A stretch of DNA of 64,000 nt from an uncultured Litoreibacter sp. (GTDB taxonomy: Bacteria > Pseudomonadota > Alphaproteobacteria > Rhodobacterales > Rhodobacteraceae), in NCBI GenBank assembly GCA_947501685.1, contig CANMWQ010000002.1, positions 576,949 through 640,948 of the forward strand. Reading direction: 5' to 3'. The notes below the pieces were generated by a model. That model was not told the origin of the DNA. It saw nothing but the letters and a program-made list of their open reading frames with translations, and did no database searches. Made by a program: the position numbers and the translations under genes. Position 1 is the first letter of the stretch. Every line of letters begins with the position of its first letter. This document shows, piece after piece, positions 1 to 64,000 of the stretch.

Positions 1-1010
1 TCGTCATCCTCGCAGGCCTGACGCCATCCTTTATCGGCCAAAGCCAGCATGAACGGCATCGTCGCGTTGCCCAAAGCAATCGTAGACGTCCGCGCCACCG
101 CACCCGGCATATTGGCCACACAGTAATGCATCACACCGTCAACCTCATAGATCGGGTCTTTATGCGTCGTGGCCTTTGAGGTCTCAAAGCATCCGCCTTG
201 ATCAATCGCCACATCCACCAGCGCCGCGCCGGGTTTCATGCTGGAAAGCTGCGCGCGCGAAATCAGCTTGGGCGCCTCAGCGCCGGGGATCAGTACCGCA
301 CCGACCACCATGTCGGCCTGCTCCGCCAATTCCGCAATATTACCCGCAGAGGCGTATTGGGTTTTGAACTGCCCGCCGAACACATCGTCGAGATAGCGCA
401 TCCGGGGCAGGGAGCGATCGAGCACGGTGACATCCGCACCCATACCCGCCGCGATCCGTGCGGCATGCGTGCCGACAACGCCGCCGCCGATGACCATGAC
501 GCGCGCAGGCCCAACGCCCGGCACGCCGCCCATCAACACGCCGCGCCCGCCATTTGCCTTTTGCAGGGTCCATGCGCCAACCTGCGGCGCAAGCCGCCCC
601 GCGACCTCGGACATTGGGGCCAGAAGCGGCAGACCGCCCGAGCGGTCCGTCACGGTCTCATAGGCAATCGCAGTGCAACCCGAGGCGATCAGATCCTTGG
701 TTTGCTCAGGATCCGGGGCCAGATGCAGGTAGGTGAACAGCAGCTGACCTTCGCGCAGCATCTTGCGCTCGCCGGGCTGCGGCTCTTTCACTTTGACGAT
801 CATCTCGGCGGTCTCGAAAATCTCGGACGCCGTGCCCAAAATCTGCGCGCCAGCGGCGATATAATCCTCGTCCGGGAAACCGGCGCCAATGCCGGCTTGG
901 GTCTCGATCACAACCTTATGGCCGTGCGCAACGGCCTCTCTGGCCGCATTCGGTGTCACCCCGACGCGGAACTCTTGTGGTTTGATTTCTTTTGGGCATC
1001 CAATGATCAT
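1..1010 (-). CDS. ald: Alanine dehydrogenase (C-terminus outside window)
   Basis: Catalyses reversible NAD-dependent oxidative deamination of L-alanine to pyruvate and ammonia in the cytoplasm. The reverse-strand translation starts MIIGCPKEIKPQEFRVGVTP and shows the family's catalytic Lys75 and His96 (in VKVKEP and YLHLAPD). A Rossmann NAD-binding segment with the glycines VIGGGVVG follows near residues 170-180. About 336 of the usual ~370 residues are present; the end runs off the left edge of the window, so it is partial rather than truncated. It faces an Lrp/AsnC regulator across about 130 bases, the classic arrangement for alanine-induced control of ald. Confidence 0.95.
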   Translation of the reverse strand, partial: MIIGCPKEIKPQEFRVGVTPNAAREAVAHGHKVVIETQAGIGAGFPDEDYIAAGAQILGTASEIFETAEMIVKVKEPQPGERKMLREGQLLFTYLHLAPDPEQTKDLIASGCTAIAYETVTDRSGGLPLLAPMSEVAGRLAPQVGAWTLQKANGGRGVLMGGVPGVGPARVMVIGGGVVGTHAARIAAGMGADVTVLDRSLPRMRYLDDVFGGQFKTQYASAGNIAELAEQADMVVGAVLIPGAEAPKLISRAQLSSMKPGAALVDVAIDQGGCFETSKATTHKDPIYEVDGVMHYCVANMPGAVARTSTIALGNATMPFMLALADKGWRQACEDD

Positions 1011-1141
1011 GCTGGCCTCCTCCGCCAAATTTGAGGTGAGGCTACTGCGTTGATATGGAGATTTCTGGGAAATTGACCCCAATGTTACCGTTAACGGTGA
1101 AGTTTCTTGCGTGTTAGGCGGCGGTCTGCGAAGAAAACGTC

Positions 1142-1606
1142 ATGTATAAAGAGATCGACGAAACAGATGGGCGAATCCTGCGGGTGTTGCAAAAGCAGGG
1201 CCGGATGTCCAACGCGGATCTGGCCGAGAAAGTGAACCTGTCGGCCTCCGCCTGCCACCGCCGCGTGGCCCGGTTGGAACGTGACAGGATCATTCGCGAC
1301 TACGTGGCTTTGGTGGACCCGCGCAAGGTGGACCGCCCGACCACGGTGTTCGTCGAGATCACCCTGAGCGGACAGGCCGACGAAGTGCTTGACGCGTTTG
1401 AGCGCGAGGTTCGCCTGATCCCGGAAGTGCTGGAATGCCACCTGATGGCGGGCAGCGCGGATTATCTGCTCAAGGTCGTAGCCGCTGACACGGAGGATTT
1501 CGCCCGCATCCACCGCCGCTCCCTCGCGCGGCTGCCGGGGGTGCTGCAAATGCAGTCCAGCTTCGCGCTGCGCACCGTGTTCAAGACCACCGCCCTGCCG
1601 CTTTAG
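1142..1606 (+). CDS. Lrp/AsnC-family transcriptional regulator, probable activator of ald
   Basis: A 154-residue DNA-binding protein with an N-terminal winged helix-turn-helix (residues about 5-60, containing LAEKVNLSASACHRRVARLE) and a C-terminal RAM ligand-binding/oligomerisation domain (residues about 70-150, with CHLMAGSADYLLKVV). Length and layout are typical of Lrp/AsnC proteins, which respond to amino acids. Divergent transcription from alanine dehydrogenase suggests an AldR-like local activator that senses alanine; this is inference from context. Its stop codon overlaps the stop codon of the convergent azlD gene. The start at 1142 gives a full-length N-terminus, but no strong Shine-Dalgarno is visible. 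Confidence 0.9.
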   Translation: MYKEIDETDGRILRVLQKQGRMSNADLAEKVNLSASACHRRVARLERDRIIRDYVALVDPRKVDRPTTVFVEITLSGQADEVLDAFEREVRLIPEVLECHLMAGSADYLLKVVAADTEDFARIHRRSLARLPGVLQMQSSFALRTVFKTTALPL

Positions 1607-1932
1607 CCGATCACATATTGCAGCCCGTAAAGCGTCGCGGCCCCCGACAGCATCGCCAGCACCACCCCCTTGGTCCAATAGCCTACGGCCACCGTGACCC
1701 CAGCCGCCGCCAGACGCGCGAGGTCCGGTTGCCCATCCGTGGCCGCAGGCCATAACACAAGCGGGGCAACGAGCCCCGGCAGGATCGCCACGGAGGTGTA
1801 GCGCAGGTGCCGCAACACCCAAGGCGGCATCGGGCGGCTGCCGATCAATCCCAGAAACGAGAACCGGATCAGAAACGTGCCAACCCCCATGGCCACGATG
1901 ATCCCCCAGATCTGCGCGTCGGTATAGTTCAT
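1603..1932 (-). CDS. azlD: AzlD-family branched-chain amino acid exporter subunit
   Basis: A small (109 aa) integral membrane protein with about four hydrophobic segments, beginning MNYTDAQIWGIIVAMGVGTF. AzlD proteins act with AzlC as a two-component exporter of branched-chain amino acids or analogues. The start at 1932 is chosen because it overlaps the azlC stop in an ATGA junction; a further in-frame start 14 codons upstream would add a charged, non-conserved N-terminus. It is the second gene of an azlCD pair. Substrate is inferred from the family only. Confidence 0.85.
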   Translation of the reverse strand: MNYTDAQIWGIIVAMGVGTFLIRFSFLGLIGSRPMPPWVLRHLRYTSVAILPGLVAPLVLWPAATDGQPDLARLAAAGVTVAVGYWTKGVVLAMLSGAATLYGLQYVIG

Positions 1933-2627
1933 GCCATCCGCCTCTCGATTTCCGCGCCCACCATCATCGCGCAAAGGGCGGCCAGCAAAAGCCCGAGGTT
2001 GAGCGGCACCCAGAACAGGCCCAACGCCAGCACAATTGACACGAAGGCCGCCGCAATATGAGCAGGTGTGCGCAATGCAGGCGCGACCATAGCCAGAAAG
2101 GCAATCGGCATCGCAAAATCAAGCCCGGAGTCGGGTGGGATCTGGTCGCCCAGCACCGCCCCCAGATAGGAAGACCCAAACCACAGCGGGCAGATCGGCG
2201 TCGACACCCCGGCGAAATAGGCCAGCTTCTCGCGCAGGGTCATTGCGGGGCGGGCCTCGAATTCCGCGGTCGACATGGCGTAGCTTTGATCGACCAGAAA
2301 ATACGAGATCACCACCCGTTGCCACATCGGCGCCGCCCCAAGATGCGGCGTAATTGACGCCGAATACATCGCCATCCGCAAATTTACCGCCAAGGCAGAG
2401 GCCAGGACCACCAACACCGGCGCGTTCTCCGACATGAATTGCAGGGCCGCAAATTGCGACGCTCCCGCCACCACCAGCATGGAGAACGCCATGGTCTGCA
2501 AAATCGGCAATCCCGCCTCGGTGGCCACCACGCCAAACAGCATCGCAAACGGGACCACCACGATCACGAAGGGCAGCGCCCGCACGAGGCCCAGCAGATA
2601 GGTGGATTTCGAGGTGGAAGTGGTCAT
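1929..2627 (-). CDS. azlC: AzlC-family branched-chain amino acid export permease
   Basis: A 232-residue inner-membrane protein with several hydrophobic helices and the family-typical segment around GLPILQTMAFSMLVVAGASQ near residues 36-55. It pairs with the overlapping azlD gene to form an AzlCD exporter, which in other bacteria exports leucine analogues or other branched-chain amino acids. The next gene (fdhD) is divergent. If fdhD begins at 2687, about 59 bases remain for both promoters. The true substrate cannot be read from the sequence. Confidence 0.88.
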   Translation of the reverse strand: MTTSTSKSTYLLGLVRALPFVIVVVPFAMLFGVVATEAGLPILQTMAFSMLVVAGASQFAALQFMSENAPVLVVLASALAVNLRMAMYSASITPHLGAAPMWQRVVISYFLVDQSYAMSTAEFEARPAMTLREKLAYFAGVSTPICPLWFGSSYLGAVLGDQIPPDSGLDFAMPIAFLAMVAPALRTPAHIAAAFVSIVLALGLFWVPLNLGLLLAALCAMMVGAEIERRMA

Positions 2628-2686
2628 GGGTCGGCCCTATGCTGCGTCTCGGCCCTCAGAGGACCGCAGCGGGCAGGGAAGGTCAA

Positions 2687-3562
2687 ATGCCAAATCGTGA
2701 GAGCACCTATGTCATTGCGCCGATGCCCCAAAGGGCCGGGCTGACACGTTCTGTCACAGGCATGGATCACGAGGGCAACACCCAAGACATCAACGTGGTC
2801 GAGGAACGCCCCCTGACCATCTTCCTCAACTCCCGCGAGATTGTCACCGCCATGACCATTGGCGACTACCCCGATTATCTGGCGCTGGGCTTCTTGCGCA
2901 ATCAGGCGATGCTGTCGGATGCTGACGAGGTTACCGGCATCGACTATGACGAGGAAATCAGCACCGTCGTCATCCGCACCGCCATCGAGACCGACCATGA
3001 GGAAAAGCTCGCCAAGAAAACCCGCACCTCCGGCTGCGCCGTCGGCACCGTCTTCGGCGATATGCTCGAAGAGCTCGAAGGCCTCACGCTGCCCGCGGCA
3101 CGGATCAAAACCTCTGACCTCTATGCGCTGGCGGCCACCATCAACACCACACCCAGCCTCTATCTCGACGCGGGCGCGATCCACGGCACGGTGCTGTGCC
3201 AAGGCGCGCAACCGTTGGTCTATATGGAAGATGTCGGTCGCCATAACGCCGTCGACAAGGTCGCAGGCTGGATGCGGGCCGAAGGGATCAGCGCCGCAGA
3301 CAAAACGCTTTACACCACAGGAAGGCTCACCTCTGAAATGGTGATGAAATGCGCCATCATGGGCATCCCGGCACTGGTCTCCCGCTCGGGCTTTACCGCT
3401 TGGGGCGTCGAGCTGGCACAGCAAGTTGGCCTCACCCTTATTGGCCGGATGCGCGGCCAGCGCTTCATCTGCCTTGCAGGCGAGGAGCGCCTGATCTGGG
3501 ACGCCGACCCCGGCACGGTCAAACAAGAGCCCAGAAAGTCAGCCCGGAAAAGTGCCACGTAA
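2687..3562 (+). CDS. fdhD: Formate dehydrogenase accessory sulfurtransferase FdhD
   Basis: FdhD transfers sulfur from IscS to the bis-MGD molybdenum cofactor before its insertion into formate dehydrogenase. The protein (291 aa from this start) carries the family blocks EERPLTIFLNSREIVTAMT, YMEDVGRHNAVDKVAG and TGRLTSEMVMK. The usual CxxC pair is reduced to one cysteine (RTSGCAVGTVF). The start at 2687 is chosen because GGAAGG lies just upstream; an earlier ATG at 2639 would almost abut the divergent azlC. It heads a molybdenum-cofactor operon with mobA, mobB and a MoeA fusion. No formate dehydrogenase structural genes are in the window. Confidence 0.92.
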   Translation: MPNRESTYVIAPMPQRAGLTRSVTGMDHEGNTQDINVVEERPLTIFLNSREIVTAMTIGDYPDYLALGFLRNQAMLSDADEVTGIDYDEEISTVVIRTAIETDHEEKLAKKTRTSGCAVGTVFGDMLEELEGLTLPAARIKTSDLYALAATINTTPSLYLDAGAIHGTVLCQGAQPLVYMEDVGRHNAVDKVAGWMRAEGISAADKTLYTTGRLTSEMVMKCAIMGIPALVSRSGFTAWGVELAQQVGLTLIGRMRGQRFICLAGEERLIWDADPGTVKQEPRKSARKSAT

Positions 3563-3566
3563 TGGT

Positions 3567-3604
3567 TTCATCTTGGCTCAAATATGCCCCCCGGAGGGCC
3601 GCCT
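3567..3604 (+). repeat. Interspersed 3'-end repeat, copy 1 (after fdhD)
   Basis: TTTCATCTTGGCTCAAATAT followed by a short CCCCCCGGAGGG run, starting four bases after the fdhD stop. The same core occurs after gltX, and a variant after rlmJ. Confidence 0.6.
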
Positions 3605-3606
3605 AA

Positions 3607-4209
3607 ATGCCGCAACCCGTCGGTGTCATTCTTGCAGGTGGTCAGGCCCTTCGGATGGGCGGCGGTGACAAAGGCCTGCTCACGCTTGGCGGCAAAACCG
3701 TGCTGGCCCATGTCATCGACCGGTTGGAGCCGCAGGTCGCGGCGGTTGCACTCAACGCCAATGGCGACCCCGCACGTTTCGGCAGGGCACACCCGGTTGT
3801 GGCGGACAGTGTCGAAGGCTTTGCAGGGCCACTTGCGGGTGTGCTGGCGGGGCTGGACTGGGCGCAAACCCAAGGCGCGTCCCACATCGTCACCGCCGCC
3901 GCCGACACGCCGTTTTTTCCCTGCGATCTGGTGCCGCGCCTTATGCTGGCTGCCGAAGGCCACGACATCGCGCTGGCGGCGACCCCAGATCCGGAGCGTG
4001 GCCTTGCACGGCATCCGACCTTTGGGCTGTGGCCCGTGGCGCTGCGTGATGATCTGCGCGCCGCGCTGAACGAGGGCGTCCGCAAGGTCGTGCAATGGAC
4101 GGACCGTCACAAGACCGCCCTTGCCGAATTTCCGGCCACGCCGTTTGATCCATTTTTCAACATCAACACGCCAGATGATCTGGCGCGGGCGGAGGCCCTT
4201 CTGGCATGA
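3607..4209 (+). CDS. mobA: Molybdenum cofactor guanylyltransferase MobA
   Basis: Attaches GMP to molybdopterin to give the MGD cofactor, using GTP, in the cytoplasm. The 200-residue protein opens with the nucleotidyltransferase signature ILAGGQALRMGGGDKGLLTL. It also has the metal-binding AAADTPFFP motif near residues 98-106 and the late NINTPDDLARAE block. A GGAGG lies about 12 bases before the start. Its 3' end overlaps mobB by ATGA. Context: fdhD upstream and mobB plus a MoeA fusion downstream, so this is a dedicated bis-MGD maturation operon. Confidence 0.95.
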   Translation: MPQPVGVILAGGQALRMGGGDKGLLTLGGKTVLAHVIDRLEPQVAAVALNANGDPARFGRAHPVVADSVEGFAGPLAGVLAGLDWAQTQGASHIVTAAADTPFFPCDLVPRLMLAAEGHDIALAATPDPERGLARHPTFGLWPVALRDDLRAALNEGVRKVVQWTDRHKTALAEFPATPFDPFFNINTPDDLARAEALLA

Positions 4210-4700
4210 ATGTTTTCGGTGTCGTCGGCTGGAAGAACTCCGGCAAGACAGGTCTGATGGAGCGCCTGGTTTCAGAATTCGTGTCGCGTGGGCTCAGTGT
4301 CTCGACCCTGAAACATGCCCATCATAGCTTCGAAGTGGACCGCCCCGGCAAAGACAGCGACCGGCACCGGGTTGCAGGCGCACAAGAGGTGCTGCTGTCC
4401 TCGTCAAACCGCTGGGCCCTGATGAGCGAGCTGCGCGGCGCGCCGGAGCCTCCACTGGCCGAACTCTTGGCCAAGCTCTCCCCCGTCGATCTGGTGCTGA
4501 TCGAAGGCTATAAGCGCGACACCCATCCCAAGATCGAAGCGCATCGCAGCGAGACCGGCCAGCCGCTGATTGCCTTGGACGATGACACCATCCGCGCCGT
4601 TGCCAGCAACACAAACCCGGACGGGTTGAACGTGCCGCTGCTCGATCTCGATGACACCAAGGCCATTGCCGATTTCATCGCCTCCGAGCTGGGGATGTGA
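4206..4700 (+). CDS. mobB: Molybdopterin-guanine dinucleotide biosynthesis adaptor MobB
   Basis: A 164-residue GTP-binding P-loop protein that assists MobA in MGD formation. The Walker A sequence GWKNSGKTGLMERLV lies at residues about 7-21, followed by the conserved HAHHSFEVDRPGKDS (histidines and Asp) and LIEGYKRDTHPKIE blocks. Length is normal. It overlaps mobA upstream (ATGA) and the next gene downstream (GTGA), which implies translational coupling across the operon. Confidence 0.93.
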   Translation: MNVFGVVGWKNSGKTGLMERLVSEFVSRGLSVSTLKHAHHSFEVDRPGKDSDRHRVAGAQEVLLSSSNRWALMSELRGAPEPPLAELLAKLSPVDLVLIEGYKRDTHPKIEAHRSETGQPLIALDDDTIRAVASNTNPDGLNVPLLDLDDTKAIADFIASELGM

Positions 4701-6802
4701 GCCTGTTCGACACCCATGTGGTTGTCGATTGGTCAGGCGGAAACGACGCAGGGCCCCGCCCGCGCAAAGACGCGATCTGGGCCTGTAGCAGCCGCGACCA
4801 AACCCCGATCTACCTGCGCAATCGCCATGTGGCCGAAGACTGGCTCGCCGCGTTGATCCAAGAGGAACGCGACGCGGGCAGGCGCTGTCTCATCGGTTTC
4901 GATTTCCCCTTCGGCTACCCGCAAGGGTTTGCCCAAGCGGTCACCGGGTCGCACGACCCGTTGGCGCTTTGGGACTGGCTCGAGGCCCGTATCGAAGACC
5001 ATCCCGATCACAACAACCGCTGCGAAACCGCCTCAAATATCAATGCGATGTTCACAGGCATTGGCCCGTTCTGGGGCAACCCGTTCCGCGCTCAGGAGTT
5101 CGCTCACCTGCCACGTAAAGGTCTATCGCGCACCAACACGGACTTCCCCGAACGGCGCGCCGTGGAGACCCTTGCCAAAGGCAGCTTCACCTGCTGGCAA
5201 CTGGCTGGCGCGGGGGCGGTTGGCTCGCAAGTGCTGATGGGCCTGCCTGTGCTGGCCCGGCTGCGGTGGCGCTTTGCGGGGCAGATCTCTGTCTGGCCGT
5301 TCGAGGCGTTGGACAGCCCCATTGCGTTTGTCGAGGTCTGGCCATCACTGATCGCCCCCCAAATTGCCAAAGCCCAGCGCCCCGGCGAAATCAAGGATGC
5401 TGCCCAGATGCGGGTTCTGTCGCATGTGCTTGCCTCGCTTGACAAGCGGGGGCGGCTGAAGGCCATGTTGGCGGAGGGCCGCGAAGGGGCCAGCGAAGGC
5501 TGGATCCTCGGGGTTGGACATGAGGCGGAGATGGCGCAGATGGCACGAGAACAACAAGACCCGGCTGCGCTGGCCAATGACTGCTTTGCACTGCCGCAAG
5601 GGGTCGACTGGACCTCCGTGGATGACGCGCTGGCGCTGTTGAAAGAGCGACTGCAGCAAGTCACTGCGACGCAAACCATCCCAACAGATCAAAGCGCGGG
5701 CCGTGTTTTGGCGCAAGACGTGCTCGCCCAGCGCGCGAACCCGCCCGCCGCGAATTCGGCCATTGATGGCTACGGGTTTGCCTTTGAGCACATGGCCCCT
5801 GACATGCCGCTCAACGCGGACCGCGCCGCGGCCGGGGACAGGTTTCAAGGCGTGCTGCCTGCGGGCCAAGCGGTGCGCATCCTGACAGGTGCGGTGTTGC
5901 CCGATGGCGTGGACACGGTGGTGATGCAGGAGGAATGCGAGGTCTCGGACGGGCGTGTGGCGCTGCCGGGCAGAGTGAAACCTGGCCAGAACACCCGCAA
6001 AGCGGGCGAAGATGTAGGGCAGGGTGAAATTGCACTGAAAGCCTGCCACACCATGCGCGCTCAGGATGTGGCTCTGCTGACTGCGCTTGGTGTGGCTGAC
6101 GTTACCGTGGCGACGCGTCTGCGCGTGGGTGTTCTATCCACCGGCGACGAGTTGACTGCCCCCACATCAAACGCACCCCCCGACCGCACCTTTGACGCAA
6201 ACCGCCCGATGCTTCTCAGCCTTGTGGAGCGCTGGGGGTATGAGCCGGTGGATTTGGGTCATGTTGCCGATAATCGCGACGCGCTGCGGGATGCGCTGAA
6301 TGCAGGGGCACGGCGTTGCGACGTGATCCTGACCTCTGGCGGAGCGTCCGCGGGTGACGAGGATCATGTCTCCGTCATCCTGAGCGAAGAAGGTGCTCTG
6401 ACCAGCTGGCGCATCGCCATCAAACCAGGCCGACCGCTGGCCTTGGCCATGTGGAATGGCACGCCGATCTTTGGACTGCCCGGCAACCCGGTAGCGGCCT
6501 TCACCTGCGCGTTGATCTTCGCGCGCCCGTCCTTTTCGGTGCTGGCGGGTGGGGTCTGGTCCGAGCCTCAGGGCTTCATGGTGCCTGCTGCATTCTCGAA
6601 ATCCAAAAAACAGGGGCGCCGCGAGTTTTCACGGGCACGGCTCACACAGGACGGCCATGCCGAGGTGTTTCAGTCCGAAGGGTCGGGGCGCATTTCAGGG
6701 CTGAGCTGGGCGGAGGGGTTTGTCGAGCTGGACGATCCGGCGCGTGATGTCAAACCCGGCGATCTCGTCCGCTACGTGCCATTCGCCAGCTACGGTCTTT
6801 AA
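4697..6802 (+). CDS. Fusion protein: DUF429-like N-terminal domain plus MoeA molybdopterin molybdenumtransferase
   Basis: A 701-residue protein starting with GTG in a GTGA overlap with mobB. Residues about 1-320 do not resemble MoeA: they show VVVDWSGG and LIGFDFPFGYPQGFA, reminiscent of RNase H-fold DUF429-type domains. Residues about 320-701 form a MoeA: NSAIDGYGFAF, TGAVLPDGVDTVVMQEECE, LSTGDEL, DANRPML, LTSGGASAGDEDHV and FGLPGNPVAAF. MoeA inserts molybdate into adenylated molybdopterin. The fused N-terminal domain's role is unknown to me; being co-transcribed with fdhD-mobAB it probably serves cofactor maturation too. It converges on the next gene with overlapping stops. Confidence 0.85.
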   Translation: MSLFDTHVVVDWSGGNDAGPRPRKDAIWACSSRDQTPIYLRNRHVAEDWLAALIQEERDAGRRCLIGFDFPFGYPQGFAQAVTGSHDPLALWDWLEARIEDHPDHNNRCETASNINAMFTGIGPFWGNPFRAQEFAHLPRKGLSRTNTDFPERRAVETLAKGSFTCWQLAGAGAVGSQVLMGLPVLARLRWRFAGQISVWPFEALDSPIAFVEVWPSLIAPQIAKAQRPGEIKDAAQMRVLSHVLASLDKRGRLKAMLAEGREGASEGWILGVGHEAEMAQMAREQQDPAALANDCFALPQGVDWTSVDDALALLKERLQQVTATQTIPTDQSAGRVLAQDVLAQRANPPAANSAIDGYGFAFEHMAPDMPLNADRAAAGDRFQGVLPAGQAVRILTGAVLPDGVDTVVMQEECEVSDGRVALPGRVKPGQNTRKAGEDVGQGEIALKACHTMRAQDVALLTALGVADVTVATRLRVGVLSTGDELTAPTSNAPPDRTFDANRPMLLSLVERWGYEPVDLGHVADNRDALRDALNAGARRCDVILTSGGASAGDEDHVSVILSEEGALTSWRIAIKPGRPLALAMWNGTPIFGLPGNPVAAFTCALIFARPSFSVLAGGVWSEPQGFMVPAAFSKSKKQGRREFSRARLTQDGHAEVFQSEGSGRISGLSWAEGFVELDDPARDVKPGDLVRYVPFASYGL

Positions 6803-7872
6803 TCGAAGGTTCCGGTCACGCGGCCCAGCAGCATGAACGCCCGCGCGGTGCGGGTGTCGGCCAGACGGATGATGTCATCATCTGTTGCCTGTTCGCTGAA
6901 TTTTGCAAAAGTACGGTCAAACTGGCGCAGGAAGTGATGCACTGCGTCACGAAAAATCGGGTCTGCCCGCATGCGGCCCGAGGCCAGCGCCAAGGCAGAG
7001 CGGTCATGGATGCCGCCGATCCCCGAAATTGCCGCACCACGTTGCCCCTCTGCGAACTTGCGCCACAGCTCGGGACGAGACCGTTCGGGGCGCAAATCAT
7101 CCATGTAAATCCCGTCATGGCTGAGCAGGGTCAGCACGTCCTGCGACGCCCGGATCAGCCTGCCTGAATTCGCATCCGCCAGCGCGCGGCGCAGCTGGCC
7201 AAACCCTTCTGCGTCACTTTCATTCTCAGGAAAATTCATCGCGCCAATGAAGTCGCTGATCGAGAGGGCAGGGTTCAACGCCTCAGGCGGCGTTCCAAGG
7301 GCGAGCGCGGGCTGGCTTTCACCAGCCGGTATGCCTTCGGAGACCAAGACAGGCTGCTGCGGGGACTCCATCGGTAGGCGATTTTCACGACTGGTGGCAA
7401 AGGTGGCGATCGCTGTTTCGGTCTGCTTTTGACGGGCCACGATCTCGTCGAGTTTTTGCTCCAGAGCCGGTTTCACACCGTCCACGCGCGCCTGGTTCTG
7501 CGACAGATAGGCATTGCGCATCGCATCAATGGAAGCCTGCAACCGCGCGCTTTCCTCACGCATGATCCGGGCGGATTTCACGACAGTGGCCCCGATCCAG
7601 ATCATCGCAATCGGCAAGAATATCGCCAGAATAGACAAGAGGTATCCCGATTGGGTGCTGGTGCCCGCATCCGGCTGGCGCAGGAATAGGAAATAGGCCA
7701 GCACGCTGAGCACCCAAAGCACCGTGAGCGCGATGGCGATCACGTCGGCAGCGGCCAGCCCGCCGTCTTGGCGCAGATAAGCCCCGAAATTTATGGCCTT
7801 GCCCGTGTTCTGGCGCGGGGGCCCCGGTTGCTGGGGCGGAAGCACCTCTTGCGTATGGGGGTCTTGGCTCAT
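6799..7872 (-). CDS. Hypothetical two-TM membrane protein with coiled coil
   Basis: I do not recognise a named family. The 357-residue product has a proline-rich cytoplasm-like N-terminus, two hydrophobic helices (about residues 43-64 and 77-98), and a predicted coiled coil at about 100-165 (RIMREESARLQASIDAMRNA, EQKLDEIVARQKQTETAIA). A soluble C-terminal region of about 150 residues contains repeated RxxR/acidic helices. It stands alone between the MoeA fusion (convergent, overlapping stop codons) and greA on the same strand. Topology is inferred from hydrophobicity; function is unknown. Confidence 0.75.
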   Translation of the reverse strand: MSQDPHTQEVLPPQQPGPPRQNTGKAINFGAYLRQDGGLAAADVIAIALTVLWVLSVLAYFLFLRQPDAGTSTQSGYLLSILAIFLPIAMIWIGATVVKSARIMREESARLQASIDAMRNAYLSQNQARVDGVKPALEQKLDEIVARQKQTETAIATFATSRENRLPMESPQQPVLVSEGIPAGESQPALALGTPPEALNPALSISDFIGAMNFPENESDAEGFGQLRRALADANSGRLIRASQDVLTLLSHDGIYMDDLRPERSRPELWRKFAEGQRGAAISGIGGIHDRSALALASGRMRADPIFRDAVHHFLRQFDRTFAKFSEQATDDDIIRLADTRTARAFMLLGRVTGTFD

Positions 7873-7919
7873 GGTCTTGCTCTCAAAATGGGGCTGCGGG
7901 GTTCATAACGCAGGCGCGC

Positions 7920-8390
7920 TTAAACGAATTTGATCTCAAGCACTTCATAATCACGCGTCCCGCCGGGGGTGCGCACCTCAACGCTGTCGCCCTCATCTTT
8001 GCCGATCAATGCGCGCGCCAGAGGGGAGCCGATGTTCAGCAGGCCGTTGTGAATGTCAGCCTCCTGCTCGCCCACGATCTGGTAGGTCTTCTCTTCCTCG
8101 GTGTCTTCATCGACCAGCTTGACGGTGGCTCCAAACTTGATTGCACCGGACAAGGTTGCAGGGTCAATGACCTGCGCCAGCCCGATCATCCCCTCGAGCT
8201 CTTTGATACGGCCCTCAATGAAGGATTGTTTTTCCTTTGCGGAATGGTACTCCGCGTTCTCGGACAGGTCTCCATGCTCGCGGGCTTCCGCGATGGCGGT
8301 GATGATGGCGGGGCGTTCCACCACCTTCAACTGCTTCAATTCGCTATCGAGGGCTTTGAAGCCCTTCGGCGTCATTGGTATCTTGTCCAT
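7920..8390 (-). CDS. greA: Transcription elongation factor GreA
   Basis: GreA binds the RNA polymerase secondary channel and stimulates cleavage of backtracked RNA. The 156-residue protein starts [20 protein letters not shown] and has the N-terminal coiled coil with the tip acidic pair in [14 protein letters not shown]. The C-terminal FKBP-like domain ends [12 protein letters not shown] and YEVLEIKF. Length and motifs are standard. Confidence 0.96.
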
Positions 8391-8495
8391 GGCGTTACCG
8401 TTCTCGTTGAAGTGGCACGCGCGGCGCGTGCAGTGATCTTATGTCACCCGGAGTGCCGCCCCTTTGCAAGCCCGCATGGGCGGTGGCCCGCCGAG

Positions 8496-8600
8496 CTATT
8501 CTGTCAGGGAGGCGCGGGGTGCCGGAGCGCTGGGCTCTCCATCCACGCCACATGCGGTCAGAGTGAGCAAAGCGGCAATCATGAAGACGAAGTGTTTCAT
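8496..8600 (-). CDS. Small lipoprotein downstream of argH
   Basis: A 34-residue open frame starting [18 protein letters not shown]: a lysine/histidine start, hydrophobic core and a lipobox (LTAC) typical of signal peptidase II substrates, then a short Gly/Pro/Ala-rich tail. Its ATG overlaps the argH stop codon (ATGA), which indicates translational coupling. Mature peptide would be only about 18 residues. Tiny lipoproteins after argH are, as I recall, common in Rhodobacteraceae; function is unknown. Confidence 0.7.
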
Positions 8601-9988
8601 GCCAGTTTCTCCTTCCATCTTGCGATCTGCGCGCGGACTTGCGCGGGCGCCGTGCCACCATAGCTGGTGCGGCTGGCGACGGAGTTCTTTACCCCCAACA
8701 CGTCGAACACGTCTTGGGTGATCGCGGCATGGACGCCTTGCATGTCGCCCAGCGTTAGATCCGGCAGGTCGCAGCCCTTATCCTCGGCCAGCTTTACAAG
8801 GCTGCCCGTCACATGATGCGCGTCGCGAAACGGCATATCAAGACTGCGCACCAACCAATCGGCCAAGTCCGTGGCGGTCGAGAACCCAGAGGCCGCGGCC
8901 TGTTCCAGATTGCCCGTGTTGGCGGTCATGTCGCTGACCATCCCGGTCATCGCGGCCAGCGCCAGCATCAGGTTGTCGGCGGCGTCAAACGTCTGCTCTT
9001 TGTCTTCCTGCATATCCTTGGAATAGGTCAGCGGAAGGCCTTTCATCACCATCATCAGCGCAGTGTTGGCCCCGTAGATGCGGGCGACTTTGGCGCGGAT
9101 CAGCTCGGCCGCGTCGGGGTTTTTCTTCTGCGGCATGATCGACGACCCAGTGGAGAACCGGTCTGAGAGGGCCACGAAGCGGAACTGGGCCGACGACCAG
9201 ATCACCAGCTCCTCGGCAAAGCGCGACAAGTGCATAGCGCAGATCGAGGACGCGTTCAGGAAATCGAGCGCGAAGTCGCGATCCGACACAGCGTCGAGCG
9301 AATTGGCGGCGGGCCGGTCAAAGCCCAAAGCTTGCGCCGTGGCGTCACGGTCAATGTCAAAGGAGGTGCCAGCAAGCGCTGCCGCGCCAAGCGGGCTTTC
9401 ATTCATTCGCGCGCGGGCATCTGAAAAACGCGAGGCGTCGCGGCCCAGCATCTCCACATAGGCCAGCATGTGGTGGCCCCATGTCACAGGCTGCGCGGTT
9501 TGCAGATGCGTAAACCCCGGCATGACCCAATCGGCCCCGGCCTCGGCCTGTGCGAGAAACGCTTTTTGCAGCGCTTCAATGGCTTGCAGGCAGGCGTCGA
9601 TCTGGTCGCGGACCCACAGCCTAAAATCTGTCGCCACCTGGTCATTGCGCGACCGCGCGGTATGCAGACGACCTGCCGGTTCGCCCACGATCTCTTTCAG
9701 GCGGGCCTCGACATTCATGTGAATGTCCTCAAGCGCGGTGCTGAAGGTGAATTTTCCGGTCTCGATCTCTGACAACACCGTGAGGAGGCCTTCCCGGATG
9801 GCCTGCGCATCGTTATCGCTCAGGATACCTTGTGCAGCCAGCATGGCGGCATGGGCGCGGGACCCTTCGATGTCTTGCTTTGCCATCCGCTTGTCGAAGC
9901 CGATGGAGGCGTTGATGGCCTCCATAATGGCGTCGGGGCCTGCCGCAAAGCGCCCGCCCCACATGGTGTTTGAAGTGTCGTCAGTCAT
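8597..9988 (-). CDS. argH: Argininosuccinate lyase
   Basis: Last step of arginine synthesis: cleaves argininosuccinate to arginine and fumarate. The 463-residue protein begins [20 protein letters not shown] and contains the fumarase/aspartase-superfamily signature [20 protein letters not shown] near residues 285-305, plus [27 protein letters not shown] split blocks typical of ArgH ([13 protein letters not shown]). It overlaps a tiny lipoprotein gene downstream and is divergent from a TlpA-type thioredoxin gene about 27 bases away. Confidence 0.97.
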
Positions 9989-10015
9989 TGAGGCTGGCCT
10001 TGTTGGAGCTGATTT

Positions 10016-10570
10016 ATGCGTCTCATCCGATCCTTGGTCCTATACGCGGGGCTGGCCCTGATGGGCAACCCCGCCAGCGCCGATACAGGCCGTCTGATCG
10101 CTTTGGCTGAGGGCGAGCTGGGCCGGATTCAGTTCCATGCAGAGCCCCGCCCGCTGGAGCTGTCGGCTTTTCTGGACGAGAATGGCGCGCCTGCGTCCTT
10201 GGCTGACTATCGCGGCAAACATGTGCTGCTGAACTTCTGGGCCCTGTGGTGTGCGCCCTGTGTCAAGGAAATGCCCGCGCTGAACCGTTTGGACGGCGCG
10301 ATTGGCGAGGGCTTCGACGTGGTAACACTGGCCACAGGACGCAACGCGCGCCCGGCAGTGGACGCCTTCTTTGCCGAAAAACAGCTGGGCAACCTGCCCA
10401 AGCTGTTTGATCCCAAAATGCAGATTGCGCGGGAAGCTGGTGCGATCGGCTTGCCAGTGAGCCTTTTTATCAACCCCGAGGGTCAGGAGATCGGCCGCGC
10501 GGTGGGTGATTTCGAATGGGACAGCCCGGATGCTCAGGCCCTGATCCGGGGTTGGATGTCTGGAAGCTGA
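10016..10570 (+). CDS. TlpA-family thiol:disulfide reductase
   Basis: An exported thioredoxin-fold protein of 184 residues. The N-terminus ([20 protein letters not shown] then SADT) is a Sec signal peptide with an AxA-like cleavage site. The active site WCAPC has cysteines at 79 and 82, and the cis-proline segment is GLPVSLF. TlpA proteins reduce periplasmic disulfides, for instance in cytochrome c or copper-oxidase assembly; the partner cannot be told from here. It is divergent from argH and is followed by a clear terminator hairpin. Confidence 0.88.
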
Positions 10571-10606
10571 TCATGATGGGGCGGCTGCGCCGCGCATGAT
10601 GTTTTT
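10570..10606 (+). terminator. Rho-independent terminator after the tlpA-type gene
   Basis: ATCATG (10570-10575) pairs with CATGAT (10595-10600) around an inner GCGGC/GCCGC stem and is followed by a run of five T at 10602-10606. It begins inside the TGA stop of the thioredoxin gene. Confidence 0.7.
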
Positions 10607-10675
10607 GCGCTGTCGCGCGCAGGTTTTTTGTTTTCGCGCTGACGCGCGAGGATGGGGGCTTGGCCCCCAAACCCC

Positions 10676-10700
10676 CAGCATGTTTGTGCCAAGATGAAGC
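10676..10700 (-). repeat. Interspersed 3'-end repeat, copy 2 (after gltX)
   Basis: On the reverse strand GGCTTCATCTTGGCACAAAC then ATGC starts right after the gltX stop. It matches the fdhD-associated copy at 22 of about 25 positions by eye. A G/C hairpin (GGGGGCTTGGCCCCC, 10652-10666) lies beside it. Confidence 0.6.
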
Positions 10701-10701
10701 C

Positions 10702-12027
10702 TCAGGTCTTGGCGCGGACCACCTGCAAGAGCGGCATCAGCTGACCCATATCGGGACCATGCTGCATGCCTGTCAGCGCTTTTCTGAGTGGCATGAACAG
10801 CCCACGGCCCTTACGGCCTGTTTTTTCTTTTACCGCCGCGGTCCAATCGGACCAGCTTGTGTCGGTGAAGGGCATTGCGGGAAGCAGGGTCAGGGCTTCA
10901 GCCACGAATTCTGCGTCCTCAGCGTCGATGTCAGGCTCCGCGCCGTCGCGGCACAATGTCCACCATGTCGCAATGTCACGCCGCGTTGTGATGTTCTCGC
11001 GCGCGACACGCCAGAAGGCGTCCTGCATCTCGGATGGGACGCCCAAAGCGTGCAGATCAGCGCGGACGGCACTGACACCTTGCGCGTGCAGATGTTTCGC
11101 GGTCAGCGGGTAGAGATCATCCACGTCAAATTTCGTCGGGGCCGTACCAAAACGCGACAGATCGAACCCGTCGACCAGCTCCTGCATTGAGGCGCGCAGC
11201 TCTATTGGGTCGGAGGAGCCGATGCGGGCCATGTGAGACAACAAGGCCAGCGGCTCCACCCCGTTTTCGCGCAGGTCGCGCAGGGCGAGCGTGCCAAGAC
11301 GTTTCGACAGCGCTTCGCCTTGCGGGCCGGTCAGCAGGGAGTGGTGTGCAAAGTTGGGGGCTGTGCCGCCCAAGGCCTCGATGATCTGGATCTGCGTGGC
11401 TGTGTTGGTCACGTGATCAGAGCCACGCACCACATGGGTGATCCCCATATCCGTGTCATCCACCACCGACGCGATGGTATAAAGCACCTGACCGTCGCCC
11501 CGGATCAACACCGGGTCAGACACCGAGGCCGCGTCAATCGAGATGTCGCCCAAAATGCCGTCGGTCCAGTTGATCCGCGCATGCTCCAGCTTGAACCGCC
11601 ACACGCCAGAGCCACGCTCTGCGCGCAATGCCTCTTTCTCGGCCTCACTCAGCTCAAGCGCGGCACGATCGTAGACCGGCGGCTTGCCCATATTGAGCTG
11701 CTTCTTGCGCTTCAGATCCAGCTCGACCGGGGTTTCCCACGCCTCGTAGAACCGGCCCGCCGCGCGCAACTTGTCGGCGGCGTCGGCGTAGAGGTCGAGG
11801 CGGCTGGATTGCGTCTCCACCCGGTCCCACTCAAGCCCGAGCCATTCGAGATCCTGCTTGATCGCATCTGCATATTCCGGCTTTGAGCGCTCCGGGTCCG
11901 TGTCGTCCAGCCGCAACACAAAGGTGCCGCCGGCTTTGCGGGCGATCAGGTAATTGAACAGCGCGGTGCGCAGGTTGCCGACATGCAGGTAGCCGGTCGG
12001 CGAAGGGGCGAAGCGGGTAACGGTCAT
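10702..12027 (-). CDS. gltX: Glutamate--tRNA ligase
   Basis: Class I aminoacyl-tRNA synthetase charging tRNA-Glu. The 441-residue protein starts MTVTRFAPSPTGYLHVGNLR, which includes the HIGH-equivalent, and carries the KMSKS-equivalent ALSKRLG near residue 245. The start at 12027 is preferred over the ATG 11 codons upstream because AAAGGA sits at proper spacing before it and because MTVTRFAPSPTG is the family N-terminus. Many alphaproteobacteria have two GltX copies; whether this one also charges tRNA-Gln cannot be judged here. Confidence 0.95.
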   Translation of the reverse strand: MTVTRFAPSPTGYLHVGNLRTALFNYLIARKAGGTFVLRLDDTDPERSKPEYADAIKQDLEWLGLEWDRVETQSSRLDLYADAADKLRAAGRFYEAWETPVELDLKRKKQLNMGKPPVYDRAALELSEAEKEALRAERGSGVWRFKLEHARINWTDGILGDISIDAASVSDPVLIRGDGQVLYTIASVVDDTDMGITHVVRGSDHVTNTATQIQIIEALGGTAPNFAHHSLLTGPQGEALSKRLGTLALRDLRENGVEPLALLSHMARIGSSDPIELRASMQELVDGFDLSRFGTAPTKFDVDDLYPLTAKHLHAQGVSAVRADLHALGVPSEMQDAFWRVARENITTRRDIATWWTLCRDGAEPDIDAEDAEFVAEALTLLPAMPFTDTSWSDWTAAVKEKTGRKGRGLFMPLRKALTGMQHGPDMGQLMPLLQVVRAKT

Positions 12028-12183
12028 TTCAAATCCTTTGAGGCCCGCCGGGTGAACCATAGGCGGCCGCGTTTGTCCATATACCGCGCCGCAAAGCGCC
12101 TGTTCACGCGGTGTTTATCGAATAAGGCCGAAGACGCGCTATAGTTTGAGGTCTGACATCTGAAAAAACAGGAGAGACCACCC

Positions 12184-13116
12184 ATGCCGAATACATTCTC
12201 CCGACGGGGCGCTCTGAAGCTGGGGGCCGCACTGCCTCTGGCTGCGCCCGCGCTTCTCACCACCACCGCTGCCCGCGCAGATGGCCATGCCAAGAAAGAC
12301 ATCGGGATGGCGTCCTATCGTCGTATGCAATTGGGCGGCTTTGAGGTAGTCACCCTCTTGACCAACACCCGCACTGTCGAAGGCCCGCAGAACATATTCG
12401 GCATGAATGTTGACGCCGCCGAGTTCAATGCGGTGTCCGAGGCTGCCTTCCTGCCCAATGACAAGATGCAGTTCTTCTTCACCCCGACGCTGGTCAATAC
12501 TGGCTCGGAGGTGATCCTGTTCGACACCGGCCAAGACCCTGCAGGCATCACCTCGGCGCTGGACGCGGCGGGTTATGCGGCGGGCGACGTCAACAAGGTG
12601 GTCATCACCCATATGCATGGCGACCACATTGGCGGCCTGATGGGCGACGCGGGCGAAACCTTTGCCAATGCCAGCTACGTCACCGGCGCGATCGAGCATA
12701 ACCATTGGGCAGGCGCGGAGAACGACAATTTCAACGCGAAGGTCAAACCGCTGGAGGCCAAGTTCTCGATGATCGACGATGGTGCGTCCGTGGCGTCCGG
12801 GATCACGGCGGTGGGCGCTTTTGGGCATACGCCGGGGCACATGACTTATATGATCGAGTCTGGCGGAAAGCAGCTTTTGTTGATGGCCGATCTGGCCAAC
12901 CACTACGTGTATTCTCTGGCACATCCCGACTGGGAGGTGAGGTTCGACATGGACAAAGCCGCCGCCGCCGCGTCGCGCCGCAAGGTGTTGGGGATGCTGG
13001 CCGCCGACAAGGTGCCGACGGTTGGCTACCACATGCCATTCCCCGGCGTAGGCTATGTGGCGGCGAAGGGGGACGCGTTCGAATACGTTCCTGTAAGCTA
13101 CCAAATGATGCTTTGA
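12184..13116 (+). CDS. Exported metallo-beta-lactamase-fold hydrolase
   Basis: A 310-residue MBL-fold protein with a twin-arginine-like signal (MPNTFSRRGALKLGAALPLA, then a hydrophobic stretch ending ARA), so probably folded before export to the periplasm. The zinc-binding HxHxDH motif is in THMHGDHIGG (about residues 143-149), with later ligands in FGHTPGHMTY and MADLANHY. The substrate is unknown; relatives include quorum-quenching lactonase-like enzymes and other hydrolases. It is followed by a strong terminator. Confidence 0.88.
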   Translation: MPNTFSRRGALKLGAALPLAAPALLTTTAARADGHAKKDIGMASYRRMQLGGFEVVTLLTNTRTVEGPQNIFGMNVDAAEFNAVSEAAFLPNDKMQFFFTPTLVNTGSEVILFDTGQDPAGITSALDAAGYAAGDVNKVVITHMHGDHIGGLMGDAGETFANASYVTGAIEHNHWAGAENDNFNAKVKPLEAKFSMIDDGASVASGITAVGAFGHTPGHMTYMIESGGKQLLLMADLANHYVYSLAHPDWEVRFDMDKAAAAASRRKVLGMLAADKVPTVGYHMPFPGVGYVAAKGDAFEYVPVSYQMML

Positions 13117-13135
13117 GCCGAGGGATGTGAGATAC

Positions 13136-13181
13136 GCGTTGCGCCGCCGGGTAGAAATGCCCGGCGGCGCAACGCTTTCTT
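13136..13181 (+). terminator. Strong Rho-independent terminator after the MBL-fold hydrolase
   Basis: A perfect 16-bp GC-rich stem, 13136-13151 (GCGTTGCGCCGCCGGG) with 13160-13175, an 8-base loop and a TTTCTT tail. It separates the hydrolase from the following sensor gene. Confidence 0.9.
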
Positions 13182-13242
13182 AGGGAAGGGATGCAAGAAG
13201 GGTCAGGCGAGAGGGGACATATCTGCGGATTGGACATCTTTG

Positions 13243-14439
13243 ATGAGCGCTGGCAAAAACACAGACACGATTTTGGACGTGATGGACTTGATCCATCAAC
13301 CAATGTTCCTGCTGGAGGTTGCCGGTCCAAAATCCTTCATCTTCCGAGGTATCAACTCAGCTCACGAGAAAATGTCAGGACTGACCAACGAAATGTTGCT
13401 CGACAAAAAGCCGCATGACGTGGTTCCGACGCGTGTTGCCGACACCATCGTGCAGAATTACGAGGCCTGCCGCGCCTCCGGCCAGGACTACACATATGAA
13501 GAACTGCTGGAGTTGCCCACCGGTCCGCTATGGTGGCAAACGACCCTGTCACCGGTGTTCAATGACCAGCAGCAGCTACACCTGATCGTAGGGCTTGCGG
13601 TCGACATTACCGACCGTAAGGAGGCAATGTTCGGCGCATCCCAAAAGCTGTCTGACATGACGCGGCTGAACGAGGATTTGCAGGTCTTTGCCTCCACCAC
13701 GGCGCAAGATATGCGTGGGCCGTTCCAGACTATGGTTGCGTTGATCGACATGGTGATGGACGGGTTTGTTGATCTTGGCGACGAAAAGGCCGACCAGCTG
13801 GCGCTTTGCTCTGAAATTGCACAGGATGCGATTGCGTCCATGAGCGGTATTCTGGCCACCGCGCAGGGGCTGAAGGTCGCCACCCAAGCGGTGGAGCAGG
13901 TTGATCTGGGCCATATCACCGCAGATATCGCAGCCCTGCTGGACCCGCATCAACGCCTCAACATTGAGCTGCCCAATGCGAAAGTGACAACGGACCGAGT
14001 TGCAATGCAAATGGTGCTGCGCAACCTGATGGAAAACGCTGTGCGTTATGCTGACAAGAACATCTCCGTCAGCGTGACCGAGACCCCGAATGATCGCTCC
14101 GGAAATGATATTGCAATTATCGTCAGCGATGACGGGGTTGGGCTGTCAGCCGACAGGCGCAGTGACGGCCAGACCATCTTGCCGATGCCGGGGGAGTTGG
14201 GCCCGGATTTTGGCATGAATTCTGCGCAGGCCATCATTGCCGCACGCGGCGGCAGCTTTGCACGCACTCAGAACAATTTCTCCACAGGGGCCGCGTTGCG
14301 CTTCACTTTGCCCGGCAGTATCGCGGGATCGAAATGCGAAGCGGGTCCAAAACAGCAGATCGGCAAACGCACCGGGCTTCCTATGACTGGGTACACACAA
14401 GTCGGCAACGGCCTGCCACGTGCGATTCGGCCAACCTAG
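13243..14439 (+). CDS. PAS-domain sensor histidine-kinase-like protein lacking the phospho-acceptor histidine
   Basis: A soluble 398-residue protein. Residues about 10-125 form a PAS fold (MFLLEVAG ... GLAVDITDRKEA). Residues about 140-215 form a HisKA-like dimerisation helix pair, and residues about 240-365 an ATPase domain with N box NLMENAVRYA and G1 box VSDDGVGLS. In the H box the expected His is Gln155 (FASTTAQDMRGP, codon CAA at 13705-13707). Autophosphorylation at the normal site is therefore unlikely. The C-terminal ~40 residues are unusual for the family. No response regulator is adjacent. The ATG at 13243 follows a TTG; its ribosome site is weak. Confidence 0.82.
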   Translation: MSAGKNTDTILDVMDLIHQPMFLLEVAGPKSFIFRGINSAHEKMSGLTNEMLLDKKPHDVVPTRVADTIVQNYEACRASGQDYTYEELLELPTGPLWWQTTLSPVFNDQQQLHLIVGLAVDITDRKEAMFGASQKLSDMTRLNEDLQVFASTTAQDMRGPFQTMVALIDMVMDGFVDLGDEKADQLALCSEIAQDAIASMSGILATAQGLKVATQAVEQVDLGHITADIAALLDPHQRLNIELPNAKVTTDRVAMQMVLRNLMENAVRYADKNISVSVTETPNDRSGNDIAIIVSDDGVGLSADRRSDGQTILPMPGELGPDFGMNSAQAIIAARGGSFARTQNNFSTGAALRFTLPGSIAGSKCEAGPKQQIGKRTGLPMTGYTQVGNGLPRAIRPT

Positions 14440-16094
14440 CTGTCGTCGCGCCAGCGGTTCACGATAGGGTAGCGGCGGTCCAGCCAGAACGCGCGCGGGG
14501 TCAGACGTCCACCGGGGGCAGACTGGAACCGCTTATATTCCGAGATATAGATCAGATGCTCGATCTTCTTGACGACGGCGCGATCATGCCCGGCGGCAAC
14601 GACCTCGGCCACGGATTGGTCCTGATCCACCAGCCGGTCCAGAATATCGTCGAGCACCTCATAAGGCGGTAGTGAGTCCTCGTCCTTCTGGTCAGGCCGC
14701 AGCTCAGCCGAAGGGGGCTTGTCGATGATCCGTGTGGGGATGACCTCGCCCGGCTTGCCCATCATCCAAGGCGCGTGATGTGCGTTGCGCCAGCGGCAGG
14801 TTTCAAACACTCGCATTTTGTAGAGGTCCTTGATCGGGTTATAGCCGCCCGACATGTCGCCGTAGATCGTCGCATATCCCACCGCGACCTCGGATTTGTT
14901 GCCCGTGGTCAGCAGCATTTCCCCAAATTTGTTGGACAAGGCCATCAACAGCACCCCGCGCAGCCGGGATTGGATGTTTTCCTCCGTTACGTCCGGCTCC
15001 GTGCCTTCCATCAGTGGCGCCAAGGCTTCCGTCACCGCCGCGCGCGGCCCGGAGATCGGAACAGTGTCAATCCGCGCGCCCAACCGATTGGCGCAATCTG
15101 AGGCGTCCTCCAACGAATGTTGGGACGTATATTCGGAGGGCAGCATGACACAGCGCACATTCTCAGGGCCCAACGCGTCGCAGGCAATCGTGGCCACCAA
15201 CGCGGAATCGATTCCGCCTGACATACCCAAAAGCACCTTCTTGAACCCCGTCTTGCCCATGTAGTCGCGCAAGGATTCAACCATCATGCGGTAATCAAGC
15301 GCCCATTCGTCGGGCAACACAGCTTTCTCGGAGGCCACCGCCCGCCATCCGCTATCGCCCTGCTCGAAATCCACATGCGCAATCACCTCATCAAAGGCAG
15401 GCAGTTGCAATGCCAGCTCGCCTCCGGGGTTCAGCACGAAGGAGCAGCCATCAAACACCTGATCATCCTGCCCGCCGACCATGTTCAGATAGACCAGTGG
15501 CAGCTCGGTTTCGACCACGCGGGAGACCATATGGCTGACCCGAATGTCATGTTTGCCCCGAAAATACGGAGATCCATTGGGCACCAGCAAAAGCTGCGCC
15601 CCGGATTCCGCCAGCGTTTCCGCAACGTCCTCATGCCACGCATCTTCGCAAATTGGCGTGCCAATCCGCAGCGGATCGAGCGCATATGGCCCTTGGATCG
15701 GCCCACGCTCATAGACCCGCTTTTCGTCAAAGACGTTGAAGTTGGGCAACTCATGCTTGAGGATCCGGGAGGCGACCTTGCCGCCTTTCAGGATCGAGTA
15801 GGCATTATACAGCATGCCATCTTGCGTCATTGGATGCCCGATCCCCATCGCAGGACCATCGGCAATCTGGGCCGCCAACTCATCTACTGCCCGCATTGCA
15901 TGGGCGGTAAAGGCAGGCTTCATCGGCAGGTCCTGCACTTGATACCCGGTCAAAAACATCTCCGGCAGCGCCACCATTTGCGCGCCCGCGGCGCGGGCCT
16001 CTTCCCACGCGGCGACAGCTTTGGCCGCATTGCCCGGAAAATCGCCCACGGTCGGGTTCAGCTGGGCCATGGTCAGGCGGAAGGTCTGGGTCAT
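14436..16094 (-). CDS. nadE: Glutamine-dependent NAD+ synthase
   Basis: Final step of NAD synthesis: ATP-dependent amidation of deamido-NAD using glutamine. The 552-residue protein joins an N-terminal nitrilase-fold glutaminase (catalytic Glu in ALPEMFLTGY, Lys in LKHELPNFNVFDEKR, Cys in GTPICEDAWHEDV) to a C-terminal NAD synthetase domain with the PP-loop LLGMSGGIDSALVATIA. The ATG at 16094 lies after GGAGAG; a TTG one codon earlier is less likely. It converges on the sensor gene with overlapping stops. Confidence 0.96.
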   Translation of the reverse strand: MTQTFRLTMAQLNPTVGDFPGNAAKAVAAWEEARAAGAQMVALPEMFLTGYQVQDLPMKPAFTAHAMRAVDELAAQIADGPAMGIGHPMTQDGMLYNAYSILKGGKVASRILKHELPNFNVFDEKRVYERGPIQGPYALDPLRIGTPICEDAWHEDVAETLAESGAQLLLVPNGSPYFRGKHDIRVSHMVSRVVETELPLVYLNMVGGQDDQVFDGCSFVLNPGGELALQLPAFDEVIAHVDFEQGDSGWRAVASEKAVLPDEWALDYRMMVESLRDYMGKTGFKKVLLGMSGGIDSALVATIACDALGPENVRCVMLPSEYTSQHSLEDASDCANRLGARIDTVPISGPRAAVTEALAPLMEGTEPDVTEENIQSRLRGVLLMALSNKFGEMLLTTGNKSEVAVGYATIYGDMSGGYNPIKDLYKMRVFETCRWRNAHHAPWMMGKPGEVIPTRIIDKPPSAELRPDQKDEDSLPPYEVLDDILDRLVDQDQSVAEVVAAGHDRAVVKKIEHLIYISEYKRFQSAPGGRLTPRAFWLDRRYPIVNRWRDDS

Positions 16095-16239
16095 CAAGGT
16101 GCTCTCCGGCGAAGGTATGCGCTTGTTCTAGCAGACCTATGCCCAAGGGAAAGGCCCGCAGCAGCAGCGCTTGTCACCGCCGTGCGGCTCCACTAATATT
16201 TTCGCCAACCACGCGCTGGCGTTTTTGGGGGAATCCTTT

Positions 16240-17691
16240 GTGCAATTGAAACATGTCGCCGTAACCGTTTTGGCGCTCGGCCTCGCCGTGCCTGCTGCAG
16301 CACAAGATAGTGGCACCAAGCAATATGACGATGGTGGGCTCTATACTGGTGCCTTCAAAGAGGGCAAACGCCACGGCCAAGGCACGTTTACGCTGCCCAA
16401 CGGCTATGAATACACTGGCAACTGGGTTGAGGGCGAGATCAAGGGCCAAGGCACGGCCCGTTTCCCCAACGGCTCGCTTTATGAGGGCCAGTTCGAGACC
16501 GGCAAGCCCGACGGTTTCGGCAAGATCATCTTTGCGGATGGTGGCACCTATGAGGGCGACTGGACCGACGGCAAGATCACCGGCCGCGGTATCGCAACAT
16601 ATGCCAATGGCACGCGCTACGAAGGCGAGTTCCGCAATGCCCAGCACCACGGCACCGGCCTGATGGTCAGCCCCAATGGCTACCGATACGAGGGGCAATG
16701 GGTCGGCGGCGTCAAGGAGGGCAAGGGCAAGATCACCTATCCTGATGGCGCGACCTATGATGGCCAGATGGCGGGCGGCAAGCGCGCGGGACAAGGCACT
16801 TTGGTGATGACCGACGGGCTGACCTATACCGGCGAGTGGAAAGACGGCCAGATTGATGGCACCGGCACGCTGACCCAATCCAACGGCGATGTTTATGAAG
16901 GCACGCTGGTTGCCGGCGCGCGCGAGGGGCAGGGCAAGGTCACCTACGCCAATGGCGATGTGTATGAAGGGGCCTTCAAGGCCGACGCCCGCAGCGGGCA
17001 GGGCAGCTTCACCGGCAGTGACGGCTTCGCCTATACCGGCAGCTGGGTGAACGGAAAGATCGAGGGCACCGGCACGGTCACTTATCCCGATGGTTCCGTC
17101 TATGAAGGCGAGTTGAAAGATGATCTGGCTGACGGCAGGGGCAAGATCACCTACCCTGACGGGTCGACCTATGAGGGCGACTGGGCCTCGGGCGTCATCG
17201 AGGGGCAGGGCGTCGCGCGATACGAAAATGGGCTGGTCTATGAGGGCAGCTTTCAGAACGCGCTGATCTCGGGCCAAGGCAAAATGACCTATCCGGATGG
17301 CTACGTCTATGAAGGCGCATGGGTCGAGGGCAAACGCGAAGGCGAGGGCAAAGCCACCTATGCGGACGGGTCCGTCTATGAAGGGGCGTTCCAAGGAGGG
17401 CAACGCTCGGGCCAAGGCAGCTTCGTGCGGCCTGACGGGTTTTCCTATGTGGGTGAATGGAAGGACGGCCAGATCAGCGGCACGGGCAAGGCCACATACC
17501 CTACGGGCGATATCTATGAGGGCACATTCGAGAACGGAAAACGCTCCGGCGACGGCGTTATGCGTTATGCCGACGGCGCGGTGACCTCCGGGGAATGGGA
17601 CGAAGGGCGTTTGACCAAAATCGACGCAGAGGAAAACGCGGAGGCCACCGAAACCGCGGCAGAAGACACCGAGGCGGCGACGGACAACTAG
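16240..17691 (+). CDS. Exported protein made of about 19 MORN repeats
   Basis: A 483-residue protein. The GTG start at 16240 is chosen because GGGGGAA lies about 8 bases before it and because the product then begins with a good signal peptide (VQLKHVAVTVLALGLAVPAA, then AQ). An upstream ATG at 16171 would bury it. After the signal come about 19 tandem 23-residue MORN repeats (pattern PDGxxYEGxWxxGxxxGxGxxxY) from about residue 27 to 455, then an acidic Glu/Ala/Thr tail. MORN sheets bind proteins or lipids; a secreted or periplasmic scaffold is plausible but unproven. Its stop overlaps the convergent photolyase gene. Confidence 0.85.
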   Translation: MQLKHVAVTVLALGLAVPAAAQDSGTKQYDDGGLYTGAFKEGKRHGQGTFTLPNGYEYTGNWVEGEIKGQGTARFPNGSLYEGQFETGKPDGFGKIIFADGGTYEGDWTDGKITGRGIATYANGTRYEGEFRNAQHHGTGLMVSPNGYRYEGQWVGGVKEGKGKITYPDGATYDGQMAGGKRAGQGTLVMTDGLTYTGEWKDGQIDGTGTLTQSNGDVYEGTLVAGAREGQGKVTYANGDVYEGAFKADARSGQGSFTGSDGFAYTGSWVNGKIEGTGTVTYPDGSVYEGELKDDLADGRGKITYPDGSTYEGDWASGVIEGQGVARYENGLVYEGSFQNALISGQGKMTYPDGYVYEGAWVEGKREGEGKATYADGSVYEGAFQGGQRSGQGSFVRPDGFSYVGEWKDGQISGTGKATYPTGDIYEGTFENGKRSGDGVMRYADGAVTSGEWDEGRLTKIDAEENAEATETAAEDTEAATDN

Positions 17692-19214
17692 ACCGTCTCG
17701 CCCGCGTCGAGCTTTGCCAGCCACTCCTGCGCCTCGCGGCGGACGGTGTCGCGCTTGGCCTCGTCCATCTTATCCCAGACCCGGTACATGTTCCCCATCC
17801 GGTGGTTGTTGCTGAACTGGTCGCGGTGGCGCGCCAGAAAATCCCAGTACAGCAGGTTGAACGGGCAGGCATCCGGCCCGGTCTTGTCCTTCACCTTATA
17901 GACGCAGCTTTTGCAGTAATCCGACATCCGGTCGATATAGGCCCCTGACGAGATATAGGGCTTTGAGCCCACCACCCCGCCATCCGCCCATTGGCTCATC
18001 CCGATGACATTCGGCGCCTCAACCCATTCATAGGCATCGGCATAAACCGCCAGATACCATTCATGCACCTGATGCGGATCGACCCCCGCCAGGAGCGCGA
18101 AATTGCCCGTGACCATGAGGCGTTGGATATGGTGCGCATAGGCCTCCGTGCCCGTTTGGGTGACGGCTTTTGAGACGCAATTCATCCTTGTCTCAGCCCC
18201 CCAGAACAGCGCGGGCAAGGCGCGGTCATGGCCCAACACGTTGCGCGATGTGTAATCCGGCCCCTCAAGGAAATAGATGCCACGCATATACTCCCGCCAG
18301 CCGATGATCTGGCGGATAAAGCCCTCTACCGCGTTGATGGGCGCGTGGCCGTCACGGTACGCTTCTTCAACCTGACGGCAGACATCGAGCGGGTTGAGCA
18401 GGCCTGCATTGATATAAAAGCTGATGATGGAGTGATAGAGAAACTTCTCCTCCCCCATCATCGCGTCTTGGTAATCCCCAAAATGCGGCAGGGCGTAGGT
18501 GATCCAGCGGGTCAGTTGGCGCTGGGCTTGCTCGGCATCGGTGGCAAACCAGAACGGGTGCAAGTCGCCGAAATTGCCGCTGAAACGCTCCTCGACCAGT
18601 GCGAGCACCTCTTGCACGGTCTCGTCCGGGGTGAATTCCATTGGCCCGGTGTAGTTGATGGATTTGGGCGCGGATTTGCGGTTGTCATGGTCAAAGTTCC
18701 ATTTGCCTTCAACCGGCTTGTCGCCCTCCATCAGCAGCCCAGTTTTCCGGCGCATGTCGCGGTAGAACCACTCCATCCGAAGCTCTTTGCGGCCCTCGGC
18801 CCAGGCCTCGAACTCCGCATGAGAGGCGATGAACCGCGTGTCTTGCAGCTGGGTGAGTTTCAACGGACCTTCGTTCAACGCCTCGATCAGCCGCCATTCC
18901 CCCGGCTCGGTGGCGATCACGTCTTTGGCGTCAAACTCTTCGGCGCGCCGCAACAATTCGCCGAGGATCGAGTTCGTATTCCCGGCATCATCGAGCTTTG
19001 TATAGGCAACTTGCCAGCCGTCATCTACAAGCCGAGCCGCGAATTTGCGCATGGCGGAGAACAGAAGCGCGATCTTCTTGGGGTGATGGGGGACATAAGT
19101 CGCCTCTGTCTGGACCTCAGCCATGACGATCACATCAGTGTCTTTGTCAGCCTGTTGCAGCGCCGACAGATCATCTGACAGCTGATCGCCAAGGATCAAG
19201 ATCAGCCTCACCAA
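17688..19214 (-). CDS. FeS-type bacterial cryptochrome/(6-4) photolyase family protein
   Basis: A 508-residue FAD-dependent photolyase-family protein of the PhrB/FeS-BCP clade. It starts VRLILILGDQLSDDLSALQQ, the clade-specific N-terminus. The four iron-sulfur cysteines are visible: one in TRMNCVSKAV and three in YCKSCVYKVKDKTGPDACPF. The FAD-binding segment is around INAVEGFIRQIIGWREYMRG. Such proteins repair (6-4) UV photoproducts or act as blue-light sensors. It overlaps the SDR gene upstream by seven bases and is convergent with the MORN gene. Confidence 0.92.
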   Translation of the reverse strand: MVRLILILGDQLSDDLSALQQADKDTDVIVMAEVQTEATYVPHHPKKIALLFSAMRKFAARLVDDGWQVAYTKLDDAGNTNSILGELLRRAEEFDAKDVIATEPGEWRLIEALNEGPLKLTQLQDTRFIASHAEFEAWAEGRKELRMEWFYRDMRRKTGLLMEGDKPVEGKWNFDHDNRKSAPKSINYTGPMEFTPDETVQEVLALVEERFSGNFGDLHPFWFATDAEQAQRQLTRWITYALPHFGDYQDAMMGEEKFLYHSIISFYINAGLLNPLDVCRQVEEAYRDGHAPINAVEGFIRQIIGWREYMRGIYFLEGPDYTSRNVLGHDRALPALFWGAETRMNCVSKAVTQTGTEAYAHHIQRLMVTGNFALLAGVDPHQVHEWYLAVYADAYEWVEAPNVIGMSQWADGGVVGSKPYISSGAYIDRMSDYCKSCVYKVKDKTGPDACPFNLLYWDFLARHRDQFSNNHRMGNMYRVWDKMDEAKRDTVRREAQEWLAKLDAGETV

Positions 19215-19864
19215 GGAACCTCCGCGCCGCTATAGTCAAAGAACCCGCCACTTTGCGCAGGCTTCAGCCCCTCCATTACGCCGATCAAGTTCTCCGCCGC
19301 CGTGCTGGCTGGCACCGTTGTGTGACGCCCCGCGTATTTTGCGGTGAAAGGCGTGGCCACCGTGCCCGGATGCAACGCTACGCAGATGGCTTGTTTGTGG
19401 GTGCGGGCCAATTCAATCGCGGCCCCGTGGATCAATTGGTTCAATGCAGATTTCGCGGCGCGGTAGCTGTGCCACCCGCCAATCTGATTGTCCCCGATAG
19501 AGCCTACCCGCGCCGAAAGGGCCGCAAAGACGCAGCGCCTGTCGCGCGGGATCAGGGGCAGGGCGTGTTTCAACACCAAAGCCGGGCCTGCCGCATTGAC
19601 CTGGAACTGGGCCAGCATCGCCTCTGGGGTCAGCGCTTTGATGGTTTTTTCGGGCTCATGCCCGCCCGCGGTCAAGGACCCGGTGGCCACGAAAACCGTG
19701 TCAAACGTGCCGTCCAGAACGCCTAAGACTTGCGCGATGCTGTCCTCATTGGTGATGTCCAGCCCGTCTGCGCTGCGCGACAAGCGGGTGACGTCGCCTT
19801 GCAAAGCCTGCGCCACAGCGCTGCCAATGCCGCCCGAGGCTCCGATGATCAAATGTCTCTTCAT
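19208..19864 (-). CDS. Short-chain dehydrogenase/reductase (SDR)
   Basis: A 218-residue Rossmann oxidoreductase. The nucleotide-binding TGxxxGxG equivalent is GASGGIGSAVAQAL at residues 8-21. The catalytic YxxxK is in WHSYRAAKSALNQL, with an upstream Ser in ALSARVGSIG. The C-terminal SGGFFDYSGAEVPW matches a class often encoded beside FeS photolyases in this group. The substrate is unknown. It is co-transcribed with and overlaps the photolyase gene. Confidence 0.88.
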   Translation of the reverse strand: MKRHLIIGASGGIGSAVAQALQGDVTRLSRSADGLDITNEDSIAQVLGVLDGTFDTVFVATGSLTAGGHEPEKTIKALTPEAMLAQFQVNAAGPALVLKHALPLIPRDRRCVFAALSARVGSIGDNQIGGWHSYRAAKSALNQLIHGAAIELARTHKQAICVALHPGTVATPFTAKYAGRHTTVPASTAAENLIGVMEGLKPAQSGGFFDYSGAEVPW

Positions 19865-19954
19865 GGGGCTGGAGGTAACGCATGGGGTTCGCGCGTCAAC
19901 CGCCGCTTAAGGATGGGGGTTCCCATTTGCCAAAGGCTTTGTATGATTGGTCGC

Positions 19955-20005
19955 ATGTTGAAGATTACGAACGCACCACTCCTACTGCTTCTTAGCCTGC
20001 GCTGA
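19955..20005 (+). CDS. Leucine-rich leader peptide of leuA
   Basis: A 16-residue frame reading MLKITNAPLLLLLSLR, with five consecutive leucine codons (CTC CTA CTG CTT CTT) and a sixth two codons later. It lies 77 bases before leuA on the same strand. This is the layout of an amino-acid attenuation leader: ribosome stalling when charged tRNA-Leu is scarce would change downstream RNA folding. There is no clear Shine-Dalgarno, and TATGAT lies 7 bases upstream, so a leaderless message is possible. Too short for standard gene finding; the leucine run in front of leuA makes chance unlikely. Confidence 0.8.
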   Translation: MLKITNAPLLLLLSLR

Positions 20006-20047
20006 GCGTGCCATCCGGCGCGTGCCGCTCAGTGGGACCAGCGCCGG
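20002..20047 (+). promoter_or_regulatory. Mutually exclusive hairpins of a leuA attenuator
   Basis: CTGAGCG at 20002-20008 can pair with CGCTCAG at 20026-20032. CCGGCGC at 20015-20021 can pair with GCGCCGG at 20041-20047. The two stems interleave, so only one can form at a time, and the first begins inside the leader-peptide stop codon. No U-run follows the second stem, so a plain intrinsic terminator is not evident; control could be by Rho or by masking translation. Confidence 0.55.
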
Positions 20048-20081
20048 ACATCTTCCAAACATCAGCTAAGAGACCAATTCC

Positions 20082-21638
20082 ATGACAGATAAAAACCGTG
20101 TTGTGATCTTCGACACTACCTTGCGCGACGGCGAGCAATCCCCCGGCGCAACCATGAGCCACGCCGAAAAGCTCGAGATTGCCGGCCTTCTGGACGAGAT
20201 GGGCGTAGACATTATTGAGGCCGGCTTCCCGATTGCCTCCGAGGGGGATTTTGAGGCGGTCAAAGCGATCTCGGAGCAGACCAAAAACGCAGTGATCTGC
20301 GGGCTGGCGCGGGCTAATTTCAAAGATATTGACCGCTGCTGGGAGGCCGTGAAACACGCCGCCAAGCCGCGCATTCACACATTTATCGGCACCTCTGAGC
20401 TGCATCGCGCCATACCAAACCTGACGATGGACGAGATGGCCGAGAAAATTCACGAGACGGTCAGCCATGCCCGCAACCTGTGCGACAACGTGCAATGGTC
20501 TCCAATGGATGCGACCCGGACGGAGTGGGACTATCTGTGCCGCGTGGTCGAGATCGCGATCAAAGCCGGGGCCACGACCATAAACATCCCCGACACGGTG
20601 GGATACACCGCCCCGAATGAAAGCGCCGATCTGATCCGCCGCCTGATCGCCAATGTGCCCGGCGCGGATGAGGTGGTCTTTGCCACCCATTGTCACAATG
20701 ATCTTGGCATGGCGACGGCGAACTCGCTGGCTGCCGTCGAGGGTGGCGCACGCCAGATTGAATGCACCATCAATGGTTTGGGCGAACGCGCAGGCAACAC
20801 CGCACTTGAAGAGGTGGTCATGGCCATGAAAGTGCGCCACGACATTATTCCGTTTACCACCGGCATCGACAGCACCAAGCTGATGAACATCTCCCGCCGG
20901 GTGGCGGCGGTGTCGGGCTTCGCGGTGCAGTTCAACAAGGCCATTGTCGGCAAAAACGCCTTCGCGCATGAAAGCGGCATCCACCAGGACGGCATGCTGA
21001 AAAACGCCGAAACCTTCGAGATCATGCGCCCCGAGGATGTGGGTCTGTCCGAGACAAATTTGGTCATGGGCAAACATTCGGGCCGCGCTGCTCTGCGCTC
21101 CAAGCTCAGCGAGTTGGGCTTTGAGCTGGGTGACAACCAGTTGAAAGACGTCTTCGTACGGTTCAAGGCGCTGGCCGATCAGAAGAAGGAAATCTACGAC
21201 GAGGACCTGATTGCGCTGATGCAGGTCGGCTCGGATGTTGAGGACCGGATCAAACTGGCCGCTTTGCAAGTGTCGTGCGGTATGGATTTGGAGAAATCCG
21301 CCGAGATGACGCTGGTGATTGACGGCGAGAGCCAAACCACCCGCCAAACCGGAGACGGGCCGGTGGATGCGGCATTCAACGCGGTGAAAACCTTGTTCGC
21401 CCATTCCGCCCGGTTGCAGCTCTACCAAGTGAGCGCGGTGACCGAGGGCACCGACGCGCAGGCGACGGTCTCAGTGCGGCTGGAGGAAGACGGCAAGATT
21501 GCCACGGGGCAATCGGCGGATGTGGACACGGTCGTGGCCTCCGTGCGGGCCTATATCGACGCGTTGAACCGTCTGTTGGTGCGCCGCGAAAAATCTGGCG
21601 GTGACCTGGCCGAAGTTTCCTACAAGGACGCGGGCTGA
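20082..21638 (+). CDS. leuA: 2-isopropylmalate synthase
   Basis: First committed step of leucine synthesis: condenses acetyl-CoA with 2-oxoisovalerate. The 518-residue protein has the HMGL-like TIM barrel (FDTTLRDGEQSPGATM near residues 10-25; metal-binding HCHNDLGMATANS near 205; NGLGERAGNTALEE near 235) and the C-terminal regulatory LeuA dimer domain (about 395-510) that binds leucine for feedback inhibition. It is preceded by a leucine leader peptide and alternative hairpins. It is convergent with rlmJ. Confidence 0.97.
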   Translation: MTDKNRVVIFDTTLRDGEQSPGATMSHAEKLEIAGLLDEMGVDIIEAGFPIASEGDFEAVKAISEQTKNAVICGLARANFKDIDRCWEAVKHAAKPRIHTFIGTSELHRAIPNLTMDEMAEKIHETVSHARNLCDNVQWSPMDATRTEWDYLCRVVEIAIKAGATTINIPDTVGYTAPNESADLIRRLIANVPGADEVVFATHCHNDLGMATANSLAAVEGGARQIECTINGLGERAGNTALEEVVMAMKVRHDIIPFTTGIDSTKLMNISRRVAAVSGFAVQFNKAIVGKNAFAHESGIHQDGMLKNAETFEIMRPEDVGLSETNLVMGKHSGRAALRSKLSELGFELGDNQLKDVFVRFKALADQKKEIYDEDLIALMQVGSDVEDRIKLAALQVSCGMDLEKSAEMTLVIDGESQTTRQTGDGPVDAAFNAVKTLFAHSARLQLYQVSAVTEGTDAQATVSVRLEEDGKIATGQSADVDTVVASVRAYIDALNRLLVRREKSGGDLAEVSYKDAG

Positions 21639-21648
21639 CCCAAAGGAG

Positions 21649-21669
21649 CGCTCGCGCGCGTTGTTTTTA
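21649..21669 (+). terminator. Possible weak terminator after leuA
   Basis: GCGC-TCGC-GCGC short hairpin followed by GTTGTTTTTA, eleven bases after the leuA stop. The stem is only four base pairs, so this is tentative. Confidence 0.35.
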
Positions 21670-21727
21670 TAGGTGTGGCGGGAGAGGTGAGCCCGCCATG
21701 CTGGGTTTATTGCGTTTTGCGAGGGCC

Positions 21728-21758
21728 GGTATTGCCTTCGGCGAGAGTATTTTTGAAG
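21728..21758 (-). repeat. Interspersed 3'-end repeat, variant copy 3 (after rlmJ)
   Basis: On the reverse strand CTTCAAAAATACTCTCGCCG then AAGGC lies shortly after the rlmJ stop. It shares the CAAAxATxC core and G/C dyad with copies 1 and 2 but is more diverged. Confidence 0.4.
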
Positions 21759-21770
21759 CAGTGATAGGGC

Positions 21771-23727
<1,957 letters not shown>

Positions 23728-23730
23728 GCA

Positions 23731-23750
23731 GCGCCCTCTTTGAGGGGGCG
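23731..23750 (+). terminator. Hairpin between mreB and mreC
   Basis: CGCCCTC and GAGGGGGCG form a short GC-rich stem with a three-base loop, four bases after the mreB stop. There is no T-tract, so it may moderate read-through or stabilise the mreB message rather than end transcription. Confidence 0.4.
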
Positions 23751-23795
23751 TCGCAGATGACCTAGACTAGCCCCGCAAACGCTGGGAATTTTGAT

Positions 23796-24716
23796 TTGGC
23801 ACGAGATCGACACACGCAGGACGAATACACCCGCCCCGTCAGACGCGTTCTGATCGGGGTGTTGGTCGTCGTGTTGCTGGCCGTTTTCGTCGTCTGGCGG
23901 ATTGATAACCCACGCGTCGAACGGCTGCGCTCTGCCGCCATCGACAAGATTTTGCCGTCATTTGAATGGGCCTTGGTGCCGGCGACGCGGGTCACCCGGA
24001 TGGTGGAAGATTTCCAATCCTACACGCGTATATATGAACAAAATCAAGAGCTTCGTCGTGAGTTGCAGCAGATGAAAAGTTGGCAGGAGGCCGCTATTCA
24101 GTTGGGTCAGGAAAACGCACGGCTTCTGGATCTCAACAAGGTGCGCCTGAATGCGCAGCTCACTTTTGTGACCGGGGTGGTGCTGACGGATAATGGCTCT
24201 CCGTTTCGCCGGTCGGTCTTGCTGAATGTGGGCGCGCGTGACGGCATACGCGATGGTTGGGCCACGATGGATGGGCTGGGGTTGGTTGGACGAATCTCGG
24301 GCGTGGGGGATCAGACCTCTCGCGTGATTTTGCTCACCGACAGCAACAGCCGGGTGCCGGTGCGCATTCAGCCCTCTGGCCAGAACGCGCTTCTGATTGG
24401 CGACAACACCCTCGCGCCGCCGGTTGATATTGCCGACAATCTTGAGGATGTGCGCCCCGGCGACCGGGTGGTGACCTCGGGCGATGGCAAAGTATTTCCG
24501 GCCGACATTCTGGTGGGGCAAATCGCGCAGGGGCCCAATGGGCGGCTGCGGGTCAAGCTTGCGGCGGATTACGGACGGCTTGAGTTTTTGCGGGTGCTGC
24601 GCAACCCGGAGGCCCCGGCGATCAGCTCTTCCGGCGGTCTGGTCTCGCCTGACGAGATACCTTTGAGCGAGGCGCTGACCGAACCCGTGGAAGACGCAGA
24701 GGCCAGCGATGGTTGA
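23796..24716 (+). CDS. mreC: Rod-shape-determining protein MreC
   Basis: A bitopic inner-membrane protein that links MreB to the periplasmic elongasome. The 306-residue protein (TTG start after GGGAA) has a cytoplasmic N-tail, one transmembrane helix at about 12-34 (VLIGVLVVVLLAVFVVWRI), a coiled coil at about 70-110 and a beta-rich MreC core with VLTDNGSPFRRSVLLNVGAR and GLVGRISGVG. Its 3' end overlaps mreD by eight bases. Confidence 0.94.
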   Translation: MARDRHTQDEYTRPVRRVLIGVLVVVLLAVFVVWRIDNPRVERLRSAAIDKILPSFEWALVPATRVTRMVEDFQSYTRIYEQNQELRRELQQMKSWQEAAIQLGQENARLLDLNKVRLNAQLTFVTGVVLTDNGSPFRRSVLLNVGARDGIRDGWATMDGLGLVGRISGVGDQTSRVILLTDSNSRVPVRIQPSGQNALLIGDNTLAPPVDIADNLEDVRPGDRVVTSGDGKVFPADILVGQIAQGPNGRLRVKLAADYGRLEFLRVLRNPEAPAISSSGGLVSPDEIPLSEALTEPVEDAEASDG

Positions 24717-25248
24717 CCCCGCCGCCACGCGCCGTGTGATGTTTCGCGGGCTGTTTTTTGCCCTCTGCGCCTGCATCATCTTCATCAACATGCTGCCGCT
24801 GACAACAGAGCCGCGCCGCGTGCCCGGCCCGGACCTGCTGTTTTGCGTCACCGCGATCTGGATCATGCGCCGCCCCCGCTGGGCGCCGGTGGGGCTGATC
24901 GTGTTGGTTCATCTGATCGCGGACCTGTTTTTCCTGCGAGCAGTGGGGCTATGGCCCGCAATCTCATTGCTGGGCTATGAATATCTGCGGCGAAAATCCA
25001 CCGCGACGATCGAGATACCGCCACTGGTGGAATTTGGCATGGCGATGATCCTCTTCGTGGGATTGGTCGCATTAAACGCAGCGGTGCATTTGCTCTTTGG
25101 GATCCCGCATCCCTCTTTCGGGGCCAGCGCGCTGCATGTTATCATGACGGCAGTGGCCTACCCGCTGGTGATGGCGTTCTCCGTCTATGTGACGCGGGTG
25201 CGCCGGGCGCGGCCATCCGATTTTGACGGGTCAGGACTGATATCATGA
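24709..25248 (+). CDS. mreD: Rod-shape-determining membrane protein MreD
   Basis: A 179-residue polytopic membrane protein with about five hydrophobic helices. The family is weakly conserved in sequence; assignment rests on size, hydrophobicity and position between mreC (8-base overlap) and mrdA (ATGA overlap). MreD acts with MreC and RodA/PBP2 in lateral wall synthesis. Confidence 0.88.
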   Translation: MVDPAATRRVMFRGLFFALCACIIFINMLPLTTEPRRVPGPDLLFCVTAIWIMRRPRWAPVGLIVLVHLIADLFFLRAVGLWPAISLLGYEYLRRKSTATIEIPPLVEFGMAMILFVGLVALNAAVHLLFGIPHPSFGASALHVIMTAVAYPLVMAFSVYVTRVRRARPSDFDGSGLIS

Positions 25249-27185
25249 GGCGTTCGCCAAAAGATACCGAGGACAGCATTGGCATGATCAGCCGCCGCGG
25301 GTTGATCCTTGGAACAGGCATGGCCGGGTTTGCGGTGCTGCTGGGCTCGCGCATGCGGCAATTGCAGGTCAACGAGGCCGACCAATTCCGGCTGCTGGCA
25401 GAGGAGAACCGGATCAACATCCGCCTGTTGCCGCCGCCACGTGGGCAGGTCTTTGACCGCAACGGCTTGCTCATTGCAGGCAACCAACAAAACTACCGGG
25501 TCACCATCATCCGCGACGAGGTGGACGACCCCAAACAGACCCTGATGAACCTCAGCCGCCTGATCCCGTTGAGCCAGGAAGATATCGACGATATTCTCGA
25601 TGAGATGTCGAAGCGCTCGCGCCTGCTGCCCGTGACCGTGGCAGATCGCCTTAGTTGGGAAGACGTCAGCCAGGTGGCCGTCAACGCCCCCGCCTTGCCC
25701 GGCATCACGCCTGAATTTGGCCTGAGCCGTATCTATCCGCGCGGTGACGATTTTGCGCATATCATCGGCTATGTCGGCCCCGTCTCGGATTACGACCTCA
25801 GTCGGATCGAGGACCCCGACCCGCTGCTGCAAATCCCGAAATTCCAGATCGGCAAAACCGGCGTGGAGAACAAGCTTGAGGCCGCCCTGCGCGGCAAGGC
25901 CGGGACCAAGCGGATAGAAGTGAACGCCGTGGGGCGGGTGATGCGCGAGCTTGGCCGCGACGAGGCCACGAAGGGCGAGACTGTTCAGCTGACCATCGAC
26001 ACCAAGCTGCAAAACTTCGTGCAGGCCCGGCTGGCCGGGGAAAGTGCGGCCGCCGTGGTGATCGACGTCACCAATGGTGACTTGGTGGCCATCGGCTCTG
26101 CGCCCGCTTTCGATCCCAACAAATTCGTGCGCGGGATCTCGGTTGCGGACTACGCGGCGCTGACCGAAAACAAGTACCGCCCGCTGGCCAACAAGGCGGT
26201 GCAGGGCACCTACCCTCCGGGCTCTACCTTCAAAATGGTCACCGCCCTTGCAGCCATCGAGGCAGGTGAAATCACCGCCGATGAAACCATCTATTGCGGC
26301 GGCCATACGGAGGTCGCCAACCGGCGCTTTCACTGCTGGAAACGCGGCGGACATGGAAAGATCGACCTGCACAACTCGCTCAAACAATCCTGCGACGTCT
26401 ATTACTACGACCTCGCGCAGCGGGTCGGCATCGAGAAGATCACAGCGATGGCCCGCAAGCTGGGGCTGGGCGAAAAGCACAATGTGCCGATGTCCGCCGT
26501 CTCCACCGGCTTGACACCGACCAAAGCATGGAAGGCCGCAAATCGCGGCTCGGATTGGGTGATCGGGGACAGCCTGAACGCGTCAATAGGGCAGGGGCTC
26601 GTGCTGGCCTCGCCTTTGCAATTGGCGATCATGACGGCGCGCATCGCCACAGGCCGCGCCGTGGAGCCGCGATTGGTCAAGGCAGTCAACGGTCAGGAGG
26701 TACCCCCCACATTGGGCGCGCCGCTTGAGCTGTCAAAGACCTCGCTTGATTACATCCGCACTGCGATGTTTGCGGTCAGCAACGAACAACGCGGGACCGG
26801 ATACAGCACCCGCATCGCTGACAAAGAGCGCCGCATGGCAGGCAAAACCGGCACCAGCCAAGTGCGCAACATCTCTGCAGCGGAGCGCCGGGCGGGGGTC
26901 TTCCGCAACGAGGACCTGCCATGGGAACGCCGCGATCACGCGCTGTTTGTAGGCTTCGCGCCGCATGACAATCCGCGCTACGCTGTCTCCGTGGTGGTGG
27001 AGCATGGCGGCGGCGGCTCAACGGCCGCAGCGCCCATCGCCCGTGACGTTATCCTTGCCGCACAGTTTGACGGCATGCCGCCCCTCTCCGCCTATCCTGA
27101 GGCGCAACGCGGGCGCATTCAATCGGCGCTTGAAGAGCTGCAAATCCACGATCCCAAGGACGGCCCAAAGGTCTCCGAGGCATGA
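25245..27185 (+). CDS. mrdA: Peptidoglycan D,D-transpeptidase MrdA (PBP2)
   Basis: Class B penicillin-binding protein cross-linking new lateral peptidoglycan. The 646-residue protein has an N-terminal membrane anchor (about 17-35), a PBP dimerisation region starting PPPRGQVFDRNG, and a transpeptidase domain with SxxK in PPGSTFKMVTA, SxN equivalent KQSCDVYYYDL and KTG in MAGKTGTSQVRN. It overlaps both mreD and mrdB by four bases. Confidence 0.96.
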   Translation: MRRSPKDTEDSIGMISRRGLILGTGMAGFAVLLGSRMRQLQVNEADQFRLLAEENRINIRLLPPPRGQVFDRNGLLIAGNQQNYRVTIIRDEVDDPKQTLMNLSRLIPLSQEDIDDILDEMSKRSRLLPVTVADRLSWEDVSQVAVNAPALPGITPEFGLSRIYPRGDDFAHIIGYVGPVSDYDLSRIEDPDPLLQIPKFQIGKTGVENKLEAALRGKAGTKRIEVNAVGRVMRELGRDEATKGETVQLTIDTKLQNFVQARLAGESAAAVVIDVTNGDLVAIGSAPAFDPNKFVRGISVADYAALTENKYRPLANKAVQGTYPPGSTFKMVTALAAIEAGEITADETIYCGGHTEVANRRFHCWKRGGHGKIDLHNSLKQSCDVYYYDLAQRVGIEKITAMARKLGLGEKHNVPMSAVSTGLTPTKAWKAANRGSDWVIGDSLNASIGQGLVLASPLQLAIMTARIATGRAVEPRLVKAVNGQEVPPTLGAPLELSKTSLDYIRTAMFAVSNEQRGTGYSTRIADKERRMAGKTGTSQVRNISAAERRAGVFRNEDLPWERRDHALFVGFAPHDNPRYAVSVVVEHGGGGSTAAAPIARDVILAAQFDGMPPLSAYPEAQRGRIQSALEELQIHDPKDGPKVSEA

Positions 27186-28321
27186 CATATCTCGCCCATA
27201 ACCATAAGTCTGTCCCCTCCGGCCCGCTGAAGCTGCTCTACCTCAGCTGGCCCATCGCCCTGTTGCTGACGGCCATCGCCAGCGTCGGCTTTCTGATGCT
27301 CTATTCCGTCGCGGGCGGCTCGATGAGCCCTTGGGCGGAGCCGCAGATGAAGCGGTTTGTCATGGGGCTGGTGCTGATGTTCATCATCGCGATGATCCCC
27401 ACTTGGTTCCTACGCAACATGGCGGGGCTCGCCTACGGGGTTTCTGTATTGCTGTTGATCGGGGTGGAGTTCTTCGGGTCCACCGGCATGGGCGCGCAGC
27501 GCTGGATTGATCTGGGCTTCATGCGGCTGCAACCATCGGAATTGACCAAGATCACTCTCGTTCTGTTTCTGGCTTCCTATTATGACTGGCTCGACATCAA
27601 GAAGACCTCCCACCCATTCTGGGTGCTGGTCCCCGTCGTTATCATTCTGGTGCCCACCTATCTGACGCTGCGCCAGCCCGACCTTGGCACCGCCCTACTG
27701 CTGCTGTTTGGCGGCGGCGGGCTTATGTTTTTCGCGGGCGTCAGCTGGTTGTATTTTGCAGGCGTGATCGGTGGAGCCGTGGCGCTGGTCTCCGCCGTGT
27801 TCAAATCACGCGGTACTGAATGGCAGCTCTTGAAAGACTACCAATATCGCCGGATCGACACGTTTCTCGACCCTGCCTCTGATCCGCTGGGCGCGGGCTA
27901 CCACATCACCCAATCCAAGATTGCGCTGGGCTCGGGCGGATGGACCGGGCGCGGCTATATGCAAGGAACGCAGTCTCGACTGAACTTCCTTCCCGAAAAG
28001 CACACCGACTTCATCTTCACCACGCTGGCAGAGGAGTTTGGCTTTGTCGGCGGCATCTCCTTGTTGCTGCTTTACGTGCTGGTGCTGGTCTTCTGCATCG
28101 CTTCTGCGCTGAGCAACAAAGACCGGTTCGCCTCTCTGGTCACTCTGGGCGTTGCGCTGACCTTCTTTCTTTTCTTTGCGGTCAACATGTCGATGGTCAT
28201 GGGGCTGGCCCCCGTAGTGGGTGTGCCTTTGCCACTGGTCAGCTATGGCGGGTCGGCCATGCTGGTCTTGATGTTGGCTTTCGGGCTGGTGCAATCGGCC
28301 CATGTCCACAGGCCGCGCTGA
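27182..28321 (+). CDS. mrdB: SEDS glycosyltransferase MrdB (RodA)
   Basis: Polymerises glycan strands with PBP2 during elongation. A 379-residue polytopic protein with about ten helices and the SEDS signatures GAQRWIDLGFMRLQPSELTK, RQPDLGTALLLL, PEKHTDFIFTTLAEEFGFVG and GVPLPLVSYGGSAML. Last gene of the mreBCD-mrdAB operon; the next gene starts three bases after its stop. Confidence 0.96.
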   Translation: MTYLAHNHKSVPSGPLKLLYLSWPIALLLTAIASVGFLMLYSVAGGSMSPWAEPQMKRFVMGLVLMFIIAMIPTWFLRNMAGLAYGVSVLLLIGVEFFGSTGMGAQRWIDLGFMRLQPSELTKITLVLFLASYYDWLDIKKTSHPFWVLVPVVIILVPTYLTLRQPDLGTALLLLFGGGGLMFFAGVSWLYFAGVIGGAVALVSAVFKSRGTEWQLLKDYQYRRIDTFLDPASDPLGAGYHITQSKIALGSGGWTGRGYMQGTQSRLNFLPEKHTDFIFTTLAEEFGFVGGISLLLLYVLVLVFCIASALSNKDRFASLVTLGVALTFFLFFAVNMSMVMGLAPVVGVPLPLVSYGGSAMLVLMLAFGLVQSAHVHRPR

Positions 28322-28324
28322 TCC

Positions 28325-29254
28325 GTGCCCAACATATTATTCTCCGCCAAGCCCGGTCGCTGGGACGAATTTCGGCCCCATCTTGAAACCGCTTTCGATG
28401 AGTTTGGGTTCGATTACACGCTGGCAACAGACTTCCCCGCCGAGCAGGTCGACTACATTGTCTACGCCCCCAACGGCCCCGTCACCGACCTGACGCCCTA
28501 CACCAACACCAAAGCCGTGCTGAGCCTGTGGGCAGGCGTGGAAAGCATCGTCGGAAACCAGACCCTGACCCAGCCGCTCTGCCGTATGGTCGATGAAGGG
28601 TTGACCGAAGGCATGGTCGAATGGGTCACCGGCCACGCGCTGCGCCACCATCTGGAGATGGACCGCCATATCCACACGCAATCCGGAGCATGGCTGGAAG
28701 GCGCCCCGCCACTGGCCCGCGAACGCAAGCTCTGCGTGCTCGGCCTTGGCGCGCTTGGCACGGCCTGCGCGCGGCAGCTGGCGAGGCTCAACTTCAAGAC
28801 CCATGGCTGGAGCCGCCGTGCAAAAGACGTCGCTGGCATCACCTGCCACCACGGCGACCAAGGCCTGCACGCCGCGTTGCAAGACGCGGATATCGTGATC
28901 CTGCTGCTACCCGACACCCCGGCAACCACCAATATCATCAATGCTGAGACGCTGGCGTTGCTGGCGCCGGGTGCCGCCATCATAAACCCCGGCCGAGGGC
29001 CCCTGATCGACGACGATGCACTCCTTGAGGCTTTGGACGTGGGCACGCTAGGCCACGCCACCCTTGATGTGTTTCGCATCGAGCCACTGCCCGAAAATCA
29101 TCCGTTTTGGGCCCATTCCAAGGTCACCGTCACGCCGCATATCGCGTCCGAAACCCGGCCCTCAAGTGCGGCCCGTGTCATTGCGGAGAACATCCGGAGG
29201 GGCGAGGCGGGCGAGCCGTTCCTGCACCTCGTGGACCGTCAAACCGGCTACTAG
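28325..29254 (+). CDS. Glyoxylate/hydroxypyruvate reductase A-type 2-hydroxyacid dehydrogenase
   Basis: A 309-residue NAD(P)-dependent D-2-hydroxyacid dehydrogenase of the GhrA type. The nucleotide-binding loop is VLGLGALGTACARQL (near residue 140). The catalytic Arg is in IINPGRGPLIDDDALLEAL, Glu in FRIEPLPENHPFW and His in VTPHIAS. The GTG start follows mrdB by three bases, so it may be read from the rod operon although its role is metabolic. It is convergent with the SseB-like gene by four bases. Confidence 0.88.
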   Translation: MPNILFSAKPGRWDEFRPHLETAFDEFGFDYTLATDFPAEQVDYIVYAPNGPVTDLTPYTNTKAVLSLWAGVESIVGNQTLTQPLCRMVDEGLTEGMVEWVTGHALRHHLEMDRHIHTQSGAWLEGAPPLARERKLCVLGLGALGTACARQLARLNFKTHGWSRRAKDVAGITCHHGDQGLHAALQDADIVILLLPDTPATTNIINAETLALLAPGAAIINPGRGPLIDDDALLEALDVGTLGHATLDVFRIEPLPENHPFWAHSKVTVTPHIASETRPSSAARVIAENIRRGEAGEPFLHLVDRQTGY

Positions 29255-30021
29255 AGTGTCGGCGGCTTGCTGGGATCCATCCCCGGCGCGCCGGGTCCTT
29301 CCCGGACCGAAATTTCTGGCAGATCAAACCGCAAACCAACTTTGGCCAGCTCTGCGGCCAATGGGTCGCTCACCCGGAAAAACGCCACATCAAGAGACCC
29401 CGCCTCAATGCCGCTAAAGACCAACGCCTCGTTCACTGCACGGGCCAGCGCGGGCTCCGCCCCCGGCACGGGGTCCAGAAAGGCCAGCATATGCGACTGC
29501 GCGCCGCCGGTGTAGCGCACCGCGCAGAGATAGGCGTAGCGCGCCAGACCCGCGGCCAGCGCCAATTTCGTGTCGAGCCCGCTGATCAACGCCTCTGGCA
29601 ACCCGGCGGGCGGTAGCAGCTCTTCGGGCGTGGCCTCGACGTCGTTAGGCGCGCTGCCTAAAGTGTCGTGCAGCCAGGCAATCGCCTCCGCAGGCAGAAC
29701 GATGGAGGAGGGGGCGACTTCCAAATTCAGCCCCAGCCCTAGCGATTTGTCGGCCAGCATCTGCGCCAAGGCCCGCCCTGACACGGCGGCATAAGGCGCG
29801 CTGCCGGCGAAATCGGCCAGCCGCTCTTCGCGGTCGAAGGCCAGAACTAAGGTTGCATCCTCCACCGGGAACAGGCGCGGGGTGATCTGGTCGCCTTCAG
29901 GTTCCCCGTCCAGCAGCAAGAACAGCTCCGCATCCGCCAGTCGTTCGTAAAACCGCAGCCGCGAGGCGTCGCTGGTTTCCATCTCGGCATGGGCCAAATC
30001 CAATGGGGTGGCAGGGCTCAT
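29251..30021 (-). CDS. SseB-family protein
   Basis: A 256-residue soluble protein. The N-terminal ~120 residues match the SseB N-terminal domain (FYERLADAELFLLL, TLVLAFDREERLADFAG, GLGLNLEVAPSSIVLPAEAI), and a C-terminal part of about 100 residues resembles the SseB C-terminal domain. The molecular function of this family is poorly defined. The start overlaps the stop of the upstream glycosylase-like gene, so they form a two-gene unit. Confidence 0.82.
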   Translation of the reverse strand: MSPATPLDLAHAEMETSDASRLRFYERLADAELFLLLDGEPEGDQITPRLFPVEDATLVLAFDREERLADFAGSAPYAAVSGRALAQMLADKSLGLGLNLEVAPSSIVLPAEAIAWLHDTLGSAPNDVEATPEELLPPAGLPEALISGLDTKLALAAGLARYAYLCAVRYTGGAQSHMLAFLDPVPGAEPALARAVNEALVFSGIEAGSLDVAFFRVSDPLAAELAKVGLRFDLPEISVREGPGAPGMDPSKPPTL

Positions 30022-30608
30022 AGGGGCGCGTCCAGCAATCGCGCAACATGCGACTGAATGCGTGGGATCACCTCCGCTTCGAACCAGTCATTTTTCTTCA
30101 GCCACCTGTTATTTCGGGGGCTCGGATGAGGTAGGACAAACACGCCGCTTTGCCCGTCGCTTGATCGTCTGACGGCCTCGGTCACGGCGACACCTTTCAA
30201 AGCGGGCAGGTGCCAGGCAATCGCATATTGGCCAAGAACCAAGGTCAGCTCTACTGCATTCAACGCGGCCATCACCTGCGCGCGCCACGCCTGCGCGCAT
30301 TCCGGACGGGGCGGCAGATCGCCCGAGGTGCCGGTCCCCGGAAAGCACAACCCCATTGGAAACAGCCCGATGCGCGGGTCTTCGTAGAACGTGGCCTCAT
30401 CGACGCCGAGCCACGCCCGCAACCGCACGCCAGACGGATCATCGAAGGGCCGGTCTTTGGCATGCGTGATCCGCCCCGGTGCCTGGCCGACGATCAACAC
30501 TTTGACGCGGGCGTCCAACTGGAAGATCGGGTTCGGGCCCAGCGGCAACCCGTCGCAAATCCGGCAAGCACGCATCGACGCCATGAGGGAGGCAAACTCG
30601 TCCGGCAT
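30018..30608 (-). CDS. Uracil-DNA glycosylase-family protein
   Basis: A 196-residue protein of the uracil-DNA glycosylase superfamily: N-terminal CRICDGLPLGPNPIF, active-site-like VLIVGQAPGRITHAKDRPFDD, and the C-terminal HPSPRNNRWLKKNDWF motif. Only two cysteines are near the N-terminus, so an iron-sulfur cluster as in family 4 is doubtful. The second ATG (30608) is preferred because GAGG lies six bases before it. It may remove uracil from DNA; catalytic ability is not proven by sequence alone. Confidence 0.82.
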   Translation of the reverse strand: MPDEFASLMASMRACRICDGLPLGPNPIFQLDARVKVLIVGQAPGRITHAKDRPFDDPSGVRLRAWLGVDEATFYEDPRIGLFPMGLCFPGTGTSGDLPPRPECAQAWRAQVMAALNAVELTLVLGQYAIAWHLPALKGVAVTEAVRRSSDGQSGVFVLPHPSPRNNRWLKKNDWFEAEVIPRIQSHVARLLDAPL

Positions 30609-30614
30609 GATCAT

Positions 30615-31069
30615 CCTCTTTGGATTGGTTCAAGATCAGGGTCTGTGGAGCAGTTAGCGCATCACACCCCGGCAGGCCAGCCTGCGGTGATGGCAGTCTT
30701 TCGCTGAAACAGGTTATCCGTCGGCGAAAACTGACCGCATAAACTGCGGAAACAAATCGCGTTTCGCCATTTCGGCCATGCTTCGCGCATTTCATTGCCC
30801 CGGTCGCAAATAGTTGCGCGTTACGGCACAGCGGGGCTGACTTCCCATTTGCCGGAGAGTAGGATGCCAACGGTAACGGTTAGCGTGGTGCGGGTCTTAA
30901 ACCGCAGTTAAGGCAAATCTGCTTTGATATCGAGGCGTGAAGGTCGCTCCACCGGGGTGTCACTTGCGCAAATTCGGGCAAAGCGGGCAAAGACAGACCA
31001 CGGCAATGCCAAACGGGCACAACCAGACCGAGGCTGACAAAGGCAAATGCAATGATGGGCGTATCCTAG
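30615..31069. other. Intergenic region between the glycosylase-like gene and kpsT-type gene
   Basis: About 455 bases without a convincing gene. It must carry the divergent promoters of the glycosylase/sseB pair and of the polysaccharide export genes. A short tandem motif, CGGTAACGGTTAGC near 30870, is visible, but I see no RNA gene, strong terminator or clear operator. Confidence 0.5.
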
Positions 31070-31729
31070 GTGATCGAGTTTCGAAACGTCAGCAAGTCCT
31101 TTTGGACAGGTACGCAGCGCAAGGTGATCCTTGACGGCGCGTCGTTTCGCGTTGATCTGGGTCACTCCGTTGGTATTTTGGCACCCAACGGGACCGGGAA
31201 AACCACTGTTATCAACATGATGGCGGGCCTTGAGAAGCCTGACGAGGGCGAGATCATTCGCACCTCGCGTATCTCCTTTCCGCTTGGGTTCATGGGCGGG
31301 GTTGTCCCCAAACACACAGCGACTGAAAACTGTCGCTATATCGCCCGGCTCTATTCGCTCGATCCCGATTATATCGAGGCCTTCTGCCGCTATCTGTGCG
31401 GGCTGAAGGAGTATTTCGACATGCCCGTCGGGACCTATTCGTCCGGCATGAAGGCGCGCTTCACCTTTGCGTTGATGCTGGCACTGGAATTTGACATTTA
31501 CTTGGTGGATGAGGGCATGCCCTCGACGACGGATGTTGAATTCAACCAAAGGGCCGGGGCGATCTTGCGCGAACGGCTGCAAACGGCGACCTTGGTGGTG
31601 GTCAGCCATCAGGCCGAAACACTGGAAAAATTCTGTCGGTCAGCGGGGGTGCTGATCAACGGCAAGCTGCATATGTTCGACACGTTGGAAGAGGCGAAGA
31701 GGCTCTATGAGTACGAAACCCAAAGCTAG
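31070..31729 (+). CDS. KpsT-type polysaccharide ABC exporter ATPase
   Basis: A 219-residue ATP-binding subunit of the capsule/polysaccharide (KpsMT) type: Walker A APNGTGKTTVINMM near residues 40-53, the KpsT-type signature YSSGMKARFTFALMLALEFD, and Walker B YLVDEGMP. GTG start. It probably energises export of a lipid-linked polysaccharide across the inner membrane. The permease partner (KpsM) is not in the window. It overlaps the next gene (KpsE-like) by 23 bases. Confidence 0.88.
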   Translation: MIEFRNVSKSFWTGTQRKVILDGASFRVDLGHSVGILAPNGTGKTTVINMMAGLEKPDEGEIIRTSRISFPLGFMGGVVPKHTATENCRYIARLYSLDPDYIEAFCRYLCGLKEYFDMPVGTYSSGMKARFTFALMLALEFDIYLVDEGMPSTTDVEFNQRAGAILRERLQTATLVVVSHQAETLEKFCRSAGVLINGKLHMFDTLEEAKRLYEYETQS

Positions 31730-33452
31730 AAAGTTTCGCATCCGGCGGTCCGCCCAAGAGACGGAGCAGCAGGCGGAACAGCAGGCCGCGAAGGCGGTGG
31801 GCGCATCAGACCAGATGTTCGCCCCTCCTAAAGATGATGGGTTTGGCAACCAGAGCTTTCCCAGCGCCGAGGGCTATGAGGACGAAGAAAGCGTGACCAC
31901 ACCCGTGGCACCGCCCGCGTTAAAACCTCCGAAAGCCGATACCACGCAAGCCGCCGTTGAAGACACTCCTTCTGCCCAGCCGGGTGATCAGACGGGGAGC
32001 AACACAATTGATGCGATCCGCCGCGAGGGCCTGACAGGCCGTCAACTGCGCATGGCCCGCCGGGTTGCGCAAAAGCAAGGCATGTCGCCAACGTCCGATT
32101 TTGATGCCGTGCGCCAGCTGCGCGACGCCGGCATTGATCCGTTCAAACGCGCCAACATGCTGGAACTGGTGGTCTCTGACGCGCGCGCCGGACAGCCTGC
32201 CCCCAACACGCCTGTGGGTCAGGCCCTGCAAACGGCTCCGGGGATGCAAATCACGCCGACCCAAATGCCCGCCGGGGGCGGAGTGCCGTCAACAGAGGTG
32301 CTGGACGCCCAGGAACGCGCCCGTGACGTGATGGACATCCAACGCGACATCGCCCGCCGTCGCCGCCGCCGCGCGATGATGCTGGCGATGCGGATGCTGT
32401 TCTTTGTGCTGCTGCCCACCGCGCTGGCGGGGATATATTACTACGCCATTGCGACACCAATGTACGGCACCAAATCTGAGTTTGTCATTCAATCCGCCGA
32501 TCCCGCAGGTGGCGCGGGCGGTGGCTTGCTATCCGGCTCTCCTTTGGGAAGCAGCCAGGACTCGATCACCGTGCAAGGCTATCTCCAATCCCGCGACGCC
32601 ATGCTGCGCCTTGATGCCGATGAAGGGTTCCGGGAGCATTTCAGCCAGGATTTCATCGACGCCATCCAGCGCCTTGACACCGACGCCACACAGGAGGCGG
32701 CCTACAAGAAATACCAGAAAAGCGTGAAAATCGGCTACGATCCGACAGAGGGCATCATCAAGATGGAGGTCATCGCCGCCTCCCCTGAGGAAAGCGCGGA
32801 GTTCTCCAAGCAGCTCATCACCTATGCCGAGCAGCAGGTCGACCAGCTGACCGCCCGCAAACGCGGCGACCAGATGAAAGGCGCAGATGAAAGCCGCAAG
32901 GATGCCGAACGCAAGATGGTGGAGGCGCAAAACAAGATCGTCGAGATTCAAGAGAAACTTGGCGTCCTCAGCCCCGAAAGCGAGGTTCAAGCCGTGTTTG
33001 GTCAGATCACCCAGCTGGAAAGCGAGCTGTTGACCGAGCGTATCTCTTTGCAACAATTCCTTGCCAATGCCCGGCCCAACGACGCCAAGGTCTCCGCCGC
33101 GCAAAATAAGGTTGAGGAGCTGGAGCGCCTGATCGACGAAAAGCGGTCCCAGCTGACCGAAAGCAGCGCCAGCTCCGGGTCCCTTGCACGCATCTCCGGC
33201 CAGCTTCTGGTGGCGCAGGCCGATCTTGAGGTCCGCCAGGGCCTGCTGGCCCAAGCCGAAGGCGCGTTCGAGGCGGCGCGTCTCGAAGCAAACCGTCAGG
33301 TGCGCTACCTCTCCGTCGCGGTGAACCCCATCGCGCCTGACGAGCCCACCTATCCACGCGCGTTCGAGAATACGATTCTCGCCTTCCTGATCTTTTCAGG
33401 CATCTACCTGATGGTCTCGCTCACCTCCTCAATCCTACGCGAACAGGTCTAG
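31707..33452 (+). CDS. KpsE/WcbD-type polysaccharide export inner-membrane protein
   Basis: A 581-residue protein with an unusually long, Gln/Pro-rich cytoplasmic N-terminus of about 220 residues, an Arg-rich RRRRRAMMLAMRMLFF segment followed by a transmembrane helix (about 225-245), and a Wzz-like periplasmic region (MYGTKSEFVIQSADP, then about 250 residues of coiled coil). A second helix is near the C-terminus. Such proteins couple the ABC exporter to the outer-membrane channel and influence chain export. The N-terminal extension is longer than in classical KpsE. Confidence 0.85.
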   Translation: MSTKPKARKFRIRRSAQETEQQAEQQAAKAVGASDQMFAPPKDDGFGNQSFPSAEGYEDEESVTTPVAPPALKPPKADTTQAAVEDTPSAQPGDQTGSNTIDAIRREGLTGRQLRMARRVAQKQGMSPTSDFDAVRQLRDAGIDPFKRANMLELVVSDARAGQPAPNTPVGQALQTAPGMQITPTQMPAGGGVPSTEVLDAQERARDVMDIQRDIARRRRRRAMMLAMRMLFFVLLPTALAGIYYYAIATPMYGTKSEFVIQSADPAGGAGGGLLSGSPLGSSQDSITVQGYLQSRDAMLRLDADEGFREHFSQDFIDAIQRLDTDATQEAAYKKYQKSVKIGYDPTEGIIKMEVIAASPEESAEFSKQLITYAEQQVDQLTARKRGDQMKGADESRKDAERKMVEAQNKIVEIQEKLGVLSPESEVQAVFGQITQLESELLTERISLQQFLANARPNDAKVSAAQNKVEELERLIDEKRSQLTESSASSGSLARISGQLLVAQADLEVRQGLLAQAEGAFEAARLEANRQVRYLSVAVNPIAPDEPTYPRAFENTILAFLIFSGIYLMVSLTSSILREQV

Positions 33453-33457
33453 CCTCT

Positions 33458-34291
33458 ATGAAAACCGTCTCTTTCGGCAAGGTGCAGGCGTCCAACGACC
33501 TGCCGCTAACTGTCATCGCAGGCCCGTGCCAGCTTGAATCCTACGACCACGCGCTGATGATTGCTGAGCAAATGGCCGAGGCCTGCGCCAAGGCCGGGGC
33601 GGGCTACGTCTTCAAGGCGAGCTATGACAAAGCCAATCGCACGTCGCTCTCGGGCAAACGCGGTTTGGGGATCGAGGAAGGCCTTTCCGTCCTGTCCAGA
33701 ATTCGCGATGCGGTCGGCTGCCCCGTGCTCACGGATGTCCACGCGCCAGAGCAATGCCAAGCCGTGGCCGACGCCGTCGACGTGATGCAGATCCCTGCAT
33801 TCCTCAGCCGCCAGACCGATCTGCTGGTGGCCGCAGGGAAAACCGGCGCTGTAATCAACATCAAGAAGGGCCAGTTCTTGGCCCCGTGGGACATGCCCAA
33901 CGTGATCTCCAAAGTGGAAAGCACCGGCAACGAAAACATTCTCCTGACGGAGCGCGGGGCCTCCTTTGGCTACAACACGCTCGTCGCCGATTTCCGCGCG
34001 CTGCCCACCATGGCAAAAACCGGCTACCCGGTGATCATGGACGCGACCCATTCCGTGCAACAGCCCGGAGGGCAGGGCGGCTCCTCAGGCGGCCAACGCG
34101 AATTCGCCCCCGTCATGGCGCGCGCGGCGGTGTCACTTGGCATCGCAGGGGTGTTCATCGAAACTCACGAGGCTCCGGACACCGCCCCATCCGACGGGCC
34201 CAACATGATCCCCCTCGATCAAATGCCCGCGCTTGTCGCAAGCTTGATGGGTTTCGACAAGCTGGCGAAAGAGAACCCCTGTAGGGTTTAG
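33458..34291 (+). CDS. kdsA: 3-deoxy-8-phosphooctulonate (KDO-8-P) synthase
   Basis: Condenses phosphoenolpyruvate with arabinose-5-phosphate to KDO-8-phosphate for lipopolysaccharide or capsule. The 277-residue TIM-barrel protein has IAGPCQLESYDHAL, FKASYDKANRTSLSGKRG, the LTDVHAPEQ block, and MDATHSVQQPGG followed by HEAPDTAPSDGPNM. Length is typical. It follows the export gene by five bases, linking KDO supply with polysaccharide export. Confidence 0.95.
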   Translation: MKTVSFGKVQASNDLPLTVIAGPCQLESYDHALMIAEQMAEACAKAGAGYVFKASYDKANRTSLSGKRGLGIEEGLSVLSRIRDAVGCPVLTDVHAPEQCQAVADAVDVMQIPAFLSRQTDLLVAAGKTGAVINIKKGQFLAPWDMPNVISKVESTGNENILLTERGASFGYNTLVADFRALPTMAKTGYPVIMDATHSVQQPGGQGGSSGGQREFAPVMARAAVSLGIAGVFIETHEAPDTAPSDGPNMIPLDQMPALVASLMGFDKLAKENPCRV

Positions 34292-34521
34292 GCGCATGTG
34301 ACTGCCAAAAGGGCGGTCTATAGCAATCCTCAGATGCCAGATAAATGCCCAGTCGGTTCTCAGCCGCGTTAAATGTCGCATTTGCGGCGCGCTGGGGTTT
34401 TCTGGATCATGGCGGGCACTGATAAATCAAATTCGATGTATTTCAGACCGGATCGGTAACCTGCTGAAGACGTCTGACCGTTATCTCTGCCGAGAGGAAC
34501 GTCAGTCTTGAAGGATTCACA

Positions 34522-35619
34522 ATGTCCACGGTTAATTGGTCAGCGATTTATTTGGGAAACATGGCCGATCTGGATACAGACGAGTCGGATCGTCCGGCCG
34601 AAGGCGCAGGCACAGTGCCGACAACCTTTGGTTCGGTCTCTGACCCGCTAAGCGACAATGTCATCACGCTGCAAAGTGAGAGTACCGACGGCAATACGCG
34701 CATGACTCGGGACAATGATGCCACAACCGACCAGATCACCTATGAGACATCGCCGGGCGGCCCAACACAGACCTCGACACTGGATACGATTTTCAATGCC
34801 AGCTTGCAGGTGACGTTTGACGACGGCAACACCCTTTCCAGCAGCGCCTTTTACATCGTTCAGGATACCGACGGAAACCTGTTTCTGCTGGGCGATGACT
34901 TTGCTTTTTCGTCGGGCACACTGGGCAGCAAGCCTATAGACAGCATTCAAATCCTCAGTCTCAACGACGGTGGAAATTTCAGCATTAAACAAGAAGATGT
35001 TGATGGCGGCACCTTCATGTCAACCAGCTCCGGACCAACGATTTGCCTTCTGGCGCAGACACGGATCGCGACGCCGCTGGGCGAGGTGGCGGCGGGCGAT
35101 CTGCGTCAAGGCGATAAAGTCATGACTTTGGATAACGGTGCACAGCCTATCCTTTGGGTCGCGCGTCAACGTATGCGTTTCCAAAGTGGCAGGGACGATT
35201 TCAAGCCCTACCATTTCCGCAAGGGCGTACTGGGCGAAGGATTGCCGCGCCGGAATTTGCAATTGTCAAAGCAACACAGGGTGTTGCTGCGGGCAGGTGG
35301 TGCCGAGCATTTGGGACCAGCGGGTGGATTTGCAGGACTTGACGGGGTTTCGCAAATGACCAGTGCGCAGGATGTGACATTCATCAATTTTCTGCTTCCG
35401 GGCCACCAGATCATCTTTGCTGAAGGCGTGCCTGTGGAAAGCTTGTATTTGGGTCCAACTTGCATCGCGAGGCTGTCACAACGTGAGCGAGTTGAAATCG
35501 CAGCAGCGATCGGTGCCGATGACCTGACAAAGGTGAACCCCAACCGCGCGCGCCCATTCCTGACACCCAGGCAGACGGCAACCCTTTTGCGGCAGGAGGC
35601 GGAAGCCCATTATGTCTAA
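34522..35619 (+). CDS. Hint-domain (Hedgehog/intein-like) protein
   Basis: A 365-residue protein with an AAGGAT ribosome site. Residues 1-174 are acidic and Asp/Thr/Ser-rich without a classical signal peptide. A Hint domain begins at Cys175 (TICLLAQTRIATPLGEVAAG) and continues with LRQGDKVMTLDNG, LQLSKQHRVLL and HQIIFAEGVPVESLYLG. Hint domains self-cleave at the initiating Cys in hedgehog proteins and inteins; these bacterial versions are frequent in Rhodobacterales and of unclear role. The acidic N-part and lack of Sec signal would suit type I secretion (inference). It stands alone. Confidence 0.85.
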   Translation: MSTVNWSAIYLGNMADLDTDESDRPAEGAGTVPTTFGSVSDPLSDNVITLQSESTDGNTRMTRDNDATTDQITYETSPGGPTQTSTLDTIFNASLQVTFDDGNTLSSSAFYIVQDTDGNLFLLGDDFAFSSGTLGSKPIDSIQILSLNDGGNFSIKQEDVDGGTFMSTSSGPTICLLAQTRIATPLGEVAAGDLRQGDKVMTLDNGAQPILWVARQRMRFQSGRDDFKPYHFRKGVLGEGLPRRNLQLSKQHRVLLRAGGAEHLGPAGGFAGLDGVSQMTSAQDVTFINFLLPGHQIIFAEGVPVESLYLGPTCIARLSQRERVEIAAAIGADDLTKVNPNRARPFLTPRQTATLLRQEAEAHYV

Positions 35620-35756
35620 GGCATCAAGTGCAGAGCCAAAACACATAATTCGCTTCGAAATGCAGCCAATTTTCTGCGCGTTCGGATGGCGCGTGCACTA
35701 AGTTAATAAGGTCTTACCAAATTTAAATTATAATTTAAAATCAACAAATTAGAGAA

Positions 35757-35775
35757 TGCGACGCGTGCGTCGCTT
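35757..35775. repeat. GC-rich palindrome after the HI0933-type gene
   Basis: GCGACGCGTGCGTCGC forms a near-perfect 7-bp stem in an otherwise AT-rich spacer between two convergent genes. There is no T-run, so it is a hairpin of uncertain use, perhaps a Rho-aided terminator. Confidence 0.4.
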
Positions 35776-35777
35776 GG

Positions 35778-36956
35778 CTAGCACACCTGCCCAGCTGCCC
35801 ATCCAGAGGACCAGGCCCACTGGAAATTATAGCCTCCCAGCCACCCTGTCACGTCCACGACCTCCCCAATGAAATACAACCCCGGCTGCGCCCGTGCTTC
35901 CATCGTTCTGCTGTCCAATCCGTTCGTATCGACCCCTCCCAAGGTCACCTCCGCCGTCCGGTAGCCCTCCGACCCCGTGGGTTTCATCCGCCAGTCATGC
36001 AGCGCCGCCGACAGCCGCGCCAAGGACGCCTTGCCCTGATCCCCCAACGTACCCAAGACCCCAGCCTCCTCCACAACCAAAGCCGCCAGTTTTTCAGGCA
36101 TATGTCGCGCCAAAGCGTTCTTAATCGACAGCTTGCCAAACCCGCTACGATCATCCGAAAGCCGCGCGACAACATCCACCCCCGTCATCAAATCAACAGC
36201 GATCTCATCCCCCTCGGTCCAATAGGAGGACACCTGCAAGACAGAAGGCCCCGACAGCCCGCGATGGGTGAAGAGCAACCCTTCCTCAAAACTGGTTCGC
36301 CCACAGCTCACCCGCGCGGCTACCGAAATACCCGGCAAGGCCGCGGTCCGCTCCAGAAGCGCGGGCCCAAAGGTCAGCGGCACCAGCCCCGCCCGCGTCG
36401 GCACCAGTTCAAGGCCGAACTGTTCCGCTATTTTGTAGCCAATGCCCGTTGCGCCCATCTTCGGGATCGATTTGCCACCGGTCGCCACAACCACAGCCTC
36501 CGCCCGCACATCCAGCCCGCCACACGACACTGCAAACCCACCGCCGTCCAAGGCCCGCACATTGCCCACCTGAGTTTCCAGACGCGTCTCGACACCGGCC
36601 CCAGACAACCTGTCCGTCAGCATCGCAATGATCTGTTTTGCTGAACCATCGCAAAAAAGCTGCCCAAGGGTCTTCTCATGCCAAGCGATGCCCGCCGCAT
36701 CGACCAGCGCAATGAAATCCCACTGGGTGAAGCGCTTGAGAGCAGAAACAGCGAACCGAGGATTGCCTGATAGAAACTTCTCTGCGGAGATGTTCAGGTT
36801 GGTAAAGTTGCACCGCCCCCCACCAGAGATGCGGATTTTCTCCCCGGGCTTTTTTGCGTGATCAACCAGCAGCACCCTCCGCCCACGCTGCCCAGCTTCG
36901 GCCGCGCAAAACATCCCGGCAGCTCCAGCGCCCAAGACAATGACATCAAACTCCAT
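35778..36956 (-). CDS. HI0933/BaiN-family NAD(P)/FAD-dependent oxidoreductase
   Basis: A 392-residue flavoprotein with the FAD-binding motif DVIVLGAGAAGMFCAAEAGQRG at the N-terminus (residues 4-24), the family block KISGGGRCNFTN-like KIRISGGGRCNFTNLN, VVVATGGKSIPKMGATGIGY, and the C-terminal GLYFIGEVVDVTGWLGGYNFQ. Family members reduce flavins or steroid/bile-acid substrates, or act in tRNA metabolism; the substrate here is unknown. Confidence 0.9.
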   Translation of the reverse strand: MEFDVIVLGAGAAGMFCAAEAGQRGRRVLLVDHAKKPGEKIRISGGGRCNFTNLNISAEKFLSGNPRFAVSALKRFTQWDFIALVDAAGIAWHEKTLGQLFCDGSAKQIIAMLTDRLSGAGVETRLETQVGNVRALDGGGFAVSCGGLDVRAEAVVVATGGKSIPKMGATGIGYKIAEQFGLELVPTRAGLVPLTFGPALLERTAALPGISVAARVSCGRTSFEEGLLFTHRGLSGPSVLQVSSYWTEGDEIAVDLMTGVDVVARLSDDRSGFGKLSIKNALARHMPEKLAALVVEEAGVLGTLGDQGKASLARLSAALHDWRMKPTGSEGYRTAEVTLGGVDTNGLDSRTMEARAQPGLYFIGEVVDVTGWLGGYNFQWAWSSGWAAGQVC

Positions 36957-37048
36957 GCCCGGCCTCTAAGCCCCGACCATCAGCGCTGCAAGCTGCGATT
37001 TTGGGGGTTGAAGTGCAAAAGCCCTCGCATTAAATCAACTCTCACTGT

Positions 37049-37123
37049 TGGGGTGTAGCCAAGTGGTAAGGCAACGCTTTTTGGTAGCGTGCACCGTAGG
37101 TTCGAATCCTACCACCCCAGCCA
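37049..37123 (+). tRNA. tRNA-Gln(UUG)
   Basis: A full cloverleaf: acceptor TGGGGTG/CACCCCA (37049-37055 with 37113-37119), D arm GCC..GGC, anticodon stem ACGCT/AGCGT with loop TTTTGGT giving anticodon TTG, T arm GTAGG-TTCGAAT-CCTAC, discriminator G and encoded CCA. Its 3' end borders an AT-richer, repeat- and IS-bearing region, consistent with use as an integration site. Confidence 0.95.
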
Positions 37124-37439
37124 CTTCTCTCTCATCGTTAGGCTAATAGCGGGTTAGCCCCTTCCCTTAGCCTAATGTGCCCCTGATAATGCCCCTCTTT
37201 TTGGTGGGGGATGAGGAGGATAAGGGGTACCTATTACGGGGGCGATAGGTATGAGTAATGGAATAGGGGGACCTAACGAGAAGACCCGGAACCACCACCC
37301 ATCGCCCATCATTATCCCCCCAAATAGGCTAACCGCTCTTGGAACACCCGTCTACGAGCCAGATACCCGGGAGAGCGATCCAGCCTACGCATTTCCAAGT
37401 AGTCCTCCACCAAGTGCAGGGTGTCTAGCTTCATCACAT
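37124..37439. other. Repeat-containing gap next to tRNA-Gln
   Basis: About 316 bases between the tRNA and the IS3-type element. It holds TTAGGCTAA (37138-37146) inverted as TTAGCCTAA (37167-37175), a third TAGGCTAA copy near 37325, and an ACCTAT/ATAGGT dyad near 37229-37250. Clustered inverted motifs beside a tRNA 3' end resemble integrase arm sites, but no integrase is present. A short reverse-strand gene remnant lies at its right end. Confidence 0.45.
37312..37434 (-). pseudogene. Short remnant of an unidentified gene cut by the IS element
   Basis: A 40-residue frame beginning MKLDTLHLVEDYLEMRRLDR and ending in RLAYLGG. It is helical and charged, protein-like in codon use, and stays open back to the IS boundary at 37440. 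The other side of the IS carries no continuation, so the 5' part seems to have been lost. I cannot assign a family. Confidence 0.3.
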
Positions 37440-37502
37440 TGGACCTGTCGCGGTTTGATGCCGCTCCTTTGATAGCATTTATTGCAACAAAGGAGACGAA
37501 TT

Positions 37503-37784
37503 ATGGGGCTGAAACGGACGGACGAATTTCGTGCTGATGCGGTGCGGATCGCGCTAACGAGTGGACTGACAAGGAGGCAGGTGGCTTCGGAACTAGGTGT
37601 TGGGCTTTCGACACTGAACAAGTGGGTCACGGCGCATCGTGACACCGAGATTGTGTCAGGCAAGGACCTCGACCTTGCCCGTGAGAACGAACGACTTCGG
37701 AGGGAAAATCGTATCCTGAAGGAGGAGAGGGACATTCTAAAAAGGCAACAGCGTTCTTCGCGAGCCAAAAGCCATGAGGTTTAG
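37503..37784 (+). CDS. IS3-family transposase OrfA
   Basis: A 93-residue helix-turn-helix DNA-binding protein starting MGLKRTDEFRADAVRIALTS and containing RRQVASELGVGLSTLNKW and a C-terminal leucine zipper (ENERLRRENRILKEERDILK). The ATG at 37503 matches the usual OrfA start; an earlier in-frame start would add seven residues. It overlaps orfB by 11 bases; CTAAAAAGG just before the overlap could promote frameshifting to make the OrfAB fusion. Confidence 0.88.
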   Translation: MGLKRTDEFRADAVRIALTSGLTRRQVASELGVGLSTLNKWVTAHRDTEIVSGKDLDLARENERLRRENRILKEERDILKRQQRSSRAKSHEV

Positions 37785-38631
37785 GTTCATCGAAGAGCAT
37801 GGCCGCGATTTCCCGACCAACCGTCTTTGCAAGGTTTTAGATGTCAGCGAACGTGGCCTGCGTGCCTATCGCAGTCGACCGGCCAGTCAAAGGCAACGGT
37901 CAGACATGGTCGTCCTGGCTCACATCAAAGAACAGTCTCGTCTCAGCTTGGGCAGCTACGGCCGTCCACGCATGACCGAAGAACTGAAAGAGCTGGGCTT
38001 GAACATTGGCCACCGCCGCGTCGGCAGGCTCATGCGTGAGAACGGCATCCGGGTTGAAAGATCAAAGAAATACAAGGTGACGACCGACAGCAACCACGCT
38101 TTCAACATTGCGCCGAACCTGCTGAACCGGGACTTCCGTGCCGACCAGCCGAACCAGAAGTGGGCAGGCGATATCAGCTACGTCTGGACCCGCGAAGGCT
38201 GGCTGTACTTGGCTGTCATCCTAGACCTGCATTCCCGGCGCGTGATCGGCTGGGCAGTCAGCAATCGCGTGAAACGTGACCTGGCAATCCGAGCATTGAA
38301 GATGGCCGTCGCGCTACGCCAGCCACCCAAAGGCTGCATTCATCATACGGATCGCGGCAGCCAATATTGCTCACACGACTACCAGAAGATACTGCGCCAG
38401 CATGGCTTCCAGGTATCGATGTCCGGCAAAGGAAATTGCTATGACAACTCCGCCGTTGAGACGATCTTCAAAACAATCAAAGCGGAGCTGATTTGGCGAC
38501 GGTCGTGGCAAAAACGACGGCAGGCTGAAGTGGCCATTTTCCAGTACATCAACGGCTTCTACAATCCGCGCCGAAGGCACTCAGCTTTGGGTTGGAAAAG
38601 CCCCTCAGCCTTCAAACGGAAAGTGGCTTAA
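37774..38631 (+). CDS. IS3-family transposase OrfB (DDE integrase domain)
   Basis: A 285-residue catalytic protein: HTH_21-like region GSYGRPRMTEELKELG, then the retroviral-integrase-type domain with first Asp in KWAGDISYVWT, second in HHTDRGSQYCS and Glu in NSAVETIFKTIKAELIW, ending in the YNPRRRHSALGWKSPSAF motif. All catalytic residues are present, so it looks active. Confidence 0.92.
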   Translation: MRFRFIEEHGRDFPTNRLCKVLDVSERGLRAYRSRPASQRQRSDMVVLAHIKEQSRLSLGSYGRPRMTEELKELGLNIGHRRVGRLMRENGIRVERSKKYKVTTDSNHAFNIAPNLLNRDFRADQPNQKWAGDISYVWTREGWLYLAVILDLHSRRVIGWAVSNRVKRDLAIRALKMAVALRQPPKGCIHHTDRGSQYCSHDYQKILRQHGFQVSMSGKGNCYDNSAVETIFKTIKAELIWRRSWQKRRQAEVAIFQYINGFYNPRRRHSALGWKSPSAFKRKVA

Positions 38632-38696
38632 ACGAGCACTTGGGGCGGCACTAAAGCGTGACAGGTCCAAGAAGCCAAATCGTAGTCTGTTCAAAG

Positions 38697-38728
38697 CAAA
38701 GGGGCCCGCGCAGAACGGGCCCCTTTTT
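38697..38728 (-). terminator. Terminator of the giant adhesin gene
   Basis: AAAGGGGCCCG and CGGGCCCCTTT form an 11-bp perfect stem with a seven-base loop. T-rich sequence flanks it in both directions, so it could work bidirectionally. It lies just after the adhesin stop codon and separates it from the IS3 element. Confidence 0.88.
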
Positions 38729-38747
38729 ATCTTGATGGGATAAGGTT

Positions 38748-41700
38748 TTAGATAACGACGTCGACGTCTTCTTCAACCAAGATCTGCGCGCTGCCTGCTT
38801 CAAAGACATTCAACGTCTTTCCGTCGACACTTTGGGTCGTGCCAGTGTCCGTAAACCCGGAGGCATTTACGGTGTCGGTGTCGTCTCCCAATATCACGAG
38901 GGAACCAGAGTCCGTCGCGGAGAGGACATTCAGATCGGAGAGCGTCAGGGTCTGAGCCGTTCCGCCTTCCATATTGATGTACTCCAGATCCGTCACGTTC
39001 TCGACATTGCCAAAGTCCAGCGTCAGGCCAGCCGTATCCGCAAGGATCAGGTAGCCGTCAGAGTTGGCCGTGCCACTTTCCAGCGCCGCCAGATCAGCCG
39101 CGTCCAGTTCCACTTCTTCGCGGTCGGTTGAGCCATCGCCATCACTGTCGACTTCGTGGCGGTCAAAGACACCATCGTCATCAGTGTCCTGATCACTATG
39201 TAGAGCGTGATCCGTTACAACATTTGCTGGATCACTTGGGTCAAACGGTTGGACCCCAAAGGCGACGTCGTCATGATAGACGTTGCTAGCGGCGGACCAT
39301 TCGCCATGGTAGTAGAGACGCATTTCGTAGGTTTCTCCTGCCTCCAAGACCATTGCGTTATCAAACAAGATTTCAGTACTCGAAATCATCCCGGTGTCTG
39401 TAAGGACCTCTGTGTAGGTCTCGAACCCATCATTGCTCATCCGGATTGTAACCCCAGTGGTATGGGAAGTGACGTTGTTCACACGGATCGAGTTCATTGC
39501 AAGTGCATCCGTCCCGGCTGGGAATGTTTCTTGCATCTCGAACGCCAACTGAACGTAGTGGTCATCGGCAAATGGATCCAGATGTGCATCATCAACCGTA
39601 TCGAGCATGAATGCAGTGCCGCTCAGGTTCTTATCCTGAAGACCCGCGCCCAAATCACCACCAATCAAGTCTGGTGAGAAATAGTCTTGATCAAGCTCTG
39701 GAACGACCGCTTGGTTTGAATGGGCATTCAGGTTCAAGCTGTACTTCAGCGCAATTTGCTCTGCATAGGTCAAACTGGCGTCCGTGTATTCGCTCGGATT
39801 GTTCTGATGCAGACCAAAGGCCAAGGCCGAAGCATCTGATCCAAGATCAACCGTTTGAGACTTATTGGTCGCAGCCTCGTCACCATCCCAAATCCCGTCA
39901 CCATCGCTGTCGACGTCAAGGCTGTTGTTCACCCCATCACCATCAGCATCCGGGTAGGAAATAGTAAGAGGCGACCCACCGATTGTGAACGAGGTATTGG
40001 CGTTGATGGGTGAATCAATGATGTCGAAACTCAGGCTTCTAATGCCGCCGGCTTCAGCGATCATTTCATAGTCCAGTCCAACGAAGGTTACATGACCACC
40101 GGCCTGATCGTTGCCATCACCGCCATCTGGGTCGATGAGTGTGATAATACCATCGGAATTTACTGACCGCGCCGCAGTGTTGGCTGTTCCACCGCCCGAA
40201 AGGTTGACTGGATCAGCGACAACAAAGTCAAGGTTAGACAAGACCGTGCCGTTGTCTAACGTCATGGTAAAGTTGCCGATGGAGTTCCCTGCATAAAGTG
40301 AGGACACTTCAAAGGTCAGGTCAGCGAAAGCGCCGTCAAACTCTGACGTAATGGTGCCTTCTAGCGACTCGTTGTACGAGAAGCTCACACCGTTCGCGTT
40401 TGAGACCGTGCCGCCCCCGCTGCCAGTGACCGTCACACCGATGTCACCGATAGTGCCCGTTGCTTGGCCTGCGCTGAACGCTGTGTCAGCGGCAAGAGCG
40501 ATTGGTGCGAAGTCTTCAATAGTATCCAGAATACCATCGCCGTCGTCGTCGGTGTCAAAGCTGCTGGAAATGCCGTCTGCGTCGTGATCGTCTTGACCAT
40601 CGGCTTCCGTGATAAGCACGTGGTTCGTGCCCGTCGCGTTCGCGTCAAGCCCAAGGCGACCGCCGGACTCGGTCAGGTCATAGGCGTCATCCAAGCCGTC
40701 ACCATTGGCATCAAAACCGGAGGCTTCGATGAAGTCTTGGCCATATTGCGCTTCGACATTGTCACCCACGCCGCCGCCGTCGCTATCCGCGTCGAGGCTG
40801 TCGATGATGCCGTCGCCATCGGTATCCGGATTGGTATCCACGTTTGGATCAAATGGCGCGGACAGTTGGAAGTTATCCAGAGATGCATTTGGCGTTTGAT
40901 TGGACGCTTGTATTTCAGCGCCTGCTTCGTTCACCAATCTTGTCGCGGTGATTTCAAACCCAAGCTGTTGGCCGATAAGCGGGCTGCCCTCTTCGACCAC
41001 CAACTCGAAGGTCCATGTGTCGGTCTCGCCGGGCGCTATTGTCGCTTCGCTGATCGTGGTGCCGACACGGGCACCTGGTGATCCAGCATCTGTGCCGCCA
41101 ACGGTGAGCCCCGCTTCCAGATCAGGGAAGAACCCGTTCGCAAAATTACCAACGTCCACCGACAGGGTGTATGTGCCGGGTCCCACAATTTCCTGTAGCG
41201 CTTTATAAGCCACAGTTTGACCAAGCATGTCTGGATCATATGTAGGAGCCAAGTTTAGCGTGGCGTTCCCCTCAGTCGCATCAATCCCAGCCGCACCACT
41301 GTTTTGGAAGTTATGGTTGCCGACGACCGAAATATCGCCCGGTCCCTCCAGCGGAAGTGACGGTACACCCGGCTCATCCACATCCAGAATACCGTCATTG
41401 TCATCGTCGATATCAATCGAGTTCGCCACACCATCGGCATCGGTGTCCAAAGCAACGGTTTCGGTCGCGGTCGACACTGTGCCTTCAAGCGGGTGGCCGT
41501 CATGCACGGTTTGCGTCGCGGTGATCTCTGCCCCTTCTTCCAGCGGCATTGCCGGAATTGCGGACCATTCGCCGTTCTCGTCCACAGTGACCTCAGACGG
41601 GTCAAGCGGATCGCCGTTTTCATCGACCAAAGCGATGGGTTCCCCCTCGGCATCGGTCAGCACAACGGTCGAGCCGGGCACACCGAAGCCAGAGATCGTG

Positions 41701-44700
41701 GTGTCCAACCCGGTGACCAAATCGTCCGTTGAGAACGGCACCTCGTCCATCTCAGGCTCGCCTTGATAGACGTCCGGCGTGCCATCACCGTCGGTATCCG
41801 CTGGCGTCAGGCCAACAGAGTTTTCGGCCCCGTCAAGGTTGTCATCATAGGCATCATCAAGGCCGTCACGATCCGTATCAACACCACTTGGCGCGATGTA
41901 GGTCTGGTTGTACTGCACCTCAACATTGTCATCGATACCGCCATTGTCGCTGTCGGTATCCATTGCGTTGATGATACCATCGTTGTCGACATCATTGGTC
42001 TCAACACCACCACTGACCCGGACATAGATATCATCAATGGCGAAATCATTGCCACTTGCATTGGTCGAGATATTAAAAACCTCGATCGTAAAGTTGGTCT
42101 CTTCGCCAGTGTTGAGAATGTTCGAATGGTCAACCCAGTCGCTAGAAGTTTGCGGACCATCCGAGATCTCGGCAACGACTTCGCCTTCAGAGTTCAGAAC
42201 CCGCATACCAATCTCAAAAGGGTAGGTCGCTGCGCCTGACTGCAATATTGCGTTGGCAGCGTGAAAACCAAAATCGTATTCGGTATTTGCCGTGAGGGTT
42301 ATCTCTTCCGAGAAAAATACCCCTTGCGTCGTCCCGCCATTAATCACGAGGAACGCGCCCTCTGCGTCTCCGGTTGTGTTGTCCACCAGATGATCGAAAA
42401 GAGTCGCGCCGTGGAAGTTGTCTGCGCCAGCGGAATTCACAACGGCATATTGCCCGGCGCTATTGTTGTTAGCCCTGAAGGTGTAGCCGTCAACCCCGTT
42501 CTGGTCTTGCAAATCGCGGGAATTTCCGTCTGACAGGCTACCAAACGTACCTTCGAATTCGGCAACAAACAGAGAGGCGCTTTCGTTTACGTCCAGGATC
42601 CCATCGTTGTCATCATCGATGTCAACCACGTCAGCCACGCCGTCGCCGTCGCTATCCAGAAGGATATCGATGGGGCCAACCTCTTCCGAGGTCTGATCCC
42701 CAAGTGTTGCCACGCCGGTTACGGTGCCCGCAAAGCTTTCAAGATCAACTTCGCCTTGCGTGATCGGTCCCGGAACAGAGATGCCCAATTGGGTCAATTG
42801 GATGGATTGGTTGGTATCTACGGGCTGCGTGATGACCTCGAACCCTGTGCCAGCTGCGGCGCCTTCCGATGCAGTTGCTGTGACGGGATCGACTCGATTA
42901 TCGTCGAAGCCATAGTCATAGGCCTGCAACACAGTCCCAGATGACAAATCATTCGGTGCGTCCAGCAACGTCAAGGCAACTGCACCTGCAGCCGTATCGT
43001 TGCTTTGGAACCCTCCCTCAGCAGGGATCGTGAAGACGTAAGATCCGTCATCCGCCACATCAATGGACAGCGGCAAGCCACCCGTGACAGATGTTGGCAC
43101 ACTGCCTGTCATCTCGCCGGTTTCGGCCACGATCTGATCCATGACATCTTGCAGCGTGAATTCGGAAATGTTCGGGAAGAAGCTGCTGAAGGTGTTGTCC
43201 ACCAAGGTGCCATCGACCTCATAGAAGCTCAGCGCATAGCTGGTCAAATCCGTATTTGTTGGAACATAGAGCTCGACAAACTCTCCATCGCCTTCGCCTG
43301 AACCGGCAAACTTCACCTCGGTGATTTGAGGGGCAGGGGGCTCGACCGAGAACTCCCAAAGACCATCGGTGCCAACCTTAATCGGGCCATAATCCGTCCC
43401 ATTGATGTCCAGCACCACCTCAGAGCCGGGAACGCCCGTCCCTTCGATGATCGACGTGGTCGCATTCGTGATCTCCAGCGGCAAGCTGTCGATACCGTCG
43501 CCATCGGCCTCATACGCATCCGCCGTGCCGTTGCCGTCCGTATCCGCTGGCGTTAGACCAACCGAATCCTCGGCCCCGTCAAGGTTTTCGTCATAGGCAT
43601 CGTCCAGACCGTCGCCATCTACGTCTTCACCACTTGGCGCGATGTAGGTCTGGTTGTACTGAGCTTCTTCATTGTCGGAAGCGCCGCCATTGTCGCTGTC
43701 GGTGTCGAGAGCGTTGATAATGCCGTCACCATCAATGTCGTCGACAACTGCTTCAACGCTGATTGCGAGACCGTAAGAATTGTTGCCGGGATGACCGGTG
43801 CCTGCGTTGCCGGGCTCTTTGGTCATCGTGATGACCTCGCCGCCAGAGGTCTCTTCAAACTTGAAGTTTACGATGGTTTGCGCGCCTGTGATGGTCATTG
43901 TCATTCCATCGGCCGAGATCGTCGCTGCGCTGCTGAGGCCGCCCGGATGCGGTAGAACTGTAAAGCTGTCGACATCAACAGGTGTCGAGAAGTTGTAAAC
44001 ACCGGCTTCCGCCGAAGCGAGACTGAAAGTCACAACTGCGGTTTCAACCGTTGGGCCATCTTCAGGACCCGTGACAGAAACCGTCACAGTCTGGGCACCG
44101 TTGGCCAAAGGCTCGATGATGAACCCACCATTTCCTTCATGTGCAATGAAACGGTTGCCAGTATGGCTGACGTTCACGTCTGCGAAGTGCAAACCGTCCT
44201 CGGACACAAGCTGGGCGACGCCATCGAAGTCACCAGACACACCGGCTGTGTCATTGCCATTGATGGCGACCGGATCAGAACTGTTTGCTTCGAAAGTCGA
44301 AAGCTCGTTTACATCTAAGATGCCGTCATTGTCGTCGTCGATGTCGACTGTGTTCGCCACGTCATCTGCATCTGTGTCCAGAGCGGTAGTTTGTGTCACA
44401 CTCGATGGAGTGCCCTCAAGCGGATGACCTTCGGGCAAAGTCTGCGTCGCAGTCACCTCTGCCCCCTCTTCCAGCGGGGTGGCTGGAATTGCGGACCATT
44501 CGCCGTTCTCGTCTACCGTGACCACGGCCGGATCAAGCGGATCGCCGTTTTCATCGACCAGAGCGATCGGGTTATCGTCGGCATCTGTCAAAGCGATGGT
44601 TGAGCCGGGCACACCGATGCCTGAGATGATTGTCTCAAAACCAGCTACCAACGGGTTGATGAAAACAGGCGGTGTGTCTTCATCAGCCTCGCCTTGATAA

Positions 44701-47700
44701 ACATCCGGAATGCCATTGGAATCCGTATCTGCAGGGATCAAACCAACCGAGTTTTCTGCCCCATTCAGGTCGTCATCATAAGCGTCATCTAGACCATCAC
44801 CATCGACATCCTCACCGCTTGGCGCGACGTATGCTTGGTTGTACTGGGCCTCAATGTTGTCATTGACGCCACCATCGTCGCTGTCTGTCTCGAGGGCGTT
44901 GATAATGCCATCATTATCCGCGTCATCCAACACTTCATATTCAGCGCGCGAGATTCCAAGTTCGAACCCGTGAACATAGTTCAACGAGCTTGTGTCGTTG
45001 AACATCACATAGCGGACTGTGTTCTCTTGCCCGTTCAGCAATTGAACCGGTTCATCCAAAGTCAGCGCCTGAGATGTGTGACCAACTGAGTCGTAAACCC
45101 CGACATATTCACCGTTCACATAGACGGCAAAATCTCCGTAGAAACCGCCAATCAGATCTGTTCCGATGCTGCTCAGCGCAAGCTCACCTGCATCATCTTC
45201 GGCTGTCGTGAAGGCAATGTCGATGTAGTGGCCTGCCGCAAGTGCGTCTTCAGGCGTGGTATTTGCTACGGCACCTAGGTCAAACTGGTATGCATCGCCA
45301 TATTGGTCTGGGCGATCTGATATCTGAACATCGAAGTCTGGCCCAAAACGAACCGCAGCTCCCGAGACGACATGGTCTGAAACATTGTTTTCAGTCATCC
45401 CTCCTGGCAGGCCGCTTGCGTCATCGCTGAAGCGGATGCTGTAATCGGACGTCAGAGCGGTAAATTCGCCCAACTCCCCGACCAAAGCCTCGTTCACATC
45501 CAAAATGCCGTCATTGTCGTCATCGATGTCGACAGCGTTCGCCACACCGTCGGCATCCGTATCCAACGCAATCGATTGGGTTGCGGTCGATGTCGTGCCG
45601 TCGAGCGGATGATCTTCGGGGAAGGACTGCGTTGCGGTGACCTCGGCCCCCTCTTCCAGCGGCGTTGCTGGGGTCGCGGACCATTCGCCGTTCTCGTCTA
45701 CCGTGACCACGGCCGGATCGATTGGATCGCCGTTTTCATCGACCAGAGCGATGGGATCGCCCTCGTCATTGGTCAACGCGATGGTTGAGCCTGGCACGCC
45801 GATACCTGCGATTGTGGTATCCAGACCTGTCATCAATGGGTTGATCGTCAGTGGTGGCGTGTCTTCGTCTGGCTCGCCTTGATAGACATCTGGAATGCCA
45901 TCGGCATCGGTATCAGCTGGCGTCAAACCAACCGAGTTTTCGGCGCCGTCAGGGTTCTCGTCATAGGCATTGTCAAGCCCGTCACCATCATCGTCAAAAC
46001 CAGTTGGCGCGACATATGTCTGGTCGTATTGGGCTTCAATGTTGTCGCCGATCCCGCCATCGTCGCTGTCGGTATCCAAGCTATGGTCGGTGGTCTCATA
46101 GTCAGCGCGCTCAAAATTCCAGCCAAAGCTATCGAACATAAACGCAGGGTTAGGATCTGTGCCTGTGTAGTTGTACGGCACAAACAGGACCGTATGTTCT
46201 GTGTCATTGCCAAGAGGGAAAGGGCCATCCGGGATCGTATAGTTCACGCCGTTGGCGGTAATCTCAATTTCACCAATGATCTCGCCATCTAGCACGATAG
46301 CGGCATTGCCGCGGAATGCGCCGTTGCGTGGCTCAAACCCTTCTAACGCCAGAACCCGATCAGGGTTGTCAGTCGTTGTGAAATTCATTTCCACATAAGC
46401 GCCCGCATCAATCGCATCTTGTGCCGTTGCAAAGCTCATGTTCTCCGGAGGAACGTCGGTGGCAAGATGACTGCCGCCTTCACCAGTGGTCGCCTCAAGG
46501 CCTGGTCCATAGGAAATCACCGAACCCGGATCGGTTACAACGTCGGCTTCGATGTTGTTCAGCTCCAATCCACCCGGGAATGGGAAAGCCTGATCAAACG
46601 TCGGGTTACCAGTGAAGTTGTTATGATCGAAAAACAGATGAGGGAACCCGGACGGGGCGCCTGCATCCAGCGTCGGGGCACCGAACTCACCCAATGAGAC
46701 AGAATTGTCATTCACATCCAAGATGCCATCGCCGTCGTCATCAATGTCGATCGTGTTCGCCACGCCGTCCGCATCTGTGTCCAGAGCGGTCACTTCAGTT
46801 GCGGTCGATGTTGTGCCTTCAAGCGGGTGACCTTCTGGCAAAGTTTGCGTTGCGGTGACCTCGGCCCCCGCTTCCAGAGGCGTTGCCGGAATTGCGGACC
46901 ACGCACCGTTTTCGTCGACGACAACTTCGGATGGATCAAGTGGATCGCCGTTTTCGTCGACCAGAGCAATAGGATTGCCCTCTACATCGGTTAGCTCAAT
47001 GACAGAGCCTGGGACACCCAGACCCGAGATCGTTGTCTCGAGACCGGTCACCAATGGATTTACGGACACTGGTGGTGTGTCTTCGCCCGGCTCACCCTGA
47101 TAGACATCAGGGGTCTCATCATCATCCGTATCAGCTGGCGTCAGACCAACCGAGTTCGCAGCACCCGTAAGGTCTTCGTCATATGCATCGTTCAAGCCAT
47201 CGCCGTCTTCATCGACGGGATTGCCATCTTCATCAAACAACGGTGCGACATAGGTCTGGTTAAGCTGGGCTTCGGCGTTATCCGAGATGCCACCATTGTC
47301 GCTGTCAGTATCAAGCGAGTCGATGATGCCGTCGTTGTCAAAATCGATGTCGATAACTGCAATATTGATTGAAGTCAGACCGTTCGTTGCATCACTGTCA
47401 CCGCGAACACCGAAAGTGCTCACAGGTTCATTGGTTGTTAATGTCCAAGTTGCATCGCCCGCTGGCAGATCCGAGGTGCCAGCTTCGCGGAAGATCAAAA
47501 TGCCATCTTCGTTGCTAACAATTTCCAGCTGTCCATCAGGGTCATGGACGGAGAAACCGCCCAAGGCTTCCAGACGGATTTCATCGCCATTCCCGCCTAC
47601 GACAGGATCAAATTCGGCCACGCCGTTCGTTTCGTGCGTAAACTGAATGACAAGCGGCTCGCCCAAGTTGAACTCGACGTGGTCACCCATTGAAGAGTTT

Positions 47701-49526
47701 GGCTCAGGGTTTGGATTGTCTGGATCAACAACATCAGTGACAAAACCTTGCAGGTTTAGGTTGCCAATCGCATCACCACCTTGATCGGCCGACGATTCCG
47801 GCGTCCCGGTCAAATTCTGTGTCACATCCCGTTGATATGTCGCCTCAAGGCTGACCGTCCGGTCGCCAAGATCAATATCCGCCAGCGGTTGCGTCACCCC
47901 ACCGGCCTGCGTCTCAAACTCCTCAATGATAGGGCCGGGACCAAATTCGATGAAGGAGCCGTGCAAACCACTCAGGTCGAGTGTAACGGGATGCCCCGCC
48001 TCGTTCGTATCCAAAATTCCATCGTTGTCATCGTCAATGTCAACGGTGTTCGCAACGCCGTCGCCATCTGTATCCAAGGCAAGATTTGCCTCAGCTGTAC
48101 CGACATTACCAAGCTCATCAGATTGCTGAGCAGAGATCTCAGCGCCCTCTTCCAGCGGTGTTGTCGGCTCAAAAGTCCAGTTCCCATCATCGTCTGTCGG
48201 TGCTGTGCCAATAAGGTTGTCTTCGGCATCAAAGATCGAAACGGTGCCATTCGGCTCGCCGGTGCCAGACACAAGAGTGTTCAGGCCGGTCACCAAAGAG
48301 GCAATCGTTACAGATGGCGGCGTTACATCGACGTCGAGTTCGTCAGTCGTCGCGTCGGACGCCGTATTACCAAGCGCGTCTGTTGCAGTCACCTCGACAT
48401 CGGCTAAGCCGTCCGTCAGAAGTGTGAACGTGCCCGCGGTCGGCTCTGCGGTCTCTGTGTTCAAGGTCCAGACGCCATCTTCGTTGGCTGTAACCTCAAA
48501 GGTCGCGCCGCCCAATGTCACCTCAACAGTCGCGCCACCTTCGGCGGTTCCGGTCAAGACTGGTGTCGGGTCGTTGGTTTCTTGAGCATCGATGGTTGGC
48601 ACATCTGTCTGTGCATCTACGGTCGCGTTTGTCGGGCCATTCATGTTCCCGGCAGGATCAACCTGAGTGACCGACAAAACGGTGCCGTGCGGGATTTCGG
48701 TCGGCGCGATGCTCCATGTGCCGCCTTCGGTAACCACTGCGGTAAGCGGCGTGACCAGGCCGGGATATGTGACAGTGACAGTTGCGCCGGGTTCGCCGAT
48801 GCCAGACAGCTCCGTGCCGTCCGTTGGCTCAACTGTTAGTGCGTCGATCATCGTGTCGACTTCAAGCTCGCCCGTTGTTACGTCTGAAACGACGTTTCCA
48901 AGTTCATCAGTCGCAGTCAGCTCGACATCATATGTCCCATCGGCCAACGGCGTGAAGACACCATCAACGGGTATCGCAGTGGCCGTATCCAAGGTCCAAT
49001 TGCCATCTTCATCGGCGGTAACTTCGAATGTGGCATCGCCCAATGTAACTTCAACCGACGCATTGGCTGCCGCGGTCCCCACCAACACAGGAGAGGCATC
49101 GTTAGATAGAATAGAGTCAACTGTCGGAGTTTCAGGCGCGCTGACAGCAGTGTCTTCAGACCCGCTTCCACCTCCTGCAGCACCGATTGCAGCGAGGCCC
49201 AATCCAGCACCTCCGGCAGCCGCTGCTCCGCTCAATCCTGCAACTGCAGTTTCGACGCCGGTAAAGTAGAGCGCCTTGTCGAAAGCAAAGTGTTCGAAAT
49301 AGTTAACGAGACGGATTGTCTCTCCAGAAGCCAGTTGGAGCACCATATCCTGTCCGACGCGCACCGCTTCGACAACCAGGTCTTGATCAAACTCAAAGGA
49401 AACAGCTTTATGGCTTGCTGTGACTTCATAGGTGGATTGAACGCCCTGTTCAACTTTTAGCACCGCGTTGCCGTCATTGGCAGAGATGCTGCCTTGATTG
49501 ATCAATTCAGAAATTTTGACTTCCAT
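38748..49526 (-). CDS. Giant type I-secreted adhesin with BapA-like prefix, Ig-like and TSP3 repeats
   Basis: A 3592-residue acidic protein. The ATG at 49526 is chosen because GGAGAAG lies just before it. Layout: a BapA-like prefix domain (1-95); an Ala/Gly hinge with AAAAGG at 101-106; three or four bacterial Ig-like modules (about 130-480); then a long repeated region. Calcium-binding thrombospondin-type-3 blocks (DTDADGVANTVDIDDDNDGI pattern) start near residues 482, 914, 1317, 1714, 2289, 2690, 2975 and 3190. Unrelated beta-rich inserts of about 150-225 residues follow each. A lamin-tail-like segment lies near 2067. The C-terminus (about 3440-3592) has the hydrophobic acidic end usual for type I secretion. 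No Sec signal. Secretion genes lie nearby on the same strand. Likely a surface or biofilm adhesin. Confidence 0.88.
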   Translation of the reverse strand: MEVKISELINQGSISANDGNAVLKVEQGVQSTYEVTASHKAVSFEFDQDLVVEAVRVGQDMVLQLASGETIRLVNYFEHFAFDKALYFTGVETAVAGLSGAAAAGGAGLGLAAIGAAGGGSGSEDTAVSAPETPTVDSILSNDASPVLVGTAAANASVEVTLGDATFEVTADEDGNWTLDTATAIPVDGVFTPLADGTYDVELTATDELGNVVSDVTTGELEVDTMIDALTVEPTDGTELSGIGEPGATVTVTYPGLVTPLTAVVTEGGTWSIAPTEIPHGTVLSVTQVDPAGNMNGPTNATVDAQTDVPTIDAQETNDPTPVLTGTAEGGATVEVTLGGATFEVTANEDGVWTLNTETAEPTAGTFTLLTDGLADVEVTATDALGNTASDATTDELDVDVTPPSVTIASLVTGLNTLVSGTGEPNGTVSIFDAEDNLIGTAPTDDDGNWTFEPTTPLEEGAEISAQQSDELGNVGTAEANLALDTDGDGVANTVDIDDDNDGILDTNEAGHPVTLDLSGLHGSFIEFGPGPIIEEFETQAGGVTQPLADIDLGDRTVSLEATYQRDVTQNLTGTPESSADQGGDAIGNLNLQGFVTDVVDPDNPNPEPNSSMGDHVEFNLGEPLVIQFTHETNGVAEFDPVVGGNGDEIRLEALGGFSVHDPDGQLEIVSNEDGILIFREAGTSDLPAGDATWTLTTNEPVSTFGVRGDSDATNGLTSINIAVIDIDFDNDGIIDSLDTDSDNGGISDNAEAQLNQTYVAPLFDEDGNPVDEDGDGLNDAYDEDLTGAANSVGLTPADTDDDETPDVYQGEPGEDTPPVSVNPLVTGLETTISGLGVPGSVIELTDVEGNPIALVDENGDPLDPSEVVVDENGAWSAIPATPLEAGAEVTATQTLPEGHPLEGTTSTATEVTALDTDADGVANTIDIDDDGDGILDVNDNSVSLGEFGAPTLDAGAPSGFPHLFFDHNNFTGNPTFDQAFPFPGGLELNNIEADVVTDPGSVISYGPGLEATTGEGGSHLATDVPPENMSFATAQDAIDAGAYVEMNFTTTDNPDRVLALEGFEPRNGAFRGNAAIVLDGEIIGEIEITANGVNYTIPDGPFPLGNDTEHTVLFVPYNYTGTDPNPAFMFDSFGWNFERADYETTDHSLDTDSDDGGIGDNIEAQYDQTYVAPTGFDDDGDGLDNAYDENPDGAENSVGLTPADTDADGIPDVYQGEPDEDTPPLTINPLMTGLDTTIAGIGVPGSTIALTNDEGDPIALVDENGDPIDPAVVTVDENGEWSATPATPLEEGAEVTATQSFPEDHPLDGTTSTATQSIALDTDADGVANAVDIDDDNDGILDVNEALVGELGEFTALTSDYSIRFSDDASGLPGGMTENNVSDHVVSGAAVRFGPDFDVQISDRPDQYGDAYQFDLGAVANTTPEDALAAGHYIDIAFTTAEDDAGELALSSIGTDLIGGFYGDFAVYVNGEYVGVYDSVGHTSQALTLDEPVQLLNGQENTVRYVMFNDTSSLNYVHGFELGISRAEYEVLDDADNDGIINALETDSDDGGVNDNIEAQYNQAYVAPSGEDVDGDGLDDAYDDDLNGAENSVGLIPADTDSNGIPDVYQGEADEDTPPVFINPLVAGFETIISGIGVPGSTIALTDADDNPIALVDENGDPLDPAVVTVDENGEWSAIPATPLEEGAEVTATQTLPEGHPLEGTPSSVTQTTALDTDADDVANTVDIDDDNDGILDVNELSTFEANSSDPVAINGNDTAGVSGDFDGVAQLVSEDGLHFADVNVSHTGNRFIAHEGNGGFIIEPLANGAQTVTVSVTGPEDGPTVETAVVTFSLASAEAGVYNFSTPVDVDSFTVLPHPGGLSSAATISADGMTMTITGAQTIVNFKFEETSGGEVITMTKEPGNAGTGHPGNNSYGLAISVEAVVDDIDGDGIINALDTDSDNGGASDNEEAQYNQTYIAPSGEDVDGDGLDDAYDENLDGAEDSVGLTPADTDGNGTADAYEADGDGIDSLPLEITNATTSIIEGTGVPGSEVVLDINGTDYGPIKVGTDGLWEFSVEPPAPQITEVKFAGSGEGDGEFVELYVPTNTDLTSYALSFYEVDGTLVDNTFSSFFPNISEFTLQDVMDQIVAETGEMTGSVPTSVTGGLPLSIDVADDGSYVFTIPAEGGFQSNDTAAGAVALTLLDAPNDLSSGTVLQAYDYGFDDNRVDPVTATASEGAAAGTGFEVITQPVDTNQSIQLTQLGISVPGPITQGEVDLESFAGTVTGVATLGDQTSEEVGPIDILLDSDGDGVADVVDIDDDNDGILDVNESASLFVAEFEGTFGSLSDGNSRDLQDQNGVDGYTFRANNNSAGQYAVVNSAGADNFHGATLFDHLVDNTTGDAEGAFLVINGGTTQGVFFSEEITLTANTEYDFGFHAANAILQSGAATYPFEIGMRVLNSEGEVVAEISDGPQTSSDWVDHSNILNTGEETNFTIEVFNISTNASGNDFAIDDIYVRVSGGVETNDVDNDGIINAMDTDSDNGGIDDNVEVQYNQTYIAPSGVDTDRDGLDDAYDDNLDGAENSVGLTPADTDGDGTPDVYQGEPEMDEVPFSTDDLVTGLDTTISGFGVPGSTVVLTDAEGEPIALVDENGDPLDPSEVTVDENGEWSAIPAMPLEEGAEITATQTVHDGHPLEGTVSTATETVALDTDADGVANSIDIDDDNDGILDVDEPGVPSLPLEGPGDISVVGNHNFQNSGAAGIDATEGNATLNLAPTYDPDMLGQTVAYKALQEIVGPGTYTLSVDVGNFANGFFPDLEAGLTVGGTDAGSPGARVGTTISEATIAPGETDTWTFELVVEEGSPLIGQQLGFEITATRLVNEAGAEIQASNQTPNASLDNFQLSAPFDPNVDTNPDTDGDGIIDSLDADSDGGGVGDNVEAQYGQDFIEASGFDANGDGLDDAYDLTESGGRLGLDANATGTNHVLITEADGQDDHDADGISSSFDTDDDGDGILDTIEDFAPIALAADTAFSAGQATGTIGDIGVTVTGSGGGTVSNANGVSFSYNESLEGTITSEFDGAFADLTFEVSSLYAGNSIGNFTMTLDNGTVLSNLDFVVADPVNLSGGGTANTAARSVNSDGIITLIDPDGGDGNDQAGGHVTFVGLDYEMIAEAGGIRSLSFDIIDSPINANTSFTIGGSPLTISYPDADGDGVNNSLDVDSDGDGIWDGDEAATNKSQTVDLGSDASALAFGLHQNNPSEYTDASLTYAEQIALKYSLNLNAHSNQAVVPELDQDYFSPDLIGGDLGAGLQDKNLSGTAFMLDTVDDAHLDPFADDHYVQLAFEMQETFPAGTDALAMNSIRVNNVTSHTTGVTIRMSNDGFETYTEVLTDTGMISSTEILFDNAMVLEAGETYEMRLYYHGEWSAASNVYHDDVAFGVQPFDPSDPANVVTDHALHSDQDTDDDGVFDRHEVDSDGDGSTDREEVELDAADLAALESGTANSDGYLILADTAGLTLDFGNVENVTDLEYINMEGGTAQTLTLSDLNVLSATDSGSLVILGDDTDTVNASGFTDTGTTQSVDGKTLNVFEAGSAQILVEEDVDVVI

Positions 49527-50161
49527 TAATCTTCTCCGGTTCATTCAATAAAAATTTTCGGCCGGAATGCCGCCCACCGAATTCTTGATCTAATTTTCCG
49601 TAAATGAACCCGAATACCTTGACGGAACCTTGGCCAAAAAGGGATTTTCAGAAATCTTCTTAGGAGTGAGGTTGGGTTTCGGTGAAGGGCTTCCGAGACG
49701 CTTAAACACTTGAGAATAAATCAAAAAATTTCTGACTGCCTCTTGGTGCGGAGCAATATCCCTCGCCGGGGATCGCTCCAAGACACATTGCAGCCACAAT
49801 CCGTCCAAAGTTCCAGAAGTTCTTCAAAACTCTTCAAATTACTATTGTCGAAGATTTGGAAACGATTCTTCTGTCTGCTCGCGCCCTATCTGACAATACC
49901 CTTGATTATCCGATGACCAAACGACAGCAGGCAATTTGGATGATTTAAGCGCTGCCGATTGCACGCTTGCGGGCAATCCAAATCAAGAATCAACAAGGCT
50001 TCTAATGTTTCTCCGTTGGAAAAAGTTCCAGTAGAAAGATAAAATTGAACACATTTAGGACTTACATGTGGTGAAACTTAGTCATCTTTGAGTGCCAATT
50101 TTGACAGAATTATGTCTATCATCCTAACCCAAGAGAATGGTTTTTTGTGTGTGAGTTGAGT
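49527..50161. other. AT-rich divergent promoter region
   Basis: About 635 bases with no credible gene. It separates the adhesin gene from the M48-type lipoprotein and must carry both promoters. It is clearly more AT-rich than the core genome. I see scattered GAAGTTCTTC / TTCCAGAAG-like near-repeats around 49810-49835 but no firm operator or RNA gene. Confidence 0.5.
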
Positions 50162-50818
50162 ATGCGGTGCCTTCTAATGTCTTTCGGTCTCTTAGTCTCT
50201 GGATGCTCGATTCAGGCGAGTCAGGATCTCGCTACAGCGAAAAATTTGGTCTCTGACAATAGAGCCAATATTCTTGTTTCTTCAGATATAAAGAGAACAT
50301 GGGATAATATCGAACCTTCTGTTCTTGCGGTTTGTCGCGACGCTAAGATTTCAAAGGCCTCGTCGGGATGTACTTTTAGGTTGGAGATTTCTAACGCGCA
50401 CACGACAAAGCCAAATGCAAGAACTTGGAGGGGCACTGACGGGGTTGTCCATATCAGCGTCAACTCTGCAATGTTGCGCATCTTTCGAAACACTGACGAA
50501 ATAGCATTTGTTCTGGCACATGAAGCAGCGCATACCGTCGCTGATCATCACGGCAAGGTTGGTCACAAAAACCTCTCAGGAGGCTTCACGATTTCGCATG
50601 GAAACAGCCAGTATATGGAGTTGGAAGCGGACGTTATTGGTGCCGTCATAGCTACGAATGCTGGTTTTGACCCAGTGAAAGGTGCCCGGCTTCTCGAACG
50701 GCTGAATGTGTTTGAAGGCAAAAAATCAAAAACTCACCCTGAACTAGGGCGGCGGCTTGAAACTATCGCAAGAACGAGCAGCACATTGCGCCAAGGCAAT
50801 AGCGTCGTGATAGACTGA
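50162..50818 (+). CDS. M48-family metallopeptidase lipoprotein
   Basis: A 218-residue lipoprotein: signal MRCLLMSFGLLVSGCSI with lipobox LVSGC, then a zinc-peptidase domain with HEAAH (His120, Glu121, His124) in FVLAHEAAHTVADHH and the third-ligand region YMELEADVIGAVIATNAGFD. M48 family proteins of this size include periplasmic Loi-like or BepA-like proteases. A GTG five codons earlier is an alternative start. It is divergent from the adhesin and convergent on tolC, placing a cell-envelope protease inside the secretion locus. Whether it processes the adhesin is speculation. Confidence 0.85.
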   Translation: MRCLLMSFGLLVSGCSIQASQDLATAKNLVSDNRANILVSSDIKRTWDNIEPSVLAVCRDAKISKASSGCTFRLEISNAHTTKPNARTWRGTDGVVHISVNSAMLRIFRNTDEIAFVLAHEAAHTVADHHGKVGHKNLSGGFTISHGNSQYMELEADVIGAVIATNAGFDPVKGARLLERLNVFEGKKSKTHPELGRRLETIARTSSTLRQGNSVVID

Positions 50819-50827
50819 TCCGAGACT

Positions 50828-52075
50828 TTAGCCCTTCGAAATGTTCCAGAAGTGCCCACCCTCTTCTGCGAGCTCGCGCTGCAGGTTCAGAATGCGATAC
50901 TTCAAACGAAGTTTGGTTTCCATTGACTGGCGCATGGTTTCTAGCAGGCTGGCTGCCTCTGTAAGGTTTGCTGTACCGGCACGGAACTGATCAGAGAAGT
51001 TGTGAAATCTCGATTTGGATTGCATCATCAGGCTCTCGGTCTCCAAATGCTGCGCCTGGAGTGCGGAGATCCGCGCCCGTTTGCGTTCAGTCTGACGTTC
51101 AGCTTCCTTAACGGTCATTTTGAGTTTGTGCTCAGCCAAAGCAAGCTCCTGCGCTGCGAATTTGACGCCGACATTGCCGCCAATGGCTATCGGTGCGGAA
51201 TCAATAGTGAGACCAACCCCAGAGGACGGAAGACCATTTATGGGATCATATCCCGCGTTCCCTTCCAAAATCAGTTGAGGATTGGTTTCTTTGCGGGCCA
51301 GCTTCAATGCGCTGTCTCGAAACTCGCGGTACGCAATGGCTTCGACGATGGTTAAGGGAAGATGCGTCTCATGAAATCGGAATGGAGCAACCGGTTTTTC
51401 AGCAATTTCAGCGCCCAAAATCGCCAAATCAGCGTCAGCGTCAGCTTCCGCAATCCGTGCATCGGTCCGGATCTCGGAGAGCTTCAGTTGAAACAATGAA
51501 ACTTCGCTGTCCGATCCGACACCGCCATTGACACGTGTCTCCGCCAAATCGACCAAGTCTTGGAAATACTCCGCGATACCCGTCAACAAGGACGCGACCT
51601 CGATATTCTCTTTGTAATTCAAGTAGGTTTCGATTTCCTTCGACGCTTCAGCATTCAGCTCGCGCAGTAGCTCTACCTGCTTCAAGACCGCTTCATGATC
51701 ATCGCTAGAATGCTGAGCCTTAAACACCCCACCATCGTAGAGCACTTGTTTGACACTGACATTCAGATCGACAACGCCCCGCGCACGAGCACTCATCCCA
51801 GGTTTAAGTTGTGGGAGCAGGCTTTGCCGGTTGCTGAGGCGAGAAATTTCCAATGTGCGGAGGTTGTTGTCGAAACCAAATCTCATTTCGTCGTATTTTG
51901 CGGAGATCAGGCTCGAATATGGATCATCCTGCGAAGGCAGCAGGAAAGTTTCATTCGCACTGCCTTGAGCAGACACAACGGGCTGCGCGTAAGAGGTAAG
52001 CGCCGAGTTCACCTCGGTTTCTTTCGTCGCGCAACCTGCGAGCACTAAGAAGAGTAATGCGTATTTCCAGCCCAT
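50828..52075 (-). CDS. TolC-family outer-membrane protein (lipoprotein)
   Basis: A 415-residue outer-membrane efflux/secretion channel protein with a lipobox signal (MGWKYALLFLVLAGCA) and long amphipathic helices typical of TolC (LLRELNAEASKEIETYLNYK, VKEAERQTERKRARISALQA). Two OEP-like halves are apparent. It lies on the same strand as the HlyD and ABC genes and probably completes the type I system, though 350 bases separate it from hlyD. It is shorter than many T1SS TolC proteins. Confidence 0.85.
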   Translation of the reverse strand: MGWKYALLFLVLAGCATKETEVNSALTSYAQPVVSAQGSANETFLLPSQDDPYSSLISAKYDEMRFGFDNNLRTLEISRLSNRQSLLPQLKPGMSARARGVVDLNVSVKQVLYDGGVFKAQHSSDDHEAVLKQVELLRELNAEASKEIETYLNYKENIEVASLLTGIAEYFQDLVDLAETRVNGGVGSDSEVSLFQLKLSEIRTDARIAEADADADLAILGAEIAEKPVAPFRFHETHLPLTIVEAIAYREFRDSALKLARKETNPQLILEGNAGYDPINGLPSSGVGLTIDSAPIAIGGNVGVKFAAQELALAEHKLKMTVKEAERQTERKRARISALQAQHLETESLMMQSKSRFHNFSDQFRAGTANLTEAASLLETMRQSMETKLRLKYRILNLQRELAEEGGHFWNISKG

Positions 52076-52425
52076 CTATGAAACCGCGGATTATACCTAC
52101 GGTCCTCCCAAAATATTTCGTGTTTTTATCAACCACCAAAAGCTCAAAGCGTACTAACTAAAGAAATCTGGAGTGTTATCGTTTCCAAAATGGGCATAAG
52201 TTTGACGGGAAGCTGAAGATTGTCTCCAAATTTGTCACATTCAGGAATTTATCAGCGGCATGGGACTGAATTGGCAGCTTAGTGGATAAGATAATTCGAA
52301 TTATTGTTATTTAAATCAATAACTTAATCTTGAGCAGGGTGGGGCGGCGAGGATTTTCATGCAGCCTCGTCACCAAGCGGCTGGCAAGACGAAAATCCTG
52401 AATTTTTACAGGAATTTTCATCCAG
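52076..52425. other. Gap between the hlyD-type and tolC-type genes
   Basis: About 350 AT-rich bases. Near the hlyD end is a hairpin (52391-52419). The rest shows runs such as AATTCGAATTATTGTTATTT but no gene. It may hold a separate promoter for the tolC-type gene. Confidence 0.5.
52391..52419 (-). terminator. Possible terminator downstream of hlyD-type gene
   Basis: GAAAATCCTG (52391-52400) pairs with CAGGAATTTTC (52409-52419) with one bulged base. It lies seven bases after the hlyD stop on the reverse strand and gives T-rich RNA in the descending arm. Confidence 0.5.
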
Positions 52426-53583
52426 TCAGGGCTCGCGAAGCGCCTCGCTCGACTTAACCAACGGCTTTATGAGATACTGAAACACGGTTTTTTCACCAAC
52501 ATGAACTTCTGCGTCGGCAAGCATCCCGGGACGGATCTCTACCACTTGATCATGCTTTGGGAAGGAATAATCATCCACTGATATCAAGACTTTGTAGTAT
52601 GGCTGCCCATCTGGCGAAGACTCGTCTTCGAATGTGTCCGCACTCACCTGCGCAATTTTGCCGCTTAGGCTGCCGTAAACGGTATAGTCATAAGCACTTA
52701 GTTTGACAGTGGTTTCCATGTCATTTGCGACGAATGCGATGTCTTTGGGCTGGATTCTCACCTCAACCAGCATTTCATCATTGAGCGGCGTGATCTCAAA
52801 AATGGGCTCACCTGGCTGCACCACTCCACCGATCGTGGTTGTATAGATCGTGTTCACGATACCTTCTGACGGAGACACCAATCTAGAGCGCTCCAGCTGG
52901 TCTCGGCTCTGTTCAATCTGCGCACGCAGCCGCGCCATCTCTGCGACAAGGGTTGAGATTTCTTCCGACCTTTGCAGCTCGAACTCGGCCAATATGCGGT
53001 CCCGCGCCGCCCTCGCCTCGCCTTGAGCCAGTTTCTCGTTCAACAAATCGATCTCTGGCATCGCGTTCTTTGCGACAAGGCCCGTCATCAATTCAACCTT
53101 GTCGGTCCGCAATTGAAGCTGCTCTTCGGCATCCGCCAATTCGGACTGAAACTGCAACATGCGCGCTCTGAACAGCTGCAGCTCGGATGCGGCAAGTTCT
53201 GGATCTGCATCGCTCAGTGCATTCGGTAGGACGAGGTTGGTTTGGCGGTCGAGTTCTGCTTGCAACCTGGCCAGTTTTGCTGAGTTGGAGCGGATCTGAC
53301 TTTCAAAATCCTCAACCTCAGCGCGGTAGCGTGTCTCGTTCAGCTTTGCGAGCACTTGCCCTGCGACAACCTTGTCGCCTTCACGTACATTTATCTCATC
53401 CAAGATGCCGCCTTCTAGGCTTTGAACAACTTGGGCATTGCTCGAGGGAACCAAGACGCCAGAACCGCGCACGATCTCATCCAGAGGTGCGTTTCGCGCC
53501 CAGACTATGAAAGCGATGACAAACGCGGCAAGGATCCAGATTAGCTTGGAAGTGCCTCTTCTTTGTTCTGTCGCAGCTTTCAT
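52426..53583 (-). CDS. HlyD-family type I secretion periplasmic adaptor
   Basis: A 385-residue membrane-fusion protein: short cytoplasmic N-tail, one transmembrane helix (about 13-28, LIWILAAFVIAFIVWA), a split lipoyl-like domain (SLEGGILDEINVREGDKVVAGQ), long coiled-coil hairpin (about 85-230), and the C-terminal beta-barrel with PVDEMLVEVRIQPKDIAFV-like block and YDYTVYGSLSGKIAQVSAD. It bridges the ABC exporter and TolC. Its start overlaps the ABC gene stop (ATGA). Confidence 0.93.
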   Translation of the reverse strand: MKAATEQRRGTSKLIWILAAFVIAFIVWARNAPLDEIVRGSGVLVPSSNAQVVQSLEGGILDEINVREGDKVVAGQVLAKLNETRYRAEVEDFESQIRSNSAKLARLQAELDRQTNLVLPNALSDADPELAASELQLFRARMLQFQSELADAEEQLQLRTDKVELMTGLVAKNAMPEIDLLNEKLAQGEARAARDRILAEFELQRSEEISTLVAEMARLRAQIEQSRDQLERSRLVSPSEGIVNTIYTTTIGGVVQPGEPIFEITPLNDEMLVEVRIQPKDIAFVANDMETTVKLSAYDYTVYGSLSGKIAQVSADTFEDESSPDGQPYYKVLISVDDYSFPKHDQVVEIRPGMLADAEVHVGEKTVFQYLIKPLVKSSEALREP

Positions 53584-55709
53584 GACTGTTTGCTCCGGAG
53601 TTTATTCAAGACTTCGTCACGGCCCCCGATCATCGCAAGTTGCCCTTCATTTAGAACCGCGATCCTATCGCATAGAGAGATGATTTCTGTGCGATGCGTT
53701 GTCAGAATACATGTCTTGGGTGCAAGCCATTCCCTCATCTTCAGGATCGTCTCAGCTTCGAGGGTTTGATCCATCGCAGCGGTGGGTTCATCCAAGAGTA
53801 GGATTTGCGGATCCGCCAGGAAAATGCGCGAAAGCCCCAGCGACTGCCGCTGCCCAACAGACAATCCCATGCCGCCATCGGCAACGGCCATATCCAAGCC
53901 CATCGGGTGACGTTCAACCATATTCCAAAGCCCAGAGAACCGTAACGACTCTTCGAGCTGGGCTTCCGAGAAAGGTCTTGGACCCAAGGTTAGGTTGTCG
54001 CGCAATGTGCCAGAGAACAACACGACATCTTGCGTCAGAACGCCCATGTTGCGACGCAGATCGACCGGGTCAATCTGGCGAAGTTCCAACCCATCAACAC
54101 GCACCTCCCCGCCTTCAAAGTCATACAAGCCAGACAAGATTTTGAGCAATGTAGACTTGCCAGACCCGTTGCGACCCAAGACAGCCAGTGTTTCACCAGC
54201 ATTGACCGTGAGTTTTGGTAGCTTCAAAACCTCGTCCTGATCTTCGCCATACCGAAAACGCAGGTCCGAAATATCAATGCGCCCAAGGAACACGCCGCGC
54301 CTCGAGTACTGCCGCCGGAAATCACGCTCTTGCTCGGAATGAACAATTTGGTCCAACCCCTCTAGCGCCACTCTTACCTGTTGCCACCGGGAGATCGCTC
54401 CGGATAGCTGAGTGATTGGCGCAATGGACCGTGACGTCAAAATACTGACAGCAATAATGGCACCAACAGTGAACTCGCCAGCCAGAACCATGTAGACGCC
54501 AACGACCACTGCCGAGATATAAGCAATCTGCTGCACGCCTTGCGACATGAAGGTCAATCGGGCTGATACGGCACGTTGTTCCTGCACTTTGGCAGAAATC
54601 AAAAGCGAAATGTCTTCCCAGGTTTGTTGGAACCTGTTTTCCGCCCGATGCAATTTGATGGCCTCGGCGCCATATGTGATCTCATTCAGCAGCTGGCTTT
54701 GTGCCGAGTTGGCGCCTTGCATATCTTCCGAAATGCGGCTCAGAGAGCGCCGCGCAAAAATGCTGAGCAGGATGATGACGCCCATCGCGGCAATGATGAC
54801 CCAGACAACCGGCCCTGCAATGAGATATATCAGCCCCAGGAAGACAAAGACGAATGGTATGTCGGATATAGACCCCATCGCAGTCGCCGTGAAGAATTCC
54901 CTGATCGCTGAAAACTCCCGCATCATCGACCCAAGCGCGGCGGGCCCCATTTGCCGACCGCCAAGCCGCATCCCCTGTAATTTCCCTAAAATCTCGGCAC
55001 TCAATACGATGTCGACTTGCCGCCCCATATCATCGACCAACCGCCCGCGAGAGATCTTGAGAAGTGCTTCAAATACAATCGCGACCAACGCCCCCGCCGC
55101 CAAGACCCACAAGGTTTGAAACGATGCGTTGGGAATAACCCTGTCGTAGACTTGGAGTGCAAATAAGGAAACCGCAACTGCCAGGAGGTTTGCAACGATG
55201 GTCGCCACTAGTATTTCAAGCGTAAACCAACGCTGGCTTGTTATATGTTTCCAGAACCAATGACCCCGGTCTTGAATTCCGACGCGACGGTCCTGCAGCG
55301 CCTCAATTGTCGGGGCGGCGACCAGGTACGATTTCGAAAATGCGGCATCCATGTCCGCTTCACTCACGTTTCGAAATGTCCCTGGCGTCTCCAGGTTCGC
55401 GACAACATACGTGCCGTCTGCAAAAGAAATGATATTATGAAATGAGCCATCAATCATCTTGGCACAAACCGGAAAATTGACATCCCTCAGATGTCGCGCT
55501 GTTCGCAGCTCGCCAACATGTCCCAACCGCCGCAACGCTCTGATCGCGTCCTCGACATCAAAACTATCCGCTGACACGGGCAGGCCTGCTATTAACTCGT
55601 CTGCTGAGACCGGCTGGCCAATCAAACCCAAATAATTTGGCAAGGCCGATAATAATGCGGATTGGGTTTCGGCCGTTCGACTCTCGCCTTCATCTGCGCC
55701 TGTTTCCAC
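53580..55709 (-). CDS. Type I secretion ABC transporter (LapB/HlyB type)
   Basis: A 709-residue exporter. Residues about 15-130 are a C39-peptidase-like domain without the catalytic cysteine, as in adhesin/RTX exporters. About 155-440 hold six membrane helices. About 480-705 are the ATPase with Walker A LGRNGSGKSTLLKIL, signature LSVGQRQSLGLSRIF and Walker B ILLLDEPTAAMD. The inactive C39 domain implies cargo with an uncleaved C-terminal signal, matching the giant adhesin downstream on the same strand. Confidence 0.94.
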   Translation of the reverse strand: METGADEGESRTAETQSALLSALPNYLGLIGQPVSADELIAGLPVSADSFDVEDAIRALRRLGHVGELRTARHLRDVNFPVCAKMIDGSFHNIISFADGTYVVANLETPGTFRNVSEADMDAAFSKSYLVAAPTIEALQDRRVGIQDRGHWFWKHITSQRWFTLEILVATIVANLLAVAVSLFALQVYDRVIPNASFQTLWVLAAGALVAIVFEALLKISRGRLVDDMGRQVDIVLSAEILGKLQGMRLGGRQMGPAALGSMMREFSAIREFFTATAMGSISDIPFVFVFLGLIYLIAGPVVWVIIAAMGVIILLSIFARRSLSRISEDMQGANSAQSQLLNEITYGAEAIKLHRAENRFQQTWEDISLLISAKVQEQRAVSARLTFMSQGVQQIAYISAVVVGVYMVLAGEFTVGAIIAVSILTSRSIAPITQLSGAISRWQQVRVALEGLDQIVHSEQERDFRRQYSRRGVFLGRIDISDLRFRYGEDQDEVLKLPKLTVNAGETLAVLGRNGSGKSTLLKILSGLYDFEGGEVRVDGLELRQIDPVDLRRNMGVLTQDVVLFSGTLRDNLTLGPRPFSEAQLEESLRFSGLWNMVERHPMGLDMAVADGGMGLSVGQRQSLGLSRIFLADPQILLLDEPTAAMDQTLEAETILKMREWLAPKTCILTTHRTEIISLCDRIAVLNEGQLAMIGGRDEVLNKLRSKQS

Positions 55710-55832
55710 GTCCGTTCCTCCAAACGTTTTTTCTATGGACGTTAGTCAATTCTGAGCTGGCGTCTATCAGTTTGTATGGGACTGTTGTATTAATTTATGT
55801 CTATCAAGAAGTTGCTGCGATGGACCTGGACA

Positions 55833-56545
55833 TCAGGCGGCTCCGAACAGTTGGCTGATAAATTCGATCTCGCATTTGACGCCTGGTTCCTTGTAGTGGA
55901 TGTAGTCGCGTTTGATGGTGCGGATTGTCTCGATACCGCTGAGGGTCGCCTTGGCCGATCGCAAAGATCGGAAGCTTTGCCGGTATCCGATTAGCCGCTT
56001 CATGGCCGCATGATCGCTCTCGATCAGATTGTTTCGCCACTTTCGATCAATATGCCGGATGCTGTCAAAGTGAGGGTCATAATCGTGATTGATCTCTCGA
56101 ATGACGCGTCGATCTCTGTGCGACTTGTCCGTCACGATCGCAGCCAGTCGGTGTAAGCGCACACGCTCGATGGCCTTGTTCAGAAAGGCTTTTGCAGTCC
56201 TTGCGTCGCGTCGCGCGGTGAGGCGGAAGTCGACCATCTAGCCGTTGGCATCGATGGCGCGCCAGAGATAGCGCCACTTCCTACCGACCCGGATGTAGGT
56301 CTCGTCGACATGCCAGTACAAACTCGCCGGCACAAGTGCTTCTCGGTTCGCGTGGTCGATTTGGGGCCGAATTTTTGAATCCAGCGATGGATGGTCGACC
56401 GGTCAACGGTGAAATTGCGCTCTGCTAGGAGATCGACCACATCTGATAGGGTAATGGGTAACTCAGGTATCATCGCACTGCACACAAGATGATCTCACAC
56501 GGAAAGCGATGAAGCTTGAAAGGGAATTTGCGGCCTTATGTAGGA
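55833..56545 (-). pseudogene. IS6-family transposase, broken
   Basis: Pieces of an IS6-type DDE transposase in several frames: HRFPCEIILCAVR (then TGA where Trp is expected) YLSYPL near 56480-56520; DVVDLLAERNFTVDRSTIHRW near 56380-56440; DETYIRVGRKWRYLWRAID near 56250-56310; and an in-frame TAG before MVDFRLTARRDARTAKAFLN, with the rest intact to SQLFGAA. At least two frameshifts and two stop codons make it inactive. It marks the end of the secretion locus. Confidence 0.85.
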
Positions 56546-56607
56546 AACGCACCAACCCCAATTCCATCACACCAAGCGGGGTGTGAGAGGGGAATGAGGT
56601 TTTGGCC

Positions 56608-57440
56608 TTAATTACATGCATTTCCGTCAGTTGGCTGGGATGGAGTGAAGTCCCAAAGATGGCTGCCGCAAACAACGGTGGAAATCTCGAAAGCGAACTT
56701 AGTGAATTCTTCCCGTTCGCTGAGCGGGTCGACATAATTGATCTCGCCAGAGACAGTTATGTGAAAGACATCACCTTTGGTATTCCGAAACCCCGGAACT
56801 GCTTTGATTGAAATACTCTGATTTGGGAAAACTGATCCAATGCCCGTTCGTGGATGCAGGGTGCACGAGGTTTCCTTGAAATCGTTAGTCACTACTAGGC
56901 ATTGAATTTTAATGTTAGCTGCAGGAGAAGGCATTTGCCCTGTATTTTTCACGGTTATGAAAAGATGCGCTTCGGGATAACTCCCTCGGCCTCGATTTTT
57001 TCAGCAAAAAAGGTATGGCCTGAGGGAGGATTTGTTGAACTCTTGAGCAGCGACAAGCATATCTCCTGTATCGTTGGCCGCTTTTCCGGTGTGTTTGAGT
57101 GTGCGGTAGATCAAAAACAGACCAGCAAGCGTGAAGATGGCTGCTATGGCCATTTCCATCGCCCACTCTGCCATTTCCGTTTGCGCTTCGAGGTCTTTAG
57201 CAGCTTGTTCGGCTTCTCTCTGGCGCTGATCTTCACGTTCTTTGCCTACCGCTTCGCGGATCGCAGCCTCGATGCGGTCGAGAGCGGAAACAAAGCTCGT
57301 GGCTTTTTCTCGGCCTGCTGACTTGCACTACTGTCGGTAGCGTTTTCGGAGCTTTGTATCTGCTCTTGCGAGAATCCCGTGGCAGGAAAAAGCATTAATC
57401 CAATAATTGCAAAGACGTACATCCAAGTGCGGAAAGACAT
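56608..57440 (-). pseudogene. Frameshifted exported/membrane protein of unknown function
   Basis: Three reverse-strand pieces join into one plausible protein: a signal peptide and Ser/Gln-rich linker (MSFRTWMYVFAIIGLMLFPA ... SQQAEKK); a coiled coil plus transmembrane helix (ALDRIEAAIREAVGKERE ... AIAAIFTLAGLFLIYRTL) reaching NKSSLRPYLF; and a beta-rich tail (AHLFITVKNTGQMPSPAANI onwards). The first break is at an A5 run (57304-57308); the second involves the A6/T6 runs at 57006-57011 and 56996-57001, giving a TGA. The overall plan (coiled coil, helix, RPYL, beta tail) matches common hypothetical membrane proteins. It is either recently decayed or affected by homopolymer sequence errors. Confidence 0.6.
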
Positions 57441-57628
57441 TGTAATAAAAATCCTGCGGCAAATTTCCCTCTGCTCACCTTATTCCGCAGGTTCCGTTCG
57501 TTGTCTTCGATTCCTTTAGCGGCCAAAAATTCAACCAAATCGGCATACTTGACACCTCTGCGGGACATTTCCGCACGCAAAAGCCCCTTTGCTTTCTCTT
57601 CCCAATCGGTTCTTTCGGGCATAGTCAT
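57395..57628 (-). CDS. DUF6471-type small protein
   Basis: A 77-residue product starting MTMPERTDWEEKAKGLLRAE and containing MSRRGVKYADLVEFLAAKGI and NERNLRNKVSRGKFAAGFLL, a helix-turn-helix-like pattern I recognise as DUF6471. An in-frame start 45 codons upstream is unlikely because it would cross the divergent promoter. It is divergent from an IS1595-family transposase across a palindromic site. It may be a passenger or regulator of that element (inference). Its end overlaps the start of the next reverse-strand gene by 46 bases. Confidence 0.7.
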   Translation of the reverse strand: MTMPERTDWEEKAKGLLRAEMSRRGVKYADLVEFLAAKGIEDNERNLRNKVSRGKFAAGFLLQCLSALGCTSLQLLD

Positions 57629-57688
57629 CTTTAAATCGCTTTCGCCACCATTTAAAGCGCTATAGCACGTGACATGAGTATGCAATAT

Positions 57689-57702
57689 CACCAAATTTGG
57701 TG
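57689..57702. promoter_or_regulatory. Palindromic candidate operator between DUF6471 gene and IS1595 transposase
   Basis: CACCAAATTTGGTG is a perfect 14-bp palindrome in the divergent promoter region. The half-site ATTTGGTG recurs near 58743 before the Panacea-like gene. A DUF6471-type HTH protein could be the binder; this is inference. Confidence 0.45.
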
Positions 57703-57732
57703 CCAAAGCACATAATAAGGTGATATACCAAC

Positions 57733-58656
57733 GTGGCACAGGACATTCTTCTTTTAGCTGCATCTCGGGCGCTCTCTTTGCACTCGATTTACAAGGCTGG
57801 CAAAGAAGCGGCGTACCAGACGTTCTGCGAAATGCGCTGGGCTGAGGGCGAGGCTGTTTGCCTATGCTGTGGTTATGGCGAGGCGTACAAGATCACCACG
57901 CGCCGCAAGCTCAAATGTAAGGCGTGTCATCACCAGTTTAGCGTCACGTCCGGCACAATCTTTGTAAGCTGCAAGCTGCAAGATGGACTTTGTGGACCTA
58001 TTGGCCGCGATCTACATCCTTGTGAATGCGCCCAAGGGCGTTTCAATGGTTCAACTGTCCCGCGATCTGGATTGTCAGTACGAGACGGCTTTCTCCTGTC
58101 TCGCAAGCTGCGTGAGGCCATGGCGCAAAAGATTCACACGGGCAAAGTTCTGGAAGGCCACGTTGAAATCGACGGCGCGTATTTTGGCGGTCACATTCGC
58201 CTAGAGAACGCCGAGAAAGACCGCAAGGACCGCCGCTTGAAGCGTCACCAGACAGGTAAGCGTCGGGTTGTAGTCGCCATGCGGGAGCGTGACGGTCGCA
58301 CCCTGCCATTCGTCGGCATGTCGGAAGCCGAGGGCGTTGCACTGGTAAACGAGAACGTCTCGCGCCCGTCCACAATGTCCGCCAACGAAGCGTCACACTG
58401 GGACGAGTTGCACATGGGTTACCACCTTGACCGCATAAACCACTCCGAGAATTACTGCGACCACGGTAAGCACACGAACATGGTTGAGAGCTTCTTCTCG
58501 CGTCTGTGCCGCATGGTTCAAAGCCAGCACCGCCACGTCTCCCCAAAATACCTTCACTAGGACGCAAACCACGCTGCATGGTTGGAAAACAACCGTCGCA
58601 CACCGAATGGCGACTGGGCGAAGATCATGGTCAGCAATTCGATGAAGCGCCTGTGA
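57733..58656 (+). pseudogene. IS1595-family transposase, damaged
   Basis: A 307-codon frame. It has the zinc-binding N-terminus (CLCCGYG ... CKACHHQF), then EIDGAYFGGHIR, and HTNMVESFFSRLCRMV near the end. A 7-base repeat (GCAAGCT) near 57968-57980 shifts the frame, and a one-base loss near 58095 restores it. About 40 residues in the middle are therefore scrambled; the expected DFVDLLAAIYILVNAPKGVS is readable in another frame. A TAG at 58558-58560 then truncates the C-terminus before DANHAAWLENNRR. It is probably inactive. Confidence 0.85.
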
Positions 58657-58779
58657 GCCGGAACCGGAAGGGTTATTGTCGGAGGGTGGCATAGTCACAC
58701 TAATTAACCTATGCGACATATATGCTACGGTGGATTGAGCACATTTGGTGTAAGGTTTCCATAGACGGAGCAAATATTG

Positions 58780-59289
58780 ATGTCAAATAACTCACCACGA
58801 AGAGTGGTCTGCAAGCCAACTTGGGTTGCGAATAGCTTTCTTATTCGCGCACGAAACGATGACATTCAGGATCTAGACCCGCTCAAAATCCAAAAACTTA
58901 CCTATAACTTACACGGATGGAACCTCGCCGTTACAGGCTCGTCCATAATCGGTGAAACGTTTGAAACATGGCCGCATGGCCCAGTTTGTGCTTCGATTTA
59001 TCATCAATCCAAAGACTTTAAATTTCGGACGATTAGCGGCTATGCTCAGGACATCGATCCGTCCACGCGGCAACAACCAGCAACCTACGTGAACCCAGCC
59101 GATTTATCATTCTATGACATTTTTGATCGCGCCTGGGAGCGTTACAAGAGCTACTCTGGTCAACAACTCTCTGACTTTACCCCCGCAGTTGGAACGCCTT
59201 GGTCGTACGCAAGTGAAAATGTTCTACAATATATCCCCGACAACATTGTTCGGGACCACTTTATTGAATTTAGCCAAAACGTACAATGA
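58780..59289 (+). CDS. Panacea/SocA-like (DUF4065) domain protein, possible antitoxin
   Basis: A 169-residue soluble protein. The conserved Panacea/SocA pattern is clear: VANSFLIRARNDDI, LDPLKIQKLTYNLHGWNLAV, GETFETWPHGPVCASIYHQS near residues 17-78. The C-terminal half has ERYKSYSGQQLSDFT and GTPWSYASENV, also typical. Panacea domains are versatile antitoxins in toxin-antitoxin pairs. The ATG at 58780 has GGAG at good spacing; a TTG directly before it is less likely. Its stop overlaps the start of a small membrane-protein gene by ATGA, which would make that the candidate partner. Confidence 0.82.
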   Translation: MSNNSPRRVVCKPTWVANSFLIRARNDDIQDLDPLKIQKLTYNLHGWNLAVTGSSIIGETFETWPHGPVCASIYHQSKDFKFRTISGYAQDIDPSTRQQPATYVNPADLSFYDIFDRAWERYKSYSGQQLSDFTPAVGTPWSYASENVLQYIPDNIVRDHFIEFSQNVQ

Positions 59290-59620
59290 AAAAGCCAAAC
59301 GTTTCAGTAGATAAGATCGGCAGTTCTAAACCGGAAATTGCGGGACCATCTGGGCCAATTGGATCAGACCCGCTAAGTAGGGACCCAATCATTGATCAGA
59401 AGATGGGGGTTGTTGGTAAATGCCTGGGGTCTGGCGATAAAAAAGGGCAAATATAGCTGCATTATCTGGAGCAGCTTTTTTCATTCTTTTGGTGGGTTGC
59501 ATAGCGACCTTTAATTGGTCTTCCAATGAGGAAAGCCGCACATTGGCCTCTGGTCTGACTACTCCGATTTTTGGAGTTATTGCCGGTGCAATCGGATACA
59601 TTACTGGGCGAAAGAAGTAG
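59286..59620 (+). pseudogene. Small two-TM membrane protein with an A6 frame break, candidate toxin partner
   Basis: The ATG overlaps the Panacea-like gene stop. The first frame gives 56 residues (MKKPNVSVDKIGSSKPEIAG ... LGSGDKKGQI, stop at 59454-59456). A minus-one shift at the A6 run 59439-59444 continues as RANIAALSGAAFFILLVGCI ... LTTPIFGVIAGAIGYITGRK to a TAG at 59618-59620. This gives a coherent 111-residue protein with two membrane helices. It is either a one-base deletion, slippage-dependent expression at the A-run, or a sequence error. Not a recognised family. Confidence 0.55.
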
Positions 59621-59668
59621 TACCCCCAGACTTCATCTAATCCAAATTCCAGCAACAAGCGCCCAGAC

Positions 59669-59986
59669 CTACCTAAGCCGCCAAGTGCCCTGATCCCGAA
59701 CAATGGTTCCCTTGTGCCGCAACCGTATTAGCGCCTGTCCTGTGCGCTTACGTGCGGCTTGATACGTCAACTCAGGCCGCTTTCTGTCCACTGCATCTTT
59801 GATCCGGCGATACCTCAATGGCCCGTCCTGTAGCACCTCGCGGATGATTGCCGCCATATGCCCCCGCCGCGCTGCGTTGGTGTGTTTCTCAGGCAGGACC
59901 TTCGGCGTATCCAAGCCCCGCATCCCCTGCAAAGCTTCAACATGTGCCAACCCGTCCAGCTTCCCGCGTATGATCTGCTTGCGCAA
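59669..59986 (-). CDS. Hypothetical winged-helix-like protein, start uncertain
   Basis: A 105-residue basic protein (RKQIIRGKLDGLAHVEALQG ... AIIREVLQDGPLRYRRIKDA ... RKRTGQALIRLRHKGTIVRD). The C-terminal half looks like a winged helix. The only usable start is TTG at 59986; the reading frame continues upstream as FGAALLAL without an ATG, so the original start may be lost. Function unknown; related small proteins occur in mobile or accessory regions. Confidence 0.5.
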   Translation of the reverse strand: MRKQIIRGKLDGLAHVEALQGMRGLDTPKVLPEKHTNAARRGHMAAIIREVLQDGPLRYRRIKDAVDRKRPELTYQAARKRTGQALIRLRHKGTIVRDQGTWRLR

Positions 59987-60196
59987 CGCCAGTAGCGCAG
60001 CGCCGAATCTATCGTCTTGTCCAACATGCGCCTATTATGGATTTACATAGGCCGCTCGTTTAGGTAACTTGTTGGTGCGCTAGATACTTAAGGCTGGAAA
60101 TTTACGCGGCGTGTCCAACCCCAAAAGCGCAAAAGTCGCCAAACCAACCAATTAATGCAACAGCCCAATCTGGAACATTCGATGAGGCGTCGCTGA

Positions 60197-60330
60197 AATT
60201 GCTACGACGACGCTGTTGCAGAGAGCTTCTCTCAGCTTTTGAAGCGGGAGAAGGTCAGGGGGAGGAAATACCGAACACGCAAAGAAGCCCGGTGGGATGT
60301 TGAAGCGTTTGGTATGGAGTGCTGGCCTGT
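60197..60330 (+). pseudogene. Remnant of an IS3-family transposase OrfB C-terminus
   Basis: The + strand reads NCYDDAVAESFSQLLKREKV followed by RKYRTRKEARWDVEAFGMEC, the typical segment holding the third catalytic acidic residue (AVAESF) of IS3-group transposases. It is preceded by a stop and lacks the final YNPxRRH part, so only a fragment survives. Confidence 0.75.
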
Positions 60331-60356
60331 TGTACGATCCTTCAAAAAATCTTGAC

Positions 60357-60419
60357 GATTGACAGACAAGATGCGGCTCGAAAAGAAAAATGATTGACCT
60401 TTATCAGAAAATGATTGAC
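60357..60419. promoter_or_regulatory. Triple GATTGAC repeats upstream of the lacI-type regulator
   Basis: GATTGAC occurs at 60357-60363, 60392-60398 and 60413-60419. The last two are inside an identical 12-base AAAATGATTGAC repeated 21 bases apart, two helical turns. This could be an operator for the LacI-type protein or another regulator, although LacI sites are usually palindromic. Confidence 0.45.
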
Positions 60420-60490
60420 GCCTTGCAGGCCGTGTCACTAGACTCGTCTCCGCGCGGTGACGGAGGGACCACCGCAGCAAGGGGGGGGGC

Positions 60491-61546
60491 GTGTCTGGAC
60501 CAACATTAAGTGACGTTGCCCATGCCGCAGGCGTAAGCTATGCGACAGCAGATCGCGTCGTCAACAAACGCGGAAATGTCGCGCAGAAGTCGATCGACAA
60601 GGTGCGCGATGCTGTTGCAACATTAGGCTATGTGCGCAATGTCGCGGCAGCAAATCTGTCGCGCAAACAGGTCTATCGCTTGGCCTTTCTTATTCCAACC
60701 GGATCAAACGCATTCTTCTTTCGCGTGCGTGAACACATAATGCAAACGGCTCGCCATTTAAGAGTGGACAGCGTTACTGTCGACATTGTCGACCTGCCCG
60801 CTTTCTCGGTCGACGCACTGCACTCTTGTATCGGACAACTCACAAGCTTTGACTTTGATGGCGTCGCCATTGTGGGCTTGGAAAACGCTAAGCTGGAACA
60901 GCCTCTTGCCGATCTGCAGGCCCGTGGTGTTGAGGTTGTCGGATTGGTGTCAGACCTGCCCAACGCGTTCAGATCAGCCTATATCGGAATTGACAACAAG
61001 GTCGCGGGCCGGACGGCCGCACGCATGACCGGACTGGGCAGTGGGAGCGGAGAGATCCAGACCTTTGTGGGCTCCCTTGATGCGCGCGACCACGCGGAAC
61101 GTTTGCAGGGATTTCGCGAGGTCATTGCGGCGGATTATCCGCAGATGACCGTTCTCGACCCGGTTCTAACGAAAGATGACCCCGCCGTTTTGCGCAGTGC
61201 TGCGCGTCGCGCCTTGCAAAAAGAACAGACCGTCAGCGCCTTCTACAACGTCGGTGCCGGCAATGTCGGGTTGATCGATGCTATTCGTGAAACATACGTC
61301 AACCGACCGTTTTGCGTGGTCCACGAATTGGTGACGCATTCACGGCAGGCGCTGATCGACAATCATATCGATCTGGTGATTGACCAACGCCCCGACGTCG
61401 AGGTCAACCGGGCCTTCGCCTTGCTGCGTGCACTGATTGACGAGCGGGAGCTCCCGCCGATGCCTGACTTAATGCCCACCATCTACGTGCGGGACAACCT
61501 GCCTGCAAATACCTTCAAACCCGCAATGGAAACACAGACGACATGA
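60491..61546 (+). CDS. LacI-family transcriptional regulator of the xylose operon
   Basis: A 351-residue regulator: LacI helix-turn-helix [20 protein letters not shown] with hinge [18 protein letters not shown], then a periplasmic-binding-protein-like sugar-sensing domain (residues about 60-340). GTG start behind a run of G that serves as ribosome site. It overlaps xylA by four bases (ATGA), so regulator and enzyme are co-translated. That context suggests a xylose-responsive repressor; the effector is inferred. Confidence 0.88.
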
Positions 61547-62838
61547 CAGAATTTTTTAAAGATATCAGCCCGTTATCCTACGATCCAAAGAGCACCGGGT
61601 TGGCGTTTCACCACTACAACCCCGATGAGGTCGTGGCGGGAAAACGGATGGAGGACCACCTGCGCTTCGCAGTGGCCTATTGGCATTCCTTCGCATGGCC
61701 AGGCGGTGATCCGTTCGGCGCTCAGACGTTTGAGAGGCCTTGGTTTGGCGACACGATGGATTTGGCAAAGCTCAAAGCCGATGTGGCGTTTGAGATGTTT
61801 GATCTGCTGAACGTGCCCTTCTTTTGCTGGCACGACGCCGACATCCGTCCCGAAGGGGACAGTTTTGCGCAAAGCCTGCGGAATTTCGAAGAGATCATCG
61901 ACTACATGATCGGGAAGATGGAAAGCAGCAAGACCAAGCTTTTGTGGGGCACTGCCAACCTCTTCAGCCACCGTCGCTTTATGTCTGGTGCCGCCACGAA
62001 CCCCGATCCGGAAATTTTCGCGTGGTCTGCCGCGACGGTCAAAAATTGCATGGACGCGACCCATAAGATGGGCGGTCAGAACTATGTGCTTTGGGGCGGG
62101 CGCGAGGGCTATGAAACCCTTCTGAACACTGACCTGAAACGCGAACGGCAACAGGCGGGCCGCTTCCTTCAGATGGCGGTCGAATACAAGCACAAGATCG
62201 GCTTCAAAGGCGCGGTACTGGTCGAGCCCAAACCGCAAGAACCCAGCAAGCATCAATATGACTATGACGTGGCCACAGTCTACGGGTTCCTCAAGGAATT
62301 CGGGCTGGAGGGTGAGGTTCAGATGAACATCGAACAGGGTCACGCCATTCTGGCGGGGCATTCGTTTGAACATGAACTGGCGATGGCCACCTCCCTGGGC
62401 ATCTTCGGGTCGATTGATATGAACCGGAATGACTATCAATCGGGCTGGGACACCGACCAGTTTCCCAACAACGTGCCTGAGGTTGCCTTGGCCTATTATG
62501 AGGTTCTCAAGGTCGGTGGGTTTACGACGGGGGGCACAAATTTCGATGCCAAGCTGCGGCGCCAGTCGCTCGATCCCGTCGATCTGATCGCGGGTCATGC
62601 AGGCGCCATGGACGTCTGCGCTCGGGGCTTCAAAGCGGCCGTTGCTATGCAAGAAGACGGGACTTTGGAAGCGATGCGCGCCGAACGCTATGCCGGTTGG
62701 GACAGTTCGGGCGGAAAATCGGTGTTGGAAAGCGATTTTGTGAGCATCGCGGCGCGGGTCTTATCCGATGGCATCGACCCGCAACCTCGGTCAGGCCGTC
62801 AGGAAATTCTTGAAAACATCGTCAATCGTTTCGTCTAG
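61543..62838 (+). CDS. xylA: Xylose isomerase
   Basis: Converts D-xylose to D-xylulose. A full-length 431-residue TIM-barrel enzyme with the signature segments [15 protein letters not shown] (catalytic His), [20 protein letters not shown] (metal-binding Glu and Lys), [20 protein letters not shown] and [20 protein letters not shown]. No damage is visible. A xylulokinase (xylB) would be expected downstream but is missing; instead there is a truncated sugar-isomerase gene and IS elements. Confidence 0.97.
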
Positions 62839-62857
62839 ACGAACAGGGAGGAACTCC

Positions 62858-63052
62858 ATGAGAACCATTAAAGGATCGGCGCTGATTCTGGCCTAGTTTG
62901 CAAGCGCCGACGCGCCGTTCAGTTCGTGGGACAGCATCACCAAATGGGTCGCTGATTGCGGTTATTTGGGTGTGCAAGTGCCCAGCTGGGACGCGCGGCT
63001 GATCGACTTGGACTATCCGTCGTCAGGGTTTCTCGGGCCAATGGCTGCCTAA
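62858..63052 (+). pseudogene. Truncated sugar phosphate isomerase/epimerase
   Basis: A frame with a good AGGGAGG ribosome site reads MRTIKGSALILA, then TAG (62894-62896), then FASADAPFSSWDSITKWVAD and GYLGVQVPSWDARLIDLD. This is the N-terminus of a TIM-barrel sugar isomerase/epimerase of the IolE/xylose-isomerase-like type. Similarity stops at about 63010 where mobile DNA begins. Both the nonsense codon and the truncation show it is dead. It was probably part of the xylA operon. Confidence 0.75.
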
Positions 63053-63070
63053 ACTAAGAGAGAGTTTGGG

Positions 63071-63770
63071 TCATCTGGTTTGTTTGACTATGCGGCTTGC
63101 TAACGGTGATGCAAGCGGCGCGCTTCGAGTGTTTTCCTTTTGATCCTTTCCCTTTTCTGTAGAATGGCTGAAGTGGACGTCAGCGGGTGTGACGTTGATG
63201 ATGCTCTCGTGGTAGCGTTGGTGATTGTAGTGACCGACGAAGGCCTCAATCTGAGCTTCAAGATCACCCGGCAGTAAGTAGTTTTCGAGCAGGATGCGGT
63301 TCTTAAGGGTTTGGTGCCATCGTTCGATCTTGCCCTAGGTTTGCGGATGATACAGTGCACCGCGAGAATGCTTCAGCCCTTGTCTTGCAACCACTCAGCC
63401 AAGTCGCCAGAGACGTAGCTTGATCCGTTATCACTCAGTAGGCGTGGCCTGTGGACGACATGAACTTGGTCGCAATCTGATACTTGCAATGCGAGGTCCA
63501 GTGTATCGGTGACGTCTTCTGCCTGCATGTTGTTGCAGAGTTTCCAGGAGACGATATAGCGGCTGTAATCGTCGAGAACCGTGCTGAGATAGAACCAGCC
63601 CCAGCCCAATACCATGATGTATGTGAGGTCAGTTTTTCCAAAGCTGGTTGATGGCTGTCATTTTGTCTTTGAACTCGCTCGCTGCCTTGATGACGATGAA
63701 TGCTGGGCTGGTGATCAGATCATGCGCCTTGAGCACGCGATACACTGTGGATTCCGATACTGTCTGAAGT
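63071..63770 (-). pseudogene. Broken IS3-type transposase (integrase domain)
   Basis: Reverse-strand pieces: SESTVYRVLKAHDLITSPAF and INQLW, a frame break at the A5 run near 63634, then FYLSTVLDDYSRYIVSWKLC ... PRLLSDNGSSYVSGDLAEWL, a one-base loss after QDKG near 63375, then KHSRGALYHPQT, a TAG replacing Gln, and GKIERWHQTLKNRILLENYL to a TGA at 63071. Catalytic DDE positions are recognisable, but three lesions make it inactive. The 5' half is missing, apparently cut by another element. Confidence 0.8.
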
Positions 63771-63846
63771 CAGCGCCTATGTGTCCAAATAGGGTCATTT
63801 GCTAAGAGAGGGTTTGTTACTCATCGTAGCCACCGAGGAGTGGAAG

Positions 63847-64000
63847 ATGAGAAAGACAACGAATAGCCCTGGCGAGAAGATCGTCAAAGACATCAAGCGG
63901 GCCACGCGCAGGCATTATTCATTCGAAGAGAAGATCAGGATCGTGCTGGACGGCTTGCGTGGCGAGGACAGCATTGCAGAGCTGTGCCGCCGTGAAGGCA
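63847..64000 (+). CDS. IS3-family transposase OrfA (runs off window)
   Basis: An open frame starting MRKTTNSPGEKIVKDIKRAT and continuing RRHYSFEEKIRIVLDGLRGE and DSIAELCRREG to the window end. The SFEEKIRIVLDGLRGEDSIA-type helix-turn-helix is typical of IS3-family OrfA. It belongs to a + strand element that seems to interrupt the reverse-strand transposase to its left. Confidence 0.8.
   Translation, partial: MRKTTNSPGEKIVKDIKRATRRHYSFEEKIRIVLDGLRGEDSIAELCRREG

Follow-up and report, generated by a model that had tools for sequence, protein, structure and literature searches.

Locating the binding module in giant adhesins is a bottleneck. In the closest described systems the module is held by a companion domain: passages of two reports (PMC12077191, PMC10865825) describe ligand-binding domains that project from split Ig-like domains of the RTX adhesins MpIBP, FrhA and AhLap, and part of a third (PMC7493085) describes extender regions stiffened by calcium in their linkers. 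Display from a split domain is thus already known; what seems new at the locus reported here is a socket made of thrombospondin type 3 (TSP3)-like blocks, together with measured exchange of the modules that it holds. A literature search covering titles and abstract beginnings returned no report of TSP3 blocks as sockets and no test of insert exchange against flanks, and the word 'thrombospondin' does not occur in the portions of PMC8286594 and PMC12153261 that were covered. The locus lies within a 64,000-nucleotide stretch of the genome of an uncultured Litoreibacter sp., hereafter the window, and our main reading, to which we give a probability of about 0.7, is that it encodes a type I-secreted adhesin with TSP3-like sockets holding exchangeable, predicted sugar-binding modules that have been reordered among relatives.

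The adhesin gene is the single long open reading frame of its interval and lies on the minus strand at 38748..49544 (3,598 aa; plus-strand coding is ruled out by stops in that reading). Its ATG is at 49544, and the true start is likely the internal MEVKIS at 49526; a copy of 3,592 aa is present in the database, among the matches listed. Motif scans reveal 27 DxDxDG[VIL] loops across the protein and a recurrent order of Ig-like domain, TSP3-like block 1, insert, TSP3-like block 2 and Ig-like domain, in which block 1 ends in DDDNDGILD or a variant and block 2 reads DTDSDNGG...EAQYNQTY...TPADTD or variants. Tandem DxDxDG loops are the defining feature of thrombospondin type 3 repeats. Eight inserts, each of 179-225 aa, are set between DxDxDG blocks, and a ninth interrupts an Ig-like domain rather than the TSP3-like blocks. 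The initial annotation had given the interval as 38748-49526, an end that fits the internal start, although the frame runs on the minus strand from the ATG at 49544; its repeated units and eight insert positions are confirmed here, while the ninth insert had been missed. The TSP3-like blocks score at best 19.5 bits (TSP3_bac, in the block between inserts 7 and 8) and 14.7 bits (TSP_3) against curated Pfam models, below the cut-offs of 25 in every case, yet they retain the DxDxDG loops; the blocks are predicted to bind calcium.

All features of the protein are given here by minus-strand coordinates. The N-terminal region (residues 1-140, 49125..49544) resembles the BapA prefix at scores below cut-off (PF22783, 21.8 bits against 27; NF033677, 33.8 against 35, in the N-terminus alone), and the relatives P0003 and P0004 pass the PF22783 cut-off. 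Four Ig-like domains follow (residues 141-490, 48075..49124), with Big_13 and Big_6 (Pfam) and Ca_tandemer (NCBIfam) matches. Unit 1 comprises block 1 with its DxDxDG loops (residues 491-516, 47997..48074), insert 1 of family c1 (residues 517-731, 47352..47996) and block 2 (residues 732-822, 47079..47351). Ig-like domain 2 (residues 823-921, 46782..47078) leads into unit 2, where block 1 (46704..46781) and block 2 (45861..46079) enclose insert 2 of family c0 (residues 948-1155, 46080..46703), and Ig-like domain 3 (residues 1229-1327, 45564..45860) leads into unit 3, with block 1 at 45486..45563, insert 3, also of family c0, at residues 1354-1538 (44931..45485) and block 2 at 44676..44930. After Ig-like domain 4 (44379..44675), insert 4 of family c7 (residues 1749-1933, 43746..44300; GldM_3rd match below cut-off) sits between block 1 (44301..44378) and block 2 (43509..43745) of unit 4.

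Ig-like domain 5 is the split one. Together with its insert it covers residues 2013-2296 (42657..43508), and the ninth insert, of family c4, occupies residues ~2048-2238 (42831..43403), these inner boundaries being approximate and set by eye; a lamin-tail match to this insert has an E of 0.12, and family c4 splits an Ig-like domain in 4/4 adhesins carrying it, as judged by eye. Unit 5 consists of block 1 (42579..42656), insert 5 of family c3 (residues 2323-2515, 42000..42578) and block 2 (41745..41999). Ig-like domain 6 (41448..41744) precedes unit 6, with block 1 at 41370..41447, insert 6 of family c5 at residues 2726-2904 (40833..41369) and block 2 at 40590..40832; then come block 1 of unit 7 (40512..40589) and insert 7 of family c2 (residues 3012-3198, 39951..40511). 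One TSP3-like block (39870..39950) stands between inserts 7 and 8. Insert 8 (residues 3226-3450, 39195..39869) is again of family c0, and a last TSP3-like block with DxDxDG loops (39105..39194) is followed by a C-terminal module (38748..39104), likely the secretion signal, which is similar by eye in 7/7 adhesins whose C-terminus was inspected and has no NCBIfam match.

The flanks of the inserts are conserved. Block 1 shows 69-88% protein identity between units 1-6 (unit 7, 54-62%), block 2 shows 70-77% between units 1-5 (unit 6, 49-55%), and the Ig domains of units 2, 3, 4 and 6 share 69-79%, with the Ig before unit 1 at only 41-45%; at the DNA level the regular flanks are 67-82% identical between units. 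The longest exact DNA repeat in the gene, 44 nt in two Ig flanks, is longer than any produced by 50 synonymous randomisations (mean 20.2, maximum 29), and exact repeats of at least 24 nt within the gene are confined to the Ig and block 2 flanks. Such repeats may allow block 1, insert and block 2 to be moved together by recombination. The nine inserts fall into seven sequence families: inserts 2, 3 and 8 form one family (profile-profile probability 100%), and pairs between families among the nine reach at most 12% (hhalign). By pairwise BLAST, inserts 2 and 3 are clearly linked (E 9e-16), and the pairs that follow are at 0.001 to 0.015. Column-shuffled control profiles gave probabilities of at most 1% in 110 comparisons, and real representatives of different families from the wider set of eight adhesins gave at most 42.4% in 55 comparisons, one of them above 20. 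The units had been described as near-identical, which overstates flank identities of ~70-88% in protein between most units; the inserts had been described as differing and unrelated, which holds for the seven families but not for inserts 2, 3 and 8.

What the inserts resemble is clearest for insert 5, whose family matches 2zez, the solved module of an endoglucanase, with an E of 1.8e-6 over profile positions 61-190 of 192, and also matches the xylanase module 1k42 (CBM4-2) in the PDB profile search (E 0.016); we take 2zez to be a carbohydrate-binding module of family CBM16. Insert 6 is the only one above a Pfam cut-off (PF22825, HpiC1-like, 35.4 bits against 27). For inserts 1, 2, 7 and 8, the Pfam search gave nothing up to E 10. 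Structure models are of middling quality (mean pLDDT 66.5 for insert 2 and 64.1 for insert 7, with structural matches near background level); models and profiles together indicate beta-sandwich folds for inserts 2, 5, 6 and 7. The inserts are predicted to be beta-rich and sugar-binding. They could share a distant fold, since beta-sandwiches resembling carbohydrate modules or cyclases are indicated by two models and two profile searches.

The closest comparison comes from L001, a 3.2-kb metagenome contig labelled uncultured Rhodobacteraceae, which belongs to a close relative. This contig keeps inserts 2 and 3 and has a different insert family upstream: its order is c9-c0-c0 where the window's adhesin has c1-c0-c0. 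The stretch at the c1 position, L001:157-651, is of family c9, which it has in common with P0006. Inserts 2 and 3 are 87.5% and 96.8% identical to their counterparts, while the Ig between them is 41% identical. Synonymous differences per site amount to 0.83 in insert 2, to 0.51 and 0.37 in the two halves of insert 3, and to 0.05 in the block 2 that follows, in which 104 bases are identical. The comparison is thus a mosaic at the DNA level; its most similar stretch is the contig's very end, where a chimeric assembly is possible. Because its protein sequence is kept at saturated synonymous divergence while the Ig changes, insert 2 appears to be under strong constraint. The contig L002, labelled Parvularculaceae and encoding P0003, is less telling on exchange: insert 5 (70% identical) barely exceeds its block 2 (64%) in conservation and falls below its block 1 (88%). 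P0003, of 4,425 residues and built from the same cassettes, also carries RTX repeats (HemolysinCabind) near residue ~1065 and FG-GAP repeats near residue ~3758.

The same junction occurs in other proteins. Among the relatives listed (120 of 453 giant relatives, the window's own copy included), we chose P0014, P0018 and P0061, proteins of Gaetbulibacter, Nonlabens and Chryseobacterium, all Bacteroidota, for their named lectin-type Pfam domains, a choice that is biased by design. In seven of the eight Pfam placements checked in them, the domain has a DDDNDGI block on one side and the next DxDxDG block on the other. These seven are LamG twice, PA14, C-type lectin, legume lectin, and F5/8 C and DUF7402, which share an insert; the eighth, F5/8 C in P0061, falls outside a socket. 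More widely, the TSP3 junction served to extract 628 candidate inserts from 167 proteins. The Pfam scan covered 51 proteins of the fetched loci with 122 non-redundant socket inserts, of which no more than 27 gave a match to any family at 1e-3 (LamG, F5/8 C, PA14, CshA_NR2, MAM and others), so that most, at least 95 of 122, are not known binding domains.

This scarcity of Pfam matches would also be expected if the inserts were structural spacers or elaborations of the stalk that bind no ligand, their diversity reflecting drift or the avoidance of immunity or phages, and the nine modules of this one protein do exceed the three ligand-binding domains described for AhLap in the part of PMC12077191 consulted. 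We consider this explanation unlikely in view of the strong constraint on insert 2 (88% protein identity to L001 at synonymous saturation), of the known sugar-binding domain families found at this junction in other proteins, and of the carbohydrate-module-like family of insert 5.

The reading of exchangeable sugar-binding modules was examined further by comparing eight adhesins: the window's protein, P0003 to P0007, L001 and L003 (the sequences of L001, L003 and P0007 being partial, those of P0005 and P0006 apparently cut at the start). Their 42 inserts form 11 families by single linkage at 95%, of which 10 are found in two or more adhesins and in differing orders; all seven families of the window's adhesin recur elsewhere, and its order of c1-c0-c0-c7-c3-c5-c2-c0 (the Ig-embedded c4 omitted) may be set beside c5-c2-c5-c2-c3 in P0003. 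Leaving out L001, flank similarity and insert similarity are uncorrelated (Mantel r -0.017, p 0.61; 27 cassettes, 7 adhesins, 5,000 permutations). Flank identity is 0.502 in the 15 same-family pairs between proteins and 0.503 in the 290 other between-protein pairs, and the nearest flank lies within the same protein for 14/27 cassettes as against 4/22 for the nearest insert (score >0.15). Adding L001 brings out a weak correlation (r 0.098, p 0.007; 30 cassettes), which fits inheritance of whole cassettes between close relatives.

These comparisons bear on the possibility that all the inserts stem from a single ancient module that was duplicated together with its flanks and diverged fast, in which case inserts and flanks should have the same phylogeny. 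Several observations lean that way, namely the single family of inserts 2, 3 and 8, the similar lengths (179-225 aa), the beta-sandwich indications, the weak correlation once L001 is included, and 15 insert pairs with hhalign probabilities of 30-95% (two within c3, eight c1-c2 pairs at 30-44%), from which some families may be distant kin. Nevertheless, insert 2 is conserved against L001 where the adjoining Ig is not, the opposite of fast insert divergence; without L001 flanks and inserts vary independently; the families recur across adhesins; and differently named lectin domains occupy the junction elsewhere. We therefore regard a single diverged module as quite improbable. The initial annotation had named one diverged family with the phylogeny of the flanks as the finding that would speak against exchange; the flanks gave no such signal, apart from the weak correlation with L001 added. 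Its picture of exchangeable modules on a conserved scaffold stands on an evolutionary scale, in families common to and reordered among adhesins, and its cassette system for varying adhesion finds support between lineages only. That the protein instead bears enzymes, with catalytic inserts of, for example, a cyclase-like kind, is very improbable, for although insert 6 matches the HpiC1 cyclase family, its match to PDB cyclases is weak (best E 0.0024, over roughly the C-terminal half of the cyclase chains) and the remaining inserts have no enzyme-family match at 1e-3.

The genomic setting is consistent with type I secretion. Upstream of the adhesin and on the same strand lie genes for a TolC-like outer membrane channel (50828..52075; PF02321, 43.7 bits; TIGR01844 below cut-off), an HlyD-type adaptor (52426..53583; TIGR01843, 322.3 bits) and an LssB-type type I secretion ABC transporter (53580..55709; TIGR03375, 686.7 bits against a cut-off of 693.1), and secretion genes adjoin the adhesin in L002 also; within its 23 kb, L003 shows no type I secretion genes nearby except an ABC stretch of 26% identity. 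Between the adhesin and the TolC-like gene, on the opposite strand, an open reading frame at 50147-50818 (+) has an M48 peptidase match (48.6 bits). An insertion sequence with an rve transposase (37439..38670, plus strand; open reading frame 37774-38631) carries inverted repeats of 29 nt that are 83% complementary, and its end lies 77 bases beyond the adhesin stop; an IS1595-type transposase gene lies beyond the secretion genes (57733..58560, plus strand). A protein with a Hint_2 domain (122 bits) is encoded at 34522-35619 (+), ~2 kb from the insertion sequence. GC content is 58-64% before 34 kb and 49-56% from 38 kb on (49-57% over ~34000-64000), a drop suggesting that the adhesin and secretion genes lie in acquired DNA.

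A scaffold piece (block 2, Ig and block 1) matched 0/384 other genomes of the class at 1e-8, and the first 2,990 residues, searched in 20 other genomes of the genus, gave matches only in G002 and G006, where the Ig parts of frames of 1,260 and 1,091 aa were hit. For the ABC transporter, identity is 67% to its match in G013 and 42-46% to the best copies in twelve other genomes of the genus; seven more had no match at 1e-60. In one stretch of G006 (L140, G006:C1:406000-425999), an adhesin with Ig parts, accompanied by ABC and HlyD genes, adjoins the orthologue of window positions 61543-62838, in a gene order different from that of the window. We infer that an older adhesin locus was likely replaced by an acquired one. 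A LapG-type protease (PF06035) had 0 matches in the organism's own genome (98.99% complete, 16 contigs); of 14 control genomes for this search, the Caulobacter one gave a match.

Together, these results suggest how the protein may work. The neighbouring type I secretion genes would export the adhesin, which is likely exposed at the cell surface; calcium would stiffen its Ig and TSP3 parts; the predicted calcium-binding TSP3-like blocks would act as sockets, each interrupted by an inserted module; and the modules would be displayed outward, since the two ends of each would come together at the split. There they may bind polysaccharides or glycoconjugates, and units of block 1, insert and block 2 would have been exchanged by recombination in the conserved flanks. 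The adhesin is then likely a stiff stalk whose predicted sugar-binding heads were exchanged during evolution, and it offers bacterial adhesion a case in which the swapping of heads on a conserved stalk can be measured.

A wider proposal, which we put forward tentatively and at slightly less than even odds, is that the TSP3 junction DDDNDGILD / DxDxDGxxNxLDxDSD is a general display socket in Alphaproteobacteria and Bacteroidota, used with two secretion routes, through which glycan-binding modules are traded by flank recombination; the sequence between the blocks would then mark a ligand-binding module, including where it belongs to no known family, and could reveal many undescribed lectin families. 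If the junction is a socket, the module can be excised from sequence alone.

Like the RTX adhesins MpIBP, FrhA and AhLap, as far as the cited passages describe them, the window's adhesin is giant, likely type I-secreted and built so that a module interrupts another domain, as read from its sequence (a TSP3-like block or an Ig), and its ninth insert uses a split Ig as theirs do; unlike them, it mainly uses a TSP3-like block as the socket, eight times over in the one protein. As in LapA-type RTX adhesins, type I secretion genes are adjacent, whereas RTX repeats (HemolysinCabind gave nothing in the adhesin up to E 1) and LapG were not detected. The BapA-prefix-like N-terminus, Ig repeats and neighbouring type I secretion genes recall BapA-type adhesins, with N-terminal scores that lie below cut-off. 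The same-genus frames in G002 and G006 differ in having no DxDxDG loop in the parts examined (870 and 1,091 aa). Insert 5 is like the carbohydrate-binding modules 2zez and 1k42 by profile match, although its host protein here is no enzyme. Finally, the Bacteroidota proteins P0014, P0018 and P0061 have the same junction, a DDDNDGI block, an insert and a DxDxDG block, and several of the listed relatives are named for T9SS sorting domains, an export route other than type I.
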